Shown: one piece after another, positions 1 through 64,000 of the stretch
Numbering within the stretch: the stretch's first letter is position 1
How the letters are laid out: every line of letters begins with the position of its first letter
Source: Arthonia radiata
Taxonomy: Eukaryota > Ascomycota > Arthoniomycetes > Arthoniales > Arthoniaceae
DNA length: 64,000 bases
Direction of reading: 5' to 3'
NCBI GenBank assembly: GCA_002989075.1
Contig: PSQN01000010.1
Location: forward strand, 558,001-622,000
Notes under the pieces: generated by a model
The model's database searches: none
What the model was told of the DNA's origin: nothing
Seen by the model: only the letters and a program-made list of their open reading frames with translations
Position numbers and translations under genes: made by a program

Positions 1-3000
1 AGGTAGTAAATAGAACTATAGTAGTGTTATTTAGAAACTAGTCTTTATAAGTTTTAAAGTATACGGCTAGGCGTATTAAGAATAAAGTAACTTTAGAATA
101 TTTATTTAAGAAGCTTTTTTCTATCTTAGTGTTAACGTTTAATATCTTACTTGTACTAGCTATTCTATTAGCTAATCTATTTGCAGCGTTGCGGCTATTA
201 GGTACCGAAGTAGTAGATATAACTAATCTACTTTCTCTACTTTTATAGCGAGTCTATTAAAGTATAACGCCGATTGCTAAAAGAACTAAACTAAGGTTTA
301 CTTATTTTATATGCTTATTAACCTTAATAGTAGGTATCTTGTGTACTAAAGACTAAAAGTTAGGAGAGGCGAAATAGATTATAAAGAGTAAGAGGGGCTT
401 AACTAAAGTAGATAGAAGGTAAAGTACGTTACTTAAATATAGTTAAAAAACTTATATTTAAATATTAAGTTAATAAACTAAGGTCTATCTTAAGGTCGGC
501 TATTAGTTTAGCTATATAGTTTAAGGTACATAGAGAAGTTTCTTTATGTCTATTAATCTCGATAATACTTATATTAAGTTTATAAGGAATATAGACTTTT
601 ATAGCTATCTTGTCTAATAATACCTATAGTGGGTTTATAGGCTTAGTCGGAAATAATGCTGGTAGGGCTGAGATAACTAGCGGTAATTAATGCTTAGACG
701 TGCGCTAAGCTGTTGGGAGTTAGTGCCCGTAACAAAACATTTAGTATCGTCTAGAAATATATTATATTTTTTTAGATACGACCTCTGTATACAACGCGTA
801 TATAATTAAGACAGAGAGGAAGCTACGAGGCACTTAGTATTAACGCAGAAATAGTAGAAGTAGGACAGTATATTAGAAGTAGCGCGAGATTCGATCCTAT
901 CGGTACGCTTATTATAAAGATTAGTACGTAATATAAGCTAACAACTAGATATAGCTAAAATACTTATAGAACAAGAATAACAGCAGTATAAGATATTTAT
1001 AGTTAATTAAGGATAACTTAGCCTAGAGAGAGGCTAATATTAGGACTTATATACAGGTCTATAAATAATTAAATAGAAGTACGTTCTTTTGTATAGGTTA
1101 CATAGTATTATATAACAGTATAGAGATTATATAATAAAACCGCAAGAGATATAGCATTATAAGCGTTACAAACTATAATTAATATAGCGTTATAAGTAGT
1201 TATCAACGTAATTAACGTAGTAATAGTAGTAGTTACTATAAACTATATAAAATAGATAGCTATTTACCTTAGTAGATAGATATCTGTAAATTTAGATTTA
1301 AAATTAATATTATTGTTTAATATTAACTTTAAGGTATTAAATCTAATTAGTTTATTTTATTATAATATAACTAGTAAGCTATAAGCAACTTTTATAAGTA
1401 TTAGTATAAGATAGGACTCTATAGCTATAACGATATATAAATAGAGTAACTATATTTTAAGACAGCTTTTTTATACAGCTTTAGTATATTTTCTAACTTA
1501 TTTATATTACCGACTAAGTCCTTTGTTTAAAACTTATAATTTATCTCTTACTTCCTTAATATCCTCTTCTAAGTTAAGTATCTTAGTAATTATCTTTCTT
1601 CTATAATATATTACTCTTAATATAGAATAAGACTAAGTAAAGCAATTACGGCCGTCTGGCGTTACAGTATAGTTAATATAGCTTAGATTACTAGTTTAGT
1701 TAATAGATAGTATTATCTAGTTATATTATAGCTAACTATAGAATAATATATAGAAGGCTATTTTAACTATATCTAATAGTAATTAATACTTAGTAATCTA
1801 TATAATAGTTATATTTAGCTTTAAATTTATTTTTATTATATTAACTATATTTTCTAAGTTAAATAAGATAGTCTAGTTGATATTTAGTAGAAGCTTAGTT
1901 AGATAGGCTATAATAGATATATAGGCTACTTTTATATAGTTACTAAGACTAAGTTAGTTAGACTATAGCTTAAAGACCTTAATAAATAGTAGTAGTAAAA
2001 GTTAATAAAACCCTATAAGTAGTAATATAGCTAGTTAAGTCTAGCTATTAAGATCTTTTAAGATACTCTAAGTAATATTAATAGCAAGTAATTAAACTAA
2101 GATAATAAGAAGGTTAATTTAACTAATTAATAGCCCTTAAAGTTAGTAAAGAATAATTTTATATTTTAATAGTAGCTTTTTAAGGCTAATTCTTAGAAAT
2201 ACTAGGTCTAGAATAGCCTCTATATATATATAGGTATACTTAGCTACTTTAATAAAAGGATTTATTAATAGTAGTATAATTTAATATACTCTTATTATAA
2301 TTTTTAGCTACTTAAGCTTCTAAAAGTATATAATATATAGTACTATAATATATTTACTAATATTTAAGCTTAATTTATTAAATAGCTTAAAGTTTAGTAG
2401 TAGATAGTTCTTACCTAGCTATAAAAGTTTAAATTGAACCTAGTTAAAGGTCTATATAATAAGCTAGTACTTTCTAAAAAGTAGATAAATAGCCTAGTAT
2501 TATTAATTTATACTATTACTAAAGATTAGTTTAATAGCTAGATATAGGTAGTTAAGTATAGTACTAAAGTCTTAGCTATTAAAAGATATATTCTTACTTA
2601 GAGATTATATTAACTACTATTAATATCTACTATTTAATCTACTTAGGTATCTTAATCTCTATTAACTCTAGTATAGTCTATTCTATATAAGCTATAATCT
2701 TTATTACTAAATATATAAGTAACTAATAAAGTTTAGACTAAGTAAAGAATACTAGTATACTCTATATTTAAGAAATTAAGTAATAAATACTTATTAAAAT
2801 AATAAAGGTACTACTAGTTAATACTAACTATAATTATTATTAGAGCTTTAACTCTATATAGCTATCTTATAGATACTATAGCTTAATTAAGTAGATACTA
2901 TTAAGATAGTATATAGTATATCTATTTAGCTATATATCTACTTATACTTAAATTTTTTTATCTTTACTTATCTTTCTTTTAATATTTTTCTTTACTATCT

Positions 3001-4401
3001 TAATTTTTTTTAAATATTAATACTAATATTAATATAGCTATATAAGTATAGCTATTTAATAATTATACTACTTAGAAAGCCTTTTATAAATTTACTATAT
3101 ATTAAAACTTAGAAGCTTAATATTAAGCTAATACTGTATAGTTAGTATAGATATTTTATAGACTATAGCTTATATCTATAAAATCTGTATTTATATTTAA
3201 GATAATAATAGCCTATATACTAGTATTTCTAGCTACGTTACTTAAGCTATTTAATAGTATATTCTTATTCTTTCTACTATTAATAATAATACTTAACTTT
3301 AGATTAATATTAGTACTACTATATTTATCTATTTTAACTTAAATAACTATATATTTAAGTCTTTTTTAATTTAATTTACTAATAAATTAATTATCTATAT
3401 ATATATTTACTACTAGTAGAATCTAAGTAAGTTTATAATAGAAAGAACTACTCTTATCTACTAGCTCTACTATAGTCTATATACTATCTCTAGTTATTCT
3501 ACCTAGTATAGTCTTAATACTAGTACTATTTCTACTATTTCTACTATTTTAGTTACTTCTAGTCCTTAAAGTATATTAATTATTTAATCTTCCTTTAACT
3601 TAATACTAATATATATTAAAATAGCTTTTACTTAACTATCTACTAGCCTAGTTATAGTTATTTTTTTTCTAATTTTATCTATCTAGTACTAGTAAGGTAC
3701 TTACCTGTAGTTTTAGTATAGACTATAGTAGAGTTTAGTTAATATCTATATTCTAGTTAACTTAGTATTAGTTAGTAATATTAATTCTAGAAAAGAAGAA
3801 AAGTTAATATAGTCTAATAATAATACTTAGATATAGATTTAGTAGGCCTAGTATAGAATTAATTTCTTTAAGTAGTAGCTAAATAATAGTAACTATCTTT
3901 ATTTTTAGGTTAGATAACATAAAAATAATTATAATAACTATACTAATTAAGATATAGTTATTTAGTAGTTAATAGATAGTTAATAAATAGTTAATAAGTA
4001 CTTAATATCTATATAGAGCTACTTTTACTCTAATAATATAATTAATATATATATTATTGGATACCTACTTATCTTTATCTTTAATATCTTATTTAAAAGT
4101 ACTATTTAACTTTTATTAGAACTTATACTATAAGCTATATTATAGTAGATCTAAAGTAGACTTAATATTCTAAAAGCTTTACTTAGTATACTAAAAAAAC
4201 TTATAGTTCTTTATAGTATCTTTATCTATCTATTAAGTAAGATTATTAAGTATAGCTTTATTCTTAATATAAGCTAGCTTAAAATATATTAAGAGTTTAT
4301 TAAACTATATAATCTTATTATTAAGGTACTAGAGACCTAGTTAAATATAGTCTAAAGGCTTATTTAAGACTATTAAATTAGCCTCTAGACTATTTTATAC
4401 T
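1..4401. repeat. AT-rich RIP-degraded repeat block
   Basis: Very AT-rich sequence dominated by TA, AT and TAG/TTA words, with no open frame of useful length on either strand. In ascomycetes this is the usual outcome of repeat-induced point mutation (C-to-T mainly at CpA) acting on transposons. An LTR-like TGTTGGGA word sits near 710, but no complete element can be delimited. No host gene is visible. The transposon class of most of this block is unknown. Confidence 0.75.
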
Positions 4402-5078
4402 TGTTAGAAATTAACCAACTAGCTGGTTAGTCGGAACTCTTAGGAGCCTAAAGTATCGAACAGGTCCTACCAGCTGTCTCGGTCTAAAATAGAATAAGCC
4501 TTTTACCTAAAGGGTTGGGCCTAGTAGCCCGAGTTTAAGACAAAAAGAAGCATTGTACGACTTATTTTAGACAGCTAGTTTATAGTCTAAAACAACACAG
4601 AATAAATTTAGAGACTAACAGTTTTAAATAGACAGAATTACTATCTTGTACGGTAAATTTCGGGTTATCTGACTTCTATTAAAAAGAATAGATATCTAGT
4701 AAGTTCTATATAGACCGCTAAACTTAGATATATAAGCTAAAATCTCTTTAGAGAATTTTAGCTAATAAGATAGACAATATAATAATAGCTTTTCCTTGCT
4801 ATTAAGTATTGTATCTGTACTAAGCCTAAGTATTGTACTAGTTCTAAGCTAGTCTCGTCTTTCTACTCTTTATAGTAGTATTCTTCTTCTTTTCTGTACC
4901 TTTTTAATAAGTTATAAGCCTAAGTTAGTACCAATTCCTTTTAAATTTCCTTCTTAGAAAATATTTCCCCTACGGCTCCTATCGGTATCTCCGAACGATC
5001 CTATTACCAATCGACTCTGAGTTTTGAGCTCAATTTAACTAGCTAAACAGAATTTCCTTTTTTAGAAATCTCTAACCA
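4402..5078 (+). repeat. Candidate LTR of a Copia-type retrotransposon
   Basis: The segment starts TGTTAGAAA and ends near TCTAACC at 5071-5077, which resembles the TG...CA inverted ends of a Ty1/Copia LTR with the last base mutated. It lies just before the decayed gag frame, as a 5' LTR would. A second LTR copy was not found in the window, so the assignment rests on end motifs and position only. Confidence 0.35.
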
Positions 5079-5089
5079 TATATTTAGCT

Positions 5090-5716
5090 ATGGACTCCTC
5101 TTATAAGATCTCTAAACTTAAGGGCTCGACTAATTGAGACATTTAGTCGATTCGAATAGAGGCTCTTTTAACTAAAAAGGGCTACAGTAATGTTATAATC
5201 CCCTTTTCCGGCTATTTAGCTAAAAATATTATCGAAGCTAGCCGTTAGAAACAGTTAACAAGGGCAGCAGCCCTTATTCGACTAACTCTAAAGAACGGTC
5301 CTCTTATTTAAATAAAGGGGATTTATAACTCTCTAGAGCTTTAAAATAGTCTAAAAAGGTTATACAAATCGAAAGATTTTAGTTTCGAGTTTCTAATTTG
5401 CAAGAAGCTCTTTAGCACTATACTTAGTAAGGTAAAAAATCTTAAGCTTTATCTTACTAAAATTAGACAATTAACGGACAATTTAGTAACTCGAGGACTA
5501 GTACTACTTAATAAGGTAGTAGCTGCCTACGTTCTCTACAATCTAACTTCTAAATATAAGCATACGGTAGCTATTATTAGCTAAAGCTACCGACAAACGA
5601 CTAACGATATAAGTTTACAGGACTTATTTAGTTAACTTATAGATAAGTCTCGCCGAATCCGCGGTATTACCTTAGTAGAAAAGGTTTTTACTGCAATAAA
5701 CAATAAATTGACGTAA
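5090..5716 (+). pseudogene. RIP-mutated Copia gag fragment
   Basis: Reading from ATG 5090 gives about 208 codons in one frame to TAA 5714, interrupted by several stops. The protein resembles the gag/UBN2-DUF4219 type of Ty1/Copia elements: it opens with a segment reading LKGSTN-stop-DI-stop-SIRIEALL, where the two stops fall where tryptophan is expected (an NWxxW pattern in this family). Stops from TGG and CAG codons are what C-to-T change on either strand produces. Protease, integrase and reverse transcriptase parts are absent downstream, because the AT-rich sequence ends near 5726 and normal-composition DNA begins. Confidence 0.6.
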
Positions 5717-6165
5717 AGTGTCTTGACTTGCTAATTGGTGTATGGCGATAACCATATCCGTCGCACAGCAAACCGATGGCATTTACCTCAAAGATTGTGA
5801 GCCTACAGGTTGGGATTTTTCTGGGGCTTCAGGGCAACGCGCGGTGCTGTTCGTCTTCCTCGTGCTGATCCAACGCACGCCTTCGCTTCATCTTTACGTG
5901 GCAATTACTCGAGGCCGTGTCCGGAGCTGGGCGGACTCTGCAAAGCTGTTGTGTTTAGGCTTCTCGTTTCGTCGTCAAGCGGTCAGCCTGCCCTCTCACG
6001 ACGATGCAATCTCGTCGTCTACCCGCCAATGTCTTGACACGTTCACGAATAGCTTACCCGGAATTGAATGCTTACTGTTTCTGTGTCTACCTGGAGTGTC
6101 ATCGTAATCTTACAGATCGTCATACTTCGTTACACATTCACTCTCCAGTATGCGTTGTAATTAGC
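5717..6165. other. Intergenic edge of the RIP block
   Basis: Composition switches within a few bases near 5726 from AT-rich to balanced. An open frame of 121 codons at 5742-6107 (+) has no recognisable domain and is most likely chance. The region is downstream of the minus-strand helicase gene and probably holds its 3' UTR. Confidence 0.4.
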
Positions 6166-9100
6166 TCATGAAGCGGATAAACCAGCACTTGGTCCTGCCC
6201 GCTCGTCAGCAGCCTCCGCTCTCAAGTGTCGACTAACGACCTCTTCAATCTGCCTCGACGTGTCCTCTGACGGCTCGCTCTTGACCTTGCCGAAGAGACA
6301 GCTCCACAAGTCATCCTTCGCTACGATCTCGCCACCGCTGGCGCCCTTCGTCATCAGCTTGCTTAGAGGCGCTGATTGTAACTCCTTCGAGTTGGCTGCG
6401 TCAAGCTTCGACTCGAGGGCTGGAGTCCCAGCACGAGACGGTTCCTTGCTAGCAGAAGCAGACTTTTGACCGACTAGGCGCAGGCGCCGGTCAACCGAGA
6501 TGTCGTAGATGGCCTCTTCGACCGTGTCTGAGACAAGGTACATCCATACGGTCGTCGGCCGGCGCTGGCCAATACGGTGGACTCGCGAGATCGCTTGCAA
6601 CTCAACAGCTGTGTTGATAAGAGGCTCGCACAATATGACCTGCGTCGCGTTGACTAGATTCAATCCAGACGAGTCAGCTTTAGCATGCAAAAAGAAGCAC
6701 TCCACGCTAGGGTCTTCTTTGAATCGCTGGATGCCATTCTTTGACTGTATCTCTGAGTAGCCGATCTTGCAACGGTGCAAGGCCTTGCCCATCACATCCA
6801 GAAAGTCACGATATTGTGAAAAAAGGACTGTCTTCGTACCTGGCTCTTGCGCACGCAGGTAAAGTAGATGTCTGGCGATTGAATCGATCTTCGACCCCCA
6901 TGAGGTAGGGATATCGATAGACTTGATGTCGTTGAGTGCATCGTCTGAAATGCTAGAATAGATGCTATTGCCGCTGGACATGTCGGATGCGTCCGAGGGG
7001 CTCGACGATTGCCGTTCTTCTTGTGCTTGCATCTTTCGGGGCTTGTATGTAATATTGTGCAGATCATTACCTCGTAATGGCTTTTTGCATAAAGGACAAG
7101 TGTGATGCTCGCTCATCCAGATGTTGATGCAGTCTTTGCAGAACTCGTGCGCACACACCGTCAGAACACCCATCTCAAAAGGCTGCAAGCATATGGTGCA
7201 CGGACGTCTCTCTTCTGTGCCCTCTTTCTGCGTCTTCAAATGCTGTAAAAAGTTGCGCATGGTGCGCAGGCCGCGCACTTTGTCTAGTTGTTTTCGTTCC
7301 ACCGCTTGCTCACGCTGAAGTTTCTGTACATCCAACGTCTCGCTTTGTTCCTCTTGATATGGTTTGACAGTGTCCGAGATCATTTGCAGCTGGCGGTAGT
7401 ACTCCAAGCGGTTGTTCATGGTTCGCCTGTAAAGATCGACGTCTTTTTCTAGCTTGAGCAAGGCTTCGGACTGATCCTTCGCGATTTGCTGTAAACGTCT
7501 TAGTTCTTCCTCTAGGATATCTGCCTCAGTACCCGCTCGACTACTTCCTCGAGCCCCATCATTGAAGCGCAAAGCCGTAACCATGCCTCTTAAGTCAGCC
7601 ACTAGGCCTCGAATAGATTGGATGTTTTCTGATACCGGCTTCTTATCGTTCCTCGCCGGCGCCAAGGACTGGCGGATTTCCAGAGCTGATATCATGAGCT
7701 CAGGCGCATGTCCTTGGCCTTGCTCTGCGGTTCGTAAGGCTTCCCTTACCTCGTGCATAACGAGAGCATTGATCTGACCAGTGATGGTCTCGTGTCGATC
7801 AGCGACCGCTGCGCGAAGCACAAACAAATAAACATATTGCTCGTCTTGATTCTTCAATGTCTCTTCGTATTCCTCGCCCGTCTGCTCGACGTCTTCCTGA
7901 TCCAGTAGTCCTTCAGCTAGTAGACCTGCAAGCTTTGCACGCCACTCCTGCAGCTGTTCCGACTGTCGGTTCATAAGCACACCGAGCTCATCTGACGCCC
8001 TGAATGCCTTTTGAGACTCAATTCCTCCGTAATTCGACGAGAGTGATAGCAAGGGCGCCGCTTTCCGTTTTGAATCAGCTGTAAGGCGAACCTCTGCGAC
8101 AAGCTTCGCAGTGCGTTTGGTGATCTCACGCAACATTTCCTTGCGGACGCCTTTTGCCGACTCATAGTATACTGCCTCTGAGGCTTCGAACGCTTTGTAG
8201 TCTTCCGACTGTTCGTCTCCATCAGTTTTCTCCATCTTGACCTGATAGTATGCAGTCGCAACGAAAAATGCAGAGGCGTGTTGCATCTCAAGGGCGCTGC
8301 GAAGTCGATTGCGGTATACGTTCAGCTCATCAGAGGTGTTCTCCTCTGCTTCTTCCGACTCGGAGTCTTTCACTTGCACACTGTCTGTCGGTTTGCCAAG
8401 CGCTTTTGCTGCATCTTGAAGTTGTTCTCGACATTCAATGACCGCCTGAGTCGCTGATTCGAAAGCTTCCAAGTACTGCGAAAGCGCTACCTCTTTGTCA
8501 GCGTCTTGAGTGAAAGTATACAGATGACCTTGCACCATCTTCGATGACATGGCGGCTCTTTCATCGGACCGCAGTGCTGTCTCATTCTGTTGTATCATCA
8601 CGTTCAGTACTTCCTCAACAGTACGAAGCGCACCATTTTTACGCCCGAGTGCACGCCTGTTGCGCTCGCCAACTTCAGGGTGCAAGCAAGTCTGCCGCAG
8701 CCGTGTGAGCCACTGTCGCATTTTCTGCACGACGTATTCCGATTCTGGATCCCAATCACCGCGGGTTGGAGCACCGTCTCTGTCGAGACCGATATCTTCG
8801 CACATCTCGTCAACTAATTGTTTGTAATGCTGCTCCTCGATGGCAGTGAAAGGTACAGTGACGATGACGCGCTTTTGTGGAGGTAGATGAAGCTCTTGGC
8901 GGACCTGTGCTTTTGTATGACGAAGCGCGATAGAGCGGAAGATCTGTTCGAAAACGCCGGGATAGTCATTCATTGCTAACCATACGCCGGTCTCGGAAAA
9001 TGGTTCATACCGCAAGAAGATGAGAAGCCCCAGTAGATCCTTGATGTCTTTCTTGAGCGGTGTGCCTGTGATAGCCCACGCGTTGCAACGTGGTATTCTC

Positions 9101-10643
9101 CGCGCCACCGTCGCGGCACTGCTGACGCCAGACTCTATCATCTGCGCCTCATCGAGGCACACTCGCCACCAAAGAATCTTCACCAGAGGCGAGCGGCGCG
9201 CAACAAATTTCTTCTTGTGCCTCAAGCTCCGGTCAGGTTTCTCGTCTGCGTAGTGAATCTCAGATGCAAGGACGTTATATGTTGTAATGACGACGTGCTG
9301 TTCCAGCAGCGTTTCAGCGATCTTCTCCTTGGAATGTTTGACACCTTTGTAATGAAACACCTTAAGACTTGGAGCGTGGGATTGGATTTCAGATATCCAT
9401 TGCTCCAAGATAGCGGGTGGAGAGACGATGAGAGTCGCTGAAGATATTTTCACACGTTCGTTCGAATACGCATCGAGCACAGTCTTACCAAGATCTGCAG
9501 TCCGTCGGTGTAGGCAGAGTAGGTCAATCAGCTCGACAGTCTTGCCAAGACCCATCTCTTCTGACAGAATGCCCCCGTAGAGGTGTCTGTGCAGTGAATC
9601 TGCTTCCCTCGGCTCACGTACAACGCGGCCAAGGAGATGGCTTGCGAGGAAAGAGCGACCCGAAGCATCCACCTCTTGTTGATACGACATGGGCAAGTGC
9701 TGGTCGGCCGTGGGTGTGTCCACGATGGAGCCGTCCTCTTCCACGCGCACTCGCTCCCTTGCAAGCAACCATGATACTGCCCGCTTCTGGAATGGATATA
9801 ATTTAGTCTTCACTTGGGGGTGTTGAATGGACGAAGGTGGGGTCACGCGCGCATCTGGTGTATGCACAACGTCGTAGAAAGTCTGAGCGCTGATGGATTG
9901 GGATGGTATCTGCTTCTCGACTGGTTGAGGGCAATAATGCAGTAAGGCTCTTTTTGAAGCCCTCTGAGCATCTTTGTTTGGGAAGTAAGCATCTGCCTGA
10001 GTGGAGCATAGTATTTTCGCCGTGAGGACAAACACTCCATCACTCCGTCTGGTCAGACGAGCTTCTGTCCACATACGATATGGTGAGGATGTGTTCTTAG
10101 ACTGGGGCGTTTTTGATGAAGGCTGAGCGACCAAGTGATCGATGTGGCCTTCCAATTCTGCAGTGTCGTCCGCTGACACCTTTATAGTGACATCATTCTC
10201 CATCCGCCATCCTGGTCGACCGAGAGTGAGCAAGAAGTAGTCATTGTCAGTGCGATCTCGAGGCCGTTGCCTTAGACGGATGATAACAGGCATCTCTTCG
10301 ACTGTGGTAATGGTATCATTTCCTAGCTCGCTCGCTTCATCGTCGTCAAGGACCTAGATGAGGTGTCAGCATAAGAATATGCGCATATGAACGCCCAAAA
10401 TACCAGTTCCATCTGCACCTCTACGAGAGGTATATCATCGTGCGTTCCCTGTGCTGACGCGCTGGCTTGCGCATTGCCGCTGACAGGATCTAATCGTCGC
10501 CTTTTTGGAGAGCGAGGGCGGTCGTGGGAAGGGTCTTCGGCCGAGAAAAGTGGTGCATAATGCTGCTCAAGACTGCAATCGCTGATAGTCTCTTCTCTAT
10601 TCCCGCAAGGGCGCACATGGACGCGCTGACGGAAGTTGGTCAT
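6166..10643 (-). CDS. SNF2-family helicase with RING finger (IRC20-like)
   Basis: Two exons, 10643..10404 and 10353..6166, separated by a 50-bp GTATTT...TAG intron (10354-10403) with a CTGAC branch site; about 1475 residues. The SNF2 ATPase half carries Walker A (GGILSEEMGLGKT, near residue 345), a DEAQ box and the ITGTPL motif. A long insert of helical, charged sequence follows. A C3HC4 RING lies near residues 1130-1170 (CTICLQPF...CAHEFC...CPLC), then the helicase C-terminal lobe with SRVHRIGQ. This order, RING embedded between the two lobes, is that of budding yeast Irc20 and of Rad5/SHPRH relatives, nuclear ATP-dependent DNA translocases with E3 ubiquitin (or SUMO-targeted) ligase activity in DNA repair. 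Irc20 fits best because no HIRAN domain is evident. Divergent from the nitronate monooxygenase gene. Confidence 0.88.
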
Positions 10644-11073
10644 TGGGAAAGTATTGCGGGGGATGTGAGAGTGGGAGGAACACGATCCAGGGATTGACTT
10701 TGGTTAGATGAAACGTGTGGGCGGTCTCAGGCGATCCATAGTAATGAAGAAGTTACTGCGCGATGCTTAGAATGCGCAGGCCCTCAGAATCCTCAGTTAT
10801 TATTCAGAACGCGAGCATTCACCCAAGCAACTTTCAAGAAATGCGTTCAAGGCAGACGCGCCACGCGTCGGATATTGTCCCATATCTCCGACCTGCCCCA
10901 AAATGGCAATCTAAAAGCCTCGGTCCAGCTAGCCGCAGCCGAAATCTGGGGTAACTCATCCCACCTCTAAGAGACACAAGATGACGGGCACAGCTCCCTG
11001 ACATTTCGTCTGATATTACCAAACCCTCCATCCACGTAACAACCTCTTAACGCTGCTGAAACTCATCTACACG
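10644..11073. promoter_or_regulatory. Divergent intergenic region, helicase / nitronate monooxygenase
   Basis: The 430 bp between two divergent start codons must hold both promoters. No coding sequence and no clear TATA box were recognised; the frames seen here have no domain content. Confidence 0.4.
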
Positions 11074-12169
11074 ATGTCTCACTCCCTCCAAACCCCGCTC
11101 ACGAAACACCTCCAAATCAAGCACCCCGTCATCCTCGCGGGCATGGCGCGCACGTCCGGCGGTCCCCTCGCTGCTGCCGTCTCTAATGCAGGCGGTCTCG
11201 GCGTCGTTGGTGGCCTTGGCTATACACCCGCGCAGCTTCAAGAGATCCTCACAGAGCTGAAGTCCAACCTCTCGTCCCCAGACCTCCCCTTCGGCGTCGA
11301 CCTCGCGTTACCACAAGTAGGCGGTTCCGCGCGCAAAACGAACCACGATTACACGCATGGCCAGTTGGACGAGCTGATTGAGGTCACCATTAAGAACGGA
11401 GCGAGATTATTTGTGAGCGCAGTAGGCGTGCCGCCTGAACATACGATACGGCGGTTGCATGAGGCGGGGATCCTAATTATGAATATGGTGGGGCATCCGA
11501 AGCATGCACACAAGGCGCTGAAGGCTGGCGTGGATATTGTGTGTGCGCAAGGTGGGGAGGGAGGCGGGCATACTGGTGATATTGCGAATAGTATCCTGAT
11601 TCCAGCGTGTGTAGATGTCGCGAGGCAGTATAAGAGCCCATTGACCGGAGAGACAACGATTGTCGTAGCTGCAGGCGGCATAAAAGATGGGAGAGGGTTG
11701 GCGAGCAGTTTGATGCAGGGCGCGCAGGGTGTCTGGGTAAGCTCCGAGTTGTCTCGATCTGGAGATGGTTCCACTGATTGCTCACTAGGTCGGGACGCGA
11801 TTCGTCGCCTCGACAGAAGCTGGCTGCTCGAAGATGCACAAAAAGAACGTTGTAAGCGCTAGCTTCGAGGATACACTCCGAACGCTCATAGTCAGTGGAC
11901 GACCGCTGCGGGTACGCATGAACGAGTATATTGAATCTTGGGAGAAGAAGCCCGAGGAGGTCAAGAAGTTGACAGAGCAAGGCATTGTGCCTATGTCGCA
12001 CGACCTGGACGAGGGCCGAGATGTGGACATGCCTTTCCTCATGGGCCAGGTCGCAGCGATCATCAACGACGTAAAGCCGGCTGGAGATATTGTACGGGAG
12101 ATGGTGAAGGAGGCATGTGATGCATTACAGCTGGGTCAGTCATACATGGCGCCCACTAGCAAGTTATGA
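11074..12169 (+). CDS. Nitronate monooxygenase (2-nitropropane dioxygenase family)
   Basis: Exons 11074..11736 and 11789..12169 with a 52-bp GTAAGC...CTAG intron give 347 residues. The N-terminus (PVILAGMARTSGGPLAAAVS) matches the FMN-binding TIM-barrel start of the family; AQGGEGGGHTG (about residue 155), VVAAGGIKDGRG and GAQGVWVGTRF are the phosphate/flavin-binding loops. Members oxidise alkyl nitronates such as propionate-3-nitronate with O2 using FMN, a detoxification reaction in the cytosol. Length is normal. The stop lies close to the next gene, STT4, on the same strand. The joining of VW to VGTRF across the intron supports the splice. Confidence 0.9.
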
Positions 12170-12496
12170 GCAATCATTGTCTCGACGTATTCATGACTGT
12201 CTTTGCTGCAATCATAGAATACCTAGATCATTTCAAGAGGTAAGTCCAGCAAGTTGAAGTCCCCGCGGGAGGGTGCCGCATTAGCGTCAGGCCTAGCGCT
12301 AGGACTGCTACTGTCCTTGATTAGCGTCATCTGTGCTCAAGCGCGTCTCGAAGTTGAGCACAAGCTGAACATCTAGAGCGCAAATGAGCTTGCTCAGGAC
12401 TCGGCCGGCGACGAGCAATTCCGATCGACAGACTATGACCCGCAAAAGGCTGAGGTGACAGCGAGCGCCTCTGATCCCGCCGTCTTCGCACGGGCC
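12170..12496. other. Short intergenic region upstream of STT4
   Basis: Holds the nitronate monooxygenase 3' end and the STT4 leader. A good acceptor (CTGAAC...CATCTAG, ending 12376) precedes an open stretch in the STT4 frame, and a GTAAGT donor lies at 12240, so an upstream STT4 exon or a 5' UTR intron is possible. An ATG at 12193 does not splice in phase with the downstream frame. Confidence 0.35.
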
Positions 12497-15400
12497 ATGG
12501 CAGGCAACGAAAGTCCAAATTATGCTCGAGCCATTCGAGCTACCAGACTCCCACCGGTCGAAGCTGAGCAGGTGTTCGACAATCTACACGCAGAGGTCAT
12601 AAGCGACTTCAACGATCGCAGCGCGCCTTCCGATCATGTCGAGCGGCAAAATCCAGACAGAGGTGCAGCTGCCACGTTGCAGAAGCTCTCGATGTCAGCC
12701 TCACCAAAACCCTTGGCAAACGGCGAGCAAGAGGATGGGACAATCGGACGAGCGACAGGGAGTTCAATTGGTGGAGCTCGATTTCATCACAGAGATGTGG
12801 AGGAAGACCAATGCGAGCTGCTCGATGGGACATCATACATCTCCAGCAAAAGTCATGACTCTAGGCCGCTGGTAAGGTCCAGCTGATCCCGCCCTGTAGA
12901 CTTGTCTGACGGTACAACAGCGCTACGTACAACTCGACATACTCCTTGGCCTATGCGAAGCGTCAATAAGGATCTCACGCGGCCATCAAGTACTGACCTT
13001 GCTGCGGCGATTACTTCCCTTCCTTGAACGATGTTCCTCACAATCATTCGTTTACTCGTCAGCCTTCTTTCGCATACACCCTGCTCCATGGCAACTGTTG
13101 ACTGTCAATCTCGTCAACGCGGCCTTGTCTACTGGAAAACGCCTTCCGAGCATAAGGCACGAGGTTAACCATGCGCTGTCAAACTACCTTCAGCATTGTG
13201 GAAAGCTCGCTGCGCACATGGCGTCGACCTATAAAGATGCAGGAAGCGGAACAGTGCAGGTTGGCAATACTCAAGATCTACACCGGAACTTTGCGCTCAT
13301 CACCTCGTTGTTGGGGTTTTTGGAGGCTGCAACGATGCATGCCGCCTTCTGGACGCAGGAGGAGCAGCTGAACGTGCTTGTTAACCTACAGAGCTTGTTC
13401 AATACTGAGTTTCTCATGGCTGTGGAGGCTTCTATGTCGGTCGTTCGCAATGCTGAGATCGGCGGTGCGATTCTGCATTTGAAACGGTTTATCAAATCAT
13501 ATGAGAAGGTCAAACATCCTATTGGAGCTTTGTCGATCAAACTAGCATTCGCGAGGTTTGTCGAACGCTGTGCGGGCTTGATGGTTGTTTTCGACGGATT
13601 GCTATCCGAGAAAGACACGTTACCTGCGTTGCTGTCTCCGAGCAAGTCAAATCAAGCACAGCCCGTCAACACGTCTCTTTGGGACGAAATCGCTGAAATC
13701 TCAGTGCAGCAGCTTGCTGATCTCGAAGAAGGCTCTGACTATCTGCAGCTTACGTCAGCATCGCAGCAAAATTACGCGCATGCGCTGAAAGCGAGCTGTT
13801 TGACTGCATACCTGTGTTGTACGGTAGCCGATGAGGAAACAGCCGATTCAGACATGCTTCTGTCTTGGCTTGAGAAAGTGATTGCGGATCCTGATCAATG
13901 CGCAGACGAACAACTGGGTTGCACCACTTTGCAATGTTTCGCAAGACTAGCGAAGGTCTCTGAGACTGTGGCTTCCATGCTGAGTCGCACACTGCCGCAG
14001 ATGCTGATTCACCGGACGTTAACGGACGAAGTGGGCAGGACTGCCGCTGAATGCCTTCTCTACGTGCTCAGATTGTTGTCTCAGGACGCTGTTATTACCA
14101 CCATCTGGGGGCTCGGAAACTCTCTAAGCGCGGCAAAGCCTGACACAGAGAAGATCAGTGGACACGCCACGAATGGAAACGGCGCTCCTTACGGATCGTA
14201 TAGGAAGGGGACACTTGCCAGCACCAGCACAGCATCTTCCGTTAGTGAAGGCCACACAACTACATCGCACAATCGCGACCTCGTTCTCAACGCTATCGTG
14301 GTGACAGCGAAAGGATTCGGGGACACCAAGATTACCGCCCTTGCACTCTCTATGCTAATCCAGAAGATGGGCAAAATTACAACAGCTGTGGATCTTGCAA
14401 TTATTCGAGGCGTGGCGGATTTGGGATGCAAAGGCGATATCGCTCAGTTTAAGTCGCTGTTGCGATTCTACAGCCGTCTCATTCAGGAAGGTCTCGCCGG
14501 CGGTCGCGATGATATTCTCATACCCGTAAGTCTGTAAGGAGCATCTTGCCTGCACAAGCTAACCTGAGTAGGTCAGGGAAGCACTTAGCTTTGTTGCTAC
14601 GAATCTCAAGCCTGGCTCCACACTGTACCAGGTTTTCCTCGAGCACATTCTCCAGACTATCATCTCCAAGGGCGATGTGCGACCATCCTACACCGAAAAG
14701 GCGGAGAGTATGCAAGCCGTGGCTGGCGAGATGGCGATCTTACTTCACCCGCTTGCACTGCTAGTGGCGAGCACGGCCGCTTCTGGACAAGCCGCGGAAG
14801 TTGAAACGTACCCATCGCTTCAAAGAGATGCTTGGTATAACCTAGTCCTTCACGGCTTCAGCTTTCGGTCAGCAATCGGCAGACAGCATCTCCAAGATCT
14901 CAAGATGCTCGCATTGTATAGCGAGCCTCTTGTGCCAACTGATCGAGAGAGTCGTACCGAGAGCCCGATAGAGCTCAATATGGTCCTTAAGAGGGGCGCG
15001 TCAAACCAGAGCACGAACCAGCATAAGAGCGAGCTCATTGAACTGCTCCCAACTTGCAAGAGCGAGATCAAAGACCTAGACCACTCAGAATCAATCTTTC
15101 TGAAAGCTTCACATCTGGTTGAGACGTTGAGGGCAATGTCTGGCGACGCTACGAAAGTTCCCCATTACTTTGTGGAGCCGCGACTACAGGGTACGACTCT
15201 GGGAGCATGCATGAAGGCTGTTGCCTTGAGCGCTACAGAACATGCCATCAAACTCGTGTTGAATGTAGACGAGCGGTCATTCACTACGTGGACGCTCGCG
15301 GAGCAGCTTTCGTCATATCTGCAAAGCTGCTGTCACCGAGTTGCGAAGGTTCAGGAGATTGCATACATCTGTGTCGACCGGATCATGGATCAAGCACCTT

Positions 15401-18400
15401 CAACACTCTGCCAGAAGACGTCACTTGTCGCGCTTCTAGATCTCCTCACAACGATGTGGTCGAGCTGTCTCGAGTCAGAAATACACGAGTACGAGTGGCA
15501 TTCTGTTTTCCAAATGCCATCTGGCATATCAGTCACTCTGTCAGATGATTTTGCTTTTCGTAATTACACACTAAGAACGTTTCACAAGCGCGCTAAAGAA
15601 TGGGTGACCAGGGCTTTGAATATTGCTCCTCTTGATGTAAAGGGACTTTTGCAGGTAAGCACAATCAACAAGTCCGAGCAGTGGAAATGCTGACCTGGTG
15701 TCAGACCTATCTTTCGAACTACATCGAAGACGAAGCAATTGGTCACATGTCGCTAGGTCGGTCATTCGCGCTTGAACTAGGCGCAGCCATCCCGCAGACT
15801 GACTATCGACTTGGTATGTACATCGGCATTTCGTCCCAGCAAGCAGCTGACAGCTTAGGCGCCATTGAAACGAACACAATCCCTATCAACACAGCTTCCG
15901 ACTTCATCGCGCAGTATACGAGCCGACAAGAATACCGCTTCACTGATCCCGTTCAACTCGAAAAGCTTGACACGCAAAATGCGCTCAAGCTGCGGGATCA
16001 CCTTGCCAAAGTCAAAGATGCTGACGCGACCTCAGCCACGTCAGACGATGCTGTGGTAGGTGCAGTCCGGCAGCAAAGCAGCCACAACGTGCGGAAAGCT
16101 CTCGAACACATCGAACGACGCATTCAAGCAGGCGAAACGATAGACATGATCTCGTTGCGAGAAGTTTTGCGCCTGGCAGCGTCTCTTCTCTGTCGACTGG
16201 AAGCAGACGAAGACAGAAGCATTGTGCGGCTTTTTGTCAAGATTCCGTTTGACATCTTCAACAAACAGTCGATACGTCTTGGCCTGTCTCTCTGGATGGG
16301 CGTCATCAAGGAAAATGAGGAACTCGAAGCTCACATGATCGTAGAGATCATTCTTGGCTGGGAACGCAGCGTTGGCCAAAAAAAAGGTCTCTTCGACACC
16401 AAGTATTTGAAAGACATCCTACCTGACCCGTTCTATGTCCGCATGGAGTATGCGCCATCCGATTATGAGTTTATTAAAAAGCAACAACAACGTGTACATG
16501 ACAGACTAACACCACACTTCCTAATACTACAATTCATATCGAGTCACTACATGGCCGAGAGACTCAACGGCCTCTTCATGGAGACTCAGGCTCTGTCTAT
16601 GATGCAGGCCTCGCTTGAGCCTATGGTCGACACAACCAGTCATCCTCTTGCCCGCGAGCTTCATTTCAACATCATTCTCTTCTCACTCAAAGTTTTGCGA
16701 TACAGCGGGGAGCTGAGCCCGGAAGCGCAGAGACTGTTCAAGGATAAGATACTTACTGCGGCTCTGGCCTGGTTCAGAAATGAGCCCCGGTTCTCCTTCG
16801 GCGGGAACAGAATACAAATCAAAGCAGAGACACATCTCCTTGCGGACGTCTCTAGCGCCCTGTATGCTGTGCGAAACTTTGGTCCCGAGAACACACCGGA
16901 AGCGCAAGCTCGACGGAACCGTCAAGATCTTTTATTGCATCTACTAGAGAACGAGCAGACTAGGTTATTGATCTGGCTGTTTCCTCTCGACCATCAAAAG
17001 CGGCAATTCTTTGCATCTGGACAAAATAAGCAGGCTATGTCATTGCCTAGCATACTTGGTCTTGTGGAGACAGCATGGGATGAAGACGCATCCTTGGCTA
17101 TCAATTTGACCGTTCGATTCCCATCTGAAGCCATACGAAAAGGTGTGCGTCGATGGGTACTCAAAGAGCCAGAGCACGCTCGTCACGACCCGAGAGGCGT
17201 TCGCCTCATGCTGGGCACTTCATTGCCAGACGATGTGGGCCCTCAGCTACAACATCTGATGTCTTGGGCACCAGTCGATCCGATCACTGCAGTGACGCTT
17301 CTTCTTCCTGCATACGGTAACCATCCCCTCATTCTCCAGTACGCTATGTCTTCACTACAATCACACGACGTGGAGAATGTTACGTTCTTCTATGTACCCC
17401 AGATCGTGCAGTCTCTCCGCTATGACTCGCTTGGTCATATTGAAGACTTCATCGTCAAGACTGCGGGTGTCTCCCAGCTGTTTGCACATCAGATCATTTG
17501 GAACATTAAAGCCAACTCGTACAAAGATGAAGATGCTACAGACCCAGATCCAATGAAGCCGAAACTCGACAAAGTCATGAACAGCTTGATTTCATCTTTT
17601 AGCGGCAAAGACAACGACTTCTATGAGCGCGAGTTTGCGTTCTTCAACGAGGTCACTGGCGTGTCTGGCAAGCTAAGACCGTTCTTGAAGGCTCCTAAGC
17701 CAGAGAAGAAGCAAAAAATCGAAGAGGAGCTTCGCAAGATCAAGATCGACCCAGGAGTATATCTCCCATCGAACCCTGATGGCATCGTAGTTGGCATTGA
17801 TCGGTCTTCTGGCAAGCCTTTACAGTCACATGCAAAGACACCTTACATGGCTACATTCCTCATCCGCAAAGAGCGCCAGCACGACCTCGAAGAAGAGCAG
17901 GCCGAGGCGCAAGCAGCCCATGCGACGACTAGTCCTGTAAGCCCAATGAGTCCACTCAAGCGGGCTCCCACATTCGAGAGCAAACATTCAAAGACCGGAT
18001 CTGGGTTTTCCTCCAAACAAGCAAACACATATGAGATCTGGCAATCTGCAATCTTCAAGGTCGGCGATGACTGCCGTCAGGATATTCTTGCGTTGCAGAT
18101 GATCTCCTGCTTTCGCGGCATTTTCGCGCATGTTGGACTGCCCGTCTACGTGTTTCCATACCGCGTCACAGCCACTGCACCTGGCTGTGGTGTGATTGAC
18201 GTGCTTCCACGAACGATCTCTCGCGACATGCTCGGTCGTGAAGCAGTCAACGGTCTCTACCCCTGGTTTATCTCTCGCTTTGGCAGCGAAAGCAGTCCTC
18301 GCTTCCAAGCTGCACGCGTCGAGTTTGTCAAGAGCCTGGCAGCGTACAGCATCATCTCATACCTCATGCAATTCAAAGATCGACACAACGGCAATATCAT

Positions 18401-18818
18401 GTTCGACGAAGATGGTCACATCCTGCACATTGACTTCGGCTTCTGCTTCGACATCTCACCTGGTGGTGTCCGCTTCGAGCGCGCACCGTTCAAGTTGACC
18501 AAAGAGATGCTGTCAGTCATGGGCGGTAGCACAGAGACTCAGGCGTTCAGATGGTTCGAGGAGCTGTGCGTCAAGGCCTTCCTGGCGAGTAGACAATACG
18601 TGGACCAATTGAGCAGCGTTGTGCTTTGCATGCTTGACAGCGGTTTGCCATGTTTCAAACCGGTCACAATCAAGCATTTCAAAGAACGCTTCGTGTTGGA
18701 CAAGGACGAACGACAGGCGGCGGATTTCGTTAGATTCCTGATCCGGAAGAGCTTAGACAACAAGAGCACGTATGTGTACGATGAATTTCAGCTGCTGACG
18801 AACGGGATCCCTTTCTAG
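12497..18818 (+). CDS. STT4: Phosphatidylinositol 4-kinase, STT4 / PI4KA type
   Basis: Exons 12497..12871, 12921..14525, 14572..15654 and 15705..18818, with introns of 49, 46 and 50 bp, give about 2058 residues, close to the usual 1900-2100. The long alpha-solenoid N-terminus is followed by the lipid-kinase unique region and a PI3/PI4-kinase catalytic domain: PSNPDGIVVGIDRSSGKPLQ (near 1708), KVGDDCRQD, the catalytic loop FKDRHNGNIM (near 1910) and the metal-binding HIDFGF. The protein ends LTNGIPF, as in yeast Stt4 (LTNGIPY). It makes PI4P at the plasma membrane, feeding PI(4,5)P2 synthesis, cell-wall and actin control. The start is uncertain: ATG 12497 is the first in frame, but the frame is open from 12377 behind a good splice acceptor, so the true N-terminus may lie further upstream. 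Confidence 0.93.
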
Positions 18819-19204
18819 TCAATGGAGCAAAGCACAAGGGGAGCGGTGTTGATATGTACAGCTTACGGCTTGGACAAAAACAGAGCACTTGCTCAAGGCG
18901 CATGAGCTTGGGAAGAGATCAAAAGATACCCACATACGTAGTACTAATACTCGGAGACATCGCATTCGATGCCTACTAGCGATCTACAAGCCGCCACGTG
19001 AGAAGGAACGCGTCGCTGCCGAGGAATGTCGAACTGCACAACTCGCCGGCATTTGGACGCCTGCCCAGCCGCTGTCTACGATGCTACTGGCAACTCACGC
19101 CAGCTAGCTGTATCGCGGTGGTTTCTTTGCTTCAATCGCTCATTTGTCTCATCTTAAGCTTGTTCAAGCGCAAGACGGCATTTTCTTTCGCTTCATTCAA
19201 TAGT
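18819..19204. other. Intergenic region
   Basis: 386 bp between STT4 and the next plus-strand gene. No domain-bearing frame; CT-rich stretches shortly before 19205 look like a fungal promoter/5' UTR. Confidence 0.35.
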
Positions 19205-21059
19205 ATGCCCTCCCTCACCTCAAGTATTCTTCCATGCTTCATTTATATTGGCAGCGCGTTTGCGCAGTTCCAGCATTTTGTGACGGTAAGTACAATACGG
19301 AGGCTATGGCACGAAAAATGGGCAGGGCCAATGCATTGCGGCGGAGAAGCTGACGCCACCAGCGTCCCAACGACACCGCCGTCGCCATCTCCATCCTCGA
19401 GAACTCCAACCCCTCGGCCCTCGCACCAGGCTACTACTTCCTCACGCCGCTCATCAACGGCGGTCCTGCGTTCGGGCCGCACATCGTTGACTCGAATGGC
19501 GTAAGTCTCCTTCTCCGTCCTTCCAAACCTAATCTCAGCTCATCCACAACCGCCACTCGAGACATGCTGACATATCCGAGACGCTAATGTACTACGGCGC
19601 CGCTCTCGCGCACTCCCGCCCCAACGACGCCACCCTCTGCAACTTCTCAGGCCAGCGCTCCCTCTGCTTCTCCGACGGCACATCCCCTGAGCAATCCGGC
19701 CACTCCTCCGGCGTGAATCGCTTCCTCTCGTCCTCGTACGTCGACATCACGCCTCCCTACAGCAGTGCTGGCACCCTCCGTGGCCCTGATAACCACGAGG
19801 AAAACACACCGGACGGAAGCTTCTTGCTGCAAACGATATTTCAACCCAGACAAGTCGATCTGAGTCTATATGGAGGCGACGCGCAGGGACTGGTGCTGGA
19901 CGCGTGTTTCCAGGAGATCGGGATACCAGGCCGAGAGGTGCGGTTTGAGTGGTGCGCCCTCGCCAATGGGGTAGTCTTGAACGAGACGAGCGTGTTCATG
20001 AAACAGTCCGGGAAAGTGACGAATCCTGTCGCGGGCAACGGGAGCCAGACCGCGCCGTGGGACCCGTTTCATATCAACTCCGTCGCGAAAGATACGGGGA
20101 CAGGGGACTATGCGATTTCATTGCGGCATTGTAATGCTCTCTTATACATCTGCGGTGCCTCGTCAAAAAGTGAGGTTTGCCGCGGTCAGATAAGTGGGAG
20201 TGTGGCGTGGCGCCTAGGCGGGACCGCGAGTGATTTCACAGATACGGATTTCGCGTTCAGCGGACAGCATATGGTGCGGTTTCATAACGGGTATCTGTGG
20301 AACAGGGAGAACGTGACGATGAGTATTTTCAACGACGCGTCAGATGGGGCGACGTCGACTGCGAACCAGAGCAACGGGCTGGTCTTTACGGTGGCGGTGG
20401 ACACGTACACGTTACCGCTTACCTACCGCGCCAGGCTTGTCCGGTCCTACACTCTGCCAGAGCAGTACGCCATGCTCTCCGTCAGCCAAGGCTCCTTCCA
20501 GCTGCTGCCGAACGGGAACACGCTTGTCGGCTGGGGAAGCCAACCGTATTATTCTGAGTTCTCGCAGGATGGGGCGCTGCTGTATCATGCGGCTTTCGGA
20601 CAGGGGGTTGAGGGCATGCAGAATTATCGCGCGTACAAGTATCCGTGGATGGGGAATCCGCAGAGCCGACCGGATCTGGTGGCGTACGCGGGGAACTGTA
20701 CGGGCACTATTTATGGGTACGCGAGCTGGAACGGCGCGACGGAGGTGGTGTCGTGGGTGTTTCGCGGTGTCAATTCAACGGGCAGTGATGGAGCGTGGCG
20801 GGTTCTGGCGCGGGTGAACAAGCAGGGCTTTGAGACGGGTACGTTTTTGGCGGGAAGCGTGGCGGAGACGGCGCGGTATGTGAGGGTGGAGGCGGTGGGG
20901 AAGGGTGGGAGGGTGATTGGTGTGAGTGCTGTGGGTGCAACGTTTGTACCGAGTGAGAATGTGGGGCTGGAGAAGACCTGTACGGCCTTGGCTTGTATGG
21001 CGGGAACGGATTATGGGGCATTGGCTGGGAGTGGGGGAAGTGTTGCTGAGCTGTGTTAG
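19205..21059 (+). CDS. Secreted arylsulfotransferase-like protein
   Basis: Three exons: 19205..19285, 19363..19500 and 19581..21059; both introns are phase 0, giving 565 residues. Residues 1-20 are a signal peptide (hydrophobic core ILPCFIYIGSAFA, cleavage near AFA-Q). The body has the layout of the fungal Arylsulfotran_2/ASST beta-propeller family: a GYYFLTPL segment, FQEIGIPGREVRFEW, WDPFHINSV, AWRLGG, FAFSGQHMVRFHNG, SQGSFQLLPNGNTLVGWGS. Many N-glycosylation sites (for example NETS, NVTM, NSTG) fit secretion. The family is predicted to transfer sulfate between aryl compounds, but fungal members are largely uncharacterised. The second intron uses a GAG acceptor and is the least certain boundary. 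Confidence 0.82.
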
Positions 21060-21133
21060 ATATCGGATGGTCGGCAAGGGTGGAAATGGATACATGGATT
21101 GAGCTGATGCGTCTGTTTGAATGTGAGGGCTGC

Positions 21134-21958
21134 TTAGGCGGCTGCTGCAATTGCGTCCTGCGTCGCCGCCCGCTTGCGCTTTCTTTCTCGCACGCTTCTG
21201 TGCTTGATGTCTTCTCGCTTGATCATGATTTTCACCTCAGCTGCGGACGGCAGCGTCGCGAGCGGGTTCAGGAAGGTCCAAAACTCCTTCGCGGATGGGT
21301 TGTCGAAGAATCGTTGCTGGAAATCGTCGACGTCACCCTCAAACATGTCTTGACAGAGCTGGGCAGCGGAGAGGACACAGTCCTGTCGTTGCTCCTCGCT
21401 CAGAGGACGATGCTGTGAGTAAATGCTCGTTCCCAGCTGATCTGCACCATTGAAGTTGCTTATTCCCAGTCCGGCGTTCCTGTCTGCGGCGGCTGCGTCC
21501 CTAACCATACCGTCCGTCTCTTCTACATCATTGCTCTGATCTTCGAGGTTGTTATCACTGTCTTCGTTGTCATCAGAGTTATTGTCTATCATGCTACTGC
21601 ATTCGCTACCATGGTCTCGATCGACTTCCCCACGCTCTCTCAGACTATTGTCGTGTTCTAATTGATGCACCACTTCGACACTGTCCTTCTGGCCAGCTTC
21701 CACATTTCAAGGCGCTGAGATAGGCTTGTGGTGCCATTGCAGCGGATGACGTCTCGGCTGAGGTTTGACATCCGCCAAACGAACCTTCAGCGGGTCTGTG
21801 TCACTGTCTTCTGCTTGCTGCTCGAACGCCTCTCGTTGGTGTACTGGCTCAGGTTTCCCTTTGGGGACTTCCCCCTCAGTAGTCGGTACAGTTGCCTCAC
21901 ACCCACCAGGCCACGAAGCCACGTGCACATCTTTGACAGCTCTTCCACAATTTTTCAA
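21134..21958 (-). CDS. Uncharacterised acidic protein; split frame with an internal TGA
   Basis: Two open stretches lie in the same minus-strand frame, 21958..21710 and 21706..21134, separated only by TGA at 21709-21707. The downstream part begins with an acidic, Asn/Asp/Ser-rich low-complexity segment and ends in a more ordered region (SAAQLCQDMFEGDVDDFQQR, then FWTFLNPLATLP) and a basic tail RERKRKR. Removing a phase-0 intron from a GTTCGT donor near 21793 to the acceptor at about 21690 would delete the stop and keep the frame, so a two-exon gene is as likely as a broken one. No ATG begins the upstream frame, so a 5' exon is missing; an ATG at 22107 (MTCKHNKP) is a candidate but out of phase. 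No family recognised. Confidence 0.4.
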
Positions 21959-22107
21959 AAGCTCAAGCGTTGGCTCGGCGCCATTGACGGGCTTGATATG
22001 GCAGTGCAGGCATCGCGGTACCCTCGAAAGCCGCCGAAACGACGGACGGTGGTGATGAAGAAGTGGCTGGGCAGCCAGATAGTTGGCTTGTTATGTTTGC
22101 ATGTCAT

Positions 22108-23165
22108 TGGGCCGGTATATCCTGATAGGATCTCTAAATGAAGACATTGTAGTCGTGTACGAGCTCCTGTGGTAGACGCGTCCTTGACGCGAGAATGACG
22201 CGCTAACGTGTCTTCACAAATCAGAGTGCTTGGCGAAGCTTGGCATCTTCCAGACCAACCGTCACTTAGTCACTAGACGATTCCAACTCGAATCGCCACG
22301 TACATTAGTCCTCGAACCGCGGTTGTATCAATTTCCTCGCTAGCCTTCGCAGTCCTCTATGTGCAGTCCTCCTGTTGCTAGGAACCGCGAGCGCCAAGCT
22401 CTGGAGGACCCTTTTCATTTTCATAAGGACGAAAGCATGCGAGGGTATGATGTCGGAGCGAAGTAAGATACTGAAACCACAAGACTCCGCAGATGCAACT
22501 CTCGATCAGCAGGTGACTTTGTTGGCATCCATTAAGACAAGCTTCCATTCCAATTCACCCAGGCCACAGTCTCATACATTACACGGTGCCACGATCCACA
22601 GATATATTACCCGTTGAGGTAATATACTCGTAGGTTTAACAGAACTAACAGCTGGAGAATCATTCCGCCCGAATTAAGGTTCCGGTGGAATATTACCTAT
22701 GATATTCCGTTCCACTTCAAATCGTTCCACTCTATTGACATCGCTGTGGCGGCTTCCCGTCTTAGCTGTGCGGCAGCGCTGCATGTAGGCAGCAAAGATA
22801 AAGTGACCTGACTGCAAGCGTCCGCTAACATGCCGAAACCTTTGGATTCTCAACCCCTTCGTCCACCAGGTAAAACCCAAGGCATATCTGTTGTCCAGCG
22901 CAGAAGCAGCGACGTGTCCACCGATCCCACCACCCTACTCTATCACGACGGGGTCATGAAAACACATAAATGACCGCCGTCGCTCACACTCCATGTTAAC
23001 TCTAAGATCCAACCCATCCAGCCATCAATCCCATTACAGAACTCCAGTATCCAGCCTTATCGTTAACTCAAAGCGTGAGTGGCTGCCCCCAAAGCACACT
23101 CCCGAACCTCCGCAAGCTAAACCACAGGTCCCACACCCCTACACACGATCCGAGCCTCGCCCAAA
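22108..23165. other. Intergenic region
   Basis: About 1 kb with no convincing gene. A perfect 8-bp stem with 6-nt loop (ATATTACC / GGTAATAT) lies near 22604-22625, and a related ATATTACC word recurs near 22690. CA/CT-rich sequence from 22980 to 23165 looks like the leader of the small gene that follows. Confidence 0.3.
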
Positions 23166-23384
23166 ATGCCCCGATATTATACCGGACATTATACCGACGC
23201 GGACGCCGGAGATGCAGCCGCTCGACGCGCCGCCGATGAACGCGCCGCCGCGCGACAACAGCAGCAGGGCTCGGGACAGCCGGTCGAGCCAAAAGACGAG
23301 AATGTTCAGGCGGGGGGCGACCGGAGCATGCTGAAGAAGTTGGAGAAGGGGGCGAAGGAGTTTATTCATCCTAAGAAGAAATGA
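23166..23384 (+). CDS. Small charged protein, 72 aa
   Basis: A single exon from ATG 23166 preceded by CCAAA, a good fungal start context, and a CT/CA-rich leader. The protein starts MPRYYTGHYTDADAGDAAAR, has an Ala/Arg-rich helix, a polar Gln-rich linker (RQQQQGSGQPVE) and ends in a basic helix (LKKLEKGAKEFIHPKKK). No signal peptide or membrane span. No family recognised. The ordered ends and clean start make it more likely real than chance. It lies 260 bp before the converging phosphatase gene. Confidence 0.5.
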   Translation: MPRYYTGHYTDADAGDAAARRAADERAAARQQQQGSGQPVEPKDENVQAGGDRSMLKKLEKGAKEFIHPKKK

Positions 23385-23644
23385 GTAGTAAGGCGCAGCG
23401 GGCTGTCGCATCGAGTGGGGCGTGTCGAAGTAGTTACTTTCGTTTAGATTACTATGAATGACTGAATAGGTCCGTTGCTAGTGTCTTGGTGATGCGCGAA
23501 CGGTGTGAGAGATCCTTTGCGACGTACTCTCGGCCTTGGTTGCCATATAGCATCATTCCGCACATGCCTTCACGCTTTATAAATGCCAAGACCCGAAGCT
23601 CCAGACGACGATATATTCAATTCCACATCACTACGATCCCCACA

Positions 23645-26600
23645 TCAATGCCCGGGCGCCACACTCGGAATAGTCAGCGGCCCATACTTAACCGTACTCG
23701 GCGCGCCCGGCGCCTGCCCATTCACCACATCCGTCTGCACGAAGAAGTCCACCGCCAAACTCACCGCATGACCCGGCCCGCCGGCGCCCACCCCGTCTTT
23801 CACACTCCCCGCCACCGACCCCGCCACCGTACTCTGCCCAAACGCCTCGCTCACGGCTTCAGGATCAAACGACACAACCGCGACGTAATTCCGCCGTCCC
23901 ATCAGTCGCTTCATCTCGCGTGCCTGGCCGTTGATATCCGTGCCGAACACGTCCAGCATATCCTCTTTCGTATCCGTCGGCTGCTGGTCGTTGCGACTGC
24001 GCTGGCCGTTCTGCGGAACATAGAGAGGCTTCGAGGACCCGCTGTTGGAGTTGCCGGAGCGGTGCGGGTGCAGCATGCGCAGCACGTAGGGTGAGGGGGG
24101 CGGATTAACGACGGAGGAGGAGATGATCTGGAACATAGCTTTGTGGGAGGCGGACGGGGGCGAGACGGCGGGGTCGGACAGCAGGCCCGCGCCGCAGCAG
24201 TTGGTGGCGCCGGAGAAGAAGGTCATGCGGAGGGATTTGGTGGAGGCGATTTGCTGGAGGGTGCGGATGAGGTAGGTGCGCTCGAGGTCCTGTGGTTGTT
24301 AGTTAGGTGGTATTGGGGTTGGATAAGGGGTGGAGGTACCTTGCTCTCGTGCGTCCACATGTCGCGGAGCTCGTCGAGGATGTCGATCTCGCCGAAGGGG
24401 CTGAGGACGTTGCTCATGAGGCCGCTTTTGCCGACGGCCTTTTTGACGCTGTTGAAGCCTTCGCCGACGATGCGGTTGGCGCCTACAATGCCCGCGACGC
24501 CGGATGTGACTTTTCCGAGGGCGTTGAATGTGCCCGTCACGGCCTTTTTGCCTGTTGCCATTGTCTGTGCGAATTGCTCAGCGGCTTCGAGCCTGGGATA
24601 GACGACCGGCACGGGTATCATCCAGATGCAGTGCTGGACGTGCGGGGGGAGCACTGCAATCTTCGGAAACAGACCTTGGTATGTCGGGCCAGCCATGACT
24701 TGATATGGATTGCGCTCGGAGCGACAGTCAGGACCAACGACGGTGACCGCTGGACCGAGGTATTTGATGAAGTGCCAGCCAGTACCGGTGATGGTGAACA
24801 GATCGAGATCATTCTGTACATTCCGTAGTATGTCGAGTGTCGTGTGATGCTGGAAGAGCAAGTAGAGCTCGATCCCTATTCGGCCGATATTCTTGAACAT
24901 GTTGCTGAACTGCATGTGCTCTGGATAGCTACCAAACCCATCAAAAATATCATGATCGTCTATCGTAAGTACGTGTGGTATCTGTGCAAATGCTTCGCGT
25001 AAATGAGGCTGGTCGAAATGTGATGTGTAGTAATGAAAGTATGCATGAGCGACCTCATCCTCGTGCTGTGCGCTCCAGGGAAAGTTCTTCCTGTTGTCCT
25101 TACCGCTCATGGCAGTCCACTGCCGCAAGCTTGGAATCTCCTTCCACAACCTATCCGCATATATCTGATTACCCATCCCCAGTTGACAGTGGAAACCGCC
25201 TACTTCGACATGCTTCGTCATGATGTCGCGCCACATGTACCCGATGCCTCCTACCCTTTGGCGCTCCCCTGCAGAGACATTGAGCGCAAAGTCATTGCCA
25301 CTGTGGGCGATGAAACGCCAACTGGTCTCGTACTTCGCAGCCACCAGAAACTCATACCGTGTGCAGCCAAGATGTGATGTAATAGCATATGTCCATTTCG
25401 TCTCGTGATCATCGTCCATTCCAAGATCAACGTCGTAGCGATAGAAAGACCATCGTTGGTGGGTATAGATATGGTTTGCCTTCAATTGACGTGGATTAGG
25501 TGAGAGGTCCATTGACTGATGTATGTGGATCGTAGGCGGTGACTGCGCATCCGTGACCAATAGAATGCTGCCGTACCACACTCCATTCTCACAGTCCATG
25601 TTGGTGTAGCGTAAGTAGGGTCCGAAGTACACTCCGTTCGTGGGAGCAATTTTGTACATGTCGACACCGGAGTTTGGCGGCGGTACATGAAATCCAGCTG
25701 CTGTAGGCGAGGTGATCGTGGAGATCCCCGTCATGACGCTGCCGGGTCGTTCCGGAAACCCAGGCGATGCGATGGGCTTGCCAGTGAAGGTGGTTGCTGT
25801 TGGGGACGCGAAAGGATTGTTGTTGACAATGGTTCCTGTTGGCGAGAGGGGAGGTTGATCGCCCAAATTCAGCGGTGTGGGCCCTTTCGGAAATTCCCAC
25901 TGTGTAGCTTGCGTCGGCAGATGGATGTAATAGTACTGACCGGAGTTCGGATCCAGGTGGGCAATCCATCCTTCAGGAAGTGGTGGAGGAGCTTGGCTCG
26001 GTGCAGGAGAAGCGGTCTGTGGCCGATCTTGCGCAGCTGCAAATTGAGATCCACTTGATGGGTGAGACTGATGGGACGTTGGCTGAGGAGCGACTGGATC
26101 ATTTGCAAATGCAGGATGTGTCTGGACGCCGGGACCCTGCGGTTGCTGGGCTGGACCTGAAATTGCACCAGTACCTACTGCAGCTGCACTCGCTGCTGCA
26201 GTAGAGATGCTGAGATTCGCTCGGTTTTGCCCTGCCGGTCTCTGCTTCTCTTGGGGATAGCCTGAGGATGCTGGCGTCACGCTAGAGTATGCTGGAGGTG
26301 GCTCATCACTGACTTGCAAGCGCTCGATGTCTTGCGCCAGTTCATTCTGTTGAGGCCGTGACGATTGTGTGGACTGCTCGGAATTTGGTGCCCCAGCACC
26401 TGTCTGAGTATCCCCTTGATATGTGACTGGCGGGCCATGTGGAGCAGCACCTGCCTGCTCAGTGGGTGTCCATGTCCTTTGCTGTTGCTGCTGGTGTTCT
26501 TGCCGGAACTGCTGCTCTTGCTGGCGCTGCTGCGCTGCCAGCCTTTGCGCTTCCAGGTCATTGAGGGTACTTGGGCCGGCGATACCGGCTGCTGCATATC

Positions 26601-27282
26601 TGGCTTCAATTCCTCCAGCTTGTGGCATTTCCGCTATCGGAGTTTCTGGAGGAGGCGGAGAACCGCGCGCGGCCTTCGTGGTCGAGACTGATGACACGGA
26701 GGTCAGTCTGTTGACTCCTGCTGCGGGTATCCTCAAGTCACCTCCTGACGGCTGCGGAGGTGGGTAGTAATACTGGCCTGCAGGCCGTTGCGGTTCCACT
26801 TGCTTGTGATGCGTCTTTTGATACATTGAATCTTTGTCCGGCGTTTCTGGTCCTGGCGAGTCTGGTAGAGGCTTGCCTTGCTGACTAGGACCCTGACTGC
26901 CAGCAGCCGTTTGTCCTTGCTCTCTGTAGCGCGAATCGCTGCTAGCATATTGCGGTCTTGATTGCGCGGCCGCGGGACTTCCATACCGTCCAACAGGTGT
27001 ACTGCTGTTCGTGGGAGGGGTGTCGTTGGGTCGTGATGATGCTTGCGCTCGGTCGTCTGGATAGGGAAGGGGTCGGTTTGGCGGAGGGGACTTTGGTTCG
27101 GTGTAGCCAACTGGGTACGGAGGTTGCGGGCGGGCATTGGGCGCATTGTAGGAGCCTTGGTTGTTGGGAGGAGGAGAGCCATGAGGTGACTTGTTGATGC
27201 GCAACGGACTCGGCACGTTGGCTGGCTGTCTCGAGGGTTGCTTCAAATGGAGCTCTTCGTCTGGATGGCCATGGCGCTCCAT
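23645..27282 (-). CDS. WW-domain plus PhoD-like metallophosphatase protein
   Basis: Exons 27282..24340 and 24289..23645 with a 50-bp GTACCT...CACAG intron (24290-24339), phase 0, give 1195 residues. Residues 1-430 are disordered, rich in Pro, Gln, Ser. A WW domain follows (LPEGWIAHLDPNSGQYYYI...TQWEFP, about 440-475), which binds proline-rich peptides. From about 560 the fungal PhoD-like phosphatase fold begins (NGVYFGPYLRYTN), with IDDHDIFDGFGSYPEH as the metal-binding stretch, and GWHFIKYLGPAVTVVGPDCR. The C-terminal part includes SFDPEAVSEAFGQ. PhoD enzymes hydrolyse phosphodiesters/phosphomonoesters, but no signal peptide is present here, so an intracellular role is inferred. The substrate is unknown. 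Confidence 0.85.
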
Positions 27283-27975
27283 CGCACCGGGTATAATATG
27301 TAGTCTAAGATCGGAGCGCCGTTCTGAGTTAGGCAGTCATTACTGTGATCGGAGTATTCGTTCGTTTGCCTTGCACAAGCCCCTCGCAGTACGTTTCAAT
27401 GTGGGGTCTCGACAGAACAACTTGCTGCGGTAGCACGGGCAAAGAATCGGCTGTTGTCGCACGAATGTCACAAGAGGCTTTCAATGGGAATATTGGGCAT
27501 TCGATACAGGTCTCGAAGCCTGAGACTACATACACATACACGCACTGAGCTGTCTCGTGGTCGCTAGCGAAGCTGATCACATTGTGCAAGCGCCCGCCGC
27601 GCAGATCAAGTCAGTAACGCACACCCCCGGCTCGTCCGCTCATTGGACCATTGGTTGTGCCGTAGAAGCAAGCAAGGCCAAGGTCGACCACCTTGGCGAG
27701 CCATCAGCGAACAGTGCGCCATCTTGTTTTGCTGACCTTGGTACGCTCCCGCATACTCCGACGCCAAACTGAGGTGCTCCATATTCATACAGTTGCAACT
27801 AAGAGATGGTCGAGGAATGATGCTGAGGACTCGGAACATGCGCGGAACCAACAGAAGTACCGGCGGAAGTAGCCGCGTGAGCCGCGCTTTATTTCGTCCC
27901 ATTTCCTGGTTTCGTCGCTTCTTTCGTCCCCTCTTCCTCGAGCATCTTCCCACACTTGGTCTCATTCCCATGTGC
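27283..27975. other. Intergenic region
   Basis: About 690 bp between two minus-strand genes; it should contain the promoter of the WW/PhoD gene and the 3' end of the next one. Only short overlapping frames without domain content are present. Confidence 0.35.
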
Positions 27976-29435
27976 TTATTTTGTTGTCGTGTTCGATCCT
28001 GTGCGCAAAGAGCTCGTCACTGTGCTCATTGTATCATCTTGTTGAGCGGGCTGAAGTCCCATTCCATTTGCACGCTCCACCACCTCCCACACATGCTGGC
28101 TTGTGTCAGCATCGATAGGTGGCTGTTCTTTGAAGTCGCTCAAAGCCTCCAATGCGTCAACATCACTCCATCCGAGCATTTTGCGTCGTAGCACTTCGCT
28201 GAAAGCAATGCACGTGTCCTCTGTACCGCCATTGCTAAAGTTTTCCAGCAATAGCGTTACTGACGCACTTTGCAAGCTTCGCGATCTGCCAAACTCCAGC
28301 AGCGGTGACACCCAATCTGAATCTAGGCTCAGCTGACAGCGATAACGGTTGGGAGGTGGCGGGATGACCATCGATATCGCTACGTTGACAAGGTTGGGCA
28401 CCTCCTCAACAAGCTGCGCACATGTCTTTCTCCAGCTCTGGTAGAACTTGGAGATCAATGCGCGGTGTGACGGCAAGCTGGGCTCGCCATACCTCTTGAT
28501 TTCCAAACAGAAGCTCGTCATGTTCTGTTTGTTGTTCAGGGAGAATATCGATGGCCGGTCAACTATGTGGGCCCATTGTTGGCGATACCTGGCGTCAGTG
28601 TCAGCGTAGGTACGTCGTGCTTTCCGAGAGGTCTACTGCATGATACGGCATACCTTTTCGCGAGCTTGTCTTGCACATCCATGAACTTCCTCAGTGCAGC
28701 GCTGCTGCCAAAGGCGAAAGCTGTCCGGGAGTACAGGATGGGCGCGAACTCAGCGGCAAGCTGCTTGTTAAGGAATAATGGAGCCGTTCCAATCCTCCGC
28801 TCATGCTCCTCGCATTGCTCTACCTTTCTGCCATGTTCATATGGTAAGTTTCTGTAATGCAGCAGCTCTCCAAACAGGCGCTTGGCGAGGTCCAGGTGTA
28901 GACGACGTTGTGAGTCCACCCAGGCTAGGCATGGGAACACGTCTGAAGGGATACCATTAATATCGTAGGGGCTTCGACAGGTCGTCGAGCGGTTCAACAG
29001 GTTCCGGCCAAAGTTTTCTGTCGTGCTCATGATGATGAGTGCGGAATCGAAGACATGCTCCAAGATCAGCTGACGCACTTCCCAAGGTAGGGACAGCAAA
29101 TGTGCGCGAGGAAGATCTGGCCCACGGACTTGACGTGGCGGAGGCAGCTGGGGCAGTCTCTTAGAATGCTGATGTCCACTGCAGAAACGCGCACCGTTGG
29201 AGATGAGCTTGATGGACGTCACATCGTTACGTCTCATCTGAGGAGGTTTGGTATCATGACCGAGCTTGTCCTTCAGTGGAGGTGGCTTAACTGACGGGAT
29301 TGTCGGTAGCCCCTTGAGCTTGCAAGGCTTCGCCTGGACGTCAGGTCTGGCGTCGTACGGCTTACCAGGCTTAGCTGATACATCAGGAGGGACCTCTTTA
29401 GGCTTGCGCCTTTTCGGTCTGCTGGCTCTTGCCAT
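27976..29435 (-). CDS. Uncharacterised protein with F-box/2EXR-like segment
   Basis: Exons 29435..28654 and 28588..27976, joined across a 65-bp GTATGC...GCCAG intron (phase 2), give 464 residues. The N-terminal ~100 residues are basic and Pro/Lys-rich (RASRPKRRKPKEVPPD and KPG/KPC repeats). A segment LLSLPWEVRQLILEHVFD (about 105-125) followed by FLNKQLAAEFAPILYSRTAF is the pattern of the short LPxExRxxIY/2EXR domains abundant in Dothideomycetes and is reminiscent of F-box helices. The rest is helical and unrecognised. The frame stays open 87 codons upstream of ATG 29435 without a better start. Function unknown; a protein-interaction role is only inferred. Confidence 0.65.
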
Positions 29436-30098
29436 TTGATCAGAACGGTTGGGCAGCGGTTTGTCAGTGCAAGAGTGGACTACTTTTGCCGGTGTTGTGG
29501 AAAGTGTTTGCCTTGTTATGCGGGAGTGTCCACTGAATGAGTCAATGATCCAGTCACCGGATTGTCGTGAAGAATATGGCAGCTCGACGCGTTCCGTTTG
29601 TCTCCACTGGAGCAGGCTACACTCTGGAATCTGATGAGCAGGGATTGGATGATGACGAGCATCTTTGGTGCAGCCTCGCGCGTGAGGCACCGCCATTTGC
29701 GAAGGCTGACCGTGTCAGTAGAAAGCTCGTTTGTTTCGAGAAAAGCATCGCATAAGCCAGGTATGCCCAGAGTACACAACAGCTACTCAGGCGTTCTGGA
29801 GTGATCAGCTCATGATGGTGATACGCAGACAAAGTGGTTCAAACTCGGTTTGAATGCATTTGGTCTGCAAGGCATCTAGCACACGCAGCTCCTCCTGCAG
29901 GGGTGTGGGCCTTCCCTTTCCGCATTGGCCGCCTTTTAGCCCCCGCAGACCGCTAGTCCGCACGCTGGCTGTTCTTCTTCATGGCACCGGCTAGGACCAT
30001 GACAGCATCCAAACTACTGCTTCGAACCTTCCTGTCTTGACCTCCGCTTTCATTCTCAAGCTTCCTCGGCTTTCACACTTGCTGCATCGTCTCTCATC
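29436..30098. promoter_or_regulatory. Divergent intergenic region
   Basis: About 660 bp between divergent starts at 29435 (-) and 30099 (+). CT-rich tracts before 30099 look like a fungal core promoter. No separate gene supported. Confidence 0.35.
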
Positions 30099-30452
30099 AT
30101 GCGCCAACATACCATCCCATTCCTCTCACTTTCACGACGCGCTCTGCAGACGCAAAGGTCTGTAGCTCCTCTCAGACCTGCAGAACGGGTCTTGAGTACT
30201 TCTCGTGCCTCTGCAGAGTCTCCACCAAGTTCCTCGCCGTCCAACCCCCCCACCCCACGTCCACCACCTCCTTCTCCTGGTCCCCCCAAACGGCTCAGCT
30301 TCTGGCCCTTCCTGATCATCTTTGGTGGTGGGACAGGCGCTTTTGCGTTGATGGTGAGATCTCGTGAAGGTGTCACCAGCAAGCCAAGAAACGCTAGCAC
30401 CCAAAAGCACGACGGTCCACTTGTGAGAAAGAAGGAGAAGCCGCAGTCTTGA
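30099..30452 (+). CDS. Small predicted mitochondrial single-span membrane protein
   Basis: Single exon, 117 residues. The N-terminus (MRQHTIPFLSLSRRALQTQR) is Arg/Ser/Leu-rich without acids, typical of a mitochondrial presequence. A proline-rich spacer follows, then one membrane span (FWPFLIIFGGGTGAFALMV, about 68-86) with a glycine cluster, and a short basic tail ending RKKEKPQS. This layout resembles small inner-membrane assembly or anchor proteins; no specific family is recognised. Location is inferred from the leader only. Confidence 0.6.
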   Translation: MRQHTIPFLSLSRRALQTQRSVAPLRPAERVLSTSRASAESPPSSSPSNPPTPRPPPPSPGPPKRLSFWPFLIIFGGGTGAFALMVRSREGVTSKPRNASTQKHDGPLVRKKEKPQS

Positions 30453-30618
30453 ATATACTCTGTTGAATCACGGTACGATCACAGCCCGCTCTGCGCACTT
30501 CTGATGCCCCCGTATTTCACCTCTCTTGCCCCGTCCGTCCCCACGTTTCCTAGAGTCGACAACAGCTCCTCGTCGCCTGCCCTACATGATCAGTAACTGA
30601 CTTTTTTGATATTAGTAA

Positions 30619-31324
<706 letters not shown>

Positions 31325-32151
31325 CGGACGGTCAGACGAACAAGCTTCGTGAGCTCGCATGTACAACAATGCTCCACTTATCCCTAGAACATAGATGAAG
31401 ACTCCGTTTTGGTCATACTGAACCGCTATGAAACGCACAAAAATTCAAGGCATCCAGGTTTCAAGCCGTGTGTGCAGGCGTTGGGTGCATTTGGTGGGTG
31501 TGACGGGGCGTTCATCTGGCCCCGCAAAGGTCGGGCCCGAGCCGTTCATTGGGCAATTGTAAGCGCCCTGTCTGACCGAGCTAGCCATCTGCGGGTAGTG
31601 CATCTTATGGCGCTATTGGATTGCCGCATCGGCTCTAGTGCGTGCATTGAAGCTCTTCCACTCTGACCACTCGCAGTCGTCTGACCTGCATATTGCTTGC
31701 GACAGGCACAAGAAAAGACTGCCCTAATGCTCGAGCACACAGCGATCACTAGCCTCCGCTGCGACGCAATTGGCGGCTGCCATTCGACCAACCACTCTCA
31801 CGGCGCGAAGAGTGCCTCCTCCGAAAGAGGGGTCCAAGTGCATGCTTGTGCCTATCTTGAGCGTGAATCCTCGTCCTCTGCCAGCGTAAGCGCTCACCTT
31901 GTGCTCTTGAAACAGCTCTCTTCAGGCGCCTCGACGTCGAATCCTCGTGGCCATTCGTTTTATCCGCTCCTGCTTCTTCTCCTCCACCATTTCTCCTCCT
32001 CTGCAGCCTTTCCTTTCCATCGCTGTTGTCACTTTTCTTACGTCTTCAGGCTGTGCCTGTGTGAGTGAAGCAGAGCTTCAGAGCAAGAGCATCGTCGGTC
32101 GTTTAGGATAAGCGAGCATTTTCTTCGTTGCGTCCTTCACACGACGCCGCC
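31325..32151. other. Intergenic region and long leader
   Basis: About 830 bp without a supported gene. The stretch 31860-32100 is strongly CT-rich (CTCCTC, CTTCTTCTC runs), typical of a fungal promoter/5' UTR for the membrane protein at 32152. Confidence 0.4.
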
Positions 32152-33774
32152 ATGTCTGAGGCGGACAAGAAGACGCCGCAAGTGAAGGTGACTAGAGCGG
32201 ACTCCGGCGACTCCTCTAGATCACTCAAGTCACCGCGGACACCACGCTTTACGGAGGCTACGGCGGTCAACTCGCCTATTGATGGGCCGTCAGCGGCGAG
32301 CAGAGCACCGTTCAACCATGAGCGACTGGCTACCCAACATCTGGCGCCTCAGCCTCAACCGGGTGACATTGGCTTTGGCTATATTGGCGACAGAGCATCA
32401 GCGTCCTATGGTCAAGCCGTCGAGATGCCCATGACGCCAAGATCACCGCTCAAGAGCGCACTCAGGTCTCCGGGTGCCGCACCACGAGACATCAAGCAGA
32501 ACCCACTCAGTCCAACCTGGAAGGAGGAGGAGGATCTTGAGAAGCAAGAGGGTGCTACGGAAAAGGAGCAAGCAAATGACATTGTAAGTCGGCGTCCGTA
32601 ACGTCACCAGAAACTGCACTAACACATTGAACAGAGGATTAAGATCCGAGTACGAATGGCCAAGATGGCCCTGCGCTTCACCAACTTCTCCTGCAGCCTC
32701 ATCGTCCTCGCCATGATCTCGACCACCTTCTCCATCTTCAACGCATCGAAACATCTACCACCGCGAAACACCCTTCCACCCTGGGCGCAAAACACCGTCA
32801 AATGGCCCGCCATCCTCCTCCTCGTCATCTCCTGCATCTCCCTCTTCATGGCCGTCGTCGTCTTTTATGGCTACTACCGCGGCGGCCACCGCCGCGCCGA
32901 GAAAGCCGCCGTCTACTACACCGTCTTCTCCGTCGGCTTCTTCGGCTTCAGCATCGTCATGTGGGGCGTCGGCGCCGCCGCCCTGCAACAGACGCACAAC
33001 AGCGCCGGCGGCAACGACCTCTGGGGCTGGTCCTGCAAAGACAACCCCCGCAAGACGCTGTTCGAGAAGGAGGTCAACTACGACTTGGTGTGCCGCCTGC
33101 AGAACTGGTCCCTCGTCTGCTGCCTTATTGAAGTCGTCGTGGAGGTCATCACCATCCTCATCTACAGCATCGTGTTCTACCGCTTCTACTCTAAGCGCAA
33201 GCTCCGGAGAACAATGGCTAAGCGCGATACCGCCCGCTCCGATTTGTATCTTGCGCAGCTGCGCTCGCAGTCGGCGCCTAACACGCCGGGCTTGAAATCA
33301 CCACTGTCGCCCGGCATGGGCGGCTACAACCCGCTGTACAGCCCGCGCTACGCCAACGAGAAACAGCAACCCGCCGGCGGCATCGACGAGATCACAGCCG
33401 CCGACGAGGGCGTGCGCTACATCAGCGCGCCTGCGCAAGCCCCCGCCCCGAAGCCCTTCCAACTCGCCAAACCACCGCCGAAGAAACACACGCCGAAGCA
33501 GTCCCAAGACGGCTTCGACACAAGCTCGACGCTGCACCAGCCAATTCCCACGCGGAACCCACTGCCAGCGCCAGGGTCACCGGGCCCCAGCTCGCCTGGT
33601 CCTGCGTCGCCCGGTCTGAGTAGGTCGGAGACGCCCGCCGCGCATGTGCCCGCCGCGCCCGGGGAGAAGACGTACGATGCGGTGCCGATTCCGGGGGCGT
33701 ACGCAAGCCCAATTAATAGTCCTACGCATCCGCCCAGTTCGGCTATGCAGCCGACTTTTCAGAGTTTGTATTAG
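32152..33774 (+). CDS. Four-span membrane protein, HAM-8-like
   Basis: Exons 32152..32583 and 32635..33774 with a 51-bp GTAAGT...GAACAG intron (phase 0) give 523 residues. The cytosolic N-terminus is Ser/Pro-rich with many SP/TP sites. Four membrane spans follow in a MARVEL-like arrangement: FTNFSCSLIVLAMISTTFSI, WPAILLLVISCISLFMAVVV, YTVFSVGFFGFSIVMWGVGA and LVCCLIEVVVEVITILIYSI, with a cysteine-containing loop (GWSCKDNP...DLVCRLQ) between the last two. The long tail is disordered and proline-rich (PGSPGPSSPGPASPG). The layout matches the Neurospora hyphal-anastomosis protein HAM-8, needed for cell fusion; this assignment is from memory of architecture, not alignment. ATG 32152 is in good context (CGCCATG). 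Confidence 0.75.
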
Positions 33775-34340
33775 GTTTTAGAGATGTGGGAGGGGATGGA
33801 TGATACCACTCGTTTGGGGTGATGTATATACGAATGGCTTGGAATCACAATACTTGAGAAGTATACTACTTTCGCCGCCTTTCTATCGTTCAGTTGCTTC
33901 GTATCCGTCCCTAGATGATTTACTGGAGGTATAGACGTGTAGATATCGAAGCTCCTCAGAGTAAGGCGATCGCAATTCATGCCTGAATGCTAAGGCGATT
34001 AGGCCTGCATCGTTCTGGTAGCCGCCACACAGACATCCATGAGACAATCCCTGTTTTCCACGGAGCATCCCATCCCCTGCCCGGTTGCTCTTAGATGGGG
34101 TCCTCGACAAATCGGAGACCTCAGAATGATCGGTCCGAGGCTCGAGCTTGCTCTGCTAGGTGTAGTTGGAGCAGCCGGGCAGGGGATGGGATGGCACGCA
34201 CACAATCCTTCTCGTTCGTTGCTTGGCAAAAATGTAGCCGTGGATATTCTTGGTTTGTGAGGGTTTGTCTTCACTTGAATTCGCCATGTATTCCCGATCC
34301 ATACCTTACACCACAAGTTTATCCGCCACAGTAGGTTGCA
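33775..34340. other. Intergenic region between converging genes
   Basis: Lies between the stop codons of the HAM-8-like (+) and CorA-like (-) genes, so it should contain two 3' UTRs. It also contains the long inverted repeat listed separately. No gene supported. Confidence 0.4.
34065..34194. repeat. Long imperfect inverted repeat (26-bp arms)
   Basis: Arm 34065-34090 and the reverse complement of 34169-34194 agree at 24 of 26 positions, around the core CCGGGCAGGGGATGGGAT. The 78-nt interval contains further short complementarities. In RNA from either strand this would make a stable hairpin. It lies between two convergent stop codons. Confidence 0.7.
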
Positions 34341-35807
34341 TCAGTCCAAGGCAGTCTTGGTCAATGAGCTATGCCTCTTTTTCGCAGCCAAAGCAACTAC
34401 TTCTGGACCTTGAATGATGCCGCTTCCAGACATTGTCTGCGTTTGTGCAGAAGTTCGTTTTCTCTTGTATCTCTGTATGATTGTCCAAAACCCCCATGCC
34501 GCAAATGTTAACAGCGTCAGAGGAGCAGTGACCGCGACATAGAGCGCCAACTTCCTCCTCCAAGACTCGTCTGAACCGCCACTCCAATTCAATAGCGGCA
34601 TACTGAAAAGAGAGGAAACAAATGCCCCAGGCAGGAAGAACATCGTCACTACGGCCACCGTCTTCATGTTTGCCGAATCTTGCTGCGTGGCTCGTGCAAG
34701 TGAATGTGCGTCCTCTGCGATCTGCTGGCCAGCATCATTATCAAATCCCGTAATAAGGTGGAACAGCTATATTCAAAATCTGTAAGTACATTCACTCCAG
34801 CCATGTGTCAAACTTTCCAGGAGTTTGAGACAGGTTTAAAAGATACTTACAGCATCTCGCTGAATCTGAACGCGACGGCTGATGAAATCTGCGTCGCAAC
34901 GCTGCATTACAATATGCCTCTGTATCGTCTTCACGTTTTCAATCAGCGGTCCGGATGCGTGTTGTACTTCTGGTGAGTTGTCTTCATCCAAGGACCCGCT
35001 AACATTGTCGAGGATGAAATGGTTTAGCTCCTCTGCGACATCTAGCTTCCGCGTGCTGTTCGCGACTTTTAGCGCGCAACCACTCATCCTAGCTGACAAG
35101 TTGAATAGATCCCCAATCGCCGGACGTTCACTTCGGGACTCAAAACCATGATGCCCGGTTCTCAACTCAATTTCGCGCACCGATTTCTTGATCGCATCAT
35201 AAGTAGCGTACACCTCCCCACAACAAAGCAGCGAGCACATTAATCCCGGTGTCATATGGCAATCCGCCACTTTGTGAAAATGTTCACTACTAATCATGAC
35301 TTGGAAGACGCGAATGCTTGCCCTGGGAGCGATGCAGATGACGCTGATCGGGTTCGAGTTTGCACCTCGAGACCATGTCATGGCCAATTTGGGGTGATTG
35401 CAAAATAGGTAAGTTTGCGCTCCGCCTGGTCCCTCACAAAGACGATTCGCCATAGCGAACGACGCTTTGAAGCTCTTCTGGGCCAGTACGTGTCCAAACG
35501 CCTGCGCCAGATCTTCCAACAAGCCTTGGCCAATATCAACGACCCTCTGGCGTGTATCGCGCGGTATCCAGGCGACTCGCATGAGACATCTCTGAGTCCC
35601 GATTTTGTCATCGTGACTCGACTGATTGGTCTCATCTATCCATTTGTCGAGTTGCCGGTCCCTGACTCCTCGGTTTACCACCCGTCGCTCCAAGTTCAGA
35701 CCTTGGAGCTCCCAAATCTCTGAAACGCTGAAAGTGTCTCTTCCGGTTGTAGTAAAGTCACCCCAGAAATCCTGTCGTGAGCTGAAGTAATGGTTTACAA
35801 ATGTCAT
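34341..35807 (-). CDS. CorA-like membrane protein
   Basis: Exons 35807..34851 and 34766..34341, joined across an 84-bp GTAAGT...ATATAG intron in phase 0, give 460 residues. The N-terminal ~330 residues are a soluble domain of fungal CorA-like type. The C-terminal part has a long helix (RRVQIQRDA-LFHLIT across the splice), then KTVAVVTMFFLPGAFVSSLFS as membrane span 1, a short loop, and LYVAVTAPLTLLTFAAWGFW as span 2. This is the two-span topology of CorA magnesium channels, but the GMN signature after span 1 is absent (MPLLNW instead), as in many fungal accessory CorA-like proteins, so metal transport is not assured. Confidence 0.78.
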
Positions 35808-38425
35808 TCTTCCCTTTGGGAGCTCGACAAAAAGAAGGTATATACAGCGGGTGAGTGAGCAAGGTCCACGCGACCATCGTTCGGCCTATGCAAATGACTT
35901 GGTGTGCGGACTGGGCGACGACGAACCCTTGCTTCACATTCGGCACATCTTACCGCGAGATGGGAACACTTCATTCCTAATCAAAGTCTTATCCGGCAGC
36001 CCCGAAGCAAGCACAGAGACCCAAAATGGCTTTTGTGATCCTCTCTTTGCATGCGTACAAGCTCAAAACTCATCATTCACACTTTTCTTCTGCGTCATCC
36101 TCATTCTTGGGCACGAATACAGCTCACTGGCAAAGTCGCTTTTGTGTGACCACCTGAGATCATCCGATCTTGTGGGGCATTTAGGATCGTAGCACGAGAA
36201 ACAAAAGCATAGAGCTGATGATGGCTTGAAACCTAGTCAAGTGTTTGTAAAGTGTACACATGATAATGATAACGTATAGGTCATCTAGAAAACGTGGCGG
36301 CAATTGCGACCAGCCCTGTGCTGCAATCTCATGTCGACTCGCAGTAGACTCCCTTTACACCCATCACGTATAGGCTTTGCGAGATGCCCATCTTGTTCTT
36401 GAACCACATATTCACCGGTAGACGTATGACACCAAGCAGGCCTCGCCTCTCGGAAACGACTTGGACCTCGCGAGATCGTTTTGGAATGCTAATTTCGGTG
36501 GCCTCTTTAGGATCTGGTCACAAGGTAAGCGTGCTGTCGATAGTATATTGTAGAAGAAAACCTACGCATGGATTCATGAGATGTGGTGCCATCTTTGGTA
36601 TGATATACAAGAAACATCCTTGGGCTGCTCAAGATGTTGAGAGACTAGTGGCGGCGTCCGAGAAGGAGAGAGTAGGCCCGTTACACTAACACAAGAGAGT
36701 TACGATATTGGCTTGGTCCGGATTATGTTGCGTGAGACTCAGACAGGATGCTCTGCGGAGAGCAAGGGACAGAACTGATCCGATGAGTTCAACAGTGCAC
36801 AGTACAAGTTGATTTTACTGGGGCAGGCTGTCCTTCAAGTGAATCCGTATGTGGGCAGAGACATCGGCGGTGAAATGGAGCAAGGATGATTACGAAGTCG
36901 AGAATGCCGTCTGATCCACGGAATCAAGCGTCACGAGGACGAAAACGGTTGCAGGTCTTCGTCAGCCTCGTACGCATGCCACTGCACATCGAGATGCGAG
37001 GCAGATAGCCACCTAGCAGCCTACGTTGTATGTGCGTACAGAGCTTTTATTTTACATCACATATGTACTCTAATTGGCTAGGAAGCACCATCGGACAGCC
37101 TCTTGCATGCGCATAAGGGTACTCCTAGCGAAGATTAGCAGACGGCAGGCGACATTGGTCGTGAACTTCTAGCCGGATGTAAGGGGGCTGTGCAAACTGC
37201 TCAATTTTCAGTCATGATTCAGCATTAGAGAGGGCGAGAGAGATGGGAGGGGCTCTGCCTTCTTAAGTACCATAGGGTATCCTCGGCACGAAATGTCGGC
37301 GAGATGTCAGCGCATTGCATGCATAAATCGGTCAATGCTTACGATAAAAGGAGGTTGTTCTAACTGGTGTAGCTAGAGCCGTGCTGCGTGTGGGACGAGC
37401 AATCGAGCCAATAAGGAAGCGTGGTTGTGGAAGTTGTAGGTACGTAGCCTTCCATCATCCTGATCGCCCGTTCGAGACTGTTGGTTGCGTCAAGGCATTT
37501 TTGACCCAACAATGGGTTTCATGAACATTTCTCCCTCTTGATGCTACACTAAGAGAATGTCAAGGCGGTGCAAGAGCAGAAGTGTGAGTAACAAGGTCGC
37601 AAGGTCATTCTGATCTAACATGCAGCGAATCAAAACCTTCAGACCGCGAGCAGTGGGCTTCGCATGCTACCATATGAAGTATATAACTCTTCCATTGGAC
37701 GACGAACAAAGCTCTGACGGGATGGAGTATTGTGATGTCGTAGCCGCCGACACTCGCAAGAAATTGTACTTATGGGTACTTCAAGCTTGGTGCTCTAATG
37801 CTCTAATAGTATGGCTTCAACCGAGGTTTGCAATATCTCCTGCTGAGACCACGCTACCAGTACAGCATTCCGGACAACGTTTCCTGACTCCGCGCGGTGA
37901 GCTAGATATCCATGGGGAGATCTGCCGAACGACTCGCACGGTGAGGCGAGAGTGCCTTCAAGTCTATCGATACCGTATCTATGTACATTCAACCACCCCA
38001 CAAATAAGTGAAGTATCACTGAAGGTCACTCAGCATGAGCGCGGCATTCAGAGGAGCGCTCTCGCAAGGCTGTCGATCCGCAAACGATGGACTTCTGGCT
38101 TAAAGCATCATCACGTTATGCAAGCTGGCATAGACAACGGCCTCTGTATTGTCCCTATGTACGCTTGTACCGAAGCGAGGTCGAAGGCAACGTCCTGCAA
38201 TCTAATGCAATAGTGGATGCCCAGTATCTCCTGTTGTTACCTTTATTTGGCGGCTCATACATCGCCGTGAGCCTTGAGATATTGCTGACCGTGGGCTGAG
38301 TCTGTGGCGCGCGCTGAGAGCGGGCTCCAGCCGTACGAAGTGGAGGTTTCCATGAACCTAACCCCGTCCTTGTGCTTTATGGTAGATTCCTAGACCTTTT
38401 CGTCCTCAGGCATCCATTCAACTCC
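35808..38425. other. Long intergenic region with one doubtful frame
   Basis: About 2.6 kb. A 197-codon frame at 37620-38213 (+) contains a segment (RFLTPRGELDIHGEICRTTR, then TVRRECLQVYR) that recalls the 2EXR pattern of Dothideomycete proteins (FLxLPxELR...LLRTCRQIRREC), but no clean gene model was found and it may be a relic. Frames at 35851-36192 and 36384-36689 show no domain. Nothing else recognised. Confidence 0.3.
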
Positions 38426-40155
38426 ATGCATGGAGACCAGTCTCCAGGAGATCTCTTCCAAGCCTGCGGCACCATAGACCAGGCCTGGGCGTCCCCGATC
38501 GTATTATCTCTTGGTATGTAGAAGTTATCAATGACGAAGACACGACATCTTACTGGTTTTTCAGATGGAGGTGGTGTGCGCGGTCTTTCGAGCTTACTTT
38601 TATTAAAAGCTATCTTCCTTCAAGTGGCTTTTGAGGATGGGGATGGCAATCATGATAACCTTGCAGAGGAGGGCAATACATCAATTGCGAGACCTTGTCA
38701 CTACTTTGATCACATGACTGGAACAAGTACAGGAGGGTAAATATCCATTTGGCGCAAACGTGCTTGAAAGGGACAAGCTGATCGTTGACAAAGCATAATC
38801 TCGCTTTTACTTGGTAGATTGAGAATGCCAATACAAAAAGCGATCAGCATCTACATAAAATTCAGCAGCGACATTTTTAGCGCCCCGCGCAAGTTTGGGC
38901 ACGTGCCAAAATATGATGCATCAAACATGGAAAAAGTAATTAAAGGTGCCCTTAACGAGAACTGTGGCTCGCCAACGAGTCTGGGAGAGCATGCATGCCT
39001 GCGACAACCGGACTACCAGATGCATTTGCATCGGAGGTGCATGACGTGCGTACGGTTCGACACGTCTCTCTGTGCAAGTTGCGGCTGACTTGAATTAGGT
39101 CTGTGGCTGCCCTAGAAATGACCAAGACAGCTGGAAGGGGCATTTGCCTTTTTAGAACGTACGATCACTGGCCACCCGACGTTTCAGATGAAGATACACA
39201 ATACCTAAACCCTGGTCGTGCTGATGGAAAGGTTCTTATCTGGGAGGTTGTCCGCGCGGCCACGGCTGCAACGAGATACTTCGCTCCCATGTTCATTGAG
39301 GGTCATCCGTACGTGGACGCAGGTTTATATTGGAACAATCCCGTTATACATGCTTACAACAACGCCGAGAATCTTTCCACAAGCTCTAATCAGCGCGTGG
39401 CAATCCTTATTTCCATTGGCACAGGTGAGTAAGATCCTCCAGCGGTACCAGGTTGTTCGAGGAGATGTCGCTTGCATTGTCTCAGTATGATAGCGCCGTT
39501 CTTGCATCCGAGCGGAGGATGACTGAGGCATTTCCACCATGTTATTACAGTGTTACGGCTGAAGAACGTTGACTGACGTCTCCATGTATCAGGAGAAAGG
39601 ACCCCAAAAATGCCTCCACAAACAACAAGACGCGTTCAGCTTTTCTCCCAGTCCCTCAGATTCTTTAAAGGCCAGTCTTTAGATACTGAAAGACACCACG
39701 AAGAAATGAAGAGAACGCTTAAAGGCCAGGAAAGAAACCCTACATTTTATCGACGACTCAAGGTGGAGAGAGGATTGCAGGGCATGAAGTTGGACGAATG
39801 GGAAGTTGGACGAATGGACAAAAAGAAGCGTTTCCCTATCTCCTCAAAACCGCCCGAGCCTGCTCAACTACCACGGACAGATACTTTGGGGGATTTCGCA
39901 GATGTTGCGAAGCTCGCGCCGTCTCAAGACATCAATTGCGAGACAGTGGATAAAATCGCGGAGGTAACGAGGCGCTATCTTGCACAAGCCGAGGTGAGAG
40001 AGCTCGTCAACAGTTGTGCAAAGGAGCTAGTCACGAAAGCAAGAGCTAGACGGACGGCTGATTTCGAACGATGGCAGTACTTTACCGATGCACGCGAGAT
40101 GAGGGGGCCAAGCTTGTACAGGCAGCCAGACCCTCCAAATACCAGAAGCCATTGA
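38426..40155 (+). CDS. Patatin-like phospholipase
   Basis: Five exons: 38426..38513, 38565..38736, 38818..39045, 39099..39424, 39593..40155; introns 51, 81, 53 and 168 bp; 458 residues. The oxyanion motif DGGGVRG is rebuilt exactly across intron 1 (residues 30-36). The nucleophile motif GTSTG has Ser84. The catalytic Asp is D236 in YVDAGLYWNNP (DGG/DAG motif). Together these are the Ser-Asp dyad of patatin/cPLA2-type acyl hydrolases that release fatty acids from phospholipids. The C-terminal ~185 residues are charged and helical with no recognised domain. In fungi such domains also occur in NLR-like immune proteins, but no NB-ARC/NACHT follows here. The last intron is unusually long for this window and is the least certain. 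Confidence 0.82.
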
Positions 40156-40606
40156 ACAGACTTACGACGCTACCAATAGATAGAGCCGGTTGCTCGGCAG
40201 ATTGTACAGTTTTGAAACAGACTAGGCAGCACTGGCGTAGAGGTGATCCTACGCTCCTACCGGCTTGGCCGGAATGTAATGAAAGCTATATACCCCAACA
40301 CGACGGCCTCGCCTGTTATCCCTCAGCAAGTCACCACCACTACGCATATCTTTAAAGCCCCTGATTAGTGCATGACAAATTAACGGAGTAAGGACGCACA
40401 GCTGTGGACCACTCGTGAACCAAGCCATCTCGAATTGGTTGCTTGTCGCTAATGAAGAGTCTGCTGATCATCACACCGGTTCTGTACCGAAATGGACTGC
40501 GCTTCGCGCCGTAAATCTCCCTCACCCTCTGTATGTAGGAGCGAGCGAACGAAGCAATCCGACCGCGCGGACTTCATCTACCCGACATCATCGTTTTTAC
40601 GAAGCT
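40156..40606. other. Intergenic region
   Basis: 450 bp between converging genes. A plus-strand frame entering here (40415-41065) is mostly antisense to the low-complexity minus-strand gene. No feature supported. Confidence 0.3.
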
Positions 40607-41518
40607 TCAACGACGGTGATGCCGACGCGCTCCCTCACCCCGTCGCTCTCGCTCCGCCGCTCTACGTCGCTCATACGCCGCCTCCTGCTCAGGGCCAATG
40701 CCATAATACTGTGGACCGTCCGGGACAGAAGCCCTCACCGTACTCTCACTCCCCCCGCTCTCACTCACCGAGCCCCGCGCCCGCGCCAGTCGGTGCACCA
40801 GCGTCCGATCCGTGGACTCCGACGGGTGTTCGCTCGCTACGACTGTGCTGACCTCGCTGTCATTGTCTGGCGGCGCGTGCCCAGGCGTGACGCCGTGCAG
40901 CCAGGCGTTCAAGCGGGGGTGGCTCGAGGTGTGCGGCCCGTCTTGAGCGCTAGACAAGTTCTGCGATTCCTCGACGGCGGTCCGAGAAGGGCGGCGGGTG
41001 CGGTGGGGAAGAACGTGGGTGAGGGCGTTCGCGGTTCGATGCCTGCTGCTGCTCGGAGCCTGTGAAGAAGCCGACTGTGGGGCATCTTGCGGGAACGTCA
41101 GTAGGCCCGGCGGCGCAGGGGGTTCTGCGACACTTTCTTCAGAGCTTGAGCTACTCTCGGGTCGTAGGACGGGGAGATCGGCTGTGTGCGTGTGGCGGCG
41201 GCGAGGATTGAACCGATCCCGGAGATGCTCAGTGCCATTCTCGGGCACAGGTGCAGGGACAAAGGCAGACTGCGCAGGAGATTGCGGCGTGGAAGCACCG
41301 GCTGTGTTCGCGTGGTGGCGATGACGGTTGAAGCGATCCCTGAGATGCTCAGTGCCACTCTCGGGCACAGGTGCAGGGACAAAGGCAGACTGCGCAGGAG
41401 GTCGCGGCGTGGAAGCACTGGCTGTATCCGTGTTGCGGTTAAAGCGAGCCTTGAGACGTTCCTTTTGCTCTCGCCATCCAGCATCATACTGCCCATGAGG
41501 CGGGTCGTGATCGGACAT
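40607..41518 (-). CDS. Low-complexity disordered protein with 40-residue repeats
   Basis: Single exon of 303 residues from ATG 41518; the frame is open upstream, but only to a GTG. Composition is rich in Ser, Pro, Arg, His and Ala, with no membrane span or signal peptide. Two copies of a 40-residue unit lie side by side (core AQSAFVPAPVPE-x-GTEHLRDRFN), encoded by a 120-bp direct repeat at 41221-41460; a third, diverged copy of the RFN part precedes them. The C-terminus is very basic (YERRRAAERERRGEGARR). No family recognised. The opposite strand is also open, a by-product of the composition. Confidence 0.5.
   Translation of the reverse strand: MSDHDPPHGQYDAGWREQKERLKARFNRNTDTASASTPRPPAQSAFVPAPVPESGTEHLRDRFNRHRHHANTAGASTPQSPAQSAFVPAPVPENGTEHLRDRFNPRRRHTHTADLPVLRPESSSSSEESVAEPPAPPGLLTFPQDAPQSASSQAPSSSRHRTANALTHVLPHRTRRPSRTAVEESQNLSSAQDGPHTSSHPRLNAWLHGVTPGHAPPDNDSEVSTVVASEHPSESTDRTLVHRLARARGSVSESGGSESTVRASVPDGPQYYGIGPEQEAAYERRRAAERERRGEGARRHHRR
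41221..41460. repeat. 120-bp tandem duplication
   Basis: The sequence starting at 41221 is repeated from 41341, exactly 120 bp later; the first 59 bases differ at one position. The unit keeps frame and encodes 40 residues of the minus-strand gene. High identity implies a recent duplication or gene-conversion event. Confidence 0.85.
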
Positions 41519-43035
41519 ATTGAAACGATTCCCACTCAGATCACGCCTAAACTGTTGTAAACGCTTCTCAAGAAGCGACGCGACGAGAAAGTGATGGTAG
41601 AGTGTCACGGGATTGAGTCCTGCTCACAAGCTAGATGTTCGACGACCCGATGTCTCGAGGAGTCTGAGCAGGCGCAGGTCCTATAACAGCTACTTCACAT
41701 CTCTCGGGACCGTAGACGTGTCTTTTGTGCTATGATGTCCTTTTGACGTGGCTTCTTGATACCCCGAGAGGCGACTAAATCTGACATACTGCTTACCATA
41801 CTCCCTGACCAGTTTCAAAAGGCTACCTGTTCGCACCCAGCAGGTTACGTTGTCCACGATGGAAGGACTGTCGCGTAAGACAGCCGCATTTGCTTCGCCA
41901 ATATCTCACGATAGACGTAAGCAATCGCAAGAACGCGGGCGACACTTGCTGTTTTGGTAAATGCCCGTCTATGCTCTGGCTCTCGCACAGACGTTGGCGC
42001 AGTTGTGCTTGACGCGTCAAAATGCTGTCGAGTGCATTCTCAATATCGATTTTGATGGAACGAAAGGAGGCAGCACGCAGAGATGGCTTTCCGCTGCCCG
42101 CTTCTGAGCTCCGCCGAAGTCCGCCGACTCCGCGCATCAATGGCCTTGGCGCCCAGGAAAGTAGCAACGTTCGCATCCACGGGCTCAACAGCAAAAGCTT
42201 TCAACATTAAAAGACAACGCCGCCAGCACTCATCGATATCGTCTTGTCAACTCATTTAGTTCTGAAATCCATTGAAGCTCGCAGGCGACTTCCGATGCAT
42301 TCTCCGTGTCTGAAAAGGCTGCACGATCCTTTGGCCACGCGTATGTTCCACTCTTTGCCGGAGGATTATGCTTCAGGATGATTGGGTTGGCTGCCACAGG
42401 CCTGATGGACGCCTCGCAAGCCACCGAGATCCACAATCTGGAGCGAGAGCTTTCGATGCACGAGCAAGATGAAAAAAAAAAGAACACCAAGAGCAAAGGG
42501 TGCAGATGCTCCATGCATCCCCAAGCAAGGCACACCAATGATAAACGTTTTGTGCAGCGCCCCGGTCTTGCTGAGAATGAGAGCAAAGAGTTTTGAATAA
42601 AAGTGAACACCAGAAGCCATAAGGATAGATGATCTCTGCGCATGCTTAAGCATCACATGCTGATTAGAGCTGATACGTGAAGCACCACGACGCTCCTGCT
42701 GGAAACAAGAACAAAGAGAAGGCCGAGCAAAGTAAGGTTTCAGAAATTAATGGCGTCGACAAAGCCATGATGACCGTAGCGAGAGGGGACGACCATACCC
42801 AATCAAGCTTCTAGAAGTATGATACCGGAGCCGCATGCACCTCTAAAACGACGGCGACGACGATACTGTTGGTAGGCGGATCGCCCGCGAAACTTGTCAA
42901 TACAGTCTTCCAAACGCAATGAAGCTGCCAGGCTCATAATCTTTTAAAGACTATGGGCGGTATCAGAGTTTGACTGAGCTTGCAAGCCACCTGTATCCAC
43001 AGCGCAAAGAAGTCCCACAACGCAAAGCTCGGGTT
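41519..43035. other. Intergenic region
   Basis: About 1.5 kb with several short frames on both strands (for example 41823-42194 minus and 42306-42596 plus) but no domain, start context or splice pattern that supports a gene. An A10 tract lies at 42472-42482. Confidence 0.3.
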
Positions 43036-44955
43036 CTATCCCTGCAATACATCTGCAACCCGGATCTTCATGCCCCGACTCCTAGCAGAGGGCTCGCCAA
43101 TGAACCAAGATCGGCTATGGTCAATGTCTCGCTCTCTCACCGTGTCGATCAGCTCGAGATCGAAATGGGTGAACATCATTGCCATGAAGGTATACATATT
43201 CGCCGTTGCAAAACTGCGAAAAGTCAGTACCAGACCCCATCCGCTGGATAGTACAAGCGCAGGCAGTACTTACTTCATCCCTAGACACATTCGATTACCC
43301 ATACCAAAGGGCACGTGGAATCGTTGCATAGCTTCCGTCCGACTAGCGGTGTCAAGCCACCTCTCTGGGAGGAACTTGTGAGGCTCGGGATATACATCTG
43401 GAGACAAAAGAGCCTTTGATTGCGTCATGCTTATTGCCGTCTGACATTGTCAGTGAACGAGTTGATTGACATTGCAATGACGATATTTCAGGGCACACTT
43501 ACACCAGCCGGCAGTCTGTAGCCACGGTAATGCATGTCGTCGCGCGTTGCGATCATTGGTGTGGGGAATGTCACGACCTGTGCGATGCGCAAATACTCCT
43601 TGATCACCGCGCTCTAAAACAAAAACTTAGGCTATCTCATGGTGAACGGTTACGATATACTTACCAAGTAAGACAGCGCTTCCAACTCCTTAATACTAGT
43701 GCAAGGGCGTCCATCTGGCAGAGCGCTCTCCAGCTCATCTCTCAGCCGAAGCAAGACGCTCTTGTTGGCAAGGACATGATACGTGCCGGCGTATGCGACG
43801 CGTGCGAGAGTCGCGCTCCCACCCGCCAAATCCTCGAAGCCATCGTGGGCGATGCGATGATGGTCCTTTTCAGCGTCCGGTAAGCTCGATGCGAGCAGCG
43901 TACGAAAGATGTTGGGCTGGATAGCCTCGGCGTCCACCTCTTCCTTTTCAATCAAACACCTTTCCTTCGCGCGTTGGCACTCGATGGCGGATTGTCGGTG
44001 CATGTCCTGCGGTATGTTAGTTGATGGAGACTCATGGATGATGCTTCCCTGACCTTGTAGACTGAAATCAACGGCACCAAACTCGGCAGAATGAGGCGCA
44101 CAACCCAGACAGGAAGTTTGAGGGCCACTGGCACCATCCACAGACATTGCTTGAGTACGGGAAACAGCGTCCGGAGCGTGTCGTGCATTTCCCACCACTT
44201 TGTCGCCTGGCTTGGATCATCAAGCAAATTGGCAGACTGGTCGAAGAGGTAGCTCGTAAGACTGTCTGTCGACCAGGCAAGGAAAGTCACCCGAGCGTCG
44301 AAATCCTCTCCAGCATCATGAAAGTCTTTGAGCCTCTGAATGAGCCGGTCGACGGCTTCTTGAATTTTTGGCTGGACCGCATTGACGGACTTCTTGGAGT
44401 AGAATGGGCTGATGGCAGATCGCCGCATGCGATGGAGGTGGTGATCAACCGTTCCGAAAGCTGCTCATGTAAGTAAATCAGTCACCACGCAGAGGCTCAG
44501 GAGTGCTGACTTCCTAGATTGTTTCCGAAGATATGCGCGATAGAGGCGTCCTTGTCTCGGATCTGACCGCTTCTCAGATATCCATCGATCCTTTGTGGCA
44601 GTTGCTACCTACTGTGCCCGGCCCACCGAACAGTGTTTTGAGCCAATCGATGTCATCTATGTGGACTTCATTCGGTGTGATACGAACAATAGGACCTGCA
44701 CATTAGCATTCATGCAATCAAAGGTGCTTAGTGTTTCTTACCGTACTCCTTGTGGAGGCGGTCGATTTCGAAGACAAACCTCCCTCCTCCTTCGACGAAT
44801 GTGTCGACAAAGAACTCATACCATTTCGTGGCTCCGGCAATTTTTGGCCCCGGAACTCCAGCGAGTGGGTGAAGTGTCAGTCTATAGATGACTCGCAGGA
44901 GTTCTTTCAGGACAAGCAGGCCAACAAAAAGCAGAGAGTACGAGAGGAAATCCAT
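43036..44955 (-). CDS. Cytochrome P450, trichodiene-oxygenase-like
   Basis: Eight exons: 44955..44742, 44695..44613, 44562..44511, 44460..44054, 44006..43665, 43613..43503, 43440..43274 and 43213..43036. Seven introns of 46-62 bp; 517 residues. An N-terminal ER anchor (residues 1-25) and hinge HPLAGVPGPK lead to a catalytic domain with the K-helix EYLR (372-375), PERW (428-431) and the heme loop FGMGNRMCLG with Cys455 as iron ligand. Such class II monooxygenases oxidise small lipophilic molecules using NADPH-P450 reductase. The I-helix reads GGSATL at 314-319 in place of AGTETT, lacking the usual acid. Splicing restores TFGTVDHHLHRMRR and GTIRDKD exactly, so the gene looks intact. It is divergent from the terpene synthase 1.2 kb away and is likely its tailoring enzyme. 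Confidence 0.9.
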
Positions 44956-46183
44956 TTTCTGTTCACGCAGACACGTGCAATACCAGATCAGCTAGAAGAA
45001 CACAAGATGTCCGCCAAGTGATAAACGGCAAAGGAGTCATATGCGCTCGACCCAATACTTGTATTAACAATCCGCACGAGGGATATTGACCTGAATAATC
45101 GGGATGCGGCCTCAACTCAACATGATCGGCGTCAGGGCACCAGCTTGCAATCAGACAATCGTTCGTCCCAAAGATGAATCATTGAGGATCTAGAGCGATA
45201 CTCATCTACGCGCAGCACCAATACATCGTGGAGGCGCCGCAGACTGGAGCCGCCAATCACTGGATACGGCCGTCCCTGTATATTCAGACTGGGCGCTGTG
45301 AATCATTCGCAGATGGTTTATCAGTATCCTATCCGAACAGGAAGCGGGTTTCATGACTCCGCGTGGACATTTGGCCAATGCAAAGTACCGCATACGTTCG
45401 TCTCAGAGGTATGCAAAAAGCACGGGCCACAATCCCCACCATTTATGCAACCAACTGTAAGCTACCTGTCTAGTAGCTTGAGCTCTGCGCTTAGCAAATG
45501 CAGACACAGCTATCTCAATTGGTTTATCTGTATAAGAAGCGAGCCACCTGTGTATTAGCTCAAAATGCTGCCTCTTCCAAGAGGCTTTGCGCTTGGTAAA
45601 TGCCGATATGACCATCTCGGTGGAATTATCTGTATGAAAGCATGAAAGGCAAGCCACCTATCTAAGAGCTCAAAATGCTGCCTAGTCTGGGGAGTTTTGC
45701 GCTTAGTAAATGCAGAAACGATCATCTCAACTGGCCTACATACATATGACAAGCCACCTGTCTGGTGACTCAATATGCCGTCTGTTCTGGGAGGCCTTCC
45801 GCTTAGTAGATGCAGATACGACCATCTGATCGGATTATCTGCGTGTCGAGTAAGCAAACCGCCTGGTAGCTCAACATGCCGTCTGTTCTAGGAGGCCTCG
45901 CGCTTAGTAAATGCAAGCATGGCTATCTCAATTGGATCGTCTGCATGAGGAGTAAGCCACCCCTGCTGGGAGGCCTTGCGCTTAGTAAATGCAGATACGG
46001 CCATCTAGGTTGGATTATCTGCTCGAGGAACAAGCCACCGTACCCAGCTGAGCACGCTGCATGCATCTTCTTGCTTTCTGTCTTTTAGGACGAAGTACTT
46101 TAAAGCACGACGCTCACGATTGCGGCAGACCCAGCACGATATTTGCTGTTGAATCCTTGTCTTGAATCTTCGCGTACTGGAAG
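44956..46183. promoter_or_regulatory. Shared divergent promoter region of P450 and terpene synthase
   Basis: 1228 bp between the two divergent start codons. The P450-proximal 500 bp is unique sequence. About half of the rest is the tandem repeat listed separately, leaving roughly 140 bp before the terpene synthase start. Any co-regulation of the pair would have to act here. Confidence 0.45.
45460..46040. repeat. Degenerate minisatellite, ~100-bp unit, about six copies
   Basis: The word GCGCTTAGTAAATGCAG or close variants recurs near 45487, 45589, 45699, 45800, 45900 and 45978, giving steps of about 102, 110, 101, 100 and 78 bp. Other shared words are AAGCCACCTG, AGCTCAAAATGCTG and GGGAGGCCTTG. 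Copies differ at many positions and the last is shortened. Read on the minus strand, units give a recurring peptide like IVSAFTKRK...RQHFELLDRWLA, but the 100-bp period breaks the frame, so this is probably not coding now. Confidence 0.8.
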
Positions 46184-47678
46184 ATGGATGTTCGAGCCGA
46201 GCTGGCTTCTGCTCTTCGTGGAAAGTCTATCTATTTTCCGGCACCGGAGAAGCTCTTTCCTCGCTGGGCGCGACGGACGCATCCACATCTCTTCGAACTG
46301 CGAAACCATGTGGATTGTGTGATCGATCGGCAAATTCTCACGCCTAGATTGTCTTTCGAGAAGCAGCTCTGACACAAACAGTGTGTATCAAACACAACCC
46401 AAGCGCAAAGCGCTCAAAAAGGGTGACTTCGGTTTCTTTGGAGCAACGTGGTGGCCGCACGCAGAGTACAGTCGCTTGCAGGCCCTCACAGAGCTTTCTA
46501 TATGGGTGAGTACTGATCGGACCGCGCTTGAGCCCAGATCTAGCCCTTGACACTTCGTCAGCTTTTTGTTTGGGACGACGGTAATTCTCACTAATTGAAG
46601 CGTCGCTGCATACGTCCAGTCTGATTCACAACTAACAGAAATCGACTCTGTACTCGGGACATTCTCTTCGGATCTTGAAAAAGCTCAAGACTTTCGTGAG
46701 CGAACCCTGGCATTCGTTGCGCATAGTCTAGGCCTCCTGCACAATACCGATAGCGCGCACTCTGAGAACCGCATCATTCGAGCTTTTGACTCATTCGGGA
46801 AGACACTCAGAGAAACCTGCCCCTATGGTCAGTGGCCGATCCTTTTCTGCTCACAAAAGCCATCTGACATAATTGAATACGGGCAGAGGGTCGCGTAGGC
46901 CTCTTACACGAAATCCAATACTTTATGACAAAGTCAGAAGTCGAGCAACGTTTAGCCCTAGGCGGATCTATTCCCTCGTTCGACGAGTACTGGAGCTTCC
47001 GAATGGGTACGAGTGCGGTAAGAATCGCTTTGGCTTTGAATGAGTGAGTCCGTCTAGAGCCAAGAAGCAACGGAGACTGATACGGATAGATACGCATGCA
47101 ACGTCGACCTGCCACCAGCGTTGAGAGCTGATCACCGTCTCCAACGAGTCTGGGAAGCGACAAACGCCATCATCTCCATGTCAGTGCTGCTGTATCTGCT
47201 GCTATATTTCCGGCATACTCCAGCTAACCTCGCAGCAGTGTCAATGACATCTTCTCTTTGCGGAAAGAGCTCGTAAGACATTCTGCTGGTGCTGTGTCTT
47301 GCTCAAGAGAGACTTATGTTTATCTAGGCCGAGAACGCTGTTGACAGCATCATTCCCATCTTTTTTGCCTCGACTGCAAACGCTCAAGAATCGGCAGATA
47401 TGGCTACTGACCTCATCGTTCATTACGCTGATGATTTTGATCGGGCTGCGGTGGAGTTGGCAGAAACGAGGATCCATGATCCAGCTACTACTGAAAATCT
47501 TCATCGTATACTTGAGGGATGTCGCTCTTATTGTACTGGCAATCTGGAGTGGAGGTATGCTTGCAGAGCTTGAAGAGAGCCAAGTTTGACGCTGATATGA
47601 AACCCGGACAGCTTTCTCACGGGAAGATACAGTACTGCCGCTATCGTAGATGGCGAAACGATGTCAATCTTGCTTTGA
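46184..47678 (+). CDS. Class I terpene synthase
   Basis: Nine exons: 46184..46350, 46382..46505, 46562..46580, 46639..46827, 46887..47043, 47090..47179, 47239..47272, 47328..47554 and 47612..47678; 357 residues, normal for a fungal sesquiterpene-type cyclase. The metal-binding motif DDEID is at 102-106 (LFVWDDEID, rebuilt across the 19-bp exon 3). The NSE triad NDIFSLRKE has N251, S255 and E259. The RY pair that senses diphosphate is R341-Y342 near the C-terminus. GDFGFFGATWWP and YCTGNLEW are family landmarks. The enzyme ionises a prenyl diphosphate, probably farnesyl diphosphate, and cyclises it; the product cannot be told from sequence. Intron 1 would be only 31 nt, the one odd point; otherwise it is a frameshift. 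Divergent from the P450. Confidence 0.88.
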
Positions 47679-48285
47679 AACCTTCAGCGGTCTGAAAGTG
47701 AGCAGATGAAGGGATATGACATCACGAGATTGCATCTACAAGTTAGAACGATCGAGCAATCCAACGCAAAACGTGTACGGGTTTTGCTTGAAAAAGAAGA
47801 TGGCCGGGAAAAGACTTGGCGTTGCCCGCCGCCACCCGCCTTATTTATCCGGGCAGGCTCCATAATGCACTCCTCTATTTCTAATTAAAGAGCCCCAGAT
47901 ATTCAAAGTTTAGGGGCTTAAACCGCTAAATCTTCTCGCGCCTCCTTTACTGCCTTCGCGCTTTCATCTATAGCTTGGTCCTCTCGCAGGTACTTCCGCT
48001 CTAAGGGGCCCTTCTTATGGTCACCTCCTAATTTAGCTTAAACTACATGCAAGAAGTTATACTATGCCTCCAGGGAAAAGGGTAGCGCTAAATGTTTACG
48101 CTGCTTAGAGCCGCGCCGGTTACGGGCACTCTAATCTCAAAATTAGAGTATAGGATTAGAGTGCCCTCAGCCTGGCCTTATTTTCCATCACGCACAGTCC
48201 ACAGAAAATGCGCGACTCCAGACGCTGTCAGAAAGTCGAAGCCGTAGAGGGCATTTGAACGCTTCTGCTCAGCTTTCTACGGATC
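47679..48285. other. Intergenic region with a small transposon relic
   Basis: The 3' flank of the terpene synthase. From about 47880 to 48166 it becomes locally TA-richer and contains the relic listed separately. No gene supported. Confidence 0.35.
47880..48166 (-). repeat. RIP-like transposon relic ending in an inverted repeat
   Basis: Read on the minus strand, a frame of about 80 codons is charged and protein-like (segments GGDHKKGPLERKYLREDQA and ESAKAVKEAREDLAV) but broken by TAG/TAA stops where tryptophan is plausible. At one end, GGGCACTCTAATC (48124-48136) is repeated perfectly inverted at 48154-48166, 17 nt apart, with an inner ATTAGAGT copy. This looks like the end of a degraded element; the class is not recognisable. 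Confidence 0.35.
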
Positions 48286-48720
48286 TCACGCGACGGCCTC
48301 CTCCTTGTAGCGCTTCTTGCTTTTATGCAGTCGGCGCTTTTGATTCCATGTGCTGCTGGGTTTGGACCCCAACATTCCCTGTGCAACAGCCCTCACAGAG
48401 TCTGCGTCGGAAGCCGCGCCATCCGCGTCGCTTTGTTCAGCTGGCTGACTAGTAGGTTTTGGCCAGCGAGATGACGGAGTACCCTTGGAAAGGCTAGCAA
48501 AGATATGGTCGTCGTGGCAACTGGCCCCAAAAAGAGATTCCATGGGGTTGACTTTGGACCCGACCCTCTTCACAGAGTCTGCGGCGGAAGCCGCGCTATC
48601 GAAGGGCTTAGTCGAGTTCGCATTATTGAGGTGACCAAACCGAGACGTCGATTTGCGCGTCTTGATATTGTTGCTGTCTTGCTTGAATTCCCGCCCTGAT
48701 CCTTGCAGAACGAGAGATGC
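48286..48720 (-). other. Open minus-strand frame, possible exon or relic
   Basis: From about 48720 down to the stop at 48286 one frame is open for about 144 codons without an initiating ATG at its start. It contains two copies, about 178 bp apart, of a short segment (SAASAADSVKR and GAASDADSVRA). It ends with a basic tail. It may be a 3' exon of the STAND-like gene upstream (48977-50332) or debris from it. No domain recognised. Confidence 0.3.
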
Positions 48721-48976
48721 GTGTTAGACCGCCTGACTCTGCCATCATTCCAAAATGTGACAACGTAACAGCGACAGCTGAGCGCTTGGCGAATGTCTTC
48801 TGGATTTGTTGTTCCGGACACTCGGTTCTTGATTCTTTGCCAATATCTCTCGCACGATTTAATATGCCCGCTTGGTCGTCCAATTTCACTTGCTCCCTCT
48901 TGATCGCACCAGCAAAAGCTCGCACGTCGCATTTCCTCTTCATACCCGGGTGTTGAGAACTCGATGATCTTGTCAT

Positions 48977-50332
48977 CTAGTACAGGCTTTTTCCTAGTAT
49001 TCGGAGAGGCCTACTTTTCTGGACTTTGTAATTTACGATGGTATCCAACATCTCTAACGACGCTCCACCAAGAACAAGTGTGTTGCCCGCATACTCGTCT
49101 TCCACTCCCTCGCAAGTAGCCGAAAATGGTCGAACCTGCTGTGCCGTTCTCAATGACTCCTTGGTGATTAGCTTAGGGGTATATGACGCATCACGAGACA
49201 CGTCTTTATTGCTCTTCTCCACCTTGCATGTTTGGCCTTCTTTCTCACTGTCACGCTGATAGGCTAGCGTCTGTCCAGATGAGCATGCGTGGAGTGAAGG
49301 CCGCGGAGCTTGCATGCCATCATACCTTTCAGACTTTCCACCTTTCACTTCAATACCGAGGTTGGGACAAATACTTTCCTGACTCAACTGTGCGACCGAG
49401 GTCATCCCATCTTCGCTCACTTCATCTGAAGCTTTGAACTCCTTCTTGATCTCCTCTTTACCAAGTAATTGCTCACTTCGCCCACGGTTGCCGTGCTTCT
49501 TCGCTCCATAGTTCGGGCCTTCATCTTCCATGTTCATGGCTTTTGAAACAACGGTCAAGCTGTCTGCGCGGGCGAATGACTGCGGGACCTCGCCTTGTGA
49601 CGCTTCTCCTATTTCACGTTCGTGGCTGTCCCCTTCATCCGCAAGCAGCATTTGGACTTTAGATTCCTGCCTTCTCCTGCTGGGCTGACCTATATCTTCT
49701 TCAATAAATCCCTGAACGCATTCAAGCAGCTGCTCACCATAGCGAGCAGCAGTCCGTCCTGTAAAGCCTTTCTCCCTAAAGTCGCGCCTCAACTGCCGCC
49801 ACTGTAGTGTGTCGTCTTCCGTGTACGCAGTCATCACAGAAGCGTCGCGGTGACGTCGAGAGGACAGCTCCTCAACTTTGGTGGCAAGCGTTTCAAGCCT
49901 TGGTTCCATTCTTCCAAGAGCGCTGACGACACTGCCATTGAGAAACGTGGAGATGGAGGCGTTGCACCGTCGCACGATTTCTCTGAGACCATTGAGGTCG
50001 CCATGGCTTTTGCGGATGCGAGCCCACACGCGACGTGGACCACTCTCGGATTCGAGATCCTTGTATTTCGCTACCACTTTGGATAGCTGTTGTGTAACTT
50101 GCTCGCTGCTCGCAAGGATGTTGTTCCAATCTTGGAGGTCCTCTTCGGTCCGCACATATAATGATCCAGGCGACTCTGCATCTCGCTTTGCACGTGCAAG
50201 ATGGCCGCGCAGCATGCGCAGCTCTAAAGTGATGTCTGCATAGTCGCCGCAAGCTGCATTCCAGGCGCGATATGATTTGACGGCAAGGTTCAGCGCGAGG
50301 GCGATGTCTGAGGCCGATATTCCGAAGGACAT
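48977..50332 (-). CDS. STAND N-terminal-like protein, probably frameshifted at the 3' end
   Basis: A 451-codon frame from ATG 50332. The start (MSFGISASDIALALNLAVKS) and following helices (GDYADITLELRMLRGHL; a Leu-rich helix with WNNIL, then YKDLES and W...GDLNGLREIVRRCN) match the fungal N-terminal domain found at the head of STAND/NLR-like proteins, about residues 1-150. The middle is charged and disordered. The frame stops at 48977, but a shifted frame immediately downstream (to 48570) encodes an ordered segment (KIIEFSTPGYEEEMRRASFC, then YWQRIKNRV and CYVVTFWNDGR) that looks like the natural C-terminus. One base in the T5 run at 48988-48992 would join them. No NACHT or NB-ARC domain is present. 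Function unknown; an incompatibility or defence role is only an inference from the family. Confidence 0.65.
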   Translation of the reverse strand: MSFGISASDIALALNLAVKSYRAWNAACGDYADITLELRMLRGHLARAKRDAESPGSLYVRTEEDLQDWNNILASSEQVTQQLSKVVAKYKDLESESGPRRVWARIRKSHGDLNGLREIVRRCNASISTFLNGSVVSALGRMEPRLETLATKVEELSSRRHRDASVMTAYTEDDTLQWRQLRRDFREKGFTGRTAARYGEQLLECVQGFIEEDIGQPSRRRQESKVQMLLADEGDSHEREIGEASQGEVPQSFARADSLTVVSKAMNMEDEGPNYGAKKHGNRGRSEQLLGKEEIKKEFKASDEVSEDGMTSVAQLSQESICPNLGIEVKGGKSERYDGMQAPRPSLHACSSGQTLAYQRDSEKEGQTCKVEKSNKDVSRDASYTPKLITKESLRTAQQVRPFSATCEGVEDEYAGNTLVLGGASLEMLDTIVNYKVQKSRPLRILGKSLY

Positions 50333-50927
50333 GTTTCAGTCATTATTCAGCTGCGCACCCTTATGCATTGAGAAGAGCCGGCTTCATCGAGCCTGCTTTA
50401 TGTCACAAGCTTCATTGCGCCCATTACGGGTCTCCTGGATCGCGGAAGAGCTTCAGTGAAGAGCAGATAGTGTAGTCAAGTAGTTGAGTAGGTGCAAGGC
50501 TGCGAGAGTGGGGCGCAGCAAGGCAATGGAAACCCCATGCTGATTGCCTGCAGCTAGTACTGCAGGTGTCAAAAGTGGTTACCGGCTCACATAAGACCAT
50601 CGACACAATGACATGGGCAGAACGTCCGAGCGTGATCGCTCTGACTTTCAAGAAAGCCTCGTGGAGTCGCTTAGACGGGCACAAGTGTTCTTAATCAGCA
50701 CCGCGAATTGAGTGGCTCAAAACTAGGCTCTGCTAATTCTTCTCGGACGGCAACCCATCCAGACCAGTGACATCCACAGTACCGTAGGTCGCAATGCGCA
50801 AGTGCACCACCGGTTAGTAATGCAATCTGCCGCTAAGATTACTCTGCTGTGCCTCATGAATTGGTTTTTCTTCAGAGAATGTTCGTGCTTGCAGACATCT
50901 TTGCTGCTTCAATCTCCCTTGTGAAGG
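50333..50927. promoter_or_regulatory. Divergent intergenic region
   Basis: 595 bp between divergent starts at 50332 (-) and 50928 (+). CTTC/TTTCTTC-rich sequence lies shortly before 50928. No gene supported. Confidence 0.35.
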
Positions 50928-51686
50928 ATGTCAAGCTCAAGACCAGTCATTGTCTTTGTCACTGGTAGCTATCAAACACCGGCTACCTATGCAAAATTCT
51001 TCGAAGCTTTGAATGCAGAGGGTTTCGAAGTCCATGCGCCGCGTCTTCCTACAAGCGAAAAGCCCACCAGATTCTCTCCCTCCGACGATGTTGAGAACGT
51101 CCGATCGCTTGTGACATCTCTAGTGGACCAACAGCGAGAGATCGTTCTAACGATGCACTCGTACGGCGGCGTGGTCGGCACGACTGCCATTCGCGATCTA
51201 AGCTTCTCCGCCCGAAAGAAGATGGGGAAGCAAGGCGGAGTCATACACCTCTTGTATATGTGTGCGTTTATCTTGTCTGAAGACACAACCATGGCGGATC
51301 TCTTGGCTCAAGTAGGATTCTCTGGAGAAAGCATCCTGGACATCGCTCAGGACGGCACATCTTTTCCTGTCGACCCTAAGGAATTCTTGTACCATGATGT
51401 CCCCGCTGAGAACGCAGAAGAGCCTCTGCGCACGCTTGTGAGGGCACCACTATCGTGTATGAGCGAGCCTCGGATGGAATACGCAGGCTGGAGGGACGTT
51501 CCATCAACGTATTTGTATACTACGGAGGATCACGCCTTGCCGCTGGCTTTTCAGAAGCTGATGACGGGGATCGTCAAGGAAAAAGGTGGGATTTTGCAGC
51601 TGGAGACCTACCATTGTGGGCACAGCCCGCATCTGGTGAAATTGCATGAGATGGTGGACGCCGTCGCAAAAGTCTGCGGCATTTGA
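50928..51686 (+). CDS. Alpha/beta hydrolase, EstC/hydroxynitrile-lyase-like
   Basis: Single exon, 252 residues. The N-terminus PVIVFVTGSYQTPATYAKFF is the first strand and oxyanion region; TMHSYGG places the nucleophile at Ser78 (HSYGG in place of canonical GxSxG); YLYTTEDHALPLAFQ carries the likely acid; CGHSPHL near the C-terminus carries the catalytic His. This is the compact AB_hydrolase family close to plant salicylate/methyl esterases and bacterial EstC, which cleave small esters. No signal peptide, so cytosolic. It lies about 3.2 kb from the terpene synthase and could be a pathway enzyme, but nothing in the sequence shows that. Confidence 0.8.
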   Translation: MSSSRPVIVFVTGSYQTPATYAKFFEALNAEGFEVHAPRLPTSEKPTRFSPSDDVENVRSLVTSLVDQQREIVLTMHSYGGVVGTTAIRDLSFSARKKMGKQGGVIHLLYMCAFILSEDTTMADLLAQVGFSGESILDIAQDGTSFPVDPKEFLYHDVPAENAEEPLRTLVRAPLSCMSEPRMEYAGWRDVPSTYLYTTEDHALPLAFQKLMTGIVKEKGGILQLETYHCGHSPHLVKLHEMVDAVAKVCGI

Positions 51687-51841
51687 GTATCGCAAGGAAG
51701 CTTTCCTCTATGTCGTGGGCAGCAATGATGAGCCATTAGATGTTGTGTTGATTTGGAGGTGGAAGGGCACTGACTGCTCAATCGACAATACGAGCAATAT
51801 ATCTGACGTGCTCTGGTATTCATAAAGCCCGACTTTCATCG

Positions 51842-52660
51842 CTACTTTCGCTCGTACAGCCCATGGTTGCTGAAGGCCATCGACTCATCCTTGGATACAC
51901 CCGACATCGGCGCGGCCTCTGGAGCGACGCATTCGCGATAACTGCGATCGGTTTCTTTCTGGAGTGCATCAAGATGCTCCTGAGCTTCTGCGAGCGCACG
52001 TTTGTTCAAGTAGGGGATTTTCGGATACTCTAGCACCCAAGTGTAGATGAAGGGCGCGCCACCGCCATTGAATCCACGAGGTACACCTTGAGGGTCCATG
52101 CCTGGCGTGTACCAGAAGGTATCCGACTTCACCGAGTGGCTTGCATCGCAATTTTCGTCCTTGACGACAACGTGAAAGCGCCGGAGGACGTGCTTGATCA
52201 CCTGTAGATCCTCGCTATTGAAGCTACCATCGTAGACTTCGACCCTCAACACGTGTAGCGATTTGCGGGCGTCGTGAATGGTGTCGCAGATGAACTCGAG
52301 CATGGCCACCTGGTATAGCACCCTCTTGTAGTTGTTCTCATGCCACTCTGTAGCGATTTCTGTTTCTTTCTGAGCATCGCCGTCAGAGTAATAATGCGCG
52401 TTCGCGCGACAACTGTCAACCGTTCGATATGCAGAAAGGGACCCCAGGCCCATGCAGATGACTTTTGAAACACTGCGCAGTTTCTCCTTGCTTGCGCTAT
52501 CAAGGATCTGTGTCCGAGGTCTTGACCCAGGCTTGTTGAAGTCCTGCTGAACGACGTCATAATCCGTCAGCACGAGCTTCGCTTGTTCGGACATGTGTTT
52601 GAAGGTTGGGTGAGTCAGAGCTTCGAGTACATTGTGGATTGAATGAGGAATTCGATCCAT
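51842..52660 (-). CDS. SRR1-like protein
   Basis: From ATG 52660 the frame gives 272 residues (open upstream to 52789, but only with a GTG). The central block KVICMGLGSLSAYR followed by YQVAMLEFICDTI has the layout of the SRR1-like domain (a GLGS turn, then a helix with xxQxAxL), widespread in fungi and of unknown molecular function. Downstream segments FWYTPGMDPQGVPRGFNGGG and WVLEYPKIPYLNK are unassigned. No signal peptide or membrane span. The family call is by motif only. Confidence 0.5.
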   Translation of the reverse strand: MDRIPHSIHNVLEALTHPTFKHMSEQAKLVLTDYDVVQQDFNKPGSRPRTQILDSASKEKLRSVSKVICMGLGSLSAYRTVDSCRANAHYYSDGDAQKETEIATEWHENNYKRVLYQVAMLEFICDTIHDARKSLHVLRVEVYDGSFNSEDLQVIKHVLRRFHVVVKDENCDASHSVKSDTFWYTPGMDPQGVPRGFNGGGAPFIYTWVLEYPKIPYLNKRALAEAQEHLDALQKETDRSYRECVAPEAAPMSGVSKDESMAFSNHGLYERK

Positions 52661-53929
52661 GAAGTTTCTGGATTTGGGTGCAGCTACTCTCGTGCCTTTA
52701 GTATGTTCGTTTCCTGTTGTGACAAAATGATGCAGGTGATAGGCGGCCCTAATGTTCTTGCTTCTGGGAAATGCCAGCTCGAGCAACACCTATGGTCATG
52801 TCTTGCAATTGGCCACATCTCTGCTGGTTGCTGGAGCAATGCCACTTGTCTCGTCGCAAAAAGGACTAACTGGGTGTTTAGCGCTCAAGTACCAGGAAGC
52901 TGGTCTTCTGACATTTACGTTATTAGCAGGCAGGCCGCGAGAATCATGCACCAGCTCCTCTTCAAATCGTGTCATCGCTGTGAAGTGTATGATGACCATG
53001 ATCCGGTGGACCGCCATCAAACAGAGCAGAAATCGGGTACGGAGTGTATAGGCTCGAGCAAAAGTCTCAGCAGCGCAAAAATGTAGGATGGCGGGTGAAG
53101 GCTTGGCATTGCTGGGCATTTCAGGATATGTTGCCGCGCAAATTGTGGGGCTTCAGGCCCTGCAGTTTCGTCAGTGAAGGACTTTCTGGGGGCTTGGCTG
53201 GGGTCCGGCTTGGGGTATGAAGACCAACCGGAAGCGCCCCCAATTGCCCGGCAACCTATCCTGAGATGCACAGTATCCCGCCACCCAGATTACCTTCTTT
53301 CTTCTTTTTATCGATCCAACCCTTTCGGTTCAATACACGTTTACGATACTCTATTACAGCCAACATAACAGGTACGTCCATCTCTAATACTAGATAGAAC
53401 ACCGGGTCCTTTCAATCGGGCACAGCCGTTGGCAGCATGTCCATAGCGACGAGCTTACGAACTTTGGTATACCGGCCACGTTCTCGGCCTCAATTGTTTA
53501 GGACGACTCGTCGAAAAGTGATGACAAGAGACGCAAAGCCGAACACCAGGCGCATAGCTTCGGCCGTGAGGTGGTGGCAAGTATGCCAGCGGAGTGTTCC
53601 GCGTATCTTTGTTTGGCCTTGGGTCATGCTTGGCCGCATAGTTTACCCATGTTGATCGCCTGGTCATCGTTTACATTGGTACAGCGTAGCGCGTTGTGCA
53701 TCAAGGTATGCCTCATTAGATTGAGTGCTTCCTCCTCGCATATAGGCGTGAAGTCTGTGGGGCTCAATTGAAATCGCATGTAACGCTTACAAGCGGAGAG
53801 ATTTAGCGAAAGAATCATCGACTTCTCGAGTTCTCGACTCTGATACAGGTCTGTCAAAGCAGGCTACAGTGCAGAAATGCCCTCTGCGTCTTCCGCGAAG
53901 TCAGCTTCGATTGGCATAGCCGCTTCGTC
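52661..53929. other. Intergenic region
   Basis: About 1.27 kb. No gene supported. Around 53262-53335, on the minus strand, lies a shortened relative of the MITE found at 54087: it shares GGTTGGATCGATAAA-like and GGGTGGCGGGATAC words but lacks the centre and clear ends. Confidence 0.35.
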
Positions 53930-54086
53930 GTAGGTCTCGTTGGCAATGTTGTACGCTTCATGTAGTGAAGTGCGGATGCGGAATACACCCGGTTGCTTTG
54001 GTATCCCTCGTAAACCGCGACTTGAAAACGTCGACGGCCGTGTTCGAGCCGGCCAAAAACATGGAGGGCACGCCTTGAGCGAGGCA

Positions 54087-54214
54087 TGTTGAAAATCAAA
54101 GGTTGAACCGATGAAGGAGAAAGGTAGCGGGCTACCTTGCTCCCGTATATGTTCGCATATAAATCGGGTGGCGGGATACCGCTAAGCCTTTTGCCAGCCT
54201 ACCTATTTTCAACA
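54087..54214 (+). mobile_element. MITE copy 1 (128 bp, AGGCA target duplication)
   Basis: Ends TGTTGAAAAT and ATTTTCAACA are perfect 10-bp terminal inverted repeats. The flanks 54082-54086 and 54215-54219 are both AGGCA, a 5-bp target-site duplication. It contains an internal hairpin word GGTAGCGGGCTACC. No coding capacity. It interrupts the helicase relic; without it and one AGGCA the helicase frame is restored. Confidence 0.85.
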
Positions 54215-54859
54215 AGGCATGTCTTCGCTAGTGCGAGAGCCACTTGGGTCTTGCCGGTCGCAGGTGGAGCTTCTACGATGGTGAGTCGGTTGCCCATGGT
54301 CTCGCGAACGGCACTCGCTTGGCGGCCATTGAGTTTCATGTTGACACTAACTGCTTGCGCACGTTGCATGAGCTGCGCTTTGTTCTGGTCGTAGAAGGCG
54401 TTCCGTGATAGAGTGTGCTGGGGGTCATTGCCGAGCAACAGAGTGCGCCGCCACCACCGGTGACCGTCGCCGATCATTTCAGACGAAGCCCGCTGAAAGA
54501 TACTGCTGACCTGCTTCACCGCTCTGGCTGACGGTCAATAACCAATAGAGACTTCCGCCATCAGCTCATGCTCAGCACCCACGTAGCCTAAGAGCCGAGA
54601 GCCACCAGACAAGCGGACGACGACATTGAGAGGCCCACCAAGCCAAGAAGCGAGCCGATCTTGTAGTTGCTCTTGGTCATCGATAGACAACACCTGTCCA
54701 ACAAGGACCTCCTTCTTAGTATTTTGTAACTCGTTAATGGGTGTAATGGTTACGGGCGACCCCGGTGCTGGGAGACTGGCGTTGGGCGTCTCTACCATAA
54801 CGTTAGCATTGAAGCGGCATACTGCAATGCTCAGTTTGTGATCTTCGGATTGCAAGAAC

Positions 54860-54986
54860 TTTTAGCAATTAAAGATTGAGTCGATAAAGGCGAAAGGTAG
54901 CGGGCTACCTTGCTCCCATGTATATTCGTATATAATTCAGGTGGCGGGATACCGCTGGGCCTTTTACCAGCCATTCTATTGCAACA
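54860..54986 (+). mobile_element. MITE copy 2 (127 bp, diverged)
   Basis: Aligns along its length with copy 1 (shared GAAAGGTAGCGGGCTACCTT and AGGTGGCGGGATACCGCT-type words), same orientation. The terminal repeats are decayed (left TTTTAGCAAT, right TATTGCAACA). It sits between two pieces of the helicase relic. Older than copy 1 by divergence. Confidence 0.75.
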
Positions 54987-55669
54987 AAGACACCCTTAGA
55001 TCAGGGATAACAGTCACACGCGTCCGTAAGTGGAACCTCTCTGGTGTGCGCCGCGGTCTGATTCAACAACAACATAGCACCCAGATTGCGGTCTGGTAGG
55101 ACCGACCGGAGAGGAACGCAAGCGTTTTCGGCCACTGATTCCACTTGAATCCTGCAGGGACTTTCAATTGCAGAGTTCTTCTGTGTCGATGATCGTAACG
55201 CGGCAGAGCAGCGACGGGGTCCTTGCTGTCAGTGCGCCAGCGCTCGTTGTTGGCATGATTCCAACCGGCGCCGCGATCAGCGAAGAGCTTTACCGCCGTG
55301 TCGAGATCTGTGAAAACGTGTTGCTTGATAATCGGAGCGGCGCCTTTGCTCTGAACAGTCATAACTGTGAAGTCTACCGCGGAAGGCCAAGGCCAGGCAC
55401 AGAAGAAGTGGTAGTGACTGGGGACACGATTGGAGCCATTGAGTACAACTCCAAAGAGGCGCATGTCACCGCTCGAATGAGACGTGTACGAAATTCCAGA
55501 GTTCCGTACAAGACAATATCAAGGCAAGGATAGCTTCTACTTCGGTTGATACTACTGACGCTGTAGGGCCCTTCCAATTGGATCAACACTCGAGCCGCCG
55601 TGGCTGTCCAGCGTCCTTCTACTGCTGTAATAACTCTCTCAATCTCACAGCGATCCTGTCCCCCACGGT

Positions 55670-56824
55670 CTAACCCACAGGGAAGTACTTCTCAATCCAC
55701 TCATCGAGCCTCTCGTACGATGGAGCCACCCCATCATGCAACGGCAGCGCGTGTCCAGCGCCCGGCTGTATGAACGTCTCAATCTTCTGAGTGCCGTTGA
55801 ACTTCCTGATAGCAACGCTGTCGTCCCCGAACTTATCATTGCAGTTGAAATGACACGTCACATCCTTCTCCGACGCCAGATAAAGCACCGGGCCATGGTA
55901 AGCAGGCGCAGCAGCCGGCAGCAAGCTCGCAGCGAGTATCTCCCCCAGTGTGAACGGCTGCTTGATAGCCTCTGACGCCGCCAGGACGTCCGGCGTGAAG
56001 TTCGGGTACGAGAAGAAATAGTACTGCAGATTCTGCTCCGAGGACCAGGTCAGCCAGTTGTCGCTGTACACTTCTTTCGGGAATCGATCAGGGATGTTTT
56101 CGTTGGCGAGGTTGAAGCCTGAGGATGCGATGAGCTGGAGCTCCAACTCGCTGTCTTCGCCCACGCCCGTGAGCACTACGCCGTCGCTGACGGTGGGCGC
56201 TAGCGCGGCGAGTCCGACCGTCAATTTCGAGCCGTAGCTGTGGCCAACGTGGATGATGTGCGAAGGGGGTTGGGTAAGGCCGGGGATCTGACCGGCGCGA
56301 GCCATTTTCGTGAGAGAGTGGAGTATTTCGACTTCGACCAAGGGCTGGATCTCGTTGTAGGGGTCTGCGATGGTCGATGGTGCGAAGCCCAAACGGTTCC
56401 AGGAGAGAGTGGTGTAGCCTGAGGCTGTGGCGGCTTGGACATGGCTATATGGTGAATCTTCTTCCCCGGGGAGATGAAAGTCCCAGTACGACGCATTGAA
56501 GCCAATGCCATGGGTCAAGAGCTGGAGGGTCAAAGCCTTGGGCCCAGGGTTGTTGGGTGCACAGATAGCACCGGAGATCTTGAACGTCTTGGTCAATGTT
56601 GATGTCTGGGGTGGTGGCGCCGGTACGCTGGGCTTCGTAGTAAGCAGCTGGGCGTAGGAGATTGCTTCGACTTGGTTCGTGATGGGTGGCAGCGATGGCT
56701 TCACGATCGTGTCAGTACTGACGGGGACGTCGATAAGGAATTCATGGCACGAGTAACCCGTTTTCGCTATGGGTGTTGCTATGGCCACCGCCAGCAAGGA
56801 AAAGAAGGGTAGAAAAGCGTGCAT
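55670..56824 (-). CDS. Secreted alpha/beta hydrolase
   Basis: Single exon, 384 residues. Residues 1-17 are a signal peptide (MHAFLPFFSLLAVAIATP), so the protein enters the secretory pathway. LLTHGIGFNASYWDF is the oxyanion-loop region, IIHVGHSYGSK carries the GxSxG nucleophile (Ser about 197), LYLASEKDVTCHFNC the likely Asp, and QPGAGHALPLH the catalytic His, so the triad is complete. Paired cysteines and NxS/T sites fit secretion. The family resembles fungal extracellular esterase/lipase-like hydrolases; the substrate is unknown. No introns. Confidence 0.82.
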   Translation of the reverse strand: MHAFLPFFSLLAVAIATPIAKTGYSCHEFLIDVPVSTDTIVKPSLPPITNQVEAISYAQLLTTKPSVPAPPPQTSTLTKTFKISGAICAPNNPGPKALTLQLLTHGIGFNASYWDFHLPGEEDSPYSHVQAATASGYTTLSWNRLGFAPSTIADPYNEIQPLVEVEILHSLTKMARAGQIPGLTQPPSHIIHVGHSYGSKLTVGLAALAPTVSDGVVLTGVGEDSELELQLIASSGFNLANENIPDRFPKEVYSDNWLTWSSEQNLQYYFFSYPNFTPDVLAASEAIKQPFTLGEILAASLLPAAAPAYHGPVLYLASEKDVTCHFNCNDKFGDDSVAIRKFNGTQKIETFIQPGAGHALPLHDGVAPSYERLDEWIEKYFPVG

Positions 56825-57397
56825 GATGGTATCTTTAAGTTCGTTCAGATGCTGGCTGCTTTATTGCTTTCGTGCGATGAATGGTTGCCTTTAGAGCTCA
56901 CAGCAGATCGCCTCATACTTATATGCACTGGACAACGAGCTCGAGAGTCGAGCCTGTCCCTAGGCGGACTCATTTGGAAAGAGAATGCTTGAAAATTAGT
57001 CAACGGGGTGAAATTTAATCGCCATTGATGCACGTCAGACAAAATTAGGGAATGAGGCGGAGAGGCCTTGGCAGATTACTCAAGGATGAGGATTTGGAAT
57101 TGGTGCTCGCATGCTCGCATGGTCTCTGCCATTGGTATAAATTTGCCCAAGAGTTGAAAAATAAAGTGACTGTTCTCTCCATCCTCGGACGTTCAGGGCG
57201 CGTCTGAGAATCTCGGCCGTCCGCGCACATTCAACAACACGCATGTCTTTCTTGATATTTCCGGTCAGTTTGCTGCTTTCGAGGGAGAGACCGCTCACGT
57301 AAGCACGGGCCGGTCAGCACGCCTGGGGAAGTAACCTTTCCCTTTTGTGGGTAATCAACTCGACTACCGACAGAGTGTCTGCGTGTGACAAACAGTT
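56825..57397. promoter_or_regulatory. Upstream region of the secreted hydrolase
   Basis: About 570 bp up to the MITE at 57398. It holds the promoter of the minus-strand hydrolase. No gene supported. Confidence 0.3.
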
Positions 57398-57645
57398 CAG
57401 AGTTGGCAATGAGTCACGCGGATCAATTCTCGACCCTGGCCTATGGGTCCGGGAAAAAAAAAGAGGGGGGACTGATCTGACTCATTTGGCCAGATTGTTG
57501 ACTATCCGTCAAATAATGCGCCCTCATATCTGACATAAAACTGACCTGAACTGACCCAGATAACTCCCAGAAGCGGGCTGATCCGCCCGAGAACTGACCT
57601 GGCCAGCACATCTGACCTGAAAGACCTGACGCATTGCCAACTCTG
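57398..57645. mobile_element. hAT-like MITE (248 bp)
   Basis: CAGAGTTGGCAATG at 57398-57411 is repeated perfectly inverted at 57632-57645, and similarity extends to 19 of 21 bases. Inside are many CTGACC/CTGACT words in one orientation, like the subterminal transposase-binding repeats of hAT elements, whose ends often begin CAG. There is no coding capacity. The expected 8-bp target duplication is not evident, so either it has decayed or the superfamily call is wrong. Confidence 0.65.
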
Positions 57646-59683
57646 GACGATTCGCTGAAGGTGTCACTGCCTAGGCTGCTCCTGAGCAGAGCCACCCAGC
57701 TAGAGCGACCCGATTGGTCCTAGGCCTGATATAGGCATTGACAAACGTAAAGAGCTCTCACCCAGGAAGAGCATGCCCGCAATTTCTCACGCTGGTATCT
57801 CCATGCCCATGTTTCAAGAGTGCTTACAGCCTATCAACCGGAAACTCTACTGTGAGAGAAACACCAAACAGCCCTCAAGCCGGCAACCACTGCGATATTG
57901 TCCAGATAATGTACAATTACAGGAAAATGTGTTACATCGTGGGCGGATTCGCTTGGACTCGGCTGATGGTGGTATATTCGTAATTGGGGGTGAGCTTGAG
58001 ACTCAGCCGCACGGCTATCAGGGATTGAAGCATATTTTACCAGGGTTACAACCGAGAAATGGAATCAACATTTGTTGGCTGGCGCGCGGACGTAATCAAA
58101 TGCGCATTGCGCGGATGGTGCCACCACAGTGACTTCCAATACTGTAGCAAAGAAGAAGCGAGGAAAGAAATTGCCTGGGAAAACAGCGTGGAATGATGAT
58201 GGCACGCCATCGGCGTGATATACGCAGCTAAATTATGCCTCAATAAGGGAGAGCAGCTCCTGCCCGCTGGTCACATGTTGTACCAATCTTCATCGAAAGG
58301 TAATTCCACAATAAATCGAGCTCCAATGACACAATCCCGTAGCAACACCAAATTCCTTAACTATGACTGCGTTCATACTGGTATTATTTGATCTAGGTTG
58401 GACAGGGAGATCCGTGCACGGGTAACATCACGATGCGCAAGGTGTTCTAGGTCACGAGAAGTGTTGGGCGCATCGCAAGCCATGCCATATCATGCTTCGC
58501 AAAGCTGTGTCCGTGCCCATGAGCTCGTCGACACCGGAGATGAGTCAGTGCTCCGCCCAGGAGGTCACGTCGGCGGAGCTGATCAACCCTGTCACCTTGT
58601 TCAGCCGGTTTTCACGGAAAGGATGCATTCCACAGCACTTGCTTTGCCTGGATATGGCCTCTGTAGTTGGTAAGATCAATGACACCACTGATGTTCCTGG
58701 ATCGAGCCGAGTCAACAGCTCACGCATACGCGGTTCCGGAATTCAAGTGCGAAAAATCGGTCAAGAACACGGCATGCCTCGGATCAACCCCTTGACAACA
58801 CATCGCAAGGCCGGCTTGGTAAGGACGAGCTAGCTAGTCTGGACTTCACAGCCGAGCCGCCTTGCAGAGCTAAGGTACCCAAGATCAGCGACGCCATCCC
58901 GCGCACGTGCAACGTGATTAGAAGCATGCTGGAATTGAACAAGAGACGCATGACTACGAAGCTGAACTGAAAGCAGTCATCCAGAGAACACTCCAAAAGA
59001 TGCAACAGCGCGGGTAGCTGCACCCTTCAGAGTAGGGCGTGGTGTCGTCTCGCCGCAGCGATTCCAAATTAGGCTATCAGCACCAACTTGGTTCAGTGAT
59101 ATGCGTTGGACCGCTCCGTTGGACCGCTCCTACCACTTGCTGATTATGAGTGAATCTGGCTCGCAGAAGAAACGGAGATTTCCACAGTGGTCTCACTTGC
59201 GTTCATATCAGGCATGCAAGCCTTCAAGATCCACCAATCCATCCATTTTGTCGCGGGACCCCCTTCAGCTGCACTTTTAGATTTCACGCTGAATGGTCGT
59301 TGTTGTGAAGTATTCATCGTGGTCGTGCTGTCGCCATGGCGCAGATTTCTACTACCACTTCACTGACGTTGTTGCAGTGATCGCCTATTTAACTCCTTTC
59401 CAGCTAAAATCGTGGGCTATTCATCACGATCCTGAGTGCCTTGAATTGTGGTCACGATTCTGGCACGCTCCTTCTCGAAAGCGCGAGAAGGCTATTGCCG
59501 CCCCAAAGACCCCCATCTGCTACAGCTCAGCTGCTATCCAGATGACTGCAATCATGGGAGGCTCAAGCCAGTGCCCCTTCCCATGGTTCACGGTTGAATT
59601 CTTCTTCTTGTCCTGTCCTCCAAGTCGTCGTCACGGCCCGATCGAATACCCATCTATACAGGTCCTTCGCTATCGATCCAGCC
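57646..59683. other. Intergenic region
   Basis: About 2 kb with only short frames (for example 58492-58833 and 59293-59838, both +) that lack domains and overlap one another. It may include the promoter of the decaying coiled-coil gene at 59684. Confidence 0.3.
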
Positions 59684-60151
59684 ATGCCAGTGGAAGCGAC
59701 AACATCCGATGTCCTTGCACCCATTCGCCAGTACCTACTGGCTTAGACTTACGAGTCACTCGATTACCTCAGAAGCATCGTCACGGCATTCACGAACAGA
59801 GACCCCACCGCCAACATGAGACAGGCAGTCCTCAATAGCACAGACGAGCTCTGGACCCAGATTGACAAACACAAAAGCGGCGTGGAAGAGGCAGAGAAAG
59901 AGGACAAAGAATTTCGAGGTCTAGCAAATCGTTACAGAATCGACTGGAAGTTCCAAACTTCGCGTGCAGACAAGATCGAGGAAGAATGGCTTGCTGCGGA
60001 GCGCCAAATGGAGAAGGAGAGGAAAGACATGTCCGCACAACGAGATCAACACAAACTGGCAAACGAATAGCTGTCACGGCAGTATGAGGCTCTCAAGACG
60101 CCGTTCTCTTAAGACGCCATGACGGCAATAGTCAAAAGTGCGTTCAGCTGA
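59684..60151 (+). pseudogene. Coiled-coil gene, first segment with in-frame stops
   Basis: From ATG 59684 one frame reads through TAG 59744, TAG 60068 and TAA 60110 to TGA 60149. The intervening protein is smooth and helical (VLAPIRQYLLA, TYESLDYLRSIVTAF, ELWTQIDKHKSGVEEAEKED, WLAAERQMEKERKDM), a charged coiled coil. Each TAG/TAA could come from a Gln codon by one C-to-T change at CpA. No splice sites were found that remove the stops in phase. Probably the 5' part of the gene that continues to 63360. Confidence 0.45.
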
Positions 60152-60164
60152 CGAAGTCAAGAAA

Positions 60165-61016
60165 ATGCTGCAATGCTCTGAGCAGGCAGAAAAGACGCCA
60201 AATAAGAGACGCAAGGTAGATCCGACAGAGGAAGAGTCGGGTCTTTCTGACCTGATCAGATCACCGGTGCATCATTCGGACGATCACAGTCGACAAAAGT
60301 ACTGTCATGGGGTCGTAAACTGCACGCAGGATTGGCACACCCAAGAGAGTCGCGTTGAAGGAGCCCACCACCACGCTTACGACAATCGCATTCCTGACAG
60401 TTGCACCTTTGCTAACGGCGCCAACAAACCTGAAAGCCACACCCCCGCCAACGACGCGGACACTCTGGGCGATCAGCAACACGACCGATCTGTCCCCAGC
60501 ACGGAAAGCTTGCTCAAACCCAATCAGAGTCGCATAGGTGGTGACCTTCGAGCACAGTCGCACCCTGTATGGGTGCACACTAGTCTCCATCAAAGTCACG
60601 ACGTAGACTCTCCTGATGTCATTCAGCGGCGTGGGGTCTCTGGACACCATGAGCCCCCTGTGACGTGCAAGCTGACTGAAACATCATGGTTTTCAGCGAT
60701 CGTGTTCAAAGTGGCCACCCGTACCAAGGAGATGACGAAGAGCAAAGACGCGAAGCAAGGTATGCGACGCGAGCCCTTGTACGTCGAACCTCACTGATCT
60801 TTTCTAGTGAAAGCTATGTTGGAGATGAACAAGCACGCGCTCGTGAAATGTGTGTACACTTTATACATTAACAAGGTGGGAGTCAACACCATCTACTGGC
60901 GCGATCAAGAGGAGCCGTGTTCAGTGTGCAAGAACAATGGCAAGGACTGTGTGGTCTTCATTGATACGGACACGCTGCGTTTCTGCAAATGGGTCTCACA
61001 TCGTTCAGGCATGTAA
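60165..61016 (+). CDS. Protein with Ser/His-rich region and C-terminal cysteine cluster
   Basis: Exons 60165..60759 and 60808..61016, joined across a 48-bp GTATGC...TTCTAG intron in phase 1, give 267 residues from ATG 60165. The N-terminal half has KKMLQCSEQAEKTPNKRRKV, a likely nuclear localisation signal, then a low-complexity His/Ser/Asp region. The C-terminal 70 residues are ordered (VKAMLEMNKHALVKCVYTLY) and hold a cysteine cluster, CSVCKNNGKDCVVF and LRFCKW, a possible zinc site not assigned to any family. The frame is open a few codons before ATG 60165. It may be an independent gene or the middle of a larger decayed coiled-coil gene; the good splice junction argues it was recently functional. 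Confidence 0.45.
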
Positions 61017-61177
61017 AGACAGGGCAAACGCTGGTCCGACGGCGCAAACGGGACTGCGTATAGCTAGAAATCGCATATCCTAACGCGCGCTCGAGGATGT
61101 ATTTTGGCGCCATAAAGGTAGTGGAGATATAGCCTCTGATATGGGACTGCTTTGATCGTTCTTTCCTCGTCACAGGC

Positions 61178-62302
61178 TTGGCGGGAAAATTTCAAACTGA
61201 CGGCCCCTCCACGAAGACTCGTCGTCTTCTAAACCTTCATCCTCCACCAGCAGAGCCAGACCTCAAATTGACCTCATCCGCAACTATCATCATATTCAAA
61301 TCTTCACGACCCACATTCCCTGAACCACCACTGGTCAGGCATTTACAAGGAATACACTGAGATTTGCACCTGCTCTTCAAGGTTATCAGGTCCCACGGGT
61401 CTAAGGGACCAACCGCCGCTGACCGCTACAACCTAGCTGCTCACGGCCTCGACGTCTCATCCCGGATCCGCGCAATGATAAGACTCAATCCTCAAAGTGA
61501 AGAAGACGCTGAGCGGCGAGAAGTGCACAGAGATCTTGCTAAGCAAATGCTTGATGAGATCCCTACACTTGAGAGTCGACTGGAGAATGTGAGATGCATG
61601 CTGATGACACGTGACGATGGTCCAAGCTGACTGATGCCCAGGTCCGTAGTGAGCTACGAGCTCATGTAGACGCCATCACAGCGGCTCAGCTGGCAGGCGC
61701 GCGGGAGATAAATCTCGCAGAAAAGGCTCACAGGTACTCGGGTGATTCAGGACTGACAAGAAAATCGAACCTGGACAGCCTCATTCATAGCCTGAGAGAT
61801 CGACTGGTCGCCATCTCTCTGTTGCCTCCATGGGTCAGCGATGCACGCAAAATGGACGAATTTGCTCGCTGGAGCGACGACCAGACAGGCGGCGATTCCA
61901 TCAAGCAGCTGTTCCGCCCTGGGAACGACATGGGCAGGGACTTTCTCGTGCCAAGAAGCTTGAAAATCGTGGATGACTGTGTTGAAAAAGAGGTTGGCTG
62001 GGAAGGCTTGGCGGTATCCCGCCACCCGATTTATATGCGAATATATATGCGAGTAAGGTAGCCCGCTACCTTTCTCCTTCATCGATTCAACGTTTAATTT
62101 TCAACAGATTGTTGATACTGTCCACGCGTTCCGCAAAACTTATGATCAGCCGAGCCAAGAATTTCAAAAGCTCACAGGCGAGGCGAAGTCGTGGCAAGAA
62201 AAGACAGAGGGTCTGCAAACACAACTTGAGTCGTTGACAGCTCAGAGCAAGGATCAATAAGCTCAGTCTAAGCAGCAGATCGACGTCTTACCGCCGGGCT
62301 AA
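61178..62302 (+). pseudogene. Coiled-coil gene segment carrying a MITE/intron
   Basis: One reading path uses 61178..61588, a 53-bp GTGAGA...CCCAG intron (61589-61641), 61642..61980, a 127-nt GT...AG segment that is the MITE (61981-62107), then 62108..62302. Both junctions are phase 0. The protein is charged and helical (SEEDAERREVHRDLAKQMLD, RSELRAHVDAITAAQLAGAR, EKTEGLQTQLESLTAQSKDQ). TGA 61358 and TAA 62258 interrupt it, and near 62290 the helical frame shifts by one base, so the present copy is unlikely to be functional. Confidence 0.4.
61980..62106 (-). mobile_element. MITE copy 3 (127 bp), inverted orientation
   Basis: Ends TGTTGAAAAA and AATTTTCAACA; the interior is the reverse complement of copies 1 and 2 (GGTATCCCGCCACCCGATTT, GGTAGCCCGCTACC). 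Flanks GACTG (61975-61979) and GATTG (62107-62111) are a 5-bp duplication with one change. Together with the next base, the ends create GT at 61981 and AG at 62106-62107, and the coding frame on both sides is in phase. Confidence 0.8.
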
Positions 62303-62322
62303 AGAGAAAGCGGAGAACGAGA

Positions 62323-63360
62323 ATGCTGGGACCAACTCACACACAACGGCGGTTCTCGAATCCGAGAAGTATTCTTTGGAGGTGCGTGGCCACGAACTTC
62401 TCTTCGCCTTGTATGTCTGATGTTGCCACTGACAGCATAACTAGACTGAGCTCGGAAGGACGAAAAATGTTGCACAAACAAGCGACACGCGCACAGAAGG
62501 CGTCGGATGAAAGTCGAAGTCTGGTGCGCGTTCAAGGTGAGCTGACCCACGCCCAGAAGAAGTTCAACAATGAGGCGACTCAACGCCGTCGAGCCGAAGA
62601 CAAGGCTTCGCGGCTGGAGAATGACCTCCACCATTGCGAACGCAGAGTCACCGAAGCAGAAGCAACCCTCAAACAACCTCTCATGCAGATTGAGTAGCTC
62701 CATGCAACCCTAGAGACGACAAATGAACAACGCGACGCTGATCAGATCGAGCTTACTCGCTCGGCAGCAGTCGAGCGTGCGCATGCGACATTCTGGGAAG
62801 AGCATGGCCAAGCTGACTCGAGGATAAAGCATCTTGAGGCAGAACTCAAGGATTGTCAATTGTTACTAAAACAGAAGGATGCTGAAGCCTCCAAGTCCAT
62901 CACTACTCCATTTTCAGAGGTAGACACCGCCAAAGACCGTCGAATCTACCAGCCTATCTATGCCTACGAAGCCGCACATGCACATAGGCAGCGCGTGCAT
63001 GTCTTAGAAGTGCAGGTTCTACATTTGTCCACGCAAGCCAGCGACGCCAGCTATCAGATCTTACAACTCAAACTACACTTGCAACAGTGGCGCTTAGCCG
63101 CGGCCGCAAGTACCCGCAATGCACTTTAGAGTCAGGCCGGGGCAACAAGTCCGATGGGAGCCACTTTTCCACCCAAGTTCAGTCAGGCAAGCAGCTCACG
63201 CCAACACCATTCCAAACTTCTGATGTACCAGATCGTTCAAGAAAACGACATGCTGCTGCTCAGACCTACAATCCCACAGAGCAAGGCCGCCCTTTCAAGG
63301 CGAGCCAACTCAGCCTTCATAACCAGACTTGTCTGCAAAGTGGTGTTGAGCAGGATCTAG
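62323..63360 (+). pseudogene. Coiled-coil gene, last segment with in-frame stops
   Basis: One frame runs through TAG 62695 and TAG 63127 to TAG 63358. The protein between is a long charged coiled coil (VQGELTHAQKKFNNEATQRR, then ASRLENDLHHCERRVTEAEA, later IKHLEAELKDCQLLLKQKDA), like SMC/myosin-type rods. The continuity across TAG 62695 (ending MQIE, resuming LHATLETTNE) indicates that the stop is secondary. No ATPase or motor domain is visible. Function unknown. Confidence 0.45.
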
Positions 63361-63556
63361 TGCCCAACATCAGTGATGCCCTCCACAACATGTGTAACAA
63401 ACTCAGGACCATACTAAGATAGACACAGTAGTCATCTCCGATCGGTGGCGACATAAACAGCCACGAAAGCACGCAGATCATTAAGAAGGCAGTGCGAGCC
63501 CAACAGCGAGACTTTCGCACCGTGATTCACGGCGTTCTGGCTTCCTGTGAAGGTGA

Positions 63557-64000
63557 AGAGTTTTTCTCGACCCACAAGCTCGCCATGCTCTCATACATCG
63601 GCATACCGTACACATCCTCTACAAATCAGTCAGACGCCCATTCGAGTCCTGGCTGTCATTCGCCGATGACATCGAAGGCCACACCGTACCATACTTTGAA
63701 ACCAAGAACACCCCAGCTCCCTGGCTGTGTTCTCATGGCACTGGAGCTGTTGGTGAAGTGCTATCGGCGATGCGACAAGGCCGGTTCTTGATCAAGCACG
63801 CGGAAGACCCTAGCATACTTCAAAAACTTGTTCATCGCGTCTTGCAGCACGACAAAACATCGGTGGGCTACGCCATTGCTTATAAATTTGCAGCATACTT
63901 CGAGCTCAATTGGTCATGCACCGCAGCCAAGGAGAGCATACACATCGCTGCAGAGGATCTGTCACAGCGGACCGTGATTAAGCATGTCAGTTTCATGCGA
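63557..64000 (+). CDS. Partial open frame running off the right edge
   Basis: A frame without stops covers 148 codons from 63557 to the last base, too long for chance in this composition, and the protein is balanced: VRRPFESWLSFADDIEGHTV, then a Gly-rich turn (CSHGTGAVGEVLSAMRQG) and KLVHRVLQHDKTSVGYAIAY. No family recognised. It has no good ATG before 63769 and follows a different frame upstream, so the start probably lies behind an intron. Truncated by the window end. Confidence 0.45.

Follow-up and report, generated by a model that had tools for sequence, protein, structure and literature searches.

A head-to-head pair of genes in the ascomycete Arthonia radiata (Arthoniaceae), one encoding a class I terpene synthase and the other a cytochrome P450, is best read as a minimal terpenoid pathway, in which a cyclase and a P450 that oxidizes its product would be served by a shared control region (probability roughly 0.7). 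The pair lies in a stretch of 64,000 nucleotides from contig PSQN01000010.1, hereafter referred to as the window (Table 1). The start codons of the P450 gene (minus strand) and the synthase gene (plus strand) are 1,228 bp apart, in agreement with the distance of 1.2 kb given in the initial annotation. The locus therefore has the adjacent cyclase and tailoring enzyme by which a minimal terpenoid cluster is recognized and, judged from its sequence, is probably an ordinary and functional locus of this kind.

Table 1. Features of the terpene synthase/P450 locus, its surroundings, and the second divergent pair in the assembly.
Feature	Position	Strand	Description	Basis
CorA-like fragment	34377-34766			under Pfam cut-off
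Cytochrome P450 gene	43036..44955	-	8 exons, 517 aa	open spliced model, motifs, Pfam and PDB matches
P450 exons 1-4	44742-44955, 44613-44695, 44511-44562, 44054-44460	-		
P450 exons 5-8	43665-44006, 43503-43613, 43274-43440, 43036-43213	-		
Intergenic region, putative bidirectional promoter	44956..46183	.	1,228 bp between start codons	
Degenerate tandem repeat	45475..46039	.	inside putative promoter	copies compared
Class I terpene synthase gene	46184..47678	+	9 exons, 350 aa	motifs, PF19086, PDB relatives
Synthase exons 1-5	46184-46329, 46382-46505, 46562-46580, 46639-46827, 46887-47043	+		
Synthase exons 6-9	47090-47179, 47239-47272, 47328-47554, 47612-47678	+		
Probable GC-AG intron 1 of synthase	46330..46381	+	52 nt, GCAAAT...ACACAAACAG	intron enumeration and donor scores
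Rival intron 1 of synthase	46351-46381	+	31-nt GT-AG, gives 357 aa	
Synthase intron 6	47180..47238	+	tandem NAGNAG acceptor CAGCAG	
ORF without Pfam match	48980-50335		between synthase and hydrolase	
Alpha/beta hydrolase ORF	50925-51683			PF12697, 7.2e-21
SRR1-domain ORF	51845-52789		after hydrolase	
Zn(2)-Cys(6) (Zn_clus) match	60801-60977		13 kb from pair	E 0.0098, under Pfam cut-off
Second divergent pair	about C1:2166335-2169999 (L010:6335-9999)	P450 (-), synthase (+)		

Gene models and catalytic motifs

After splicing of its eight exons, the P450 gene reads through without interruption for exactly 517 aa, and all seven introns (46–62 nt) are of the GT-AG type. The predicted protein contains the ExxR motif (EYLR at 372), the PERF/W motif (PERW at 428), and the FxxGxRxCxG heme loop (FGMGNRMCLG at 448, with Cys455) that define membership in the family. 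It matches the Pfam p450 family (PF00067) at 3.1e-52 (178.3 bits; curated cut-off 22.8) and P450 structures in the PDB at 2.8e-19, the top matches there being plant and animal P450s. A trichodiene-oxygenase-like type, as suggested in the initial annotation, is a candidate assignment. The N-terminus is a hydrophobic stretch, and the protein is probably membrane-anchored. The nearest P450s elsewhere in the genome (on C1, C16, and C9) have about 24–34% identity over the longest stretches, with C1 narrowly providing the top match outside the window (138.6 bits vs. 134.1 for C16). An acid position before the conserved Thr is usual in the I-helix of P450s. In our reading of the alignment, this segment is AGGSATL, with Ala at the acid position and Thr retained. 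An unusual active site is nevertheless not a notable feature of this P450, as tblastn alignments place Ala at the same position in the C1 and C16 P450s and Glu in that of C9.

The synthase frame is open across nine exons, from the ATG at 46184 to the TGA at 47678. The 350-aa model has the aspartate-rich motif (DDEID at 95), the NSE triad (NDIFSLRKE at 244), and the C-terminal RY pair (at 334) of class I enzymes, and matches PF19086 at 3.5e-30 (105.7 bits; curated cut-off 23.7). The assignment as a class I terpene synthase, predicted to cyclize a prenyl diphosphate, is well supported. All of the main catalytic motifs listed in the initial annotation were thus located in the spliced models of the two genes. 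At intron 6, the second AG of the acceptor gives IISIVNDIF and agrees with the relatives in the PDB alignment; the first AG adds a Ser (IISISVNDIF).

The initial annotation described both proteins as full length, with 357 and 517 aa. The P450 length and the intactness of both frames hold, whereas the synthase is probably better read as 350 aa, with the 52-nt GC-AG intron 1 fitting best. The length of 357 aa resulted from a model with a 31-nt intron and the donor GTCTTT. When in-frame options of 25–130 nt for intron 1 were enumerated and their donors scored at positions 3–6, all GT donors scored −1.02 or lower, compared with 0.75 to 5.73 for the other 14 introns of both genes. The GCAAAT donor scores 0.98, a value that leaves out the cost of GC for GT and is set against a range obtained in-sample. 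The rival models were also compared by phmmer against 12 PDB targets at E ≤ 1e-9. The 350-aa model has the higher score for 10 of these targets (by 0.5 bit or less for six of them) and the lower score for 9hqd and 9hqi (3.5 bits each). A canonical GT-AG intron 1 is therefore less likely on donor scores, although two of the 12 targets favor it. Since its donor would be either GC, which is non-canonical, or a very poor GT, splicing of this intron could be inefficient.

The shared intergenic region

The shared 1.2-kb region probably acts as promoter for both genes. The tandem repeat within it has spacings of about 78–110 bp, and its copies are 67–78% alike. A search of the assembly, in which very common words were skipped, returned the repeat itself alone and no second locus, such that a dispersed repeat was rejected. 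Similarly, a transposon near 47830–48200 was rejected because the assembly search, again skipping very common words, matched that stretch alone.

Seven regulatory patterns were counted in the shared region and compared with 500 shuffles. HGATAR, one of the seven, occurs nine times, whereas the shuffles average 4.17 ± 1.89 and 10 of 500 attain nine, and seven of these nine sites are contained in the repeat. TTATCTG, a pattern picked after the repeat was seen, occurs four times (0.17 expected; 0 of 500 shuffles). YNAGGCC, which we take to be the Tri6-type pattern, occurs three times (1.12 expected; 55 of 500 shuffles). The other four patterns have no clear excess, being reached by 118, 343, 397, and 436 of the 500 shuffles. 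None of these patterns is singly convincing. A limited literature search found no paper on a minisatellite in a bidirectional promoter of fungal secondary metabolite genes.

Other synthases and P450s in the assembly

PF19086 has matches at E ≤ 10 in three places in the assembly, a count that is a lower bound, as other intron-rich synthases may have escaped; the window synthase itself was missed at the default threshold because of its introns. One further clear PF19086 synthase was found, on C1, and it is fusicoccadiene-synthase-like. As in the window, it stands head to head with a P450 gene on the minus strand, with about 0.63 kb between the start codons. Together with the Pfam matches of both window genes, this second pair bears out the earlier description of the locus as a divergent terpene synthase/P450 pair, and it supports the two-enzyme reading. 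The two pairs also differ. The N- and C-terminal ORFs of the C1 synthase, unspliced, match the cyclase domain of fusicoccadiene synthase at 3.6e-31 and 6.1e-45, respectively, and the surroundings of this synthase include an SDR, an MFS transporter, and another P450. The window synthase did not match the C1 synthase in a tblastn search of the C1 region (L010). With its synthase in a different branch, the C1 pair is not a simple duplicate of the window pair. Among other families, the 33.5-Mb assembly has 99 p450 pieces in 64 clusters, and polyprenyl synthases have three matches elsewhere, on C11, C15, and C9.

Comparison with known systems

The best two of the 12 PDB targets for the synthase are 8h6q (presilphiperfolan-8-beta-ol synthase; 2.6e-21; 77 identical of 303 query positions, 25.4%) and 7w5f (Terpene cyclase 6; 1e-20; 72 of 333, 21.6%). 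Both are fungal-type sesquiterpene cyclases and, like the window synthase, class I enzymes, and its aspartate-rich motif WDDEID is shared with 7w5f but differs from the FDDQFD of 8h6q. Going by their names, we take 8h6q to be BcBOT2 and 7w5f to be TaTC6. BOT2 is part of a larger cluster. BcBOT2 is from Botrytis cinerea (PMC8403587), and TaTC6 is the trichobrasilenol synthase of Trichoderma (PMC7687074). At about 22–25% identity to the nearest solved relatives, the product of the window synthase is not predictable; for TaTC6 in particular, the identity is too low for its product to be transferred.

A published minimal precedent is the bra (brasilane) cluster of Annulohypoxylon truncatum and other Hypoxylaceae, the three core genes of which encode a P450 and a glycosyltransferase in addition to the terpene cyclase (PMC8403587). 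This very small cluster, with its class I sesquiterpene cyclase and its P450, resembles the window pair. Its third core gene encodes an N-acetylglucosamine transferase (PMC8403587), and none was recognized here among the ORFs scanned.

Proposed pathway and alternative explanations

In the pathway that we infer, including its substrate, product, enzyme coupling, and co-regulation of the pair, the ionization-type synthase would strip the diphosphate from a prenyl diphosphate and then cyclize the remainder. The substrate would most likely be farnesyl diphosphate supplied by a housekeeping synthase that is encoded elsewhere, and the neighboring P450 would hydroxylate or further oxidize the cyclase product. 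Alternatively, the synthase alone may make an unmodified volatile terpene, with the P450 being an unrelated neighbor from another pathway. Precedents exist in two reports: TaTC6, unlike the window synthase, is described as not clustered with biosynthetic genes (PMC7687074), and half or more of the terpene cyclases in Hypoxylaceae have no obvious tailoring genes and possibly produce volatiles (PMC8403587). Moreover, no third pathway gene was recognized adjoining the pair among the ORFs scanned. However, both clear PF19086 synthases found have a divergent P450 neighbor, whereas, by the 64 clusters counted above, a P450 would lie at most about 1.2 kb from a random point in roughly 0.5% of cases, a figure that ignores strand and the general clustering of metabolic genes in fungi. 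This alternative thus appears rather unlikely. Participation of the pair in a larger cluster, including the hydrolase or a distant regulator, is a more doubtful proposal still. The hydrolase suggested in the initial annotation is a real ORF, and a weak Zn_clus match exists; but an ORF without a Pfam match intervenes, an SRR1-domain ORF follows, and no tie between the hydrolase and the pair was found. The earlier statement that no prenyltransferase, transporter, or transcription factor was recognized nearby was upheld at the Pfam cut-offs: a scan of 31 distinct further ORFs of the window revealed no prenyltransferase and, up to 20 kb from the pair, no further oxidase and no transporter above the cut-off, and the only transporter- or regulator-like matches near the pair were the CorA-like fragment and the Zn(2)-Cys(6) match.

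Decay of the locus, with intron 1 no longer properly spliced and the pair a recent pseudo-pathway, is very unlikely. Intron 1 has no acceptable GT donor, and the third place with a PF19086 match, at C9:1055517-1055854, resembles the remnant of a related synthase: one piece of 45 aa is 44% identical, and another, of 43 aa, contains a stop. Nevertheless, the other 14 introns are GT-AG, the remaining exon frames are open, the motifs are all present, and introns of the GC-AG class are known to be spliced, with a reported share of less than 1% in model organisms (PMC7072748). Furthermore, RIP-like decay is absent at the locus: the (CpA+TpG)/(ApC+GpT) ratio is 1.31 for the P450 and 1.28 for the synthase, compared with 0.17 for an AT-rich block. 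A bolder reading of the intact pair, which we regard as a long shot, is that the cyclase represents a distant lineage (about 25% identity or less) that makes a new sesquiterpene skeleton, which a dedicated P450 oxidizes in a self-contained two-gene pathway, under a bidirectional promoter built by local amplification of a unit of about 100 bp with GATA-factor sites.

Implications

Loci of this kind are well known in fungi, and the minimal terpenoid pathway proposed here therefore does not overturn current understanding. The cyclase is too distant from solved enzymes for a guess at its product, and a two-enzyme terpenoid pathway would be easily transferred to a laboratory host for testing.

Divergent terpene synthase and P450 genes

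The P450 gene splices from eight exons into an uninterrupted frame encoding 517 aa, as in the initial annotation, and its introns (46–62 nt) are GT-AG in 7 of 7 cases. The motifs EYLR (372), PERW (428) and the heme loop FGMGNRMCLG (448, with Cys455) are all in place. The spliced protein matches the Pfam p450 profile with 178.3 bits (E 3.1e-52). Scanned singly and unspliced, three of four exon ORFs match it (E 0.0081, 5.5e-05, and 2.3e-12, the first two below cut-off), and the fourth matches nothing. A phmmer search of PDB returned 270 P450 sequences at E ≤ 0.001 (top 2.8e-19), of which the best 60 were viewed; these best 60 of 270 gave nothing firm about the substrate. For both proteins of the pair, NCBIfam yielded only matches far under cut-offs.

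The synthase gene has nine exons and an open frame, matches PF19086 (105.7 bits, E 3.5e-30), and carries the DDEID motif, NSE triad, and C-terminal RY pair previously described for it. The acceptor of intron 6 reads CAGCAG, and alignment of relatives agrees with the second AG. The annotated length of 357 aa can be obtained with a 31-nt intron 1 (donor GTCTTT), but this donor is poor and a 350-aa model mostly scores higher. Intron 1 candidates were enumerated as in-frame, stop-free GT-AG or GC-AG introns of 25–130 nt. At donor positions 3–6, the best GT donor scores −1.02, compared with 0.75 to 5.73 in the pair's other 14 introns, a range taken from the introns that trained the score. The donor GCAAAT, which with the acceptor at 46381 gives a 52-nt intron, scores 0.98 under a scheme in which GC instead of GT costs nothing. 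Against 8h6q and 7w5f, the 350-aa model obtains 79.3 and 77.3 bits (phmmer), and the 357-aa model 77.5 and 73.6 bits. Among the 12 PDB targets at E ≤ 1e-9, the 350-aa model is ahead in 10, by at most 0.5 bit in six of these, and behind in two, by 3.5 bits each. GC-AG introns are reported to make up <1% of introns in model organisms, and 98.7% of fungal introns to be GT-AG (PMC7072748).

Among solved enzymes, the synthase comes closest to presilphiperfolan-8-beta-ol synthase (8h6q; 25.4% identity, 77 of 303 query positions) and Terpene cyclase 6 (7w5f; 21.6%, 72 of 333). Both are too distant for its product to be predicted. One survey cautions that its models are less reliable in predicting cyclization type for cyclases from ascomycetes than for those from basidiomycetes (PMC10210940).

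Putative shared promoter and surroundings

The start codons are 1,228 bp apart, in agreement with the head-to-head spacing of 1.2 kb noted initially. The interval holds a degenerate tandem array (spacings of about 78–110 bp), which matched only itself in an assembly search that skipped very common words. HGATAR, one of seven patterns tried, occurs nine times in the 1,228 bp, compared with 4.17 ± 1.89 in dinucleotide shuffles (reached in 10 of 500). Because seven of the nine sites lie inside the array, they are largely mutual copies rather than independent evidence of regulation.

The assembly comprises 33.5 Mb in 16 contigs (window: C6:558001–622000). A Pfam scan of 31 distinct window ORFs besides the pair, from which small exons may have escaped, gave no sign of a larger cluster within about 20 kb. 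Scanned ORFs other than those with Pfam results in the table had no Pfam match.

Features of the window and of related loci in the assembly
Feature	Position	Strand	Remark
SNF2/RING helicase	6169		Pfam above cut-off
Nitronate monooxygenase ORF	11014–11859		PF03060, 2.5e-33, above cut-off; distant from pair
PI4-kinase	14572, 15636		Pfam above cut-off
Arylsulfotransferase	19533		Pfam above cut-off
PhoD-like phosphatase	24226		Pfam above cut-off
Adenylate kinase	30628		Pfam above cut-off
CorA-like	34377		Pfam below cut-off
GGGVRG-type motif	38552–38689		Alone without Pfam match
Patatin-like phospholipase piece	39157–39429		Pfam 1.7e-06, above cut-off
ORF with tandem duplication	40610–41623	−	Duplication at 41179–41425
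P450 gene	44955 to 43036	−	
Tandem array in the putative promoter	~45475–46039		
Terpene synthase gene	46184 to 47678	+	
Inverted-repeat stretch	47840–48160		3' of synthase
ORF	48980–50335		No Pfam match
Alpha/beta hydrolases	50925, 55673		Pfam above cut-off
SRR1	51845		Pfam above cut-off
AAA	54223		Pfam below cut-off
Zn_clus	60801		Pfam below cut-off
AT-rich block	1–5500 plus stretches L014–L016		C6:about 532000–563000
Second terpene locus	L010:6335–9999		Surroundings in L010, L011 (C1:2160001–2180000)
C1 pair start codons	L010:8149, L010:8783	−, +	
C9 place	L024:5517–5854		C9:1055517–1055854

Several other features were observed. The GGGVRG-type motif lies just upstream of the patatin-like piece (region 38552–39429). 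The 120-bp tandem duplication (2.1 copies, 89% matches) would be a 40-aa repeat if its ORF codes. The stretch 3' of the synthase contains a short inverted repeat (actctaat...attagagt type) and matched only itself in the assembly, very common words again being skipped. The AT-rich block spans about 30 kb, with a GC content of 0.24 (window 1–5000), 0.28 (L014), and 0.36 (L015). Dinucleotide bias in window 1–5000 is strong and RIP-like (TpA/ApT 1.74, (CpA+TpG)/(ApC+GpT) 0.17), and the block may possibly be a centromere or a block of repeats mutated by RIP. This RIP-like block and the short introns of the pair are suggestive of a filamentous ascomycete; rRNA searches yielded no identity.

Other synthase loci in the assembly

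At the default threshold, a PF19086 search of the assembly returned one match, on contig C1; at E ≤ 10 it returned three places, the other two being the gene in the window and a weak match on C9. Synthase and P450 counts are lower bounds. Outside the window, the highest-scoring P450 match lies next to the C1 synthase but on the other strand, narrowly ahead of one on C16 (138.6 vs. 134.1 bits), and the C1 start codons are about 0.63 kb apart. Thus, both clear PF19086 synthases found (2/2) have a divergent P450 neighbor. The 99 p450 pieces merge into 64 clusters in 33.5 Mb; at that density, about 0.5% of random points would have a P450 no farther than 1.2 kb away, a rough figure that takes no account of strand or of the general tendency of such genes to cluster.

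For the C1 synthase, the comparison covered the N- and C-terminal ORFs, both of which are similar to the fusicoccadiene synthase cyclase domain (3.6e-31 and 6.1e-45, respectively). The polyprenyl-synthase domain had no match on C1, its three matches in the assembly being on C11, C15, and C9. At the C1 locus, this fusicoccadiene-synthase-cyclase-like gene, in which no prenyltransferase domain was recognized, stands head to head with the P450; the neighborhood also holds another P450, an ORF with a rhodopsin domain, an SDR, and an MFS transporter. The C9 place consists only of fragments, one 44% identical over 45 aa and the other 30% identical over 43 aa and interrupted by a stop. No other synthase parts were recognized there, and no significant P450 match was found in 10 kb around it. 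It is probably a relic of a synthase related to that of the window.

Interpretation

With its motifs, intact frames, and divergent arrangement, the pair most likely constitutes a minimal two-enzyme terpenoid pathway, for which we infer the chemistry, the coupling of the two enzymes, and their regulation. Among known systems, bra is described as a small cyclase/P450 cluster with three core genes (PMC8403587), and TaTC6, which we take by name to be 7w5f, as unclustered (PMC7687074). The finding is sound and ordinary in kind, small cyclase/P450 clusters being already known.
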